From Crossaster papposus (lineage: Eukaryota > Echinodermata > Asteroidea > Velatida > Solasteridae), in NCBI GenBank assembly GCA_037893245.1, contig JBAIAA010000605.1, positions 434,001 through 498,000 on the forward strand: a DNA stretch of 64,000 nt. The letters are read 5' to 3'. Both the position numbers and the translations under genes were made by a program. Positions 1 through 64,000 of this stretch are shown here, piece after piece. Every line of letters starts with the position of its first letter. Position 1 is the first letter of the stretch. The notes beneath the pieces were generated by a model that worked only from the letters and a program-made list of their open reading frames with translations, was not told the DNA's origin and made no database searches.

Positions 1-325
1 CAAAAACAGAGATGAGATGAATGGAATAGTCAGTCACCCGAAAAGACCTTCAAAGGACAATATGTGTACATGTACTTGTTTGGGGTTGTAGTTTGGATTG
101 TGTTGGACCAGGGTTGGACCATAAATCATGAAGACCTTAGAGGCTTTTTCTGTTTTGTTAAGTTTGAATGGCCATCTGTAGTTGTTATCCAAACCAAAAT
201 TGTGGGACAGACATGTTTGAGTCAATAGTGTTCACTGTTCACATCTACATGTACATGTAGCTAGCTACAAGATCAACGGTGCTATTTCCTTTGGTGTACA
301 AGTAACTGCTGGCTAAATTCTAGTC
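1..325. other. Upstream flank of viperin, no gene seen
   Basis: This is AT-rich sequence before the viperin start codon. I see no TATA box at a convincing distance and no GAAANNGAAA-type interferon-response motif. The promoter and any 5' untranslated exon may lie here or outside the window. Confidence 0.5.
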
Positions 326-662
326 ATGTATGACATGATTGAGACTATCTGGATGTCTGTCAATCCAAAACATTATATAACAACTACACTTTCCCTGTTT
401 ATGGTGTGTTACTTTCTACGCAAGTGGTTGAAAAACCATACAAGTTTGGCTGCTGAAGAGACCAGTGCAACACCTAATGGCCACACCCATGAGGGAGTAA
501 GGAGGGAGGGCCATGTTGCCCAAACTCTGCCTGTAAGTGTCAACTATCACTTCACTCGGCAGTGTAACTACTCCTGTGGGTTCTGTTTCCATACAGCCAA
601 GACGTCTGATGTCTTGCCCATAGAGGATGCCAAACGAGGAATACAGATGTTGAAAGATGCAG
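326..662 (+). CDS. RSAD2: Viperin exon 1: N-terminal anchor and radical-SAM cysteines
   Basis: The exon starts at ATG 326 and ends before donor gtttgt at 663, phase 1. It encodes 112 residues plus one base, including the hydrophobic anchor, a variable linker and the CX3CX2C motif. This ATG is the first in frame and gives the expected family length. Confidence 0.93.
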
Positions 663-3600
663 GTTTGTAGGCCGATGCACCGAAATGCTGACATATGAAG
701 CCGAAAAAGACTTACACGTGTCTAGTGCTGGGATTTGAAACCGGTTTTAATTGTATTGGGTTTTAATTCCACTATTCGGTTTCGATTCAGAAAATCAAAT
801 ATGCTAAACCAACCCCCAAAAGTTTAGTCTTTTTTTGTGTGTGACACAGGCTGAAGAAGACAATTGTGCATGTAACACCTTCCAATTTGCTCCATACATT
901 GTAGTTTGCGATTGTTCTAGTGGTTTCATTATTAGCCTGCCAATTTGACGTATTTGTGAGTTCCACATCACAGCTCTGGGGTGTTTTTACAAAGACCCAG
1001 TGGTCTATAAATCCTCCCAATTATAACCAGTCATTGAGAGGGCATTTCTTGTGGCACCTCACTCATTACTTTTTGCTGGTATGAATGTGAGCTAGACGAG
1101 AACTTCTGGTGAAATCAAATAATCGTTATCCAGTTTAAACAAAATTAGAATAACCGGATTTTGAAAGCTCACTGAACACATACGATGTACAGTAAAAGTG
1201 GGCGTGGCTTGTACGGCCAAATCTCATTCCATAAATGTGCCTCAAATACTGGACTTCCTCCGTATTGTGATCCACACACAGCAGCCATACATATTGTAGC
1301 GCCCGTGCCGGTTGGGCGGTAGAGGGCGCTGGAGCGGTCCCACGGTGGTGGGATCGCTCCAGGTGGCTCCTGCTGGTGCGCCCCGGCGACCCGCCTTCGG
1401 ATTGCGCAACGGCCGAACCGGTTCTGACCAGTTCTGGTGCCGCGTGATGGTGTAAACCGAATGCCTTGTTTTGTTAGACGAGAGTCGCGATTAAACGGCT
1501 GAGAATCACCGGAAGAACAAGAATACTTGTGTCAAGAGTCTTTCTTGTGTGTGTAGACGACCCCAGGCGAATCTTCGTTACATTGGTGGCAGCGGTCGGC
1601 ATACGGAAGGACGGGAAAAGACCAGGTGAAGTGTTCATGTTTTCGGAAAACCACGATAGCACGGCAGCCAACTCGCCCCACGGCGAGAGGGCAGGCCAGG
1701 GCATGGGCCCAGGGAACGGGGACCAGTCCAGGAAGCTTTCAGGCACTCCGTGCATTACGCCAGAGGAGTTAGAGGCCTTTTTCAAGGATATACCAGAGAG
1801 CTCTGGGGGGGAGGCTATGGTTTCCTGGGAGTCAGGGTGTTTTCTGGGGGAGGATTCGGGGACTGATAACGGGGAATTTAAGAACATGTCCCAATGGTTA
1901 GGGGGCGACGGGGCGTCCACTCCGATTCAGGGTGAGGGCGCCCTTCCCCATAAATTGTCTGGGGCCGCTACCGAGCCCGGGGGGGACCCGGCCCGTGCTG
2001 TAAGCGGCGGCGCGGCAGACGTGTTGTTCCACGCGGAACGATGCCGAGCTGTGCCCGTCGATGCAGCGGAGTTGGGGCCTCACCGGGATATTCCCCAGTC
2101 GTTCTATGCAAATGATTTCGGGTCCGGGGGGGGGCCCGGCCCGTGCTGTAGACGGCGGCGCGGCAGACGGGTGGTTCCACGCGGAACAATCCCAAGCTGG
2201 CTCTGTCGGTGCAGCTCGGGCGGGGCCTCACCGGGACATCCCTCAATTGTTCCATACACAAATTATCGAGTCCGGGGGGGGCCCGGCCCGTGCGGTAGAC
2301 GGCAGCGCGGCAGACGGGTCGCGCCACGCGGGGCGACCCCAAGCCGTGGCTGTTGGTGCGGCGGGGGCGGGGACTCTTCGGGACACTCCCAGGATTTACT
2401 TTTCTACACCAGCGGGGCCTCACCAGGAAACATCCAGCTCCTACTCAAGGCCGGTGGGTTTTCAACCTGAGGAGGGGCCGCCCAGGGCCGTGGACGACAG
2501 CGCAGCTGGCGGGTCGTTTCACTCGGAGCGCCCGCGGGTTGTGTTCGTCGACGCAGCGGGGACAAGGAGTCGTCTGGAGGCAGGTCACCAGAACAGCGCC
2601 CTCTCAGAGGGCAATGGACAACACAGGGAGACGGGACAGGGTTTTTCCCAGCGAGCCAACGGAGCAGAGTTACTGCGCACACCAGGCAGGGGAGCGGAGC
2701 CGTCGAGGTTGCTCCTCACACGGGGAAGTGGAGCAGAGCCGTTGGAGTTGCTTTTCACGGGAAGCAACGGGACGAGGCTACTCCGCACACAAGGTAATGG
2801 GGCGGGGCCATCAGAGCTGCTCCTCGTGGGAGTCAATGGAGCAGAGCTGCTCCGCGCACAAACCAATGGAGCGGAGCAATCGGCACTGCCCCGCGTGGGA
2901 GTCAATGGAGCAGAACTGCTCCGCACACAAACCAATGGAGCGGAGCCGTCGGCACTGCTCCGCGTGGGAGTCAATGGAGCAGAACTGCTCCGCACACAAA
3001 CCAATGGAGCGGAGCCGTCGACACTGCTCCGCATGGGGGTCAATGGAGCGGAGCTGCTCCGCGCACAAGCCAATGGAGCGGAGCAATCGGCACTGCTCCG
3101 CATGGGAGTCAATGGAGCGGAGCTGCTCCGCGCACAAGCCAATGGAGCGGAGCAATCGGCACTGCTCCGCATGGGAGTCAATGGAGCGGAGCTGCTCCGC
3201 GCAAAAGCCAATGGAGCGGAGCAATCGGCACTGCTCCGCATGGGAGTCAATGGAGCGGAGCTGCTCCGCGCACAAGCCAATGGAGCGGAGCCGTCAAGGC
3301 TGCTCCGCACACACGCCAATGGAACGGAAGTTGCTCCGCGCACAGGCCAATAGAGCGGGGATGTTTCACACGCAGGCCGAAGCGACACCGGCGATGTACT
3401 CAATGAGGGGCCGTCCAAGTGGGGAAACGACCGGGGAGGCCAACACCCGGTGCCCGCTGGTGGGCCCGGACTGGCCCCCACTATGGGCGTCGGGAGAGCC
3501 GCGCCTAGGCCGGCGCCAACTAGAGTCGCCGCAGGACCGGAGCCAACGGGAATAAGTAGTCGAAGGCCGATGATGCTTCCGGATAAGTTCGACGGAGTTG

Positions 3601-6600
3601 CGTCCTGGTCGGACTACTTGATTCACTTTGAGAGCGTCGCGACAGTCAACCACTGGAGCGATGCCGAAAAGGCAATGTATCTGGCGTCTCACCTAAAGGG
3701 TACGGCCCAGGAGGCACTGGCAGACATGACGCCAGAGGCACGGGGGGAATACTCCTCCATCTTGGGGAACTTCGAGCACCGTTTCGGCGTGACAGCACAG
3801 GTACCATTACATCGGGCCCAGTTGTCCATGCGGACGAGGGGACGCGATGAGTCGCTCAGTAGCCTGGGACAGTCCATTCGGCGGCTGGTACTGCAAAGCT
3901 ACCCGAGACTACCGACACAGGCGCGGGAGGACTTGGGCGTTGAGGCATTCCGGAGGGCCTTGGGGGAGGAACAACTACAACGTCATCTTTTCTCCCGTAA
4001 GGCGAAGACCCTGACCGAGGCTGTTACACTGGCGACCGAAATGGAGGCGTTCATGGAGTCCCAAGAGTTCAGCCGGAGAGGGAGGGCCGGAGCCAGGGAT
4101 GTAAGGTCAGTGGAGCAACTTCCTCAGGCTCCGGCCGTGGAGCCTAAGTCGGTCCTGCCAGTGGGGTACAAACCTGAGACGCGGGCCCAGGTGGAGTGCT
4201 ACAGGTGCCATGAGCTCGGCCATTTCAGCAGAGACTGCCCCCGCCGGCGGGCCCAGGTGGAGTGCTACAGGTGCCATGAGCTCGGCCATTTCAGCAGAGA
4301 CTGCCCCCGCCGGAGTGGGAAAGGCGGCCCCCCGCCGCGCCGGCCCAGGGCCGGGGGAGCATGGAGACCGCCAGTTTCTGGGCCGGCAAGCCCAGTCGGC
4401 CCAGCCGCGACAGGGACGCCCGGAGCCAACTACATTGAAGGGATGGTAGCGGGAAGGCCAGTGCGTTGCCTTCTCGACACTGGGGCGACAGTGAGCCTGA
4501 TTGCGGGACGTTTCTACCATGCCTGGCTCAACGCGGATGGACGGAGACTACGCCCCGCGGTTCCGGGCCTGAGGATGGCGGACGGCAGTCCTATGCCGTC
4601 GAAGGGAAGAGGAGACTTTGAGTTACAAGTGGGCGACCTCCGCGTTCACCACACCTTTACGGTGGCCGAGATTGAGCCGGACGTGATCCTGGGTTTGGAC
4701 TTTCTCGCGAAGTACCACTGTAAGTGGAATTGGAACGACCATACGGTCACCCTCGACGGAAGGAAGTTCACCCTGGGGGGTATTACACGTGAGCCTCTCG
4801 TGGCAAGAGTGCAGGTAACAGAGAACATGGTGGTTCCGGCCGGCCATGAAGCGATCCTCGCCGGCGAAATAAGGAGCGGGACACGAGTGGGAGTCGGAAT
4901 GGTCTACCCCAACTTGGAGGCTACGGACAACTGCCGGGTTGCGGTCGCCACCGGTCTGGTGGACACCAATAATGGAACCGTGCCGGTGAGAGTTTTCAAC
5001 CCGACGGCCGACCCAGTGACGATCTACCAGGGCAGCCGTTTGGCTCTCTTCTCGCCGGTGGAGGAGTTGGACGTGATGGAGTTAGAAGAGGGATGGCGAG
5101 GGGTTGCCACTGGCCGTGCTCCGGCGGATGCACGGCCGGAGGTTCCTCCTTACCTACAAGACCTCTTGGAGCGAGGAGCGACGGACCTCACCCGGACTCA
5201 ACGTTCCCGACTGGCGGGGCTGCTGACGGAGTTCGCCGGAGCTTTCACCGGCCCCGACGGCCGCCTTGGGCACACGGAGCTGACCAAACACGCCATCAAG
5301 ACGGGAGACGCGGTGCCGGTTCGCCAACCACCCAGGAGGTTGCCGATCCATAAGAGGCAGGAGGCCGACCAGCAGGTAAAACAGATGCTGCGGGATGGCG
5401 TGGTAGAACCGTCTGGTAGTCCCTGGTCGTCGCCGGTGGTGTTAGTCCGGAAGAAGGACGGGACTGTCCGTTTCTGCGTGGACTACCGGAGGGTCAACGA
5501 GGTAACAATTAAGGATGCCTACCCCATCCCCAGAATTGAAGATAACCTGGACGCCTTAAGCGGGGCAAAGTGGTTCAGTACCCTCGACCTAGCCAGCGGC
5601 TACTGGCAGGTCGGGATGGAGGAGGAGGACCGGGAGAAGACGGCGTTCGGCATGCAGAACGGGCTGTACCAGTTCACCGTTATGCCGTTCGGGCTGTGCA
5701 ACGCTCCGGCAACGTTCGAGCGCCTGATGGAACAGGTACTGAAGGGACTACAATGGCAAGTGGCAGTAGTCTACTTGGACGACGTTATCGTGTGGGGGAC
5801 AGATTTCGAGGAGCATCAGGAGAGGTTGGCGGTAGTCCTGGAACGGTTCCGGGCCGCGGGGTTGAGGCTTAAACCCAAGAAGTGTAGCCTTTTCAAGAAG
5901 GAAGTGTCGTTCCTAGGCCATCTCGTGTCAGCCGACGGGGTCAGGACCGATCCAGAGAAGGTCAAAGTCATTCGGAGCTGGCCTCAACCCGCGAACCTGA
6001 CCCAGGTCAGGAGCTTCCTGGGCCTCGCCTCCTACTACAGGCGGTTCATCGTGAATTTCGCCGAGATCGCCCGCCCCCTCCACGCCCTGACCGCCAAGAG
6101 CCAAAGAACATTTTCATGGTCTACCGCTTGCCAGTCAGCGTTCGACCACCTGAAGGACGCGTTGACCACGGCACCGGTGCTACGGTACCCGGACACAGAG
6201 CACCGTTACATTCTGGACACGGACGCCAGCAACTGCACCATCGGAGCCGTGCTGGCACAGGAAGGGGAGGAAGGTGAGCAGGTGATCGCGTACGGGAGCC
6301 GTACCTTGTCCAAGGCCGAACACAACTACTGTACCACGCGGAGAGAGTTGCTGGCCGTAGTCCATTTCGTCCACTATTTCAAACACTACCTCCTTGGCAA
6401 ACGGTTCTTGCTCCGAACGGACCACGGATCCCTCCGATGGATGTTCAACTTCAATGAGCCGGAGGGGCAGACTGCCAGGTGGATCCAGAGGCTGGGGTGT
6501 TACGAGTTCGACGTGGAACATCGGGCGGGGAAGAAGCATACGAACGCCGACGCCGTTTCCCGAATTCCGTGCGGTCAATGTGGACGTTCAGGCGAGGTCA

Positions 6601-9600
6601 GCAACGAATGCTACACCAAGGGACCCCTGTTGGGAGCCATTGGGAAGACAGAACTGGAAGAGACCACCCCGGTGGAGGGACTCCTGGCGGCCTGGGATTC
6701 CGAGGAGCTAAGGCAGGAGCAGCGTGACGACCCGGAGCTAGGACGAATCGTCCACTGGCTGGATGAGGGACTCCCCAAACCCGGCTGGTCGGACGTGTCG
6801 GCCCTGGACGAGGGCACGAAATTCTGGTGGGCAAAGTGGGGGACCCTGCGACTGTCACACGGGGTGCTACAGATCGGGTGGGAGCAGCCTCAGGACGGAC
6901 TCCGCAAGTGGAAGGTCGTAGTCCCTCGGACGCGGGTGGAGGACATCTTGCGGCTAACCCATGATTGCAGGACATCGGGACACTTGGGTGTCGCCCGGAC
7001 GGTTGCTCGGTTGAGGCAAGCGCCGGTGTACTTCCGGGAGATGCGACGCCAGGCGATGGAGTGGTGCCAAAAGTGCCACAAGTGCGGTTCAAAGAAGCCG
7101 CCCCCTCGACCCCTCCGGGCCCCACTGCAGCAGTACTTGGTGGGTGCGCCGATGGAGCGCATCGCGATCGACCTCACAGGCCGGTTCCCCAAAACCAAGG
7201 CGGGGAATTCAAGCATCATGGTGGTGGCGGACTATTTCACAAAGTGGGTGGAGGCGTTTCCGATCCCGGACCAGACAGCCCTCACCGTCGCCCGAACCCT
7301 GGTGGAGCAGGTCATCACCCGTTTCGGCACCCCCCTCGAGATCCACACGGATCAGGGGAGGGAGTTCGAAGCCCGACTGTTCCAGGACACTTGCCGTCTA
7401 CTGGGCGTCCACAAGACTCGCACGACGCCGTTCCATCCCCAGTCTGACGGAATGGTGGAGCGATTCAACCGCACCGTTAAGACGATGTTGAGCCTGTTCG
7501 TGCGAGAGAACCAGGATGACTGGGACGAACACCTTCCGTACGTAATGATGGCGTACCGCTCCTCTCAGCACGACAGCACCAAGTTCACGCCGAACATGCT
7601 CATGCTCGGCCGGGAGGTGCGGCTTCCGTTGGACTTGGTGGTGGGACAGCCAGAGGAGCCGACGACAGAGGCAACGGTACAGGAGTACGTAGACGAACTG
7701 AGGGCGAAGATTGAGCGCGCGCACAAATTCGCTCGACAGCACCTGAAGGGGAGCCAAACACACCAGAAGCAGCATTACGATCGTCGGGCCGAGGGTACCG
7801 GTTACGAGCCCGGACGTGCCGTGTGGCTCTACACTCCCTCCAAGAAGGTGGGTCGCACGCCCAAACTACAGTGCTGGTGGGACGGGCCTTTTGTGGTGTT
7901 GAAGAGGACCGACGACGTCACCTACCGGATCCAGAGGTCGCCTCGCGCCAAGGCCAAGGTGGTCCATTTCAACCGGCTTAAGCCATACTTGGGGGACGTC
8001 CAGGTAGACTGGTGGAGACGGGCCGCAGGAAACCATCCAGGGGAACCCAGCCGAGTCACAGAGGAAGGTCAGTCACCGCCGGGGGAACGGTCATCACCAG
8101 CATCTAGCCCAGAGCTTCGGGCTCCTTCGGCGGGGACGGGAGTGCTCGGTCGGATGTAGCGGAACTACCTCCGGAGAGGCCAGAAGGGGAGGCGTCCCAG
8201 CCCGTTGCGGAAACGGATGTCACTCTTGACGGGGTGGAGGAGACGGACGCAGATCTGAGACCGGACGAACCTGAAGGGGAGACGTTCCAGCCCGCTGCGG
8301 AAACAGATGTCACTCTTGACGGGGTAGAGGAGACGGACGCAGAGCTGGGACCGGACGGACCTGAGGGGGAGGGTGTCCAGTCGCCTCCTCCGCCGACGGA
8401 ACCAGGCACCGAACGGTATACTCGCGTTGGCCGGAAAGTAGTCCGCCCTAGTCGATATTGTTTTGCCTTAACCAAACTTTCGTCTCCTCCTTCCCCCCGC
8501 AGGATGACTCCCGTGGCGTGTCCTCACTGTGGGAAGACCTTCACCCGCCGCAGCAACCGCCGCAGGCACATCCGCACTGCGTGCGTGGAGCTCCACGCGG
8601 AACGCCCGTACGCATGCGAGCGTGGTTGCGGCCTTCAGTTCTACCGGGAGGACGTCCGGGGGCGTCACCATCGATATTGCCAAGGGGGGTTGGTGGCTGG
8701 AGTGATGGCGGGGGCGGACACCTTAGACGTCCACCCGAGTGAGGACGAGATGGAGCTCGTCAACGCTGCCAGCCGGGAGCTTTCTCCGCCTTGTCTCTCC
8801 CGACAAGGGAGCCCGGACTTTCTCTGCAGGGGGCGGAGCCAATCAACCGCTGCCAGTCCCGCGTCACTGTCCCGGGCCAAGCGACGACGGAGCCCAGTTC
8901 CGGCGAGGGATCCGGGGGTCCGTCTCCACGCGGAGCGACCTCCCCGGCCCCCTCGGGCGGGACGGAACGAGTCGACCAGCCAGCCACGACCAGAGCAGGA
9001 GGAACTACACCAACCGCCGGGGGACCGCGTCCGCGCGGAGCGATTCCCCCGGCCTCGTTCCAGACGGGACAAGTCGGCCAGCCAGCCACGACCAGGACGG
9101 GAGGGGCTACCTCGACCGCCAAGGGACCACTGCCGCTCGGAGTGTTCCCCCCGGCCTTGTGCAGAATCGGACAAGTCCAACCAGAAGCAGGAACGGCTTC
9201 CTCCGTCGCCCAGGGGCCGTTGGTCGGGACGACGGGGCCACCGGCACCGCTCACGCTGTCCGGAAGGAAGCAGCGCCGCCAGGGCCTCTCCGCCGGCTTC
9301 CGCGGAGGGGGGGACGCAGACGGAGCCTCCGACGCCTCCGCTGGTGGCGACATTCCCGTGGAGTGGGTCGCCCCGGGTCCTGCCGGTCGGATGTCGGGTG
9401 GAGCTGCCGGACGGGACCTGGATGAGGCTGGACATGGACGGCGTCATCCAGCGACCCCATGAGGTGAGGGAGGTGGCCACCCACATGCCGGTCCCCTTAT
9501 GCGAGCACTTGCGGGACGAGTGGCGCCTGGAGACCACGCCCACCGGGTTGGACAGCGACGGCCACCGGCTGTTCCGATCGAGCGTGGTCCACTCCTATGA

Positions 9601-12600
9601 AGTTCCGGGGAGGCTCCTCCAGACATACGAGGGCCAGCAGTACGGCCAGTACTTCGTACATCCGTCAGCGGCGGGCCAGCCTTCGCTGGGAGGACTGCTA
9701 CCCCCTGGGGCACCCCCACCTCCACGCTACCCCGATGACGTGCCACAGGAATTCTGGGAGCAGTTGTTCCGACAGACGGAAGTCCAGCGCCAGCCACCTC
9801 CTACCTCCTAGATGAGAACTTTTAACCAGTGTTGTTTTCTTGTTGTAACCTTAAGGTTGTTTTCTTTTTGTTGTATAAAATGTTGGCGTCGTGCGCTTTC
9901 CGGGGCGGTTGGCCGGGGGGCGGCAGCAGCAGCCCATAGTCTTGTTTGGGGGCAAACAAGGTCTTCGTGGGGGGCTGTGTAGCGCCCGTGCCGGTTGGGC
10001 GGTAGAGGGCGCTGGAGCGGTCCCACGGTGGTGGGATCGCTCCAGGTGGCTCCTGCTGGTGCGCCCCGGCGACCCGCCTTCGGATTGCGCAACGGCCGAA
10101 CCGGTTCTGACCAGTTCTGGTGCCGCGTGATGGTGTAAACCGAATGCCTTGTTTTGTTAGACGAGAGTCGCGATTAAACGGCTGAGAATCACCGGAAGAA
10201 CAAGAATACTTGTGTCAAGAGTCTTTCTTGTGTGTGTAGACGACCCCAGGCGAATCTTCGTTACAATATGTAAAAAATAGCGCAAGGTCCCAAAAACATT
10301 TTGTTGCCATGGCATACCGTAGCGCCACCAATGACAGCTTTGGTCGTGCATATCAAGCATGCGTCATCAATTCTTTTGGGCGGTTGATGGCACTATGCGA
10401 TCTTGGTACATTATTTGGTTCTCGCATTTGTTTTTTTGGAAAAGTACAAAATTGTGTCGGATATGATAGGACAGCTACATGTAGACAGTTTGAAAATACA
10501 GAATCCCAAAGTTTGCAACATTAACAAGATCATTAGTACTGCATGAAAAGACTATCAAATGAAACCAAAAGCCCAAACTGCGGTTTTTGTATCTTTTCTT
10601 TATATCAATGTCCATAGCAACAATAGTTTTCCGGACATTCCGGCCTTTTCAAGAGGGCCGCTGTGTGGCTCACAATAGGGAGGGAGTCCAGTATTTGAGC
10701 CACATTTATGGGGCTAGGCCAAATCTAGAACAAGCCAATCATTTATCGGCCATGCATTTCTGGCCTTGCTCGTGACGTGTTTATGTGTCACCCGTTTTTG
10801 AGTGTAGGGAAAACGTTGTGTGTTTATATACATCCTCCGGCGCTAACTGGTTAAATAATTTATTTTGTATTCGTTGGCGACCCGAAAATGGAGCATGGAG
10901 GGTAGTTTAGGTTGGGGCGCGTTGTTGCGGTTGGGGCGCGTTGTTGCGGTTGGGGCGCATTGTTGCAGTTGGGGTGTGTTGTTGCGGTTGGAGCGCATTG
11001 TTGCGGTTGGGGCAGAGGCCTGTTTCTTATGGCTTTACCATTAAGTGCCCATTTTTCCAGATTTAATTGAATTTCAAGTTTGTTTCACCTTATTGACAGC
11101 AACACAGACATGTGTATGTATTGCAAAAAAGTCTGATGAACATTAAAATAAAAGATGATTTGAACTGTGACTGTCTCCAAGTGTTCGTTTTTGCTTCTTT
11201 ACGTAGAAGTTTGCCCAAAGGATAAAATCACCATCTCTAACCAAAAAAAAGTACCGGTACATGTACCGGTATATTTTCAGTTTTGCTAACTAGCAAATCT
11301 CATGATCTAAAAATCATATGAAAGGTTACAGTATGCCAAAGGTGAATATTAAAAACAACAAACCTAATGCCATTGATTCTCATGGTGAAAAGAAATATGA
11401 AACATTGTTGGCATCGATGAGTACTGTACATAATCTTCGTGGGACAGCCTGTACAGGCACCCCCATTGAAAAGGCTCATCGTGCAATTGTCAGCCCTGCC
11501 TGGGGCCGCCAGAAAGCCCAGCAAGGTAAACAGTGGATTACAGGGGCCAATTTCTAGCTGCTAAGCAAAAAAAAATTGCTTAGCACAAAAAAGTCTTGCT
11601 CATTAAACAAACAGGTTATTAGCCAAAATTATACGTGTTTTTCATGCTAAGCAAACAAACAGCTGATTATCAATCCAGAACAATAAAGATCAGGTGAAAA
11701 TTTGGTCTGTAACCTTGTTTTTGCCAAGGACAAATTGTCATGCTAAGCACATTTTTGTGCTAAGCAACTCTATGAAATTGGCCCCAGGTGTCACCTTGTT
11801 TGTAGTCTCTTTGGAAATTTAAACAATTTTTGTGGGCATTTTCTTATTTGTCCTGCCTAACACTAGGCATGCAGAAGATCAATTTCTCTGGTGGTGAACC
11901 GTTCATCGTGCAGAGAGGCAAGTTTGTTGGGGAACTTGTACAATTCTGCAAAGTTGACCTTCAGCTTCCTAGTGTCACTATAGTCAGCAATGGTAGCCTG
12001 ATAGCTGAGAAATGGTTTAAAACCTACGGTAAGTCAGAGGCAAACAAATCGCTGAGAAATAAAGAAACAAAAACAGAAATCATGACAGTGTTGTAAGCAA
12101 ACCCTTGGGAAAGAAACAATCAATGATACAAAGACTTCAACAACAAAGTATTTAAACACCATTCTGAATGTTGGAATCCCTCAGTCTCCTCACGAAGGGA
12201 CAGAGCATACTATCCAAAACATTGAATTCCATCCGGTTCTTTTTCAGAACTACACATCTCACTAAAGATATTTACCACATGATTTTACGACAAACTGTTT
12301 ATTGTATTACCTTTTTTGCCATGCAAACCTTCAAATCTCACCTGAAGATAAAAATATCAGGCCCTCTTAATTTATTGGATTCATTCTGAATAACTTAAGA
12401 TCAGCAGAAACTTGTTCAGTATTCAATACTTGCGTTAAATATTTGTGAATTCAGCCTTGAAAAGAAACAAAGTGACTTTAAAAATAAAAATTAGACCTGA
12501 AATGAATACGATGGGAGTCAAACATGTCAAGTTAAAAGTGTTCTTTGATTAGATTTGAGGCAAACACCTTAATTGAGAATCTTTTCCATTGATAAAAGAT

Positions 12601-15600
12601 ATATTTTGAAATTGAAATTTGTGTGGTTTGTATTAACATACTACTGCTGTTTTATGTTTCATTTTCTCTCAGGTGAGTACCTTGACATCTTGGCTATTTC
12701 CTGTGACAGTTTTGATCCAGAAGTCAACAAGCTGATTGGTCGACAGCAAGGCAAGAAGAACCACCTTGACAGTTTGAGACTCGTCCGAGACATGTGTACC
12801 AAATACAAGGTACTGCACATGTACACTGTACACTGCCTGAATCAGACAACTTGTGGGTGAAAAAACCATCAAGCAAATTGTAGTCATTGTTTTGTCACAA
12901 AATTCTCCTGAGACTTCCAGAGAATTTAACAAGTAATCCTTCATTACGAGTGTCGCCTTTTTCAAAGTCGATCCCTATATGTTTTACATTAAAAAACATT
13001 GTGCAAGTTTAAGAGATGACCTCAAGTGACCCCTGCATGACCTTTGACCTCAGTAAACAGATGAAGAATTGTCTTCCCATCCAAGGGTCACTGCATACAA
13101 GTTTTATCAAAATCCATAAAAGCATGTAGAAGTTATACAATTTTTTTCCGCTAAAACTTAAACAGTATGTACGGTTATACAGAGCGACATGTACAGTATT
13201 TTACGGAGCTGTACCAAAATGTAGGGCCTATTGCCCCCAAAACTTCATAAGGCGGAACAAACAAATAGTCAGAAAATTGAGATTTAATGAATTTAATTTT
13301 AAATTTTAAGTTCTAATAAATGTAATATATTATACCTACATGTAGAGGGTTTGTTATTTTATTAATTTCTTTTATTAATGTTAAGGGTTGTCATAAAAAA
13401 ATCCACATTGGCACATTTTCTACACCAGGTTGCGTTCAAGATCAACAGTGTAATTAACACCCACAACAAAGATGAAGATATGGCTGACTATATCACTGAC
13501 CTGGATCCAGTCAGATGGAAGGTTAGTAAGCTGGACATTATTAGACCAAGATGAAGATATGGCTGACTATATCACTGACCTGGATCCAGTCAGATGGAAG
13601 GTTAGTAAGCTGGACATTATTAGACCAAGATGAAGATATGGCTGACTATATCACTGACCTGGATCCAGTCAGATGGAAGGTTAGTAAGCTGGACATTATT
13701 AGACCAAGATGAAGATATGACTGACTATATCACTGACCTGGATCCAGTCAGATGGAAGGTTAGTAAGCTGGACATTATTAGACCAAGATGAAGATATTAT
13801 ACAAATATTGACTGCTTTGAGTGGTATAGTAAAACTAGCCTCCCGAGGTGATCCATGGAGCATTCTATTTTCCCGAGGCGAAGCCGAGGGAAAATAGAAT
13901 GCTCCATGGATCACCGAGGGAGGCTAGTTTTACTATACCGCGAAATAAAGCAGTCAATATTTGTTTTATAACACCTCACTCACAGATTATGCACAATTTA
14001 AGCTTCCTGAAAGTATAGTAATGACAAAAAATCTCCGAATTATACGTCTCTCGATCATACGTGTACTTTGTTGCCTTGATGAACGGGTGCGAAGGTGATA
14101 GAGCAATGTTTACGCAATGCACCGAAACACACGTCTGGGTTTCAGTCACGCTTTCGTTGCTATGCGCATCGTTCGTGTGTTGCTATGCGCATAGTCCTTT
14201 TTGCGTGGTATAGTCTTTTTGGATAGCGCAAGTAAAAAATAGTAAAAATAGCAAGTGACACGTGCCGCGCTCTCGGCCAATCAAGACACAGAATTTGTGA
14301 GTGAGGTGTTATAAGACTGACTATATCACTGACCTGGATCCAGTCAGATGGAAGGTTAGTAAGCTGGACATTATTAGACCAAGATGAAGATATGACTGAC
14401 AATATCACTGACCTGGATCCAGTCAGATGGAAGGTTAGTAAGCTGGACATTATTAGACCAAGATGAAGATATGGCTGACAATATCACTGACCTGGATCCA
14501 GTCAGATGGAAGGTTAGTAAGCTGGACATTATTAGACCAAGATGAAGATATGGCTGACTATATCACTGACCTGGATCCAGTCAGATGGAAGGTTAGTAAG
14601 CTGGACATTATTAGACCAAGATGAAGATATGGCTGACAATATCACTGACCTGGATCCAGTCAGATGGAAGGTTAGTAAGCTGGACATTATTAGACCAAGA
14701 TGAAGATATGGCTGACTATATCACTGACCTGGATCCAGTCAGATGGAAGGTTAGTAAGCTGGACATTATTAGACCAAGATGAAGATATGGCTGACTATAT
14801 CACTGACCTGGATCCAGTCAGATGGAAGGTTAGTAAGCTGGACATTATTAGACCAAGATGAAGATATGACTGACTATATCACTGACCTGGATCCAGTCAG
14901 ATGGAAGGTTAGTAAGCTGGACATTATTAGACCAAGATGAAGATATGGCTGACTATATCACTGACCTGGATCCAGTCAGATGGAAGGTTAGTAAGCTGGA
15001 CATTATTAGACCAAGATGAAGATATGACTGACTATATCACTGACCTGGATTCAGTCAGATGGAAGGTTAGTAAGCTGGACATTATTAGACCAAGATGAAG
15101 ATATGGCCGACTATATCACTGACTTGGATCCAGTCAGATGGAAGGTTAGTAAGCTGAACATTATTAGACCAAGATGAGATATGGCTGACAATATCACTGA
15201 CCTGGATTCAGTCAGATGGAAGGTTTGTAAGCTGTTTTTAATCTTTTTGTGCAAATACCGTATGCACCTTAATTTTGTCTTACAAAAAATACTTCTCAGT
15301 CGGGCGTCGCAGACGTGTATGTACACGCACAGTTTTTCCGGAATTCAAAAATGAATTTTAACAGATAAACATGTCACAAACAAAGACGAAATTTTCTTTC
15401 AGCGATTAGGTGTGAACTTGTTAACAAAAAGTTTTTTAAAAACTGACAACAATTTTATGGCTTTCATATACATGTACATGTATTTTTTTTGGCAGTTTCT
15501 AAAAGTTGTGTATACTGATTTCCTACAAATAAAGATAACTGAATTAGATATACATGTAAGCTGCATAAATGTACAGCAAAACTTGTTTAGATTTAATTTT

Positions 15601-17752
15601 TGTAAAAAATACCCAAAGCAATATTTAACTAAAGCATTTTTGTACATTTACTGGCATCATCCAGTTGTCAATTTGTACACATTATCTGGTCTTACAAATT
15701 AAAGTTTGGCAGCCCTTTATAATTCTGCTCTTTCTGATATTGTTTATTTCCTGCTCAGGTTTTTCAGTGTCTTTTGATTGGTGGAGAGAATAGTGGGGAA
15801 GATGCCCTGCGCCATGCTGAGTCTTATGTCATCAGTCCTGAGGAGTTTCAGGCATTTCTTGACAGACACAAGAATGTGAAATGCTTGGTACCAGAGTCCA
15901 ATGAGAAGGTAATGGTAATAATAATAGCAGGTTCATTTCAGATCCACTGGATCTCTCAATGCGCTTAACAGTCAAAATTAATGCAAAATAAAATAAAATG
16001 ATGACCAAAACAAAAAATAGCTGTGTGTCATTTTATAAGGTTATTTTGGGTGAAAAGCCGGAGATTCTTTAATCTTTTTGTTCTTATTTAGTGTTTTTCG
16101 ATCCTCGGTTGTAATTTCATGCAAGAGCACAGAAATAGTGATCCCATCTATAGATACCGTACATGTATCGTAGTCCTTTCCAGACGGGCAATCGGCGAAA
16201 CAAAAACCAAATTTTTGCTTTATTTTTATGTCCGCGCAATTTTACCTACAATGACATTTTGATCTTTAATTTAAACTTGAATTTGACCTTGTGGATCAAG
16301 CAACTTTGAATATGTATCCAAACACATGGAGGATACAGGTTACTCGTAGAGGTATAGGGAGTTAAGATTAATATCACTAACTAGGCAGTCTTGAGTCCAA
16401 GGCCTTTAATATCAAAGAGCCTTTTTAAAACCTTTGCTTCGTCTTTGGCTTCGTATTTTTCTTAAGCACAACAGGCATCAGAATGAGCCTTAATTCAAAG
16501 ACAAAGACGAAGCCAGGGATTCAAAAAAGCCCAAAGTACCGGTATCATCAGCAGATTGTGTGCATCGATTTAGATGACATCGTAGGCACTGAATATTCAG
16601 GTCTGAAATTACAGGCTCAACTTTGTTGCCAATAGAAATGCACTTGTCAGTAAGCCACATTGTGCTGCCATTCTAATTGGTACCAATGTGTCATTTCTGG
16701 GTCAGCTTCTGTAAAGAACCATCAAATTGGTCAGAAATTATCACCCTCTTAGGAACTGGTCTTGAATAATGAAACACACAAGGTCAACAAGAGAAAGATT
16801 TTGTCTGTCCAGGTAACAGTCTTTTGAAGTACCTTAATCAAGACAGGACATTAATACATGTAGCATAACGTCCTGCATTGTGACCCACACAATTTTTCAT
16901 GCATGCAACTTCTTTCACTAATTTTTTTAAATTTATTTCCAAACACAGATGCAGAACTCGTACCTCATTCTTGATGAATATGTAAGTATGAGACATAAAA
17001 GTAGACCGCGATTACTTTTAGATCAATAAACTGCGCAACTATAATTAGTACGGCACATTCACTTCAGTAGTTCAGTATGTCACATAAAAGAATGTAGTAT
17101 CCTGACGCTACTGTACTTCAGCGGTTGTGTACAAAGTCTATAAAAAGTCGATAACATTTTCTAAGTATAAAAATCTAAAGTTTCCCAGAATGCACAACTG
17201 AATTGGAGCGCACAATTGGCACAATGATAAAAACCACCTTTTAACTACTTTACATGTACATGTATGTAATGGCCTGCCAATGCAAAACAAAAAATATCAA
17301 ATGTATTCGTATAAAATGTACATGTAGTACATGGTTTTCCTTCGAAATTTGTTCGGGAAATAATTATTTTAATACTTGATACTGGTACCGGTAGCTACTG
17401 TACACATACAAATAATACAGTGCAATCGAAAGTTAACCGTACAATGGGTACATGTAGTTATTTTCACACTTTTCACAAAGTGGCAAACCGTTTTTCCATT
17501 CTTTTCACAATATTTTCCCTTCGTAGTGTTAACTTTCAATTGCACTGTACTGTACCATCATCCTCTCCCCACTTAACATTACAACAGATGCGATTCCTGG
17601 ACTGCACACGCGGCAGCAAGGATCCATCCAAGTCTATCCTAGATGTTGGGGTGACTGAGGCCCTCAAGTTCAGTGGATTCGATGGGCAGATGTTTCTCAA
17701 GAGAGGAGGCAAGTATACTTGGAGCAAGGCAGACATGAAATTGGAGTGGTAA
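326..17752 (+). CDS. RSAD2: Viperin (radical SAM domain-containing protein 2), 7 exons, 358 aa
   Basis: Viperin is a radical-SAM enzyme that converts CTP to the chain terminator ddhCTP. It sits on ER and lipid-droplet membranes and acts in antiviral defence (family knowledge). Coding exons read from the sequence are 326-662, 11867-12028, 12673-12809, 13429-13521, 15759-15908, 16949-16981 and 17588-17752. All introns are GT-AG and all phases agree, giving 1,077 nt or 358 residues plus stop; vertebrate viperins are about 360. Exon 1 encodes a hydrophobic N-terminal anchor (about residues 16-31) and the cluster motif CNYSCGFC (Cys80, Cys84, Cys87) that binds the 4Fe-4S cluster. Exon 2 carries the SGGEP motif. 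The protein ends in Trp, matching the family's conserved C-terminal Trp. Nothing breaks the reading frame. The oddities are intronic: a Gypsy element in intron 1 and an exon-4/donor tandem array in intron 4. Confidence 0.95.
1295..1582 (+). repeat. 5' LTR of the Gypsy element
   Basis: 288 bp, beginning TGTAGCGCCC and ending TTCGTTACA. Compared by eye with 9978-10265, no difference was found. ATAT lies directly outside. Confidence 0.95.
1584..1601 (+). promoter_or_regulatory. Primer-binding site candidate
   Basis: TGGTGGCAGCGG follows the 5' LTR by one base. TGG pairs with the CCA tail of a tRNA, as expected for a Gypsy primer site. The tRNA species was not identified. Confidence 0.65.
1637..3353 (+). 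CDS. Pre-gag repeat-rich region, frame broken
   Basis: This is an unrecognised region of about 1.7 kb between primer site and gag. One frame is open from ATG 1637 to about 2125, and the reading then continues in another frame to TAG 3351. The first part contains about four imperfect repeats of about 140 bp (motifs [15 protein letters not shown] and GPHRDIPQ). Repeat 2 has a run of nine G at 2126-2134 where the next repeat has eight, which accounts for the frame change. The second part is a 23-residue repeat ([19 protein letters not shown]). One extra base near 3331 shifts the frame and produces the TAG. It could be an accessory protein, a decayed gag extension or structured leader RNA. Confidence 0.55.
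2657..3350 (+). repeat. 69-bp coding minisatellite upstream of gag
   Basis: About ten units of 69 bp (23 codons), most homogeneous at 2830-3290, built on AATGGAGCGGAGCTGCTCCG. Each unit contains the inverted motif GGAGCGGAGCTGCTCC, so the RNA can form serial hairpins. All units stay in one frame until the one-base shift near 3331. Confidence 0.9.
3483..8159 (+). CDS. Gypsy gag-pol polyprotein
   Basis: A single open frame from ATG 3483; the frame is also open upstream but without an earlier ATG after the TAG at 3351. Domains in order: gag capsid-like region (about 3570-4080); two CX2CX4HX4C zinc knuckles (4191-4238 and 4257-4304); protease with LDTGA, Asp at 4476; reverse transcriptase with YLDD at 5772-5783; RNase H (TDAS near 6220, TDHGSLRW near 6418); the HHCC integrase finger (about 6961-7095); and the integrase core with Asp at 7170, Asp at 7350 and Glu at 7458, giving the D-35-E spacing. 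No catalytic residue is missing. The natural C-terminal tail (basic [10 protein letters not shown]) lies downstream in another frame. The order RT-RNaseH-IN and the sequence style place it in Ty3/Gypsy (Metaviridae). Confidence 0.95.
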   Translation: MGVGRAAPRPAPTRVAAGPEPTGISSRRPMMLPDKFDGVASWSDYLIHFESVATVNHWSDAEKAMYLASHLKGTAQEALADMTPEARGEYSSILGNFEHRFGVTAQVPLHRAQLSMRTRGRDESLSSLGQSIRRLVLQSYPRLPTQAREDLGVEAFRRALGEEQLQRHLFSRKAKTLTEAVTLATEMEAFMESQEFSRRGRAGARDVRSVEQLPQAPAVEPKSVLPVGYKPETRAQVECYRCHELGHFSRDCPRRRAQVECYRCHELGHFSRDCPRRSGKGGPPPRRPRAGGAWRPPVSGPASPVGPAATGTPGANYIEGMVAGRPVRCLLDTGATVSLIAGRFYHAWLNADGRRLRPAVPGLRMADGSPMPSKGRGDFELQVGDLRVHHTFTVAEIEPDVILGLDFLAKYHCKWNWNDHTVTLDGRKFTLGGITREPLVARVQVTENMVVPAGHEAILAGEIRSGTRVGVGMVYPNLEATDNCRVAVATGLVDTNNGTVPVRVFNPTADPVTIYQGSRLALFSPVEELDVMELEEGWRGVATGRAPADARPEVPPYLQDLLERGATDLTRTQRSRLAGLLTEFAGAFTGPDGRLGHTELTKHAIKTGDAVPVRQPPRRLPIHKRQEADQQVKQMLRDGVVEPSGSPWSSPVVLVRKKDGTVRFCVDYRRVNEVTIKDAYPIPRIEDNLDALSGAKWFSTLDLASGYWQVGMEEEDREKTAFGMQNGLYQFTVMPFGLCNAPATFERLMEQVLKGLQWQVAVVYLDDVIVWGTDFEEHQERLAVVLERFRAAGLRLKPKKCSLFKKEVSFLGHLVSADGVRTDPEKVKVIRSWPQPANLTQVRSFLGLASYYRRFIVNFAEIARPLHALTAKSQRTFSWSTACQSAFDHLKDALTTAPVLRYPDTEHRYILDTDASNCTIGAVLAQEGEEGEQVIAYGSRTLSKAEHNYCTTRRELLAVVHFVHYFKHYLLGKRFLLRTDHGSLRWMFNFNEPEGQTARWIQRLGCYEFDVEHRAGKKHTNADAVSRIPCGQCGRSGEVSNECYTKGPLLGAIGKTELEETTPVEGLLAAWDSEELRQEQRDDPELGRIVHWLDEGLPKPGWSDVSALDEGTKFWWAKWGTLRLSHGVLQIGWEQPQDGLRKWKVVVPRTRVEDILRLTHDCRTSGHLGVARTVARLRQAPVYFREMRRQAMEWCQKCHKCGSKKPPPRPLRAPLQQYLVGAPMERIAIDLTGRFPKTKAGNSSIMVVADYFTKWVEAFPIPDQTALTVARTLVEQVITRFGTPLEIHTDQGREFEARLFQDTCRLLGVHKTRTTPFHPQSDGMVERFNRTVKTMLSLFVRENQDDWDEHLPYVMMAYRSSQHDSTKFTPNMLMLGREVRLPLDLVVGQPEEPTTEATVQEYVDELRAKIERAHKFARQHLKGSQTHQKQHYDRRAEGTGYEPGRAVWLYTPSKKVGRTPKLQCWWDGPFVVLKRTDDVTYRIQRSPRAKAKVVHFNRLKPYLGDVQVDWWRRAAGNHPGEPSRVTEEGQSPPGERSSPASSPELRAPSAGTGVLGRM
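4185..4316 (+). repeat. Duplicated zinc knuckle, 66-bp perfect repeat
   Basis: The 66-bp block carrying the motif [16 protein letters not shown] occurs twice back to back without a visible difference. It is a recent in-frame duplication that gives gag two identical nucleic-acid-binding knuckles. Confidence 0.93.
8160..8503 (+). other. Displaced pol C-terminal tail with 90-bp acidic repeats
   Basis: After the gag-pol stop an overlapping frame is open. It encodes an acidic segment with two 90-bp repeats (from about 8211 and 8301; motif [14 protein letters not shown]), then [10 protein letters not shown], a basic end typical of Gypsy integrase tails. A one-base frame change near 8105-8157 separates it from pol. 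No ATG exists in this part. It ends in a pyrimidine-rich tract and AG at 8501-8502, resembling a 3' splice site. Confidence 0.6.
8504..9811 (+). CDS. Gypsy 3' ORF: two C2HC zinc fingers plus unknown domain
   Basis: 435 codons from ATG 8504, the first ATG in this frame. The N-terminus has two adjacent fingers, C-X2-C-X12-H-X4-C and C-X3-C-X12-H-X3-C, the first resembling a DNA-binding C2H2 finger in its [13 protein letters not shown] core. The middle (about 8880-9290) is a basic, Pro/Arg/Ser-rich stretch of imperfect repeats of about 36 residues. The C-terminal 120 residues are more ordered in composition ([31 protein letters not shown]) and not recognised. The ORF sits where env would be, but there is no signal peptide or membrane segment. 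It may be expressed from a spliced RNA using the acceptor at 8501-8502 or as a pol extension. Function is unknown; nucleic-acid binding is inferred. Confidence 0.75.
   Translation: MTPVACPHCGKTFTRRSNRRRHIRTACVELHAERPYACERGCGLQFYREDVRGRHHRYCQGGLVAGVMAGADTLDVHPSEDEMELVNAASRELSPPCLSRQGSPDFLCRGRSQSTAASPASLSRAKRRRSPVPARDPGVRLHAERPPRPPRAGRNESTSQPRPEQEELHQPPGDRVRAERFPRPRSRRDKSASQPRPGREGLPRPPRDHCRSECSPRPCAESDKSNQKQERLPPSPRGRWSGRRGHRHRSRCPEGSSAARASPPASAEGGTQTEPPTPPLVATFPWSGSPRVLPVGCRVELPDGTWMRLDMDGVIQRPHEVREVATHMPVPLCEHLRDEWRLETTPTGLDSDGHRLFRSSVVHSYEVPGRLLQTYEGQQYGQYFVHPSAAGQPSLGGLLPPGAPPPPRYPDDVPQEFWEQLFRQTEVQRQPPPTS
9961..9977 (+). promoter_or_regulatory. Polypurine-tract candidate
   Basis: A G-run (gtggggggctg) lies directly before the 3' LTR, where plus-strand priming occurs in Gypsy elements. 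It is short and interrupted by C and T. Confidence 0.5.
9978..10265 (+). repeat. 3' LTR of the Gypsy element
   Basis: 288 bp, matching 1295-1582 by eye throughout, followed by the ATAT duplication at 10266-10269. Confidence 0.95.
10715..10856 (-). mobile_element. Truncated MITE of the CCAGTTCGCGCCGG family
   Basis: The right end (CCGGCGCTAACTGGTTAA) and the internal motif GCTCGTGACGTGTTTATG match, in reverse, the elements at 25688, 62955 and 63559. The left part is truncated. Confidence 0.7.
10909..11012 (+). repeat. 19-bp G-rich minisatellite
   Basis: About five copies of GTTGGGGCGCGTTGTTGCG with minor variants. Each unit carries a GGGG run, so the + strand could form G-quadruplexes in viperin intron 1. 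Confidence 0.85.
11543..11785. mobile_element. MITE with GGGGCCAATTTC ends
   Basis: Inverted ends GGGGCCAATTTC and GAAATTGGCCCC enclose further inverted GCTTAGCAC/GTGCTAAGC sequences. It lies just upstream of viperin exon 2. Its ends resemble the element at 45705-45955. Confidence 0.8.
11867..12028 (+). CDS. RSAD2: Viperin exon 2: SAM-binding GGEP motif
   Basis: The acceptor is cactag before 11867 and the donor is gtaagt at 12029; phase 1 in, phase 1 out. The exon encodes the INFSGGEPF motif that contacts SAM in this superfamily, then the strand ending SNGSL. Confidence 0.93.
12673..12809 (+). CDS. RSAD2: Viperin exon 3
   Basis: The acceptor is tctctcag and the donor gtactg at 12810; phase 1 in, phase 0 out. 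It encodes the [13 protein letters not shown] strand and the [10 protein letters not shown] segment characteristic of viperin. Confidence 0.93.
13429..13521 (+). CDS. RSAD2: Viperin exon 4 (founder of the 79-bp array)
   Basis: A 93-nt, phase 0/0 exon encoding 31 residues, from [10 protein letters not shown] to DPVRWK. The acceptor is caccag and the donor gttagt at 13522. The last 53-59 nt of this exon with its donor and about 26 nt of intron form the tandem unit that fills the next intron. Confidence 0.93.
13463..15236 (+). repeat. 79-bp tandem array: exon 4 3' end plus splice donor, about 16 copies
   Basis: Each unit holds about 53 bp of exon 4 (AAGATGAAGATATGGC through AGATGGAAG) and 26 bp of intron beginning gttagtaagctgg. 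Donor positions are about 13522, 13601, 13680 and 13759, then after a 514-bp insertion every 79 bp from 14355 to 15145. A last, 78-bp-spaced copy has the altered donor gtttgt. None of the extra copies has an acceptor. Reading past the true donor meets an in-frame TGA within the unit, so use of a later donor would truncate viperin. Confidence 0.95.
13799..14312. mobile_element. Insertion interrupting the exon-4 array: foldback plus MITE
   Basis: The insertion breaks a 79-bp unit between gaagatat and gactgact. Its left part (13801-13964) is a near-perfect palindrome with a centre of GGCGAAGCC. Its right part (about 13965-14311) has inverted ends TTATAACACCTCACTCAC and the complement. It is not clear whether this is one element or two. 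Confidence 0.75.
15237..15758 (+). other. Rest of viperin intron 4
   Basis: AT-rich intron without a recognisable gene. Its end has the pyrimidine tract and AG used by exon 5. Confidence 0.6.
15759..15908 (+). CDS. RSAD2: Viperin exon 5
   Basis: A 150-nt phase 0/0 exon with acceptor ctgctcag and donor gtaatg at 15909. It encodes the segment from VFQCLLI, through [13 protein letters not shown], to CLVPESNEK. Confidence 0.93.
16949..16981 (+). CDS. RSAD2: Viperin exon 6 (11-codon microexon)
   Basis: A 33-nt exon encoding [11 protein letters not shown] between acceptor aacacag and donor gtaagt. It is phase 0/0, and the family requires this peptide between exons 5 and 7. Confidence 0.9.
17588..17752 (+). 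CDS. RSAD2: Viperin exon 7: C-terminal domain
   Basis: This terminal exon runs from acceptor acaacag to TAA at 17750-17752. It encodes MRFLDCTRG through [13 protein letters not shown] and ends LEW. The C-terminal aromatic residue is what recruits the cytosolic Fe-S assembly machinery in studied viperins. Confidence 0.93.
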
Positions 17753-18935
17753 TCAGATCAGGGGTCTTAAGTAGCAGTTTGAACGCACTGAAGTTATGGT
17801 ACACTCAAGAGGTTGACCGGTGCTTCCGAAAATACGGTATAACACAAGCATGGAAATGTTTCCAAAAGCGATAAAATGTCAAAATGTTACCTTTTAGGAG
17901 CTTGTTGTCTGCAGGTTGCTCGTTGGCTGATTTGATGGCTGATACACTGTAGTTAAACACACTTTAACACGTTGACTGCCGAGCATAATTTCACAGGGCG
18001 CGCCCCCTTTTGCTAAGCGCTGTACGCATGCGCGCATAGATAGTAGGTGCTTTATCTGAGTGAATGATTTGAACATAAACATGTACCGATGTCCTCACCA
18101 CTGCTAGCAGCGTTGCGTGATCAGGGATGTCAGTGTATTCAATTTACAATACAAAAACCTTTTATTATGTACGAGTTACTCGTTACTACGAGTATATTCA
18201 TAGTCGGCAGTCAGTCAACCTGTTAAGAATACTATATTCAGTACCATATTTAGTAAATTATTTAGTATAGTACATTATAAGTTTACAATCGGCTGTACAT
18301 ACTCTTTGTTCTAACGTACACGGTTTCATTTGTTTTTCGATGGATACATGAACTAAACTTTGTGTAATAAGCCTGTGATTTCAAACAAAGGAGAAAAAAA
18401 TCCATTGTAATAATGACCGTTTCTGATCTACCGTACACATGCGACTCTTCCTCGATAAACTCTTTTTTGGTTGTTGCCCTAATCGTTCAAAATTCTCAAA
18501 TCTTTTTGCCAAATGGATTTTGGAAGTCTTTGCCCTTTGACCTCATCAGGCTGGGACATCAGTCCCATCTATTAGTTAGTCATTCAATCAGTAAAGTACC
18601 GTACAACACACTGTACATGTATCACACATTCTGGTTACAAATGGACGAACACTCATTTTATTTTGCAATTCCAGTAACATTTTTATCTGGCCACTAAATG
18701 GCTTAAAAATTTTAGGAGTTGAAAAATCTGACTAATAACAATATCAATACAATCATACAATTTAATTTCATCTAATAAAATTGTAAGGAGTTGCATTTTA
18801 TAAGCTCAGAAAATACCGGTTGGGTTGGTCTGGAAACCTAAACCAATGGTATTTTTTTATTTGGTTAAATACTTGTAGTTAATTACAGATTTGCTTATTG
18901 ATTTGGTACAAGATTTCCTCCTTTTTTTTTTGATC
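17753..18935. other. Viperin 3' flank
   Basis: AT-rich sequence with no coding signal. An AATAAA at about 18775 is a possible but distant polyadenylation signal; no closer canonical signal was found after the stop codon. Confidence 0.4.
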
Positions 18936-19104
18936 GGTCCCACTGCCAATACTGGGCGCTGAGAAGCACTGATGCAGATTCACGAACGGCATTTTATTTA
19001 GCAGCGGAACATGTGACCTCCAGTTAACAGGTCACACAAAATCTATCCAATCAGAGCTCAAAGCGCATTAGTGCTTCCCAGCGCCCAGTATGGGCAGTGG
19101 GACC
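18936..19104. mobile_element. 169-bp MITE with long terminal inverted repeats
   Basis: The left end GGTCCCACTGCCAATACTGG and the complement of the right end agree over about 34 bp with two mismatches. A decayed relative of one end is visible near 57112-57145. Confidence 0.85.
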
Positions 19105-20297
19105 AAGCAAAACTTTGTCTGTTTTTTAACTGTGCATTGCCTACCAACAGAGGGCGCTATTGCAATTTGACATACCGGTACATGTAAGCTATTTTTAACA
19201 AGTCCAAGCTTACTCCAGCTGTTACAGTGCGGTCTAACCGAACAAACAGTGAATGAAAAATGTAGGCTTTAGCTACCAAGTTGCATGGTTATTACTTTAA
19301 AACTAAACCACTACTTCATCAGTTTATTTCAAACAGGTGCACATGGTGTATCATTTTTCATATGAAAGTTCTTCTCAAACTGTTTAAAATAAATATAATT
19401 TAGCCAAAAGATCTTTAATAATGAAATACTGTACATAGGCCCTCTTGTTACAAATGTTCCCTGTAAAACTAAATTTCAAATATTGTTTTCGCATATTTAA
19501 TTATTGGGATTTTTGCCTTGGTTTTAATGTGAGGTGTTACTATACATGTACATTGTATATATACAAAAATAAACCACACATTAATTGCCCGCGTCTGAAT
19601 TCCAGCATACTTTTCTATTCTCTTTGTTTATTTCTGTGTGTTTTTGTTTTCCCACATCCTTCGTCCACAGGAAAGCATGATTTTGAAAATCACTTCAATT
19701 TCCACAGTCTATTCAATACTCAAATCCATTTACTACACCACACGCACGTCAACTGCAGGTAGAACAAAAAACATGTCTGATTTTTCAGTCCCCCAAAGAG
19801 CTCCGACATTCAACTCAAGATATTCATGAGGTGATAATATTTCCCCCATTTGTCCATTACTTCCCCAAGTGGCTGTTGGCCTGTTTGAGAGCCAGCAACA
19901 TTAATGACGTCTGTGTCATTACCAATGCTCCAAGGACAACCCTTTCCAGTCAAGTGATACGTGAAACAATTATCCGCCAATAATCAGACGATAATGGGGT
20001 ACTTCTCATCCTGAGTGCTCATATGCCATTTCAAGAACTAGTTTTTCCTCTTTTTGTGCACTAATCCATCAGAAATATATCTTGGCAACTCATAATATCG
20101 GCCAAGTAGCACCATCTGGATTGCATACGATTATTTGATAAATTGCAATCAATATGTACTGTCCCTCGTAAGTAATGATCCAGAACAAATTATACTTTGG
20201 CCTCTTCTTTTTTTTCTTTCTTGAAATTAATGCTTAAATGCAATTAAAAAAATGAGTATCTACATGTACAGTTTGCATATCAAACTCATCGCAATAA
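19105..20297. other. Intergenic, nothing recognised
   Basis: AT-rich DNA with only short, unconvincing open frames and scattered TACATGTA motifs. Confidence 0.5.
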
Positions 20298-20615
20298 TTG
20301 CGACCCGCTCCAGGAAAAGGTGCCATAAGTCGCGCTATGCATTTATGAGTAATGGCCTGTTAAAGTTAATAGGGTAAATATTTTTGCAAAATTAGATTTT
20401 CATTTTTTGTCCTAAATGACATCCAAAGTTTTAGATTTAATTAACAAAAAGCTGGAATTAGATAAATAAAGTGAAACGAAACCTTTTAAGGAGAGGGGCT
20501 ATCGAGCTGTACTATGTACCAAATAAAAGCTTATATACTGGAACTTGTATTCATGTACATAACTCTATTTTGAGTTTTTGCGACTTATGTCACCTTTTCT
20601 TGGCGCGGGTCACAA
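20298..20615. mobile_element. 318-bp MITE with 36-bp terminal inverted repeats
   Basis: The ends TTGCGACCCGCTCCAGG and the complement of GGCGCGGGTCACAA continue as matching inverted sequence over about 36 bp with few mismatches. It is flanked by AT-rich DNA and has no coding capacity. Confidence 0.85.
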
Positions 20616-23600
20616 TATGGCACAATAGCGTATCTTGTTTGCTGTACATTTCAAACAAATTTAAGGTCTGTGGTGTTGGATTGTAACAAAGGCTGAAAGC
20701 AAAAAATGTTTAGATTTTAATTTTGTATCCTTGCATCTGTTTCATTTGTAAGAGGAAAGTATTAAACTTTGTATCATCATACCAAATTGTCAACTCTTCG
20801 AATCACTAATTTGTTTAAATGATATTCTTGTTACAAATTGTATTAATGGTAAAATAGACGATTTGTTTCCGATTGAAGACATACCGGTACAAGTGCTAAA
20901 AGTTTAGTTCTAGCTCTGTCAATGCTATGTATAATAATAATAATAACGAATATACATGTAGTTCGCCGGTACCCGTCATTAATTATGCTCATGGCGTATT
21001 CTAAGATACCGGTACCAGGCCCAATTATGTGTCATATTTAGCATTATGCCTGAAAACAGCATTCAGGACATACACGTTCTACTTCTCATTTAGCGGGTTC
21101 CAACATTGACATTTAAAATTGTTCTAATTTTATTTTCAATTCAGAGCATGACTCATTATCATACCAGCAGTGCAGTTGGACAAACCAAACACTTTAAAAC
21201 ACTCACAGTATTTTGTTTTCCTGTTTTTAAATAACATTCAGTAAACTGAATACTAGGCAAGCATTTACAATGCGTGTATCTAAACAGTTCAAACACACAA
21301 TTCAAACACACACACCTGAAAGTTTGTCCATTGAATGTAAATGATATGTCTCAGTAATTGTTGATTCAGGGCTGAGTTACCAACCCCCCAAGCCTCCAAC
21401 CTGGAAACGTCTCTTCAATCAAATAAAAATCTCGACTTCCAACCATTTTTTCCCCCATTCGCAGGAGACTATCAAATGAATACCTCAAACAGTCTAAGAC
21501 AAATGTTATCAAAGGTGTTCTTCTTATTCGCTTTGAATCTGCAGTGTAGGTTTTATTGTTTTCAAGTAATGGTATCGTACTGTACATGTTTCACAATGTA
21601 TTTGGATGAACATGGGGGGGGGGGGGGCCTTATCGGTACTCAAATAAAACAAACAAAAACATTTTGAAGCAAAATATATGAAATATTTTTAAAACCCTTA
21701 CTCATCCAGCATATGTTTCTTGTATGTATATGATGTATATTGACTTCTTTTTTTCTTTCTTAATTTTGAGGAAATGAATGTTTCCTTCCAGAAATCTTCT
21801 GTCTAGAAAGACCAGCAATGTGGGCCCTTATGGACATAAATCAGGCACATTTCTCACTGACTGACTGTCATGGGTGTACACATGTACAGTATAACCACTT
21901 TAGGGAGGGGAGACACACATGGATCATCCCTAAGAAATTATCAAAGAAATTATCATTTTAAGGACATCTTGTACCTGTTCATACTACAGTATCAAAGGTA
22001 CGTAATATTAAAAAACAGACAACAAATTAACACTCTGAATATACATGTACTGCTTAGATGTACCGGTACCGCTAAGGTTTAGCGAAGTACATACGTAAGT
22101 TTGCAAACAAACTTTGCATTAGTACGTTGTACATAGTAATAGTATGTTACATGTATGTATGTACATGTATGTACATGTACACTTGTACCATCATGAACAG
22201 AATCACCTAGTTTCATATCCCTCCACCCCCTTCCAAATTTCCAAGGCTAGAAGATTTTTGGCAAAACTCACCAACAGCCACTACCAGCCTGTCTGTTTTT
22301 GTATGTTTTTTGTATTGTACATACTTAGATAACCCTACATGTATTGCCCCAATAGCCCATTGTGTAGACCCACAGCCATTTTCTCAAAACTTTACACAAG
22401 TCCCCTTGTGCCACAATTTATTGCGTAACATTTCAGTTACGACAGTTTTATAGTGCATTAGTCTGCGGCTTGCACAGCAAATTATGGTGTAACTTCCGCA
22501 GTCGATTTAGGTGGCGTTCGTTGTGGCATAACCACTGAAAATGACGTATTTTACAAGCAAATCGTGATTGTCGTGGAGATTGTCACTGCTCAACTTATTT
22601 CCTTACCACGTTTTTTAAACACTATGCTCAAAACGGTCGAGTAAACGACATTGGTAAAAATGATAAATGATAATAAATAAAATACTCTGTGTTCGAAGTA
22701 AACAAATTGCTGTTTTACCTGTGACAGAATTACAATAAATCCAATCAACTATAAATGCGACAAAGATAAAATTCAAAAGTCTTCTGAAATCTTTTGAACT
22801 TTTTAGATTTCGCCTTTTGTTCGGAGACGCAATGACAAATGCTTGGAGGGTGTTTACACATGTTGGCCATAACACTACAATTAAGCAGGAACCATCAATC
22901 CTATCTTAAAGGAATAAATCTGGCTAGAGCAGACTCCCTGCCCACAATCAATCACAAACCGGCTAGGAAACTGGTCTTTCCTTCCTTTTGGCAAGAAATG
23001 GGCTCAATAAATCCATGCCATAGAGACAGTTTTGGGTTGCATGGCCCTGGCAAGATATGCCGTAGGTAAATTACAAATTGGAAGTTTTGGGGTTATCAAA
23101 ATACGGTTAGTGAAAAAAGAAAGACACACCTTACGGTATATTTCAATCCATAAAATTGAGTAGAGAGGTGAAGGGGAAGGAGGCATATACCGGTACCTCA
23201 CTTTATAAATCAAAGAAACAAACCTCAATGAATATGCAGTTTACTTTGGTAACCTAAATTACTATCGAGTGTACGTCACATTTCCCCAAAACAAAACTCA
23301 GAAATATTTCCAGCTTGAATCCAAATTAAATTTACCAATGTCTTTCAAAAACAAATATCTGTCCGTGTCTTCACTGCATTGGATAAACATGACCTGCCAG
23401 TTATGTTGTGTTGACAATAATTTGTCAATGTGTTGACAATAATTTGTCAATTCTTCGCAGGCAAACTTACAAACTGTCTACCCTCTTATCACCCACTCTC
23501 CCCCCCCCCCCCCCCCCCCTACACACGCAGTAAAACAAACCAACACATTCTAGAACCAGGTCAGGCACAACCAGATTGGGGTCCACAAAGTCTGCGCCTG

Positions 23601-23910
23601 GCCAAACGCACCAGCCACACTACCGTATCTCAAACAATTTGTCCAACGCTGGGGTAAAATATTCAATTTTCATTCCACTTGTCATCAACTGTCCCCCTTC
23701 CCTCTCCATAATTCATTTCAAGTTAATGTCTAGAATGGCCTCATTTTGGCCAAGGGGCTTTTATTGAATCATTTCTGAGAAGGAGTTGGGGGAATTAGGA
23801 GTGGAAAGAAAAAAATGTTATCTCGGTTGGCAGTTCTTTAAATTTAACATGACCCAAGTCAAATTGATTGGCATTTGATGGGTACTGGTGCATAGTACAT
23901 GTACACGTCT
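20616..23910. other. Intergenic, simple repeats only
   Basis: No gene recognised. It contains a short AAT repeat (about 20930-20945), a poly-G run at about 21604-21617, ACATGTAC tracts near 22140-22190 and a poly-C run of about 18 at 23501-23519. Confidence 0.55.
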
Positions 23911-24353
23911 TAAAAGGTAGTATACACCATTGGTCATTGCTTGAATTATCATGAATGAGTAGATTTGGGGGGTTGTATTTTATAGTAAATATCGTTTAAC
24001 TGAGCTGTCCGAAGTTTTACAATCATGGATGCCGAGAAAAGCACGAAAAATAGCGGTTTTTTTCAACCGGCGTCGAGCAGACCTTTATTCTCATGTTATC
24101 TTTGTTTGAATATAATTTTTTAATGAAAAATTATATATATTTTATAATGAAAAATTATAAATTTATAATGAAAAATTAGCGATCGCGAATTTTTCATTAT
24201 AAAATTATATTTTTCGGAATCATTACACGATATCTAACGCAATCCTTTTGCTGGATGCCTAGAATCAACATTTACTTTAAAATGAGTAAGATATTTCTTA
24301 ATAATTCGGTAGTAAATATTTTTGATATCTGCAAATGGTGTATCCTACCTTTA
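23911..24353 (+). mobile_element. TTAA-type MITE, family AGGTAGGATACACCATT, copy 1
   Basis: The left end AAGGTAGTATACACCATT and right end AATGGTGTATCCTACCTTTAA are inverted repeats. Internal ATTTTGCTGGATGCCTAGAATC is shared by the copies at 24444, 28070, 29676, 42714 and 59337. Flanking TTAA is conserved in most copies. Confidence 0.88.
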
Positions 24354-24443
24354 ACAGAGTATACCCTACAGTGTCTTATGGCCATGGGGAGCAACTGGTA
24401 TCATACGTTTGGCCAAAATAAAATCATGGCAAATGTGCAATGT

Positions 24444-24784
24444 TTTAAAGGTACGGTATGATACACCATTTGCATCTATATAAAAAAATCTTACCTTTAA
24501 ATTATTAGGAAATATCTTACTTACATGTATTTGAAAGTAAATAATGATTGTAGGCATCCAGCAAAATTATTGCGCTAGATATTCTGTAATTCTCAGGAAA
24601 AATTGAACATAAGAACCACTGCCTGACGCCAGTTAAAAACTAACGCAGTTTTTCTTGCTGCTCTTAGCATCCACGATTGTAAAACCTGGGACCGCTCAGT
24701 TAAACGATATAATACAACCCCGCAAATCCAGCAATTCATGATACCTATATTTCAAGCAATTACCAATGGTGTATCCTACCTTTA
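24444..24784 (-). mobile_element. TTAA-type MITE, same family, copy 2 (inverted)
   Basis: The same family in opposite orientation, about 90 bp from copy 1. The pair could fold into a long hairpin if transcribed. Confidence 0.85.
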
Positions 24785-25050
24785 ATAACATACATTGTAC
24801 AATCTAAAGATTTCCTGTGAACGTAGAATAAATTGCCGGATTGAGATTCTGCCAATGTGTATTTGTTTCTCTTTAACAAGAGTGAGGCTGTTCTATCCAA
24901 ATTAGGAAAATGCTTCACAAAGGTTCACGTATCGCCACAAGAGGGTGCTATTGCATATTTTCAGTCATGTACAAGTACTGCAGATCCTTTAAAGTCACAT
25001 CAAGCAGGACAAATTAGACCACAAAAATACGGCATTTAAATGTTTAAACA

Positions 25051-25220
25051 TTAACCAGTTTGCACTGGAGGACATATCACGCAAATCTTTTTCCGAGATT
25101 TAAAACGGATGACGCATAAACAAGCCAAGAGCAAGGCCGGAAATATCTGTCAGCAGCGAGCAAGGCCGGAAATATCATGGGTGTGCTTCCCGATACAATT
25201 GGCCTGAACCCTGATCTGAT
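25051..25220 (+). mobile_element. MITE of CCAGTTCGCGCCGG family, truncated
   Basis: It begins TTAACCAGTTTGCACTGG and shares AAAACGGATGACGCATAAAC and the GAGCAAGGCCGGAAAT motif with the intact copy at 25688. The right end is missing. Confidence 0.75.
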
Positions 25221-25687
25221 TCTCTGACTTTACAGTTCCCCAACATCTACAAATCACTCCATTAATTGGGGTCAGACTAGCTACCGGTAGAGTATCAGAC
25301 TACCACATAATTGGTTTTCTTAATTTTTCCAGCATTCCTACTGGTACGAAATCAAAATGTCAAATAAGTCAGTGTAACAATATTTGCTGTAACATGTACA
25401 ATGTACTAACCCCCAAAACCCATCCATTTCTGGAAATGACAGCAAAAGCAAATGATGTATGTACATGTATACTGTACATGTATTCCTTTTAAAGCTAGTT
25501 CAGAGGGCATAGAGAAGTAAAAACTGTGAATGACGTGAATAACATGACAGTAGCATGTTTGCGTTGGCGAGAATCAATCTTTGCTATTCCTCCTTCGAGC
25601 TATTTGATGTTTTTGCCTGTTTATTATTCTTCAGTACAATGCAGACAAGAAGAAGCAAATAACTTTCAAGAAATTCTGTATCAATAT

Positions 25688-25949
25688 TAACCAGTTCGCG
25701 CCGGAGGACGTATACGTGTATGTATGTATACATACTGGTACACCTGTACATACAAAATTGTCTCCAGATTTAAAACGGATGACGCATAAACACGTCACGA
25801 GCAAGGCCGGAAATGTCTGTCAGCATGGAAATGCGTGGGTGTGCTTCCCGGTATCATCAGCCTGAACCCGCTTGGATCGAGTTTTGTTAAAAATAATCCA
25901 GCGCCTCGACTAGGTGATGTTAAAATATTCCCCGGCGCTAACTGGTTAA
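25688..25949 (+). mobile_element. MITE of CCAGTTCGCGCCGG family, full length
   Basis: TTAA CCAGTTCGCGCCGG at the left and CCGGCGCTAACTGG TTAA at the right. The internal sequence is shared with copies at 61970, 62955 and 63559. Confidence 0.87.
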
Positions 25950-26169
25950 TATGTTCATATTACATACTAGCACTTACACGTGTGCTTGTCCTGTAATTTG
26001 TAATTTTTCATCGCAGCCTAAAGTTTACATATTTCACATGTCCACATAGAGTATGTTTCATCCTCTCTGTAAAAGAGCTAAAATAGGGGGAAATGGAGGG
26101 GCCAAGAATCTTGGGGGTTGAACAATTTTCCTGAAGCAAGAAAAATTAGTATTTAGCCAAAATGTTCTC

Positions 26170-26690
26170 AAAATGCACGACTGTGTGGTGAGTTAGTCTT
26201 GCATACGCACTGTGGACCTCCGAACAATATAGGTCCACACGATGCGGGAAGAGGTTACGGTGTGTGGACTTGCACACGTCCACAATCCATTTTTCAGTTT
26301 CCGAAAAAGAGCGCTAGAGGAAAAACGGGTTAGAGTTATATATAGAAAAGATAGAAGGGACAGCTGAGAGGCCCATAATCCAAATTTGAGGGTAAATTTG
26401 TTTTGGGGAAGCGAGAAAAATGAGTATTTAGTCAAAGTTTGTTAACTACACGAAGACAAAGGAATGTCCACAGTGCGTATGTAAGGTAAAGCTACGGGTG
26501 TGTACGGGTGCTACCGGTACATTGTGTGGACCACAATGTCCACACTAGGCAAGTTGTGAAGACATTGTGTGGACTTGCCCACGTCCACACTAGGTTCCGC
26601 CTTTTTGAAAAGGGGCTCTATGAAAAAAAAACGGGGTTAGGGTTATCTTTGGAAAAGTGAGGAGGAACACTTTAGGGGATCACAAGTCGA
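26170..26690. repeat. Diverged tandem duplication with TGTGGAC motifs
   Basis: Two related segments (about 26170-26440 and 26500-26690) share TGTGTGGACTTGC(A/C)CACGTCCACA, the G(A/G)AAAAACGGG(G)TTAG stretch and downstream text. They look like an old duplication of non-coding sequence. Confidence 0.6.
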
Positions 26691-27000
26691 TATTTAGAAA
26701 ATAAAGTACATGTACGGTACCCCACAGTCGTAACGCTAAACTACCAGTATTTCAATATTTCGACATTTCTAAAGAGAATTTAAAGAGAACAAAAGAAGAG
26801 ATGTACCGGTAGGGTCAAACAATAGAGGTACACCTGAAGCTTGAACGTGTCTAATGTGTGCAAGGTCTACACTCAAATAGGGGACATTTAGGAATATAGA
26901 GAATAGAGTCCCATAATGCAAAAAGTATCCGATTGCCATTTGTGGAACAAAAGATATAAAAGGTCTTCCGAAAAAGTACAAAACAGAAGAAGAGATGGTG

Positions 27001-27180
27001 TTTTGGGCGGGGTGTTTTGGGCGGGGTGTTTTTGGGCGGGGTGTTTTTGGGCGGGGTGTTTTGGGCGGGGTGTTTCGGGCGGGGTGTTTCGGGCGGGGTG
27101 TTTCGGGCGGGGTGTTTCGGGCGAGGGGTTTTCGGGTGAGGGGTTTTGTGTGTGGGGTTTCGGGTGAGGGGTTTTAGGTA
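27001..27180 (+). repeat. 14-15-bp G-rich minisatellite (TTTGGGCGGGGTG)
   Basis: About eight clean copies of TTTTGGGCGGGGTG or TTTCGGGCGGGGTG followed by degenerate GGGTGAGGGGTTTT units. The + strand has consecutive GGG/GGGG runs with short loops, a strong G-quadruplex pattern. The peptide frames through it are repeat artefacts. Confidence 0.9.
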
Positions 27181-28069
27181 ACGGATTTTGAGTTAGGGTC
27201 CCCATTTGGGGGTATGCACATGTAAACACCGGCAATTGTAGACTAGAGACAATTGGGTTAAGGGCATAAAACAGGTGCTTATTTGTGTACTGCAATTTTA
27301 GGGCCAGATCCTCACCTGCATCAACAGATTTTAAGGTACTACCGGTAGTTTGTCACTACATGTACCGTAGTTCCTCATGTTACACGAACAATCTTAACAA
27401 GCACTGAAGCTGATTCATAAACCATGCTCAAACTATGCATCTACAAACACTGAAGAAAAGGAGATCCCCATCCAGGCCAAATAATCAGTACCAGGAGTCA
27501 TGTCCTTTGCTTTCACTTGGACACATGAAGAGGTAAGGGGCATTCATCAGGTTGTAATTCATCAATCATGCAGTATATATCACCAAATACTCAGCTGTTA
27601 ACCAAAATGGCCTCTGGCAAACCTACCTCATTTGTAGGGGGGAAAGGAACTCAGCAAAAACTTCAACACAAGTCATACATCAACAGGCCAAATTACAGCC
27701 AACCACAGGCAGTTCTACTCCTGATGGGATTACTCTTATCATCTATATCTGTCTGGCTCTGTGAACTTGACTTTCTTGGGGGTATAGGGGCTCGTCTAGG
27801 GATACACAAATAGACCTGGTTTGGGAATGCCCCTAGCACTTTTGTGGGAGAGGGTAATGACTGGTGAATTGGGTCATGAGGGGGGGGGGGGGGGGGGGGT
27901 GTTTATTCGTCAATTGTTAATTTTATACTGGTGGTTATATTTTGGGACTGAATGCCCTAGGATGTGTAGGGGATGGAGTTCAATTACCTCTCATTCACTC
28001 CTATTTATCGAGCTTAGTTTGTAACTTTACTCCTATTGGCCAATGTACAGGGGTACTTATTTTACATTT

Positions 28070-28435
28070 TTAAATGTAGGATACACCATTTGCAGATTAT
28101 CAAAATAATTTACTACCAAATTATTAAAAATTATCTTACTTATTCGAAAATAAATAATGATTGCAGGCATCCAGCAAAATGATTGCGCTAGATAAACTAT
28201 ATTTGCTCCAAAAATTTTGTTATTGCCGGACGGTGATCGCGAAAAAAACAAGAACATAAGAACCACTACCCAACACCAGATCAAAACGAAGTCAACGCTG
28301 TTTTTCTTGCTTTTCTTAGCATCCATGATTGTAAAACTTTGGACAGGTCAGTTAAACGCTATAAAATACAGCCCCCCCCAAATCTACCCATTCACGATAA
28401 TTCAAGCAATTACCAATGGTGTATCCTACCTTTAA
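28070..28435 (-). mobile_element. TTAA-type MITE, AGGTAGGATACACCATT family, copy 3
   Basis: Inverted ends TTAAATGTAGGATACACC and GGTGTATCCTACCTTTAA with the family's internal GGCATCCAGCAAAATGATTG segment. Confidence 0.87.
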
Positions 28436-29452
28436 AATGGCACCATTTGTAAAGTTATATTTAACAGCACCTTTACAATGTACCATACATACCGTATGTG
28501 AGGCCCCTTAGAGCCCGTAAGAGATTGTCTGATATTGCAGTCATTGGTTGTACTGATTTGGGGTTGAAATGTACTACACAGTAACCCCTAACTCCCTACT
28601 ATACTGGCCAATTCCACCAAAATCTATCATTCATTCTGTTTCTTAAATGGGAAGTACAGTGTACCACTGAAATGGTGTTGATGATCTTTAGAGACTTTCT
28701 ATCAGATTCCCCAGCAGTGCTTCGGGCCTCCTGGGTCCTGGCCTACATGTAAACGTAAGTCTATCATACTCTAGATCCAAATCCTGCAGGACCAATTCCC
28801 CCCAAATCCGCCAAAATGGGGAAGGGGAAGGGTGTTAGATTTTGACGGATTTGGAGTTGAGGGTAACAAACAAAATTCACACTTCTAAATATGGAGAAAT
28901 CCTGCTTCTATGATGCATTGATATTGTCACTGACTACCGGTACATGTACCAGTAGCACTCACAAACTGAACAAACAATTCATATTTTAGAGATGAAAAAT
29001 ATATAGAAAAGAATATACGGTACACGTACCAGTACATGTATGTATGTTAATGTCATAATGTGCGTACATATAGACTGAGTCATCAAATTAAAATGAAAAC
29101 AACTTGGCCACACACCAATAAAGACTAGCATCACAGTCTCTTGCAAAATAACACTTGAAGTTTGCAATAAATGCAGTCATTTTACAGCCAATTAAGCGTG
29201 CAAGATACTGGTACAATTGTATACAGATGTAATTTCAGTCAAATACAAATTATTAAACAAGCAATTAAACACTGTCAATGTACCACTACTGTCGGTAGTG
29301 GTACAGTATGTGTGTATAGACCTTAACTATTGTGAAGTTTCAATAATTTCATATGAACAGAGCTCAAGTCCAGGTTATACTACAACGTGCACAACTCTGC
29401 TACGGTAATAACGATTACTAGATGTAAAGTGATCAACCAGATACCGGTGTAA

Positions 29453-29535
29453 TGTGAATATCAGACTCCTGTGAATATCAGACTCCTGTGAATATCAGAC
29501 TCCTGTGAATATCAGACTCCTGTGAATATCAGACC
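29453..29535 (+). repeat. 17-bp tandem repeat
   Basis: Five copies of TGTGAATATCAGACTCC, the last with a C change (GACCCC). Confidence 0.9.
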
Positions 29536-29675
29536 CCTTTTCCCTGTTATTAGTTAAACCCTTTCACGTGACCCATCACTCTCCTACCGGTAGTTATCTT
29601 TACTTGGGCATGTGCAATACTACCAATGAGTCTAGATTTTGAAGTCTAAAATTCATGCGACACCAGTACGTATAC

Positions 29676-30021
29676 TTAAAGGTTAGGATACATCATTGGT
29701 AATTGCTTGAATTATCATGAATGGCTGGATTTGGGGGGTGTATTATATCTGTTAACTGACTTGTACGTAGTTTCACAGTCATGGGTGCCGATAAAAAAAA
29801 AAAAAAAAAAAGGCGTTCGTTTTCAACTGGCGCCTGGAAGTTGTTCTTGTTTTTTCGCGATCGCCGTCCGGCGATCTCAATTTTTTTTCTAATAAAATAA
29901 CACTATCTAGCGTAATCATTTTGCTGGATGCCTAGAATCAATTTGCTTTGAAATGAGTCAGATATTTCTTGATAATTGGGTAGTAAAATTTTTCGATATC
30001 TGCAAATGGTGTACTACCTAC
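29676..30021 (+). mobile_element. TTAA-type MITE, AGGTAGGATACACCATT family, copy 4
   Basis: Begins TTAAAGGTTAGGATACATC; the degraded right end reads AATGGTGTACTACCTA. It has the family's internal CGATCGCCGTCCGGCGATC palindrome and a long A run. Confidence 0.82.
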
Positions 30022-31530
30022 AATGCAATTCACCGATGCATCAATATTCTCGATACTAAAATGCCACAATACGGCATCATGATACGAAATTGTTTATAAC
30101 GATACACAGAGTCCTGATACTAGAGGCAGAGGATAATAGTCTGAATGAGCTATTTGCAATATGGTTGGAGAAAAATAATATGCAGCCTTCTCGCACAATT
30201 ACATTTGGAAAAATAATGGCTTCATGTAACGGTAGTTGTACCGGTAGCTGTCCAACTGTATCGCCTGTACGTGTTTAAAAATAAAGCCTAATTTTATTGC
30301 TAGCCAATGTACTACCTGTATGCACGTATTTGTTTTAATTTTGTCCAGAAATAAAACATGTATTTAAAAACTGAATTTGGAACTTTTTTGTTTGTTTTGT
30401 TGTTCATATTTGATGTTTGTTTTCTGTTTCAATAATATCATATCATGACCCATTTATCGTGATATGTACGTATCGTATCGTATGGTGATAATACATGTCA
30501 ATCTATATGACCATCAATCATATGTTGGCAACCTGACCATCCCCTCACACAGGACCAAACCCCTACACAACATGTCTAGTGTACGTGGACCCTATATTTG
30601 CTCTTCTTGATGAAATCGACTCGCGGGCCAACAGTCCACAAGCATCTGGCGCTGCAATGTCAACCGAACAAATAACCAAGCGCAAACACAAAACGGTCAC
30701 GCAGTTTGGGTGACTGGGGACTTTAACAGACAAGGACTCCTCAAAGAGAAGTTGGATTGGGAGTAGGAGTAGGGGTAGGGAGGAGAGAGGGGTAGAGGGA
30801 GAAACAAGAGGTTGGCCAAGATTTGTGAAAATGGGTCATGTAATTTGATGCGAGGACATGCTCCAGTGTGTGTGTTCTCTTTCAAGGTCACGTGCTGGGG
30901 AATGAGCTTCAGTTTTAAGTGGTTTTCTGGGGATGGTGTTTGCATACAAACCAGCGTAGGGGGAGATGGGGCAGTTTGTCTAGTTGGCTGTGTGTACAAT
31001 GCGTGCACGCACAAACTGAATCAGGTCTACAGGGGTGCAAATTGGGAAAGGGGGAAATTTAGGTGTTATTAAAGCTTGTGTGCACTAAACATGATGGCCA
31101 GCTGTCAATATGAAAAGCTGACTGAAAATTAAGACTAGCGCCCGACACGTTCTGATGACCAATATCATTGACATAGAATGGGAAGATGTCTAAAATCAAA
31201 TCATCCCACAACTTTAATGGTTTCACTAAATTAGGGCTGTCCCAGTTATTCAAATATTCATTCATCAACCAAATATTTGAATAGCTTTTTCCGATTAAAC
31301 TATTCGAAAGAAAAAACATTCTATGAATGAGCACACTCGACTGTGTTACTTTAATCGTAACGTTGCATGTTGTTTAATGTCAGATGCCACTTTTTTTTCC
31401 CAACAGTATCTTTTTGTTGACGCCTACTCAGTATTGACTGCTCTCTTTTTTCTGCTGGGTTAATTCCCTTTAACAATACTAACATTACTAAATTATTTGA
31501 AAAAAGACAGGCCTACATTGAATACATTAC
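30022..31530. other. Intergenic, nothing recognised
   Basis: Short frames here are compositional. The segment 30760-30800 is purine-rich (GGGGAGGAG type). No splice-linked coding signal was found. Confidence 0.5.
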
Positions 31531-31751
31531 GTACATGCCGCACCTACTCTCTGGAATAACCTTCCCTTCCACATCCGTGCCTCTACTACACTGGACTCAT
31601 TTAAGACTGAACTCAAAACCCACTTATTTAGATCAATCTAAGCATGTTTACAGTTTAAGCTATACCATCTCACTCATCAGCGCTTAGAAACCCTGTATTA
31701 AGCGCTTTATAAATGCAAGCTATTATTATTATTATTATTATTATTATTATG
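31531..31751 (+). mobile_element. LINE 3' end with ATT-repeat tail
   Basis: The + strand encodes LWNNLPFHIR followed by LDSFKTELKTHLF and a stop, the usual C-terminal tail of non-LTR retrotransposon ORF2. It is followed by GCGCTTTATAAATGCAAGCT and an (ATT)n tract, the typical 3' terminus. It is severely 5'-truncated. Confidence 0.8.
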
Positions 31752-31989
31752 TACCGGTACATGTAACTATAAAAACTGCAATCAAGGCATGCACCAACCA
31801 GAAACATATTTTGTTCAATTTTAACAACTAAACTAATTTGTAAAAAAAAAGAAATCCCGCTGATGTACCGGTATGTAAAAAGGGCAATTTTTTCTGTAAA
31901 ACGCACCTTGTGTTTTGGCTTGCTACATGTACGTTCATGTTGGTGGGTGGGTGGGTAGATGTAAGAGGGAGGTACCGGTATGGTACGTG

Positions 31990-32036
31990 GGTGGGTAGAT
32001 GTAGCGGAGTAGGGGGGGGGGGGGGGGGGGGGGGGG
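31990..32036 (+). repeat. Long poly-G run
   Basis: An almost uninterrupted run of more than 20 G, one of several in the window (also about 21604, 27881, 32371, 47420). Such runs often collapse or slip in assemblies. Confidence 0.85.
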
Positions 32037-32282
32037 TTGGTCAATTTATTCGGCTCATTCTATCCTCGACACCATGCACACTTTGGACTACTCTGTAATT
32101 TAACGTACCAGTGCTTACTGTTTGTGTATTGTAGTGCACTGTTGCTAAAGCGTGCTAATCTGTCTTTCTCTAGGCTCTTACTTGGCGCGACACACTGCAG
32201 GCGAAACCCTTAACAAGCTGCAGCCCAGCATTTCCACGTGTAAGACTGCGCGATGGGCTGATGGCCGTATGAGAGGGGTCCA

Positions 32283-32600
32283 CTCGATACTAGTCTGAAG
32301 GTTCGATAGTCCAAAGGTTTATTGATCCGTAAGGTTCGATAGTCCAAACACACACAAATTTCCAATAAGCAGGGGGGGGGGGGTTCATAAGCCCAAAAAC
32401 GAAATAAGGTTCGTTAATCCGAACAATTGATGCGATTGTATGAAGTTTCGCTAGTCTGAAGGTTTGATAATCCGAAGATTCGTTTATCCGAAAGTTCGAT
32501 AGTCCGAATTTAGAATGAGGTTTGTCCTAAAGTTCAATAGTCCAAAATGAAAATAATAAGGTTCATTAATCTGAAAGCACACAAGGTTCGATAAATTCAC
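32283..32600 (+). repeat. Degenerate repeat of GGTTCGATAGTCCGAA
   Basis: About a dozen irregularly spaced variants of (A)GGTTCGATAGTCC(G/A)AA, alternating with GTTCGTTAATCCGAA. Spacing is not constant, so this is a cluster of related words rather than a simple satellite. Confidence 0.75.
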
Positions 32601-32734
32601 AGATCAATTGAGCAAAACATAATCACCGGAAATGAAATCCATCTAAATGGAAATGAAGTACTGGTCTATTTTAGTAAATCTGCCCTATTCTTACTGAATT
32701 GCTTATCAGCTCTGTAAACCTCCAGTATGTCAAC

Positions 32735-33160
32735 AAAGCCAAGGCCTCTGGTTCCAAGAAGATCTTAAGTGGGATACCCAAGTTGACCCCATGCTAAAAC
32801 AAGCTAACAAACGCCTCTTCATATTGAGATCACTAAAACGATTTGGTTTTGATCATAAGGAACCTTATGGTTGTTTACAATAGTTACATGTATGGCAGGC
32901 CAATGACTGAGTATGGATGTGATTTGGCACTCTAGTTTAACTAAAAAAGCAAACAGATGATCTTGAAATGATACAGAAACGTGCTTGTAGGACCATCATA
33001 GGGAACCAGTACACTTCCTACTCTGATGTACTCAACGTATTCTAACCTACTGTAGATACTTTAGATGGAAGGAGAGTCAAACATTGTATACAATTTGCTA
33101 ACTGCACTTGGCACTAATTCTATAACGTCCAACCTGCTTCCACTACGAGGCTAGCAAGTC
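32735..33160 (+). pseudogene. Degraded LINE reverse-transcriptase fragment
   Basis: Conceptual + strand reading gives FQEDLKWDTQVDPMLKQANK, then LFILRSLKRFGF, MTEYGCDLA, LEMIQKRACRTIIGN and DTLDGRRV. This is the conserved thumb region and C-terminus of CR1/L2-like non-LTR retrotransposon RT. Several frameshifts and stops are present. Confidence 0.82.
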
Positions 33161-36100
33161 ATGGTAGGAATTTGCGCAACAGCAATCAAATAACGCAACT
33201 TCTAGTAGAACTAAACGTTACCAACAAAGTCCAATTCCATATTTCATCAATATTTTTGATTCTTGATGAGTGTGATTTTATTGTGTATAATTTGGTATTT
33301 TTGTGCATGTCCCCTCCTTGTGTGGTGTTTGTTTACCTGCCCTTGTTTACCTTAGTTATACTTTTTTTGTATTAAGCTTTTATTGATTTTAATAATAATG
33401 TTTTCAATGTAATTGTCCTTTAGAATTCGGCCCCGAGGCAACGATTTAAGACAAATAACAGGAAATGAAATCAGGTGTGGAAATCTGAGCGAACCTGGCC
33501 AGGAGATTTTCTAGATAGTGATCTTGAAGCAGTCTGTAGATCTCACAAGCAGGCATGAAGGGCCAAGGCTAGTAACTCAAGATGGCTCCTCTAAACAGCC
33601 AACTGTACTTGACTCTTCAAGAGGCTCCTGGTGGCCCTTCAGAGATACATGTTTGTTTCTTGTACACAGCCATTTTGTCTCTGAAGAAGATCTTGTTAAG
33701 ATCAAAATATTAGGCCCTCTTAACTTATTTAATTTGTATATTTCAGGTCATTCCAGCCAGTAAGCAGTTTGCAGCAGTTTTAATCTTATTTTATGTAAGG
33801 ACAGAAATCCACACAGAATGATGTCCGATGATACTAACGGTACATGTAGGTACCGGTAGATCATTCCAATGCTTGGTACAATTCACTAGGATGTATACAT
33901 GCTTTATTAGTATGCAAGGAAGACTTTTGGGTCTACAAGAAATACTTTTCATACGAACTATCAACATTTAATATGTGTATTATCCCACTGTTCATCCACT
34001 GTTTACACCAGATGGAATTTGCATTGGGTGATGTGAATTCAATATTGTGTCTTGCCCTTCACTAACGTATTCTATCAACTGCAAAGTGAACAAAGAAATC
34101 GCCAAGGCGGGATTGGAGGTCTGCGATAAGGGATCACACCCGGGAAAAGTAACTGATAGGAAAACGCCCTAGGCTGTCCGTACTGGACTTACAATGGGAA
34201 AAGTACCCATCATCTCGGTAAGTTTTATCAAAAAAAGTCCAGTGCGAACAGGGCTAAAGTGCCATGATTTCCCTAGGTGCTTGAGACTAACATTCTCAGT
34301 CACGAAGGTAAGGTACATACATGTACGTATGTACATGGTGTGTACAAATTGGGTACCGGTAGTTTAGTTTTAGGATGTTTGCAAATGTACATACTACACA
34401 TGTACATATACCTTTAAAAGCCATGCATGCGTTGTGGCAATGGATAATGCCAGCACCCATTTTCTAACAAACTCATCGCAACTTATGATGCACCACAGCG
34501 CTGCGATGCATCGTGTCCCTACAATGCATTGCAGCTGCGACGAGTCCTTGAATCTCTACTTGGAAAGTTTTCAAAACATAAATAAAAATGTACAAATTTT
34601 AACAAGCTTGCTGTGGACTTCTACATTGTAGCTCAGGGATTTTTAATACTCAGCGAGGATAGATCTTTTAGCATCAATTCATCAACAAATGTAAATCTCA
34701 AAACTACATCCCTACTGTATCTTGATGAGGAGGTCCAAACAACATTTGTTCTGAGTGGTACTAAAAAACAACACCAAAAAGACAACTTGCTTCCAAGTCT
34801 TTGGTGAAGCCTCCATCATCACTCCACACACTGTGATAAGGCAAGTATTCCTCTTTGTCTAGCCTGTGAGTGTGAATCATTCTACCCTACCTCTATCACA
34901 TTCACTAAGACCCTAGAGATATTTATGATAAGGTGGGATATAGCTGAGGGGATGGCAACATAATATCGGTTGTTCACCTTGAACATGAAACCTTTAGCTC
35001 AAGATGTGATTAAAGGGACATGCATGTAGTCATTCTTTCTGTCTTGAATAAGGGAATAAATTGCTAAGTGCGTCAATGGTTTCAAAGCCATCATTATCTA
35101 TGGTCTCCAAGCTGTTTTAAATGTACCAGTCCTTGATTAACCCTAACTCCCTCACCATTGTTATTGAACAATACAATTCCTCCAAAATCCTCCAACTTCC
35201 TTTGTTGTGTAGGGAGTTAGGGTTAATAACAGCCAAGCATGCATATTTCCATTCAGACATAATGTTTTTGGTCAAAAAGTCAAAACTAGTTAAAAATTTG
35301 AATGGTTAGAAAACAAGGATGGTACACTGTACTTGAACCATATGTCTCGCCTGGTTTTGCAATTATCCTACTTTTACAACTTGACTTCAAATGACCCTTG
35401 ACTTTAGTACTTGACCTGTGACACAACCATCATATAAAGGCTACACTTTTGCATGCATGAACCAAGTTGGATTGCAATTGGACCTCAAGTTTTGTAATGA
35501 GACACGTGACGTTTTACAATTCCAGCCTGTTTTACAACTTGACCTCAAATGACTTTTGACCTCAGTACTTGACCTTTAACACAACCATAAAAAGAAATTA
35601 CACTATTGCATCCATGACCCAGTAAAAGTTGGATTGAAATTAGACTTCAACTTTGCATAAGACCAATTTTTCAAATGCCACACACATTCGCATTTTTGTA
35701 TCACTGTTTACATGCTTTCCTATGGACCAAAGTCGGGACGCTAGACGAAGTATCACATAGGAAAGTGCACATGTATACAAAGCATGACGTCATTAGGTCT
35801 TAGGTCCATTCTCCAAGAGGAAGAAAGGTACCGTACGTATACATTCCAGCAACATCATCAGTGCTTAAGGAATAGTACATTAAACCACTGGCATTGTTAC
35901 TGCAAACAATGCACTGTACATTTGTGTATGTAGTGGTAATTTCATTAGCGAGTGTATGGATTGCATTGTGTGACGGCAACATGACTGTAAGCTCACTGAC
36001 ATGATCAATGTACCGAACATGTACCGGTACCTTGGTATTTCCCGTTGATGCATCGTACGTTTTATAAAATAAGACTCCATCTTCCAGAAACAAATTTAAG

Positions 36101-37570
36101 AAAAGAATTATATACCGGTACTTGTACACAGCCTGAACGCATTTATAGATAGATCAAACAGATGTAATAATGAATTTATGAACAATATGATTTCTTGCCA
36201 GACTATTACTTTGAGCATTGCATGCATGCATGAATGTCGCCCTACAGTTTTCAATGCCTGTGAACGAAACACAGTTCAGACTAAAGTCATGTTCGCATTG
36301 GACTTTTTAAATAAAACTTACGCCCAAGGTTGTCAAAATAACTAAATTAAGTTCAGTGCAGACAGCCATTAAACTTTCCATATTGCCAGTTAAACCCCTC
36401 ACAGCGTAATTTGTAAGCAGCATTACAATGATGTCAGTTTTACGTCATTAAAAAACGTGCCATGCATAATGTTTTATGTATCAGTAAATGCACAACGATG
36501 ACTGTCCACAGTAGCTGTTTATTTTTGTAAGTGTTGATGATCGGAAAAATAACCACAATGGGATGTTACTAATCGGGCAGGGAACATGGCTAAAGTCACC
36601 ATCTCATGGGTAAGTAGCATCTCATTTCTTAATGTTGAGGTGTCCAGTAAGCAGGACGGCATTCTTAGTTACCCAAAGCGACTACCACAGACAAAGGAAA
36701 GTCACAACATTTTGAGCATTTTGATCATTTGTCTCGTTAAAAAGGTATTTATTAAAGGTAATAACAGTGCGAAGACCCGGTTATTACTGCGTGATAATGA
36801 CCGGGTTGGGGGATGACCGCTGGTAATGGACCTCGCCTTCGGCTCGATCCATTACCAGCGGTCATCCCCCAACCCGGTCATTATCACGCAGTAATAACTG
36901 GGTCTTTGCACTGTTATTACCTATTTAAGTAAGCCTACCCTTTTGTGTCCCACCAGCGTGCAATGCATATCGGGCGCTTGCCAAACATATTGATACAATA
37001 CAGGGCGTTATAAGGCAGACTTATGAAGCAAGCGAAGTGGACTTTACATTGTATACAGTACATGTGCACGGTAATTGTACACCTGTGGATAGCTGTGTTT
37101 TGCAGGTATTATAATGAATCGCAGGTAATTTTAAATTGGGATTTCCAAATCGTTCACTTTGTTTTGTATACAGTAGACCAACAATTAGATTTAATATTTT
37201 TTACTAAAATAGTTCTAGAAATAATTTTAATATTTTGTTGAGGGAACTTCTTTTTGACTCGCCATGTATGAGTCACAGTTGGACTCTGTTGGTTTTAGCA
37301 GGCAAGACCTGGAAAAGGGGATTGCGTTTAAAAATAAACTACCGGTACATGTACCGGTACAGCATTCCTGGTATTAAATGCGAATGACACACAAAATACA
37401 TGTAGTCTAAATATTTGAGGGCGATTTAAATCTCACAAGTGATTCCCTGGCCCTGTTGGTAATACTCTGCAAATCTGTTACTTTGAATAAACAAACAAAA
37501 TAAAGAAATGTGAGAATTACCCTGGTGAAAATACTTTGTATGCTATATTCACTCAAACTGTGTATAGTAG
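33161..37570. other. Intergenic, with minor duplications
   Basis: No gene recognised. It includes a diverged tandem duplication at about 35375-35660 (motifs ACTTGACCTCAAATGAC and CAACCATA) and a single end of the GTTCGCACTGGAC MITE family at about 34236-34258. Confidence 0.5.
36757..36921. mobile_element. 165-bp foldback element
   Basis: A near-perfect palindrome with arms of about 75 bp (GGTAATAACAGTGC at one end, its complement at the other). The centre is CTCGCCTTCGGCTCG. It has no coding capacity. It resembles in design, though not in arm sequence, the foldback at 13801-13964. Confidence 0.9.
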
Positions 37571-37781
37571 CGTTTGTTTATGGTGTAAATGGAGGACACA
37601 TGACCTGGCGACACGAAGGTGAATTGGGGTTGGGGTTAGGGTTAGAATCGAGGACGACCTCGATTGAGATTCGTGTACAAAACCAATGAGAGCCGTCCGT
37701 CGGAAAAAGTTAGAGTACAAACAAAGGAAATATTTTCGAGAGGAACAAAGGAAACTCCTCGATTTACACCATAAACAAACG
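37571..37781. mobile_element. 211-bp MITE with CGTTTGTTTATGGTGTAAAT ends
   Basis: A terminal inverted repeat of about 22 bp bounds a segment containing GGGGTTGGGGTTAGGGTTAG. Confidence 0.8.
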
Positions 37782-37784
37782 TAC

Positions 37785-37930
37785 ATATACGTACTCATTT
37801 ACTCATACTCGAGTACTACTTGAGTACCATTTTCGTACTCGTACTCGTACTCATACTGACAGTTCTCGTACTTGGACAGCAAAGTACTCAAACTTGACGT
37901 CTCAAACTTGTACTAGATCATCAAGGTACA
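37785..37930. repeat. Degenerate GTACTC-rich tract
   Basis: Irregular repetition of GTACTC, ACTCGT and GAGTAC words, with CTCGTACTCGTACTCAT as its most regular part. Confidence 0.7.
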
Positions 37931-38141
37931 GTACACGAATAGCAATACTTGATAAAAAAAAGTATATAGCTTGACTTACCACAGCCAGTCCGCAGTGCAC
38001 GCGATAATGAGGTCAAATCCCGAAGTTTCTTTGCACGGCCTACGTCACGAACCGGCCGCGAGATTTGCACGCGTTTTTGCGGGAGTTCGACCGATCTCAT
38101 GAAACGAACTACACGTTCTAAAAGAAGCAGTGGGCTTCCAA

Positions 38142-38149
38142 GATGGCGT
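38142..38149 (+). other. Possible first coding exon or 5' exon end
   Basis: CCAAGATGGCGTG followed by the strong donor GTAAGT lies at the edge of a CpG-containing segment (about 37990-38150) with a TACGTCA element. This is the look of a promoter and first exon (AAGATGGCG is a YY1-like word), but no continuing exon was identified. Confidence 0.3.
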
Positions 38150-39764
38150 GGTAAGTAGACAGTGCACGTTTTTCCGAGTCGAATGATATAAAATTTGTCA
38201 AGTTTTAGAAGTTTTTTTGCTGGTTTTTTTTTACTTGTAAGTCGAGGTATGATTTTGTAGACGGTTTGAGTTGTGATTTTATTTGCTGCACCCTGACCCA
38301 GCTAGAAAATATTAGAGAAAAAGACCACTGCAGATCGACAGAAAAAGCGATGATCTTTAGTATGGTACAAAGTTTAGCTTGTGGCGACATCGAGATTTGT
38401 TTTCTTGAGCCACTTATTCCGAGCGAGATTTCACTTTTTCGGCGGATTTTAAAGGGGGTTTCCACATTTACGCATGCGCATGCGCTATGCATATGTACGT
38501 ACATGTACGTTTACACATGTACATATGTATGCCCCATAATTTTTAAAAATTAATACATTTCATCATGAAAAAAATATTATTTGTCTGGAATGGAAATGTA
38601 AATATTGTGTTTTATTGTTCAGCCTTTAATTTATTGGCTAGTTATGGCCATTTTTGTAGATTAGCGGGTACATTTAACGATTTATGAACATGCACAAGTA
38701 CATGATCATGCATGCAAAATTTGAAAGACAGTTATGGTTATACTAAGTATTAGGCCTGTATGCCTACTATTAATTACTATAAATTTATACACCATGTAGG
38801 CCAAGGCCTTCATGTATTTATGAAACAGGCAGACATGACAAATTTTTGTGTACATGATTTATTTAAAGGTTAGGCCAATGCACTTACATGTACCTTCCTT
38901 TTTTTCTGTTATTGTTTCATACATGTAGGTCATGTCGTCCACCACCATGGCCTATTCCACCACGGCCACCAACACCAAGTTTTAAGCCCACTCGTGCAGT
39001 AAAGAAGGCACTTATTATTGGAGATTCTTTGAGCAAATTTAGGCTGGTAAATTATCTCTTCAGCAATGGAAAGCATGTTTGTAAAATGGTGTTTATGTGG
39101 GGTAGTCATAGTCAGTGATATGTTAATTGTGCTGTAATTAAGGTATTATTGGTTCTCGGTATTGCCAAAGAAACCATATTCAGTTATTCACTGCTCAGGC
39201 TAAATGATTTTTGTTTTGTTTTGTTTTTTAAGTTTAGGGTGCTGCAGTATTTGATGTTTGTCAATCTACATGAACTTGCCAATACATTTGCTCATATTGA
39301 TATTTTAAGATGTGCCATTGGGTAAAGTGTCTTTCTAAGGTGCCTTTTATTCTGATACATTCAAGTATTTTTTTACGCAATGCACTTTCTTGCAATTAAA
39401 CTTTTCCAAAAATATACAACTGAACTTCTATCGATGATGCCTTACACGATGCAAGTATTATTTTTTACTTTTATTATGCCAATACATCATATTATATACA
39501 TACAGTATGTGTGAATCTTTATATTTGTATGGTAAATTTCACGTTTAATTTAAACTACCTCAATGATGATGTGTTTTATGCAGTTTTTCAGCTTGCATAA
39601 CATAAACAGAGTAAATAAAACATGTTTAAGTTTCATGTATTCAGCGTCTGTTTGAAATGTTGCTGTTACTTTTTTGTTACTAGGGAAAGTATCGGAAAAT
39701 AATTTCAATCACAAACTACCCTCCATTGCACAGCTCTAGCCACCCAGTAAATCAAGTAATGGCG

Positions 39765-39932
39765 TATCATTTTCAATTAAATTCAATTCAAGAAAATTTA
39801 TTTCCATTTATCGCAAAATGAAAAAAAAAACATTCTGTGAAAATTTATCATTTTCAATTTAATTCAATTCAAGAACATTTATTTCCATTTATAGCAAAAA
39901 ATGTATAAAACAAAATCATTCTGTGAAAATGA
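39765..39932 (+). repeat. Two-copy tandem duplication, about 82 bp
   Basis: TATCATTTTCAATT(A/T)AATTCAATTC followed by ATTTATTTCCATTTAT and CATTCTGTGAAAAT occurs twice with few differences. Confidence 0.8.
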
Positions 39933-40146
39933 ATTGAAAATCTCCATGTCAAAACTAATATTGTAACATTTTATTTGGATTGAAACCAACAAGAATATTG
40001 GAACGAAACTTATTGTACCATATAGCATAAAGCACAACAAAATCTGTGTCCGAAATCTGGGCCGCGCCGGCTTGTTTACAAGTACATCCGGGTATGTGCA
40101 ATACTCGCCATCCACCAATCACAAGCCTAGAAATCCATGTGCAAAG

Positions 40147-40221
40147 ATGGCGGTTGTACCGTTTCAGTCTGCCGGTAGTTTGTGGCGAAAACCTTGCGCC
40201 CTGACCCAGCTAGACAAAATT
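40147..40221 (+). CDS. Candidate first exon of an unidentified gene
   Basis: ATG in a good context (CAAAGATGG) opens 25 codons beginning MAVVPFQSAGSLWRK and ending TQLDKI, directly before the donor GTGAGT. It is preceded by a CpG-richer stretch. I do not recognise the peptide. A possible next exon after CCACAG at 40503 would encode a segment with YARRGHAREFMNTLQRK, but it was not confirmed. It may instead be an untranslated or spurious exon. Confidence 0.3.
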
Positions 40222-40894
40222 GTGAGTATAAAGGTACATTTTCATGTAGAATATGAAGTAACCTGTTTGTCTAGTGAAAATTTGGGCTGTGGGCACACAC
40301 AAAAAAGAGAGATTTTAACGTATTTTCTATCGCGATTATTTTCTTTTTTGAACCAAAATTCGTTCCAAAATTTCTCATTTTAATCGATACAAAATCTTAT
40401 TCAAACTTCAACAGTTTGAAAGATATACTCTTCATCTGTGATTTTATATCAACAAAGTGATCATACATGCCAAAAAAGCCGAGTATTTTCCCACATTCCA
40501 CAGGCTATTCCAGCTCATTAAATATGCAAGGCGAGGTCACGCACGGGAATTTATGAATACGTTGCAAAGAAAAGGAAGCACTTTCGCGTGCACTGCGGAC
40601 TGGCTGACTACAGCCTTATTTTATCGATGCTTTCAAATGGTTGATTGCAGAGAAAGTTTCTTCTTTCTACGTTCGCATAGCTGGACAAACATATACCGGT
40701 CTGACTGGGCCTAGGCCAATTATGCGCAATGACCCATTTTCTGTATGTGGGAACACTGGCCAATTATGTAGGCGACACACTGAGGTGTTCATAAAAATGG
40801 TCGTTTGATTAAACTTGGGTGATTGGAGCCAGGCATGATGGGCAGTTTTCCAAGCCCGGCTTCGTTTCCGGGCCTGAAATACATGTAAAGTTTA

Positions 40895-41000
40895 CTGGAG
40901 TTGACTCGGGAACGAGTTGACTCGGGGACAAGTTGACTCGGGGACAAGTTGACTCGGAACTGAGTTGACTCGGGGGACGAGTTGACTTGTTGATGAGTTG
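40895..41000 (+). repeat. 16-18-bp repeat GTTGACTCGGGGACAA
   Basis: About six copies, with two more at 41333-41356. Open frames through it are repeat artefacts. Confidence 0.85.
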
Positions 41001-42147
41001 GCATAAAAAACTATGCCAATAATAATAATACGTGCATTTCTCTTTGCCAATATTTCAATATCAGTTATAAATAAATTTTATTGCTGTTTCTTTATGCTCA
41101 TGTAATAAGTAAGGATGTTTCTGGTTTACGGGAAACAGATTATTATTCCCCAGTCAGTGATGATGTCATTGTATTTTGCGTACTGTAATTTCCACAATAA
41201 ATAATACATTGTAATTGTACATGTATGTGGATTCCCATACTACTAGACAAGCATTGCTTTTTATGGGATCCCTCCATCTGTATTTTATGAATGTGACAAT
41301 TATAGTGTATGGAAATAAAAGTGAACTGAACTGACTCGGGGACAAGTTGACTCGTGTAAAGTCATTTTGGAATGATACAAAATAGTAATACCGTACCCAA
41401 GTTGGTATTGGACCAAAATTAAAGACCCAGCCTGTAACTGGGTCTGTCCACACCGTAGTTCCAATTTATTTAGCATTAAAAGCTTAAAAAATACGGCAGA
41501 ACTTGTCCGCGCAGGCGGTGCGAACAGCTTGTCGCACCAAACAACAAAATGGCCGCGTCTGTGTTTAAAAGTTCACTGATCAAAAGTTTATTGAAATGCA
41601 TAGGTTTTACTGAATCAATCAAACAAGCAAGTTTTCTTCTTCGTGATTCTGTGATTTTCGGGCAGTAGGCAGTAGAATCTTTTTTTACTAGTGTGGTGGC
41701 ATGAAACGATAGATAATCTTCGATAGATAATTAATAGAAGAAGGTGAAAAATTGCCCTACACTACACTCAGACAAACAGTTTTAAACTATGGTTTAATAA
41801 TTACATAAACAATTCAACTTTCAAGAAAGAAAAGATTTACGGCCTACCTCCAATTTCCAAAGAAAGACGCCTCTTGCACTCAAGTCCTGAGTTTAACGTT
41901 AGGCCTTACGTAACGTTATTCAGAAAAGCTCAATTCGACAAAACATGCCGAAAGGTGCTGGCGAAATTGACACAAAACGTTGTTATCCTGCGCCAGTTTG
42001 GTTGGTCTGGTTCCACATGCTACCCAAGGTTAAATAGGTTTGAATAGACTGATCGTCAGACTATTTTTGCATTTGACAAAAACAAACGAAAATGGACAAT
42101 TTGTTGCAGCGCCCTCAACGTTACAAATGCTCACATAAAAATCCAAG

Positions 42148-42309
42148 ATGTCAGCGCCCATGAGAACTGAAGAGAAATTAGTCGAAACAAGCGGAACCAC
42201 ATGTTCCACACACACGTATCTCAACAGATATGTTTGTATAGAATGTGGAAAGTACGCCGCTGCACTGTACACAATTTACAGTGGAGGAGTGATTAAAATC
42301 GCGCACTGT
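42148..42309 (+). CDS. ARV1: ARV1 exon 1: first half of the zinc ribbon
   Basis: ATG 42148 (CCAAGATG context) to donor gtaaga at 42310, phase 0. It encodes 54 residues including RYVCIECGK and ends at the third zinc-ribbon cysteine (KIAHC). Confidence 0.9.
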
Positions 42310-45300
42310 GTAAGACTTTTAAGTTTTATGAATTTGTGAGGAGGGCCCAGTTTCCGGACATAACATAATGCAATGATTTTTATAGTCCCATTATGTGGCA
42401 GTATATTGGACTCTCTCCGTATACAACTTTACACAAGGCCACATGTCCATATCTCCTAAAACTTCTCAAGTAACCCCAAATCGCAGGAGACGTTTAGGTT
42501 TCAGGTGCTGAAATTCTCACTAAGTTCTGTATTATCATATACTAAATTACTTAGACCGAGTTACTGGCCTCTAGTACTACCTAGTTATCGCTTTTTATTT
42601 GGACATTGTCTGGCGCTACCAGAGGCCGAGCCAGACTAATATTAATAACTAATTTTTGAAAAGTCTTAAATGTTGTTCAAAAAGTCGCCAAAATCCACAA
42701 AAATACTTAAACAAAAAAGGTAGGGTACACCATTGGTAATTGCTTGAATTATCATGAATGGGTGGATTTGGGGGGTTGTATTTTATAGCTATTGTTTAAC
42801 TGACCTGTCCGAAGTTTTACAATCGTGGTGGATGCCGAGAAAATCACAAAAAACAGCAATTGTTTTCAACCGGCGTCGGGCAGTTATTCTTATGTTATTA
42901 TTGTTTTTTCGCGATCACCGGACGGCGATCGCAAATTTTGTTTTATAAAATTCTATTTTTTTGAATAATTACAGGATATCTAGTGCTATCATTTTGCTGG
43001 ATGCTTACAATCATTGTTTACTTTCAAATAATTAAGTTATTTCTTATTAATTCGGTAGTAAATATTTTCGATATATGCAAATGTTGTACCCTACCTTAAC
43101 AAAATACCTCTAAATCGTCTAAATAGCCTTCCATATGTGTCCAAGCTTGGTTTACGAACTTGAAAGGTACTCACGATCAATTCTTGACGTGCAAATCAAG
43201 GAAATTCGACGACAGTATTTGAGCGAGTACTGCACACTTGTTGTTCACCATGTTCGGGTTTCCTCTAGTTGCCCTTGTGTTTTGGAGTCGAGTAGATGTC
43301 TGCCAGTATCAACCAATCCCTTTGTTATCTTGTACATCATGATTAATCTGTTGGTTTTTCTCTGTGTCTCTAGAGGAGCCCAGTCCAGTCTCTGGAGTAG
43401 ATTAGTGACAGTTCCTGCTGTTTGATTATATTCACTTAAGATGAACCTTGCAGCTTGCTTCTGTACTTGTTCCAAGCAGTAAATGTCACCCTTTAGATGT
43501 GGATCCCAGGCAGATGAAGAATATTCCAATAGAGGTCGAACCAACATGGAATATGCAGGTTTTTTTCTCATCGAGCTGCAGCTCCACATGTTTCTTCTGA
43601 GTATCCCAGGAATCCTCCTTGCATTTTTACATGTTTCTGTTACATGTATGTGTTTTTTTACAGGACAAGGAATTAGTGATGTAGACCCCAAGATATTTTG
43701 TTATGATCAACACTTTGTAGATCCTTCCCACATAAGCTATATGTGCTATAGTTGTTGGTTTACGAAGTCCAATTGAGATTGTGCTACATTTTGAAGAGTT
43801 GAATTTCAGTCTCTATGTTGACTGCCAAGATTCTATCCTTTGAAGATCTTGGTGAAGCTGAGTCTTGTCTGTATTGTAAGGCAATCATCGGCAAAGAGAC
43901 GAACCTTTGAAGACAGATTCTGCCATTCAGCCATCCCACCCACAAAAACATTTCCCCCAAAACCACCTTTCCCACATGACTTTAAAACCCAAATTATGCA
44001 TTTGAAATTCAAGTAATCTTTCTACATCTCTCCATATGACCAGACAAACTGCACCCAAGTTGTGGATAAGTACATTGAGTTTGATCCTGTCATCATTCTT
44101 CTTGATGTGCTTCTATACAAACCACAAGCCTACAGGCACGTCTTGTTCAACACCAACAGTAACGTGAGTCTTAATCCTCAACCCTAACCCAAACCACAAG
44201 CCTACAGGCACGTCTTGTTCAACACCAACAGTAACGTGAGTCTTAATCCTTAAAGGTAGTATACAACAGTAACGTGATTCTTAATCCTCAACCCTAACCC
44301 AAACCACAAGCCTACAGGCACGTCTTGTTCAACACCAACAGTAACGTGAGTCTTAATCCTCAACCCTAACCCAAACCACAAGCCTACAGGCACGTCTTGT
44401 TCAACACCAACAGTAACGTGATTCTTAATCCTCAACCCTAACCCAAACCACAAGCCTACAGGCACGTCTTGTTCAACACCAACAGTAACGTGAGTCTTAA
44501 TCCTTAAAGGTAGTATACAACAGTAACGTGATTCTTAATCCTCAACCCTAACCCAAACCACAAGCCTACAGGCACGTCTTGTTCAACACCAACAGTAACG
44601 CGAGTCTTAATCCTTAAAGTTAGTATACAACAGTAACGTGATTCTTAATCCTCAACCCTAACCCAAACCACAAGCCTACAGGCACGTCTTGTTCAACACC
44701 AACAGTAACGTGATTCTTAATCCTCAACCCTAACCCAAACCACAAGCCTACAGGCACGTCTTGTTCAACACCAACAGTAACGTGAGTCTTAATCCTTAAA
44801 GTTAGTATACAACAGTAACGTGATTCTTAATCCTCAACCCTAACCCAAACCACAAGCCTACAGGCACGTCTTGTTCAACACCAACAGTAACGTGATTCTT
44901 AATCCTCAACCCTAACCCAAACCACAAGCCTACAGGCACGTCTTGTTCAACACCAACAGTAACGTGAGTCTTAATCCTTAAAGTTAGTATACAACAGTAA
45001 CGTGATTCTTAATCCTCAACCCTAACCCAAACCACAAGCCTACAGGCACATCTTGTTCAACACCAACAGTAACGTGAGTCTTAATCCTTAAAGTTAGTAT
45101 ACAACAGTAACGTGATTCTTAATCCTCAACCCTAACCCAAACCACAAGCCTACAGGCACGTCTTGTTCAACACCAACAGTAACGTGAGTCTTAATCCTTA
45201 AAGTTAGTATACAACAGTAACGTGATTCTTAATCCTCAACCCTAACCCAAACCACAAGCCTACAGGCACGTCTTGTTCAACACCAACAGTAACGTGAGTC

Positions 45301-48300
45301 TTAATCCTTAAAGTTAGTATACAACAGTAACGTGATTCTTAATCCTCAACCCTAACCCAAACCACAAGCCTACAGGCACGTCTTGTTCAACACCAACAGT
45401 AACGTGAGTCTTAATCCTTAAAGTTAGTATACAACATTTGTAAACATACAAAACAAAACTACCAAATTAATGTGAAATTATTATTATTTATTTCTGGTAA
45501 TGAAACCAAGGATCCCTCAAAAGTGCTCTAGGCACTGTAGCTCATAAGCCTGAAGAAACCTGTAGAGAGAAGACAATTGAGAAGAAGGTACAGTTTTAGA
45601 GGTGGGAGGAAAACCCAAGAAGGATATATCCTAAGGAAAACCCACGGAATCAAGCAGGGACTGAAAACCCAATCCACATATTGGCCCAGGCCGGATTCAA
45701 ATCAGGGCCCAATTTCTTGGCTCTGCTTACCGTTAGCGAAAAATCCCAGCTTACTATAGCAGTCAATTCGGTGCTTACGGTAAACGTATTTCATGTGTTA
45801 GCGAGGAATTTCGGTCTCTGAGCATGCGTACATCCCGTAACTAAGGATTCTGTGCTTACAGGGTTAGCGCAAATTTTTTCTGCTAGCGCGGTTAGCGGAA
45901 AATGGTGACCGTAAGCGCGGAATTCTGTGGTTAGCAGAGCCAAGAAATTGGGCCCAGGTCATAGTGGTGGAAGGCAATGAAAAAACTGCTACGCCAACCT
46001 GATTCCCTAAATACCTTAAGCCCTGTTCGCACTGGACTTTTTTTGATTAAACGTACCGAGACGATGGGTACTTTTACCATTATAAGTCCAGTGAGGACAG
46101 CCTAGGACGTTTTCCTCTCAGGTACTTCTCCCGAGTCCAGTGGCTACTTCTACCGGCCAACTGCTGCCCGGTTAAACTTCCCAGGTCACTTTTCCCTAGA
46201 CGATAAGTCCAGTGCAAACAGCGCGTGTCGGTAAAAGCGGCCCAGGAAAACGTACATGCGGCCTCCTAGTGCAAGGCCACGCTACACAAGACACCGCGCA
46301 TGCGCTCTTTGCATTGTTTACGTGCGGGCACGCTACTTCGGCTACTTCTCCCGTGGTCTCGGTAACATTTTCCCGTGTCAAAAGTCCAAGTGCGAACAGT
46401 GGTAACATTTGACCATTTTTTATTTTACCATCATCTCAGTAAAACCTTCCCCCCAAAAAGTCCAGTGCGAACACGGCTTTACTCGACTAGTGGATTGTTG
46501 GTGAATGACAGTCTAAAGCATCCTGTTTAATTATGCCACCATTTTAAAGAAAAGTGGTATTTTTATATTAATTTCCAACGCTGGTCGGCAGATCAGTTGG
46601 AAATACTACCACCAATTTACCATATTTAGTTAGTCTGCATTTTTTCAGCAATCAATCTAAACGGGTACAGGCCAAAAGTGTCAAAACATACCAATAAAAA
46701 CCCTTGTGACACAGTAGAGAGTCAATGAACAACTCTACTCACGTGTGGTTTGATCAGATCTTTAGAGAGAGAAACTAAATCGAATTGAACTCTGATACAG
46801 TTAAAGGGATCGTATACGTTTGGTAATTGGAACCCACTGTTTGTTTCAATCCTATATAGTTATCATAGATATATACCATAAAACTAACCTGTAAAAATTC
46901 CATTTTAAAAGGTGGTAGCGATTTTGAGATATTGCCGAAAATCTGTCCACGCAGGAATAAACAATCTGAGAAACGTCACTGCAGTAACGCTTCTCAGATT
47001 CAAATTTTGGGGGATAAAAAGTGATATTTTTTTTCATAACCGCAGTACTTCGAAGTGAAAAGTTTCTAAAAATGCATTATACTATCTAAAGCTGTTGTAC
47101 TTCTTACCAAGTAAGTTTTTATTGCCATTAAATTTTGGAGTAATTACCAAACGTATACGATCCCTCTAAGTACAACCTTGCATGACCATTGTTAACTTGG
47201 ATGATATTGATTTGGTTTTCACGTTGCACTATAGATCCATTGGAAACTGAGTATTCTGTGTTTACTGTGTGATGCTTACACCAAATGGGCCCAGCGCTCT
47301 AAACTCAACTCGGCCAGTGATCCACTCAACAGACAGTTCCTCTTCTTCGCCATGCAGTGGCATTTCTACATCATGTTTATCATTGCAGGACTAGGTGGGT
47401 ATATAACAATCAGGGGGGTGGGGGGGGGGGGGTAAAGATAGAGGTACATATAGGGGTACATGTAGGAGGGTATATTAGAATCACGGGTGGGTGGGGGGGT
47501 TAAGAGTAAAAATAGTGGTATGTTTGATTTACTTTGTACAGATGGGTCTATGCATTGCTCAGTGTTCAGGATCATGACTGTGATGACTGGCATTTGGCTG
47601 TGTGTGTTGGAGTGTGAAATTTATCTTTCTGTAAAATCTTTCTCTAGCTAGGCGCTATAACAGGCAAAAAATGTAAGTGCGCCACAGTTAGGGGCTGTGC
47701 CAGTTACGGCTGCGCCACGTTAGGGGCCACGCCACGTCAACAATAATCTTACCACACTTCTCGCAACTCCGATCCGTTGTCTTTGTTTTCCTTGTCTTTG
47801 TCAGAGTTGGGTGCCTTTCTCATTGGTGTTGTCATATCAACACTTCTTCATGGATCAATCACAGGATCCAAGGAGATATGGTACGTACAATGTATGAATC
47901 TACATTTGTATAATTTATGCATCAGTTGCACAGATTGTCTTGCCTACAGGTTTCCACTCCTAGTTGTACTAAATCCAATTATCACATAAATCTTGTCAGA
48001 AATGAAACCAAGAACAAACAGTTTGACAGCTGAGGTGAATTATTGGCACAGAACAAAAGTACATAAACCTACATGTACAACAATTAAAAGTTAACACTGC
48101 GAATAGAAATGGGAAAGTTTGTGAAAATTTTTTTATTTCCCATTCACATTCTCTTCAACCATTTTGCATGCAATTGTCCTACCTGTGTTAAAAGGTATGA
48201 AAATCAGTAACCCACTTGTGTGAAAAGGTTTTAACAATTGTGTGAAAAAGTGCCAAATGTGGGAAATCTTTTTCACACTTTTTCACACTTTTTCACAATT

Positions 48301-51300
48301 TAATAATGAAAAAAAAAATTCTGAGAAGAAAATAATTGTGAAAGGAATTTGCCTTTCTCAGGTTAACTTTGAATTGCACTGCACTGTACATTTCATTTGA
48401 GCATTACCCACTTTGCAATGTGCAATCTTTGTATAATGAATTGCCATTTCCCATTTCAAACACATGGATCCAGTTGTGTTTCTGGAACAAGGTTTTTATT
48501 CAAATATTTGTATCGGTTTCAGTTGTTCAGTTGAATACACCATCAATCTTTGCCAAAATTGTTTTTTTGTTACATAGCAATTAAACTGCGAGTTATAGAT
48601 ATCGGCCCTGAGTTGCATGATGCTTGTAATGAGGTAATTGGACCTGGAAGTTCAATCGTGACATTTGTGCGCGAGACTTACACGGTCTATTGACCTTTCT
48701 TGCCAATGTTGTCAAAAAAGGGAGATTATATCATCAGAATATGTCATCAAAATAACCAAAAAATGCTATTATGCTAAAAGAGAAAAATGCTTGTGGCCAA
48801 TCACTGCTCAATGTTGTGGCCAATCACTGCTCAATGTTGTGGCCAATCACTGCTCAATGTTGTGGCCAATCACTGCTCAATGTTGTGGCCAATCACTGCT
48901 CAATGTTGTGGCCAATCACTGCTCAATGTTGTGGCCAATCACTGCTCAATGTTGTGGCCAATCACTGCTCAATGTTGTGCCCAATCACTGCTCAATGTTG
49001 TGGCCAATCACTGCTCAATGTTGTGGCTACAACCAACCCTAACCCAATAAGTTGTAAAAGATCTTGTTAAAATAAATTGATTCAGCATTGTTAGGTTAAT
49101 CAATCCAATTCTTAAAGGGATCGTATACGTTTGATAATTGTAACCCATTGTTTGTTTCAATCCTATATAGTTATAGATATATACTAAGGGTGTGCGTTTA
49201 CGGGTAGTACGGGACCCAGGTACCCTATTCCCGTCACGGTCGGGTACCCGGGTACCCGTGACTATTATTATAATCATAACAAAATCCCGGAAGTATACAC
49301 CGCGTCGGCACGTGCATGTACATCCCCGCTCGATCCACTAGCAAGCTGCAGCGCGCGCTGGCATGGCATGCTTACTTCCCCTGCATTCCGCAACTAAACA
49401 AATGCAGGGGCCTACTTTGCAACTCGGGGTTCGACGCAAACAAAATATAGTCACTCAAAACAGCGGCGGTCTAGTCAAAACATTTTTCTAAGTAGTCCGG
49501 CGGTCCAGTGAAAAAAAAACAACAGGCGCAGTTTTCAGAGCCAGATTGTCAACAGCGATCCCGTATTGCGTGGAGTTTACTCTCAGCTTAATAAATGTTT
49601 GTAAATGAATTGACTTGCCGCTCCCCATAATTGCACTTCTACAGTGGCACGTCTTTTTCCAAAATAAATAAGGTTCAATGAACTAAATCCTTTGAGTGAG
49701 CCGACACGAAATGTAGCAAAAAAGCCGACCGCAGATGGGCTGGCGGCAGAGTTGATACAATAGAACCAAATCCCTCTCCTGCAGTATCAGGTTTCAAAAC
49801 CACATTCCAGGTACGGGTCCTGGGATCGTGAATTAATTCAGCACATTTTCCAAAAAGTAAACCTCGGAAAAACTGACTCAAAGGACAACTGCAACAAAAC
49901 ACTGATACAATGTCGGCCGCAAGTTATAGCAGCTGTCAGAATTGTAGGTAAATAGACTTCAAAGGCATTTTTTTATCACAATGACTACAAAGAAAGCACA
50001 ATCATCCGTTAGGCTGCTATCTAGACATCGGGAAATTGTCAGTAAAGACGTTTTACTCAGATGTTTTCTAACAATTTATCGGCACGCAATGAACATAAAA
50101 GACGCTTACTTGCCTTTCTGAAATAATGTGTCAACATTTACAAAGGCAGTTTCGGGTAATAAAATCGATAAATCTGAGCCGGGTACCCGCAATCAGCGGT
50201 CGGGTTACGGGTACCCGGGTACCCGGCACGGCCTTAATATATACCATAAAACTAACCTATAAAAATTTCATTTCAAAAGGTGGTAGCGATTTCGAGATAT
50301 AGCCGAAAATCTTGAGCGGTTATGTCCACGCAGGAAGAATAATCTGCATTGGAATACACAATCTGAGAAACGTCGCTGCAGTAACGCTTCTCAGATTCAA
50401 ATTTTGGGGGATAAAAAGTGACATCTTTTTCCATAACCGCAGTACTTCGAAGTTAAAAGGTTTTTTTAAATGCATTATACTATCCAAAGCTGCTGTACTT
50501 CTTACCAAGTAAGTTTTTATTGCCATTAATTTTTTGAGTAATTAACAAACGTATATGATCCCTTTAAATGACTTTCAATGAAACCTATAAACAAAAATAG
50601 TCATGTGTTTCCGTCTGATAGTGCATTAAAAACTACATTTTAATCTGGATATGAAGTGGGCATAGTTTGGTTGAACCTAGGACCTTTTTGAATCCCTGGA
50701 TTTGTTTTGTTTTAGGCTTAAGTCAATTTATGCCCCTATCTGTGGGAACTCAGCTGCATGCCTGTTAAATGCTTCAGAAACATTCAATCAGTTGATATGA
50801 AGCTAAAAGTTAGAATCTTTCTATTTGGTTCAGAATGATTCAGAAGCCGAAAGTGAAACCAAAGCCACAAATGAAGCAAAGGTTTCAAAAACCCTCCTAA
50901 ATAAATGCAAATCCAACTTCAAGTCAGCAAAAATTTGATTTTTTTTTTTTCAATTGACAGCAAGTCATTACTTCTGCGGTCTTTACTCCTGAGCTGTGTA
51001 GGGAAGCTACTAGTAATACCCATGGTCATCTGGGGAACGACAGACATTGAGACTTGTATGTGGTTGACGCGGCTATTTGTGTTCACATCAGCTACCCAGG
51101 CCTTAAGAGGTAAGGATTCCTTTTGTTTTCAATTGACAGTAAGTCATTACTTCTGCGGTCTTTACTCCAGAGCTGTGTAGGGAAGCTACTAGTAATACCT
51201 ATGGTCATCTGGGGAACGACAGACATTGAGACTTGTATGTGGTTGACGCGGTTATTTGTGTTCACATCAGCCACCCAGGCATTAAGAGGTAAGGATTCCT

Positions 51301-54300
51301 TCTTGTTTTCAATTGACAGTAAGTCATTACTTCTGCGGTCTTTACTCCTGAGCTGTGTAGGGAAGCTACTAGTAATACCTATGGTCATCTGGGGAACGAC
51401 GGACATTGAGACTTGTATGTGGTTGACGCGGCTATTTGTGTTCACATCAGCTACCCAGGCCTTAAGAGGTAAGGGTTCCTTCTTGTTTTCAATTGACAGT
51501 AAGTCATTACTTCTGCGGTCTTTACTCCTGAGCTGTGTAGGGAAGCTACTAGTAATACCTATGGTCATCTGGGGAACGACAGACATTGAGACTTGTATGT
51601 GGTTGACGCGGCTATTTGTGTTCACATCAGCAACCCAGGCCTTAAGAGGTAAGGATTCCTTCTTGTTTTCAATTGACAGTAAGTCATTACTTCTGCGGTC
51701 TTTACTCCTGAGCTGTGTAGGGAAGCTACTAGTAATACCTATGGTCATCTGGGGAACGACAGACATTGAGACTTGTATGTGGTTGACACGGCTATTTGTG
51801 TTCACATCAGTGACCCAGGCATTAAGAGGTAAGGATTCCTTCTTGTTTTCAATTGACAGTAAGTCATTACTTCTGCGGTCTTTACTCCTGAGCTGTGTAG
51901 GGAAGCTACTAGTAATACCTATGGTCATCTGGGGAACGACAGACATTGAGACTTGTATGTGGTTGACGCGGCTATTTGTGTTCACATCAGCTACCCAGGC
52001 CTTAAGAGGTAAGGGTTCCTTCTTGTTTTCAATTGACAGTAAGTCATTACTTCTGCGGTCTTTACTCCTGAGCTGTGTAGGGAAGCTACTAGTAATACCT
52101 ATGGTCATCTGGGGAACGACAGACATTGAGACTTGTATGTGGTTGACGCGGCTATTTGTGTTCACATCAGCTACCCAGGCCTTAAGAGGTAAGGATTCCT
52201 TTTGTTTTCAATTGACAGTAAGTCATTACTTCTGCGGTCTTTACTCCAGAGCTGTGTAGGGAAGCTACTAGTAATACCTATGGTCATCTGGGGAACGACA
52301 GACATTGAGACTTGTATGTGGTTGACGCGGTTATTTGTGTTCACATCAGCCACCCAGGCATTAAGAGGTAAGGATTCCTTCTTGTTTTCAATTGACAGTA
52401 AGTCATTACTTCTGCGGTCTTTACTCCTGAGCTGTGTAGGGAAGCTACTAGTAATACCTATGGTCATCTGGGGAACGACGGACATTGAGACTTGTATGTG
52501 GTTGACGCGGCTATTTGTGTTCACATCAGCTACCCAGGCCTTAAGAGGTAAGGGTTCCTTCTTGTTTTCAATTGACAGTAAGTCATTACTTCTGCGGTCT
52601 TTACTCCTGAGCTGTGTAGGGAAGCTACTAGTAATACCTATGGTCATCTGGGGAACGACAGACATTGAGACTTGTATGTGGTTGACGCGGCTATTTGTGT
52701 TCACATCAGCAACCCAGGCCTTAAGAGGTAAGGATTCCTTCTTGTTTTCAATTGACAGTAAGTCATTACTTCTGCGGTCTTTACTCCTGAGCTGTGTAGG
52801 GAAGCTACTAGTAATACCTATGGTCATCTGGGGAACGACAGACATTGAGACTTGTATGTGGTTGACACGGCTATTTGTGTTCACATCAGTGACCCAGGCA
52901 TTAAGAGGTAAGGATTCCTTCTTGTTTTCAATTGACAGTAAGTCATTACTTCTGCGGTCTTTACTCCTGAGCTGTGTAGGGAAGCTACTAGTAATACCTA
53001 TGGTCATCTGGGGAACGACAGACATTGAGACTTGTATGTGGTTGACGCGGCTATTTGTGTTCACATCAGCTACCCAGGCCTTAAGAGGTAAGGGTTCCTT
53101 CTTGTTTTCAATTGACAGTAAGTCATTACTTCTGCGGTCTTTACTCCTGAGCTGTGTAGGGAAGCTACTAGTAATACCTATGGTCATCTGGGGAACGACA
53201 GACATTGAGACTTGTATGTGGTTGACGCGGCTATTTGTGTTCACATCAGCTACCCAGGCCTTAAGAGGTAAGGGTTCCTTCTTGTTTTCAATTGACAGTA
53301 AGTCATTACTTCTGCGGTCTTTACTCCTGAGCTGTGTAGGGAAGCTACTAGTAATACCTATGGTCATCTGGGGAACGACAGACATTGAGACTTGTATGTG
53401 GTTGACGCGGCTATTTGTGTTCACATCAGCTACCCAGGCCTTAAGAGGTAAGGATTCCTTCTTGTTTTCAATTGACAGTAAGTCATTACTTCTGCGGTCT
53501 TTACTCCTGAGCTGTGTAGGGAAGCTACTAGTAATACCTATGGTCATCTGGGGAACGACAGACATTGAGACTTGTATGTGGTTGACGCGGCTATTTGTGT
53601 TCACATCAGCTACCCAGGCCTTAAGAGGTAAGGGTTCCTTCTTGTTTTCAATTGACAGTAAATCATTACTTCTGCGGTCTTTACTCCTGAGCTGTGTAGG
53701 GAAGCTACTAGTAATACCTATGGTCATCTGGGGAACGACAGACATTGAGACTTGTATGTGGTTGACGCGGCTATTTGTGTTCACATCAGCTACCCAGGCC
53801 TTAAGAGGTAAGGGTTCCTTCTTGTTTTTAATTGACAGTAAGTCATTACTTCTGCGGTCTTTACTCCTGAGCTTTGTAGGGAAGCTACTAGTAATACCTA
53901 TGGTCATCTGGGGAACGACAGACATTGAGACTTGTATGTGGTTGACGCGGCTATTTGTGTTCACATCAGCTACCCAGGCCTTAAGAGGTAAGGGTTCCTT
54001 CTTGTTTTCAATTGACAGTAAGTCAGTACTTCTGCGGTCTTTACTCCTGAGCTGTGTAGGGAAGCTACTAGTAATACCTATGGTCATCTGGGGAACGACA
54101 GACATTGAGACTTGTATGTGGTTGACACGGCTATTTGTGTTCACATCAGTGACCCAGGCATTAAGAGGTAAGGGTTCCTTCTTGTTTTCAATTGACAGTA
54201 AGTCATTACTTCTGCGGTCTTTACTCCTGAGCTGTGTAGGGAAGCTACTAGTAATACCTATGGTCATCTGGGGAACGACAGACATTGAGACTTGTATGTG

Positions 54301-56556
54301 GTTGACACGGCTATTTGTGTTCACATCAGTGACCCAGGCATTAAGAGGTAAGGGTTCCTTCTTGTTTTCAATTGACAGTAAGTCATTACTTCTGCGGTCT
54401 TTACTCCTGAGCTGTGTAGGGAAGCTACTAGTAATACCTATGGTCATCTGGGGAACGACGGACATTGAGACTTGTATGTGGTTGACGCGGCTATTTGTGT
54501 TCACATCAGCTACCCAGGCCTTAAGAGGTAAGAGTTCCTTCTTGTTTTCAATTGACAGTAAGTCATTACTTCTGCGGTCTTTACTCCAGAGCTGTGTAGG
54601 GAAGCTACTAGTAATACCTATGGTCATCTGGGGAACGACGGACATTGAGACTTGTATGTGGTTGACGCGGCTATTTGTGTTCACATCAGCTACCCAGGCC
54701 TTAAGAGGTAAGGATTCCTTCTTGTTTTCAATTGACAGTAAGTCATTACTTCTGCGGTCTTTACTCCTGAGCTGTGTAGGGAAGCTACTAGTAATACCTA
54801 TGGTCATCTGGGGAACGACAGACATTGAGACTTGTATGTGGTTGACACGGCTATTTGTGTTCACATCAGTGACCCAGGCATTAAGAGGTAAGGGTTCCTT
54901 CTTGTTTTTAATTGACAGTAAGTCATTACTTCTGCGGTCTTTACTCCTGAGCTGTGTAGGGAAGCTACTAGTAATACCTATGGTCATCTGGGGAACGACA
55001 GACATTGAGACTTGTATGTGGTTGACACGGCTATTTGTGTTCACATCAGTGACCCAGGTATTAAGAGGTAAGGGTTCCTTCTTGTTTTCAATTGACAGTA
55101 AGTCATTACTTCTGCGGTCTTTACTCCTGAGCTGTGTAGGGAAGCTACTAGTAATACCTATGGTCATCTGGGGAACGACAGACATTGAGACTTGTATGTG
55201 GTTGACGCGGTTATTTGTGTTCACATCAGCCACCCAGGCCTTAAGAGGTAAGGATTCCTTCTTGTTTTCAATTGACAGTAAGTCATTACTTCTGCGGTCT
55301 TTACTCCAGAGCTGTGTAGGGAAGCTACTAGTAATACCTATGGTCATCTGGGGAACGACAGACATTGAGACTTGTATGTGGTTGACACGGCTATTTGTGT
55401 TCACATCATTGACCCAGGCATTAAGAGGTAAGGGTTCCTTCTTGTTTTCAATTGACAGTAAGTCATTACTTCTGTGGTCTTTACTCCAGAGCTGTGTAGG
55501 GAAGCTACTAGTAATACCTATGGTCATCAGGGGAACGACGGACATTGAGACTTGTATGTGGTTGACGCGGCTATTTGTGTTCACATCGGCTACCCGATCC
55601 AGGTAAGGGAGCTTTAACCAAGGTAAAATCTCAGGAACGTTTCACTGAGCACTTCAAAGCAATGAAATTGTTGTTAATTGCGACTAACATGCAGTTTAAG
55701 GTTGATTTACCCAACAATAATTGTACATGTACATTGTTCTGAAGTAGGCAGCAAATTAATTCACTAGATTTGCTACTCGAGTTGCTGATTGTATTCCGGT
55801 TTTTTTTTAAGTAACAGAAGTGTTGCTCAAAGAAAACCAACAAACTTACATTGACTTGCTCAAAATGCTTGCTACATAAACTTTGAAATCTACAGATCAA
55901 AGAGACTTTTACTATATTACGTGATTCAGGGACAGTTTTACGCTAGCAACCCCCAGCTCAAAAAATAGTCTGGTGTCTTTGGGCCATTCTCACCCATTGA
56001 GAACAATGAACAATGGTGCCGAGTGTCTCTTACGTAAGTATGCAAGAGTTTGCACCAAATCACGTTGCATATATAGGGTGGCCCCCAAAATAACGGTCAA
56101 AGTGCCAAATTGGTAAACAAACGGTGGATTCTTTCTGGAGAAAAAGATATTAAAGATAGGGTCTGGAGCTAAAACTACTGGACCAAAATGAGATTTCTTG
56201 GTCTCTTGGTTTTTCTTTTAGAAGGATTCTCCATCCATTAGTAGAGATAGTTTTGGCTTTGGGTGGTGTGTGCTTGTCTATTTTTTTTGTGGGCCACCCT
56301 CTATAGTAACAGTCTCTTTGGTCTGGAGATCGTGGGAAAGTTAAAATGTGCCAAGCATTTTGAGCAAGTCGGTGCACCAGATGTTAACTCGCAAATGGTT
56401 AATCCCGATTTCTTCTCTGTTTTTATTGCAGTCATAATGCATTCACATACTGCAGTGGCGAGCAGTTTGATCTTGTTGGGGTTTTCAGCACAGTATCTGT
56501 CCACCCATCTTTCACCCCTTCTGGAGTGGGTTTTGATGCAGGACTTGGCTTTATGA
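42148..56556 (+). CDS. ARV1: ARV1 lipid-homeostasis membrane protein, 6 exons, 263 aa
   Basis: ARV1 is an ER multi-span protein needed for sterol distribution and GPI-anchor synthesis (family knowledge). Coding exons are 42148-42309, 44044-44163, 47235-47394, 47805-47880, one copy of exon 5 (first copy 50961-51109) and 56432-56556. All introns are GT-AG and phases run 0, 0, 1, 2, 1, giving 792 nt or 263 residues; the human protein is 271. The N-terminal Arv1 homology domain has the zinc ribbon CIEC (Cys30, Cys33) with CTNC (Cys54, Cys57), then [11 protein letters not shown] and the [11 protein letters not shown] motif. Hydrophobic segments come from exons 3-4, exon 5 (two) and exon 6. Exon 5 exists 26 times in tandem, and the 3' end of exon 2 has its own array. 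The gene appears functional if exactly one exon-5 copy is spliced in. Confidence 0.92.
42714..43098 (+). mobile_element. TTAA-type MITE, AGGTAGGATACACCATT family, in ARV1 intron 1
   Basis: Ends AAGGTAGGGTACACCATTGG and GTTGTACCCTACCTTAA. The inside carries GCGATCACCGGACGGCGATCGC, the family's central palindrome. Confidence 0.87.
43135..43945 (-). pseudogene. LINE reverse-transcriptase fragment in ARV1 intron 1
   Basis: On the minus strand, 43245-43691 stays open and encodes [19 protein letters not shown], then [23 protein letters not shown] and [12 protein letters not shown], the C-terminal RT region of CR1/Jockey-like non-LTR elements. Upstream on the same strand a broken frame shows the catalytic box RLFADDCL (near 43881-43899). 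5'-truncated and frameshifted. Confidence 0.87.
44044..44163 (+). CDS. ARV1: ARV1 exon 2 (founder of the 72/110-bp array)
   Basis: Acceptor gaccag, donor gtgagt at 44164, phase 0/0, 40 residues. It supplies the fourth zinc cysteine and the [20 protein letters not shown] and [11 protein letters not shown] signatures of the Arv1 homology domain. Confidence 0.92.
44119..45436 (+). repeat. 72/110-bp tandem array of exon 2 end plus donor, 14 copies
   Basis: The exon words ACCACAAGCCTACAGG through ACCAACAGTAAC, followed by gtgagt or gtgatt, recur with starts at 44121 (true exon), 44193, 44303, 44375, 44447, 44557, 44667, 44739, 44849, 44921, 45031, 45141, 45251 and 45361. Spacing is 72 or 110 bp. 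The longer type has an extra 38 bp containing TTAAAG(G/T)TAGTATACAACA and a second donor. Each unit carries CAACCCTAACCC. Reading past the true donor meets TAA in this segment. Confidence 0.95.
45474..45704 (+). repeat. Dispersed-repeat-like segment
   Basis: The text GTGGGAGGAAAACCCAAG, GAAAACCCACGGAATC and GGATTCAAATCAGGGC resembles the 3' portion of widespread SINE/LINE families in marine animals. The assignment rests on memory of style, not on alignment. Confidence 0.35.
45705..45955. mobile_element. 251-bp MITE with GGGCCCAATTTCTTGG ends
   Basis: Perfect inverted ends of about 23 bp (GGGCCCAATTTCTTGGCTC and complement) enclose TTAGCG-rich sequence. It lies in ARV1 intron 2. Confidence 0.9.
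46017..46480. mobile_element. 464-bp MITE with GTTCGCACTGGACTTTTT ends
   Basis: The left end AGCCCTGTTCGCACTGGAC and the complement of the right end (AGTCCAGTGCGAACACGGCT) match with few differences. The AAGTCCAGTG word recurs inside. A lone end of the same family is at 34236-34258. Confidence 0.85.
46801..47169 (+). mobile_element. TTAA-type MITE, AGGGATCGTATACG family, intact
   Basis: Starts TTAAAGGGATCGTATACG and ends CGTATACGATCCCTCTAA. Internal CGCAGTACTTCGAAGT is shared with the copy at 49112-50567. It lies 65 bp before ARV1 exon 3. Confidence 0.88.
47235..47394 (+). CDS. ARV1: ARV1 exon 3
   Basis: Acceptor ctatag, donor gtgggt at 47395, phase 0 in and 1 out. It encodes [18 protein letters not shown], a polar linker, and the start of a membrane segment ([10 protein letters not shown]). 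Confidence 0.92.
47805..47880 (+). CDS. ARV1: ARV1 exon 4
   Basis: Acceptor tgtcag, donor gtacgt at 47881, phase 1 in and 2 out. 76 nt encoding [17 protein letters not shown], which completes the first membrane segment. Confidence 0.92.
48793..49030 (+). repeat. 23-bp tandem repeat, about 10 copies
   Basis: GTGGCCAATCACTGCTCAATGTT repeated almost perfectly. Because 23 is not a multiple of three and the unit has no stop, three long overlapping frames appear; none is a gene. It contains the CCAAT word in each unit. Confidence 0.95.
49112..50567 (+). mobile_element. TTAA-type MITE, AGGGATCGTATACG family, split by an insertion
   Basis: TTAAAGGGATCGTATACG at the left and GTATATGATCCCTTTAA at the right, homologous on both flanks of the nested element to the intact copy at 46801-47169. 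Confidence 0.88.
49185..50236. mobile_element. Nested hAT-like non-autonomous element, 1,052 bp
   Basis: It begins TAAGGGTGTGCG and ends CGGCACGGCCTTA (imperfect inverted ends). It is flanked by a perfect 8-bp duplication ATATATAC (49177-49184 and 50237-50244), the length typical of hAT transposases. Subterminal GGGTACCCGGGTACCCG words occur near both ends. No transposase is visible. Confidence 0.9.
50961..51109 (+). CDS. ARV1: ARV1 exon 5, first copy
   Basis: Joins exon 4 in phase 2 and exits in phase 1, as exon 6 requires. It encodes [20 protein letters not shown], a membrane segment, then [11 protein letters not shown] and [14 protein letters not shown]. Its upstream polypyrimidine tract is the strongest in the array, so it is the likely default copy. 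Confidence 0.85.
55459..55602 (+). CDS. ARV1: ARV1 exon 5, divergent last copy (26th)
   Basis: A 144-nt copy whose 3' end reads GGCTACCCGATCCAG before gtaagg, instead of the usual TTAAGAG. It also has unique Trp and Arg substitutions (LLLWSL, MVIRG). Its length is a multiple of three, so it exits in phase 2 and would join exon 6 in another frame. It may be a pseudo-exon or an alternative exon. Confidence 0.7.
56072..56305. mobile_element. 234-bp mariner-like MITE
   Basis: The left end TATAGGGTGGCCCCCAAAA and the complement of the right end (TATAGAGGGTGGCCCACAAA) are inverted repeats, with TA at the borders. It sits in the last ARV1 intron. Confidence 0.82.
56432..56556 (+). CDS. ARV1: ARV1 exon 6: C-terminal segment
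   Basis: Acceptor attgcag. With the phase-1 base of exon 5 it reads VIMHSH, then a hydrophobic segment ([15 protein letters not shown]), and stops at TGA 56554-56556. A second frame through the same exon, reachable from the divergent last exon-5 copy, stays open for about 60 codons to TAG near 56612. Confidence 0.83.
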
Positions 56557-57355
56557 CCAACAAGGGAGCATTCACATTCGCTCATTGCCCACCGGCCATA
56601 CTGATTGGATAGGTCGTGTTTGACCCGTGACCTGTAGAGGTCACCAGTTCTGCATCAGTACAACGTTCAATCATGGCGACTCGGCTAATGTTGGAACATG
56701 TTGTGCCTATCAAAGATTGCATTGTGTTATCAAAGATTTCATTGTGTCGCCTGAATCTCTCCGACACTAGAACTATAGGGCTCCTGTTGCCAACAAGATA
56801 ATCCTTAAAAAGGTGAAAATAATCCCCACTCCACAGTCATTAACAAAGCAAGATGGCGGACAACGAAGTTCACTGACCACATGAATGAACAGCTGATAGT
56901 AAGCACGGGCCAATCACAGGTCTTCTGTGATTGTTTTTCGAACCCCAGTTAGGCTTTGGCTCCATCACCATTGCTAAACTGCATGAACGAAGCCAAATTA
57001 GGAGACAAATCTTGGGTTATGACTCAAGCTAGGACTTATTTGCATATGTCTTGACACGCTATCCAGAATGCTGTGCATTTCCTTCACATAAATCTGCAAA
57101 GCTTATCAGCATTTCCCAGCACCCAGCATGGGCGGTGAGTGGTGGGGACGAGCGAGGCGTTCACAATGCTTCTCAGGATACACTTCAATTGCACCAATCT
57201 CTAATTTGTTTTTTGCCTTACGAACCTTCTATGGGAAAGCATAGGATAAATAAATAAGCAATAGTGCAAGTAATTTTCATATCGTCAATTTTATTTAACA
57301 TTTCAAATAAACCACAGAAACTTACTAGAATCGTAAAACATTTAAATACAAAAAG
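56557..57355 (+). other. ARV1 3' flank
   Basis: Possible 3' untranslated region. AATAAA occurs near 57248 and again near 57304. ATGGCG words at 56673 and 56851 have start-like contexts but no coding continuation was recognised. Confidence 0.45.
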
Positions 57356-57369
57356 ATTTTAAAAAAAAC

Positions 57370-57455
57370 TAGAGCGGGGCTTGAACCTGTAACCTGTGAA
57401 TTACTGTTTGGGTACTTTTACCAGTTGGTAGAGCAGCGGAACGATAATCCAGACA
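57370..57455. pseudogene. Rearranged tRNA-like remnant with inverted halves
   Basis: On the + strand CAGTTGGTAGAGCAGCGGA matches a tRNA D-arm/A-box. On the minus strand GGTTCAAGCCCCGCTCT is a T-arm/B-box and acceptor 3' half followed by TTTTTTTT, a Pol III terminator. The two halves point in opposite directions, so this is a tRNA or tRNA-derived SINE broken by an inversion, not a working tRNA gene. Confidence 0.55.
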
Positions 57456-59336
57456 ATTTCTTTGTTCAATTCTAAAAATGCATTTTGTTTAACATCAACA
57501 CAGGTGTGCCTTCAAATATGCTATGTAGTTCTGTCACAGGCAGCAGTAACATCAACTTCATGTGTGTGAAATAAATATCTGAAATACAACAGCTGTTTTT
57601 AGTGAAGGGAAGTTTCATAAATGGCACTTGCGCTAACATTAGAACCTCATAAAATCAACCAATAGATGGATTTGGAAAGATTTTGCAGGATTGAGGAAAA
57701 ACACCATTACTTTACATAGGGGTTTGATTGCTATTGATGGAGTTTTGGGAGATTTAAGAAATGTATGGTAAATATAGTGTGTTAGAAGAAATTAACAATA
57801 CGACCTTTAAAAACAGAAGTTCATTTTATTGTTACAGTGGAATGTTTTTATAACGAACACCGCAGGATCCACAGTGTTTGGTACATGTAATCGTTCAGTA
57901 TAAATGTAGTAATTTCTGGCCTTTTCCTTCTTTTCATTGAGAAAATAATAACCCCCTGTCACTCTTTAACATAAGGCAATGGACGTTTGACATAACCAGT
58001 AGATTTTCAAAAATCTGTTGACATTTTCAACATCCATGTTTAGCATGGTGTTTGGTATAGTCGCATTCCACTGTATCTGATTAAGGTGCAACTAAAAACA
58101 CAAAAACAAAGTAGAATCTAAAAGGGCTATTTTCCAGGGAACACATTTTGTGCAACTTTCTCTACTCTTAAACTATGTTATAACTATTAGAACCGAGGGC
58201 ATTGTTGCTGTGATGTCATTTCAGGAAGGAAATGTTCAAACTGAACCCCAAAGTGTGTCCATTAAAAACTTTTGGTGCTAAAATAGCGTCAATATTAAAG
58301 TTTCTGCCTGAAATGACATCACACATTTGCTCAAGAATATGAAAATTGTCAACATAAAAATATAAAAGAAATCAAAATACGAAAATATAAAAAACAGGAT
58401 ACAAAGGTGCAATTATTAGGTTCCACTTTTTGGTCAACTTTGAAATTGCCTTAAAGCGTTTCACAAGATGAAATTTGCAGATTTGTGTTTTTACGAGGGA
58501 TTCTTTCAAAAACCAGAGTCAATGATTTTTCTAAAAAAATATCTTAGGACAACACAGAGTATACAGTGTGAAGAGCTAACAAATTTAATATTGATTTAAC
58601 TTGAAGCATAAATAAGTGGCATTCTATACTTGGTTCAAGACGTTGATCGTGTTTAGGAATAGAAGCAGTTCCTCTTCAAGCTAGAGACACTTGAAACAAG
58701 ACTAGTGGGCTAATCTGACATTGCTATACCCAGCACGATATGTGGCAGAGGGGTAACCCCCCCCCCTTCTTATCCCTATACTTTATACACACTCAACACT
58801 ATTGTAACCTAACCCATCCCCCCTTGAAACCTAAAAGGAATTCTTGAGATTCTGGGAACATAATGGTCAACACAAAAGAGGAGGGGTTTTCTCTGCCACA
58901 TATCATGCTTCATATGGACATTGCACCTTTGAATGCCATGTTTTCATTTGTAGAAGAGGTTGAGGTGTTGTAGAGGAGTCAAGGCACCTAACATGGGTCT
59001 CAAGTAACAAGTCAATTGGGTTCATGCTTGGGATTCATCACAATACTAAAATCTTCCTGCCTTAATTGTATAAAACAATGCAAATAATAATCAACATAAA
59101 CTTTATACTAGACAGGATATTCCCCCCAAAAAATACACAACCATATTTCCAGGTACTTTGTGATACTAATTTTTAGTAATAGGAAATTTGTTGGATCAAT
59201 TGTTATTTCCACAAAATCTGACAATTTCCATGACATTTAACACCATTTAACACCATTTTGCAGAAAATGGTTGTTTCATACTGATGAACCACTGATGTTG
59301 GGCTAACCATTTGTTAGCTTTGGAAAATAAATTTTA
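57456..59336. other. Intergenic, nothing recognised
   Basis: AT-rich sequence without convincing coding frames on either strand. It could hold an untranslated region of a neighbouring gene. Confidence 0.5.
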
Positions 59337-59664
59337 ATTAAAGGTAAGATACACCATTTGCAAATATCGAACAATTTGACTGCCGAATTATTAAGATATC
59401 TCTCTTATTTGAAAGTAAATATTGATTCTAGGCATCCAGCAAAATGATTGCGCTAGCTATCCTGCAGTGATAATGTTCCGAAAATTGTTATTTAAACAAA
59501 TCGCGATTGCCACAACATAACAACTGCCCAACACTGTTTTTCTTGCTTTTCTCAGCATCCATGATTGTAAAAATTCAGGCAGGTCAGTTAAACGATATTT
59601 ACTATAAAATCCAACCCCCAAATCATAATAATTCAAGCAATTACTAATGGTGTATCCTACCTTT
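59337..59664 (-). mobile_element. TTAA-type MITE, AGGTAGGATACACCATT family, copy 6
   Basis: Ends TTAAAGGTAAGATACACC and GGTGTATCCTACCTTTAA with the internal GGCATCCAGCAAAATGATTG block. Confidence 0.87.
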
Positions 59665-60899
59665 AATAATGGCCTTTTTTAAGCTTGCATGATCTTGTAT
59701 GATCTTGTTTTTCATGACCCGTGGGAAGCCTGTAAAGACTTTTTACCGTAACTCTTGACTGGGTGGTCAGATTGAAAATCAGCATATTCAAGTACTTGGA
59801 AATAAGTGGTTTGTTTTGGACATCCTGTATATCAACATGTTACAAAATTAAACAATTTATAAGTGTGTATATATACTACCGGTACTTGAAGTAGATTCTG
59901 GCTATTTCTGGAACACACAAAGTGTAAGGAATTCTGCTTAAATATAAATCCAAACATGTCAATGTACAGTTGGTTTTATTACAAATAAATGTACATCCTC
60001 CTTCCTGTATAAGGTTTTTATATAAACATCTATAGATGTGGGATTACATGCAAAAATACAAATACTTTTTTTTCCCTTTATATTTTTACAAAAATAATCA
60101 GTGATTTGCAAAATATGAAACTATATTCTGTACACATGATATCATGCTTACAGGTAATTGTCCTTTCACACAAAGGCTTTTTGACTGTTAAGCTTTTAAG
60201 ATTTTACTTTTTAGGCATCAGAGAAACTTAAAGAAAGGTTTAAAAATGGTCTTGTTTTTGAAAGAAAAAAATGTTTAAGAAATTACCTTTAGTTGAAATA
60301 TAACCTCATTTTTGTACTGATCACACACAATGCAACAAGCGTTGTTTTTTCTCCTAGAAACAATCGACACTTTTTCTAATAAGCCACCACATTGAGGCAC
60401 TAGGTGCTACATTATTGTAAGACACAGGACCTCTTCTCTTTTTAATTTTCTCCCAAAGAAAACACTAAAATTTTAAGAATCCCGCAATAAGCCTGTCGGC
60501 CTCCTACGCCCCAATCACCAGTTAAATGTGATCATCCACCACATAGCGGCTGTAAAGTCAAAGTTTTCACTATGGAGGTTGGTGTAATGTTGGAAAGAGT
60601 ACCTCGTTAGCTGTAAAATGAGAGCAGAGACTTACCTGTGTTCAGTGTGCTCGAAATGAGCGGCTCAACTTGTAACACAAGTTTTGTAGGTTTCGTCAGA
60701 TTCGTACAGATTTCTAAACTGATTGTCCTCCCAAAAACGTAGTTTTCCCGATTTTTTAAAAGAATGATCAATTTGAATTTCTCAGAACTAAAAGATTAAA
60801 GTATATAATTTTGATTTATAAAAAAAAATAGAAAATACGGACTGATTTTGTTTACAGATTTGGTCTCCTTTACTTTACAACCTGTTTGTGGTGGACGGT
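59665..60899. other. Intergenic; possible minus-strand first-exon donor near 60635
   Basis: Mostly AT-rich. At 60550-60680 composition becomes more balanced, and the minus strand reads GAACACAG followed by gtaagtctc, a strong donor. No linked acceptor or coding sequence was identified. Confidence 0.3.
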
Positions 60900-61353
60900 A
60901 TATAAACTACTCACAAAAAGTATCGAGACACTTAACAATGAGCCAATAATTAACGGCCCGAAGGGGTACATGGATTAATCGAAGCAAATAACCAGTGCAT
61001 AATTTTGCGTATTTTGACACCTCGATTGTTGAGATACGATGTTGCAGAGCGGAGTTATTGTCATTTCAATGGTCGTAGGTCCAGTTTCAAAAGTGACAAT
61101 CATCCATATAGAAGCAGGTTTGCATTATTGTTTTGAATGATCAGGTTCTGCTTCTATAGGGATGATTGTCACTTTTGAAACTGGACCTACGACCATTGAA
61201 ATGACAATAACTTCGCTCCGCAACTTCGTATATCTCAAAATACGCAGAACAAAACTATGCACTGGGTTATTTGATTTGATTAATCCATATCCCTTCAGGC
61301 CATTTATTATTGGCTCATTTGTAAGTGTCTCAATCCTCTTTGTGACGAGTATA
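60900..61353. mobile_element. 454-bp foldback element
   Basis: The left arm (TATAAACTACTCACAAAAAG, then AGACACTTA) and right arm (complement near 61310-61353) pair over almost the whole element. The inner arms are nearly perfect (TGGTCGTAGGTCCAGTTTCA and complement). No coding capacity. Confidence 0.88.
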
Positions 61354-61969
61354 CATTGATTTACTTACAAGTAGACTGTGCACAGATGTACGCTCAATGG
61401 TTACAAGGGGGTGTTTAAGGAGAGATTCAAATATGCTGCTGAGGATACCAGAAACTCGACCACAGTTTGCGCACTCAGAAAAAACAAAAAGTTGTGCATA
61501 CTTCATCAGTACATGAAATGGTTACCCTGCCTCGTCTATTGTTCGTGTATGGAGTTTATAGTAGTCATTTTCTTGACATGTCCCATAAGGTTTGTACAAT
61601 GTACATGAAAACCTTCGGAGGACTTGGTACTCAGATTATGTAACCCCTTTGTTACAAGTCCTCAGTTGTAAATAATGACCTTTTCAAAAAAGACATTCCT
61701 GAAGGCACCAAGCTTTTAACAAACTAAACATGTTTGTAAACAAAATAAACATGTTTGTAAACCAAATCTGTACATGTATCTTCCAGACAATTCCATTTGG
61801 AATAGGGTAGTAATTATTTACAGTTGGCAGTATACCGACACAAAATGATACACGTCTCATTTTAAATTATTCACCACTTTTTAGTACCACATTTAGTATT
61901 GAACATTGGGTAATAGAAGGCGTAAATAAATATGGCACATGCAAAGATTTCACTACATATTTGCGTTCG

Positions 61970-62194
61970 TTAACCCGATGTATACACGCAAAGTTTTTTC
62001 TGGAATTCAAAACGGATGACGGATAAACACACGTCACGAATAAGGCTTGGAACGACTGGCTTGCAGCGAGCGAGGCCAGAAATATCAGGGTGTGCTATCC
62101 ACAGGGGCTGGCCTGACCCGTCTCGGATAGAGGTTTGTGAAAAACAATTCCGCCCCCGGGCCAGGTCAAAATAATCCAGCCGCAAATTGGTTAA
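61970..62194 (+). mobile_element. MITE of CCAGTTCGCGCCGG family, diverged
   Basis: TTAACCCGATGTATAC at the left, CGCAAATTGGTTAA at the right, with ATTCAAAACGGATGACGGATAAAC and GCGAGGCCAGAAAT inside. Confidence 0.78.
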
Positions 62195-62954
62195 TGGTGC
62201 CACCTAAAATCACACTGTCATTTTGGAACAAGGTGAACAAGGCTGAAAAGTGGACCATTTATAAAATCTTCCAAACCAAGTATTACAACGGCAAGTGCGG
62301 TGTCAAATTAAAGTACACAGATTTTAATTGGGTGTAGGGCCAAATTGATGGAATGTAGGCAAGTGTGCAGATTCTTTTTGTGGGGGAGAGGGGGAGGGCA
62401 AAATCATGGATTTTTGGTAAACATTTTGAAACCTCGTTTTAACATGCAAAATGTTAGGTAGTTTCACATTACAATTTTTTAAAATAATTTAGCCTCTAGT
62501 ATAGATTTATTTAGTAATATCCAGAGGTCACACTGTTACCGTCACACTTTTACCGTACATCATCGTTTTTGTCTCTTAAACCTAGGAGATTTCTTTCAAC
62601 TTGTTTTTGGTGATCAAAATAAGGATCCATTCTGTTTTGTTCACACACAGGTGTTTTGCAAATCACACACAAAGCAGAATTTCCCCATCAACGTTGCCCG
62701 TCACTAATAGAATGTAGAACCAACCACCACCCATCTTAAATACAACGCAAACAAGTTCTTTACACCAAATTACATATTTTTGTTTAGCTTGCCCATCTTT
62801 TAACCCCCAAACCACCATCTTTCATATGCACATTTACAAACTTTCAAGGTAAAAATTAAGTCGATTTATAAACACATTTCATAAAATACACTTCATAAAA
62901 TACACTTCATCCAAAGACTGCAGACCACGTTGTTTGTGATGTCACTCCTGTTTA
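62195..62954. other. Intergenic, nothing recognised
   Basis: AT-rich DNA without coding signal. Confidence 0.5.
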
Positions 62955-63169
62955 TTAACCAGTTCGCGCCGGAGGACGTCTATACGCGCAAAGTTTTCAC
63001 CAGATTCAAAACGGATGACGCATAAACACGTCACGAGCAAGGCCGGAAATGTCTGTCAGCAGTGAGCAAGGCCGGTACCATCAGCCTGAACCCGCCTCAG
63101 ATCGAGTTTCGTACAAAATATTCCAGCGCCTCAGCTCGATGTTAAAATATTTCCGGCGCGAACTGGTTC
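62955..63169 (+). mobile_element. MITE of CCAGTTCGCGCCGG family
   Basis: TTAACCAGTTCGCGCCGGAG at the left and CCGGCGCGAACTGG at the right, with the typical GAGCAAGGCCGGAAATGT core. It is close in sequence to the copy at 63559. Confidence 0.9.
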
Positions 63170-63558
63170 ACAGGTGCTTGCAGGCAACACAGCCCTCTAC
63201 AGTACATGTAGCTTTCTCAACACTGTACACATTTAAAACGTCAAGCTCTTCAAATCCATCCATTTATACACAGGAGACAGTGTGCAATAGAATCACTTGT
63301 TTCTGAACAGGATTCTCTTTTTCTTGTAACCACAATAATGCATTAATATACAAACAAATATTGCTTGGTCTACAATGCACAGGTTTTCGTTACATTCAGC
63401 TGCAATGCTTTTTAACAGTTTTCATTCAGAGTACGAAACAGAAGTCAGTGTAAGGCTCGCTTCATTTGGTAGATGGCAGAGATTATGCTGTCAAATTTTA
63501 ATGAATTTTTGTTGTTGGGGGAGGGGGTGCTAAAGTTACTTCAAAAATATAAATTCCG

Positions 63559-63782
63559 TTAACCAGTTCGCGCCGGAGGATATATACAGATTCAAAACGG
63601 ATGACGCATAAACACGTCACGAGCAAGGCCGGAAATGTCTGTCAGCAGCCAGCAAGACCGGAAAGGTGTGGGTGTGCTTCCCGACACCATCGGCCTGAAC
63701 CTGCCTCGGATCGAGTTTCGTTAAAAATAATCCCGCACCTCGGCTCGGTGATGTTAAAATAATCCCGGCACGAACTGGTTAA
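63559..63782 (+). mobile_element. MITE of CCAGTTCGCGCCGG family
   Basis: TTAACCAGTTCGCGCCGGAG to CCGGCACGAACTGGTTAA. The ends are near-perfect inverted repeats and TTAA is present at both borders. Confidence 0.9.
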
Positions 63783-64000
63783 AGGGTGCATAAGGCTCCA
63801 TATGATGTATTAACGGCACTGTGTGGCCTTTAATTAATTAATTTAATAGTATATTGTGAGAACTTTTGCAGACAACTTTCACCAGAATTAGCATATTCCA
63901 AGCAGTATTTGGTCAATGTAAAACATAATCAACCTATACCTTGCTTGACACTACAGTAAACAGCCCCGCGGTATCCATATTATTATTTGCATAGATTTAT
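63783..64000. other. Right edge, nothing recognised
   Basis: AT-rich sequence with no gene or repeat that I can identify. Confidence 0.5.

Follow-up and report, generated by a model that had tools for sequence, protein, structure and literature searches.

Results

The ARV1 gene and its single locus

The window, by which we mean the whole stretch of 64,000 nucleotides analysed here, corresponds to positions 434001-498000 of a 2.27-Mb contig (C605) in a genome assembly of 1.02 Gb and 1841 contigs; coordinates are those of the window unless stated otherwise, and the exons and exon-boundary arrays described in it lie on the forward strand. The gene that carries the repeated exon had been predicted to be ARV1, and our analyses agree. 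A six-exon model, using one copy of exon 5, gives a 263-aa ARV1 protein, whose nearest relative among 48 protein matches is the ARV1-like protein of Patiria miniata (86% identity over the full query), followed by that of Asterias amurensis (63%), a ranking from which we take the host to be a starfish, probably close to Patiria. Compared with P. miniata, exon 1 (42148..42309, ...CIEC...KIAHC, donor gtaaga) has 44 of 54 residues equal, a count that leaves out the extra residues of P. miniata, exon 2 (44044..44163, ending in NTNSN, donor gtgagt) 34 of 40, exon 3 (47235..47394) 48 of 53, exon 4 (47805..47880) 18 of 26 and exon 6 (56432..56556, including the stop codon) 36 of 41. The repeated exon is exon 5 of this model, as originally proposed, and it is the best conserved of all (47 of 49 residues). 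Exon 2 gives the best match to the Arv1 profile (61.8 bits, 1.8e-14) and exon 1 a weak one (21.2 bits, E 0.21), while exons 5 and 6 together score 25.9 bits against the curated Pfam cut-off of 20 (Arv1, PF04161).

In a search of the whole assembly (E up to 10, all 44 candidates being scored), all 30 Arv1 profile matches fell at this locus, and no retrocopy or second ARV1 locus that could reveal the exon content of the mRNA was found. As the sole ARV1 locus found, with exon 5 the most conserved of its exons against P. miniata, the gene presumably works. The P. miniata protein contains one exon-5 segment, which says nothing of the copy number in its genome.

Anatomy of the exon 5 array

Tandem Repeats Finder (TRF) reported a single array at 50947-55595, with a period of 180, 25.8 copies, 97% matches and a score of 8780. 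A unit scan anchored at the acceptor gave 26 units, the first exon starting at 50961 and the last at 55459, with GTAAG after every exon; a second scan, with a pattern inside the exon that excluded the splice sites, also gave 26, each preceded by AG. The 26 copies of the original prediction are thus confirmed as present as such in the assembly, and acceptor AG and donor GT are kept in 26 of 26 units. The predicted exon length of 149 nt holds for 25 of the 26 copies, the last having 144 nt, and the predicted spacer of 31 nt for 23 of 25 cases, with 30 nt after copies 1 and 7. Copy 1 (50961..51109) is the sole copy with the native intron upstream. Copies 2-25 (51140..55427) are 149-nt exons separated by 30-31-nt spacers, each singly in frame with exon 6. 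Copy 26 (55459..55602) is a degenerate terminal copy, in which AGGCCTTAAG is swapped for GATCC just before the donor; it is out of frame with exon 6 and carries the private amino-acid changes R6W and W24R. The exon had also been said to encode two membrane segments; in the 49-aa peptide the first is clear (15-residue hydropathy maximum of 2.3), but the second half is weakly hydrophobic (0.97). A separate 23-nt minisatellite of 10.5 copies lies in intron 4 (48786-49027, TRF).

Pairwise comparison of the first 25 units gives a mean difference of 2.3%, in agreement with the earlier description of the copies as homogeneous and un-Dscam-like; with this difference and 8 nonsynonymous changes in all, they are not diverged alternative copies giving different isoforms. 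The density of changes is similar in the spacer (4 in 31 nt, one of them an indel) and in the exon (19 in 149 nt). A 1,079-bp block comprising units 1-6 recurs as units 7-12 with 2 mismatches, both at bases private to copy 1, an array edge. This reflects either a recent block duplication or a doubling by the assembler. Of the three interpretations first offered for the array, a young expansion and an exon-derived satellite fit best with this recurrence.

The third, a splicing buffer, finds little support. Among the 26 copies there are 18 coding changes, 10 synonymous and 8 nonsynonymous, and the synonymous share exceeds the 0.298 expected under random change (P 0.020; 9 of 15 and P 0.015 without the private changes of copy 26), both tests being rough because the copies are not independent. 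This excess is the one hint in favour of a buffer, and may reflect constraint, present or past, on more than one copy. The intact splice sites were rejected as a sign of selection: given 22 substitutions, and considering substitutions only, the chance of no lesion in the core sites and frame is P 0.25, and with a wider consensus P 0.11.

Reading frames and splice signals

In silico, 25 of the 26 exon 5 copies yield an intact protein of 263 aa when spliced in singly. Joins of two copies are in frame in 0 of 325 cases, with products of 232-235 aa, and the same is true of three copies (0 of 2600) and four (0 of 14950), the range of one to four copies being that enumerated for spliced joins. This loss of frame follows from exon length alone, 149 not being divisible by 3. 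When spacers are retained, 168 of 325 composites are open, the longest (copies 8-25) reaching 1283 aa, while copies 1-26 with all spacers kept run into a stop at 245 aa, owing to the spacers of 30 nt. A working ARV1 therefore requires either a single copy or a run of copies whose spacers stay unspliced. Open frames of 1137 codons (forward) and 1156 codons (reverse) in the array were discarded as evidence of coding, since with a period of 180 nt any unit frame that lacks a stop recurs from unit to unit.

Efficient splicing is reported to need about 50 nt between the 5' splice site and the branch site, and on one pre-mRNA a distance of 35 nt abolished assembly (PMC6692369). In human, introns of only 43 and 49 nt undergo splicing, through a route that lacks an explanation (PMC8363638), so any such minimum is not absolute; the 30-31-nt spacers of the array are below 43 nt, the shortest human intron named in the excerpted part of that source. 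Because the spacers fall below these lengths, splicing of neighbouring copies to each other seems unlikely. A perfect yTnAy motif within -18 to -45 is found upstream of copy 1 alone among the 26, at -23; copies 2-26 have at most three of the four positions in this range, and copy 26 has a perfect motif just beyond it, at -47. Exons 2 and 4 of ARV1 are likewise without a perfect motif, so the branch-point result favours copy 1 without proving it. In polypyrimidine content the internal copies are within 0.05 of copy 1. The exon used in the mRNA is probably copy 1.

Other exon-boundary arrays in the same genome

The exon 5 array is not unique, as several genes of the same genome bear exon-boundary arrays. 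ARV1 itself has a second one (44118..45436), in which the final 46 nt of exon 2 and the donor region occur 14 times, spaced by 72 or 110 nt, with donors GTGAGT in 10 of 14, GTGATT in 3 and GCGAGT in 1; its units contain a telomere-like CAACCCTAACCC stretch. A viperin/RSAD2-like gene has an exon at 13429..13521 (Radical_SAM, 2.2e-16 for exons joined by hand) and an array at 13469..15234, in which the final 53 nt of the exon and 26 nt of intron recur 16 times, with donors GTTAGT in 15 of 16 and GTTTGT in 1. An insert of some 510 bp, which on visual inspection resembles an inverted repeat, splits this array at about 13803-14315, and a retroelement (2004-9811), with a polyprotein-like long frame and internal repeats, also judged by eye, separates the first exon of the gene from later ones. 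About 35-36 kb past the end of the window (L030), 17 units made of 62 nt from a probable exon plus 27 nt all have the donor GTAAG; this gene matched no Pfam family. A kinesin gene on contig C17 has 8 units of 133 nt, 6 of 8 with the donor GTAAGT. Finally, two further kinesin loci on contigs C1238 and C1108 (L034 and L036) carry units of about 145 nt, 8 on the former and 3 on the latter, the C1238 array lying at the contig end; the contigs are 93.8% alike over their best 756-bp match, and the loci may be alleles or paralogues.

Counting C1238 and C1108 once, there are six array-bearing exons in five genes. All six arrays include the donor, and the exon's own acceptor is included in the ARV1 exon 5 array but in none of the other five. 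Repeated donors may be tolerated because the first donor would end the exon, with the rest falling into the intron.

We then estimated frequency from profile matches by eye, an array being at least three evenly spaced matches to the same part of a model, a definition that misses two-copy cases. Kinesin gave the arrays at C1238, C1108 and C17 (139 matches, 122 of 243 candidates scored). No exon array was seen for CCT (72 matches, 74 of 74 candidates scored; a weak overlapping pair on C643), for myosin (99 matches, 65 of 228 scored) or for the ABC membrane domain (89 matches, 89 of 194 scored). In a non-satellite sample made up of the window and 19 of 25 10-kb loci, TRF found 7 arrays with a period of 50 or more and no fewer than 5 copies, including the exon 5 array, and 4 of the 7 span the 3' end of an exon. 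The remaining three lie at 2777-3358 of the window, at 6238-6796 of L020, where no exon was recognised on reading, and at 5473-6053 of L031. TRF arrays were called exonic by an open frame followed by a donor, a rule that may miss acceptor or exon-interior arrays; the kinesin arrays were found irrespective of donors. A three-copy array at 8590-8900 of L014 was rejected as a donor array for lack of a convincing exon on reading. The genome is rich in tandem repeats and satellites: 6 of 20 picked ten-kb stretches (L009, L010, L023, L026, L027 and L028) are at least 99% tandem repeat (period of at least 10).

A repeat-bearing ARV1 model from an annelid

A search with a five-copy composite of the exon, among candidate proteins of about 277-880 aa only, returned four proteins, and several copies of exon 5 were seen in none of them; P0003, P0039 and P0045 (284-328 aa) were judged by the table of matches and P0049 was read. 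P0049, a partial ARV1 gene model of 558 aa from the tubeworm Ridgeia piscesae, has a repeat of 17 residues located in another exon than exon 5. Over residues 71-391, 5-mers of a hand-made 51-nt unit, translated in all three frames, cover 259 of its 558 residues. This repeat would be explained if the exon running into LLCDTYLKW had a tandem array at its 5' end that was mistaken for coding sequence. In that case, P0049 would represent an acceptor-side mirage in an annelid.

Discussion

In this work, we have analysed an array of 26 exon 5 units in the ARV1 gene of a starfish. We propose, as the fairly probable reading, that it is a mirage-type minisatellite, in which copy 1 is the likeliest exon used and the rest is an intronic passenger. 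The founder segment would by chance have spanned the whole 149-nt exon 5 plus about 14-20 nt of the intron before and about 7-11 nt of that after. The array would then have grown by duplication of single units and multi-unit blocks, for which we infer unequal exchange or replication slippage, and the mechanism would most likely be passive. The mature mRNA would hold one exon 5 copy, the other copies leaving with the intron. Copy 1 is the likeliest choice because it is the sole copy with both the original intron and the full branch-point motif, and because its donor is met first; neighbouring copies would not be joined, as the 30-31-nt spacer appears too short to accommodate both a branch point and a 5' splice site, while an mRNA joining two to four copies would meet a premature stop. 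Against the passenger part of this reading, copies 2-26 may still be alive, given that exons 2 and 4 do without a perfect branch-point motif too, that copy 26 has one at -47, and that the internal copies match copy 1 in polypyrimidine content to within 0.05.

If the other copies are alive, the array could be redundant, any of copies 1-25 being used, one per mRNA, as a buffer against the loss of exon 5, with exclusivity brought about through the shortness of the spacers and the removal of multi-copy mRNAs by nonsense-mediated decay. We consider this unlikely. It accords with the usability of 25 of 26 copies singly, the loss of frame whenever two to four copies are joined, the synonymous excess (P 0.02) and the intact splice sites, but the last are expected by chance after 22 substitutions (P 0.25 or 0.11). 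Furthermore, the near-identical peptides mean that little diversity is gained, nothing seen would stop the joining of non-adjacent copies, which are more than 200 nt apart, and the five sibling arrays copy exon ends only, useless as spare exons. The same loss of frame might instead serve regulation, frequent multi-copy splicing lowering ARV1 expression through nonsense-mediated decay: every join of two to four copies loses the frame, and pairs stop at 232-235 aa. There is no sign of selection for such a poison array, the frame loss following from exon length alone, and we give this role very little credence.

Two further explanations concern the reality of the copies, in the protein or in the genome. 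Splicing from the acceptor of one copy to the donor of a later one with the spacers kept would add 60-aa repeats to the protein, as allowed by a period divisible by 3, open spacers and the 168 of 325 composites in frame. Such a coding repeat is very improbable: copies 1-26 together stop at 245 aa, no repeated exon 5 was seen in the four proteins found with the composite query among candidates of about 277-880 aa, and a membrane protein would probably not work once dozens of segments had been added to it. An assembly error, by which the copy number is wrong or the 1,079-bp block (units 1-6/7-12) was doubled by the assembler, would fit the 2 mismatches between the blocks and the single locus in the assembly. 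We consider it quite unlikely, as the contig is 2.27 Mb long, the window contains no N, the units carry both shared and private variants, and such arrays recur, in siblings with other units and in the kinesin pair with 8 and 3.

Why do these arrays include donors? In this starfish lineage, 5' splice sites themselves might be hot spots at which tandem repeats arise, a doubtful idea at present. The donor is part of the arrays in all six array-bearing exons across five genes, five of them without their own acceptor, but the Ridgeia ARV1 model suggests an array on the acceptor side, and in amphioxus arrays occur on either side. If the idea were true, a process tied to the transcription or splicing of exon ends could seed minisatellites, and whole-exon arrays like that of ARV1 exon 5 would be raw material for new exons and introns.

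The wider habit of exon-boundary arrays in this genome is more interesting than the ARV1 array itself. Such arrays are naturally occurring material for testing how the spliceosome picks one of several identical splice sites, and whether introns and alternative exons are created when splice sites are duplicated in tandem. They also warn gene predictors that exon-boundary arrays can yield false coding repeats.

How does the ARV1 array compare with known systems? Dscam1 is a mutually exclusive exon cluster. Such clusters are named, with Dscam1 among them, in PMC9013439. The ARV1 array resembles them in having many tandem exons, only one of which is usable without breaking the frame, but its copies are homogeneous, its spacers measure 30-31 nt, its siblings are exon fragments, and there is no known regulated choice. 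With LPA kringle IV-2, whose units are kilobases long and all of whose copies enter the mRNA, it shares a homogeneous exon array and perhaps a copy number set by unequal exchange; unlike there, joins of two to four copies of ARV1 exon 5 are out of frame.

The closest parallel is with the mirages of amphioxus, the original report of which is said to be that of Canestro in 2002. These are tandem repeats across exon-intron boundaries, found in Adh3 and the globin genes BflGb6 and BflGb9, on the donor side and on the acceptor side, and with deviant edge units (PMC3087553). Troponin C was later added to the mirage genes, and PGBD5 repeats were likened to mirages (PMC3902484). By RT-PCR, regular splicing is reported to be undisturbed by amphioxus mirages (PMC3087553, PMC3902484). 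As in amphioxus, the starfish units span exon-intron boundaries, the inner units are concerted while the edge is excluded from homogenisation, copy 26 having the most private changes, several genes are hit (ARV1 with two arrays, the viperin-like gene, L030 and two kinesin genes); copy number, which differs between versions in amphioxus, may do so here as well if the kinesin loci with 8 and 3 units are alleles. Mirages have been described in amphioxus, and the accounts of them, in the parts of these sources considered here, concern lancelets (PMC3087553, PMC3902484); among the listed papers touching on echinoderms we found no report of such arrays at the level of titles and abstract beginnings. 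The several starfish genes, together with the traces in a tubeworm gene model, suggest that mirages are a wider animal phenomenon. The present case differs from those of amphioxus in its echinoderm host, in its 26 units against 6 and 3 in BflGb6, in a unit that comprises the whole of exon 5 and both splice sites, and in that splicing is known there and is here read from sequence alone. The ARV1 exon 5 array is thus best read as an exceptionally long, whole-exon mirage in a starfish.
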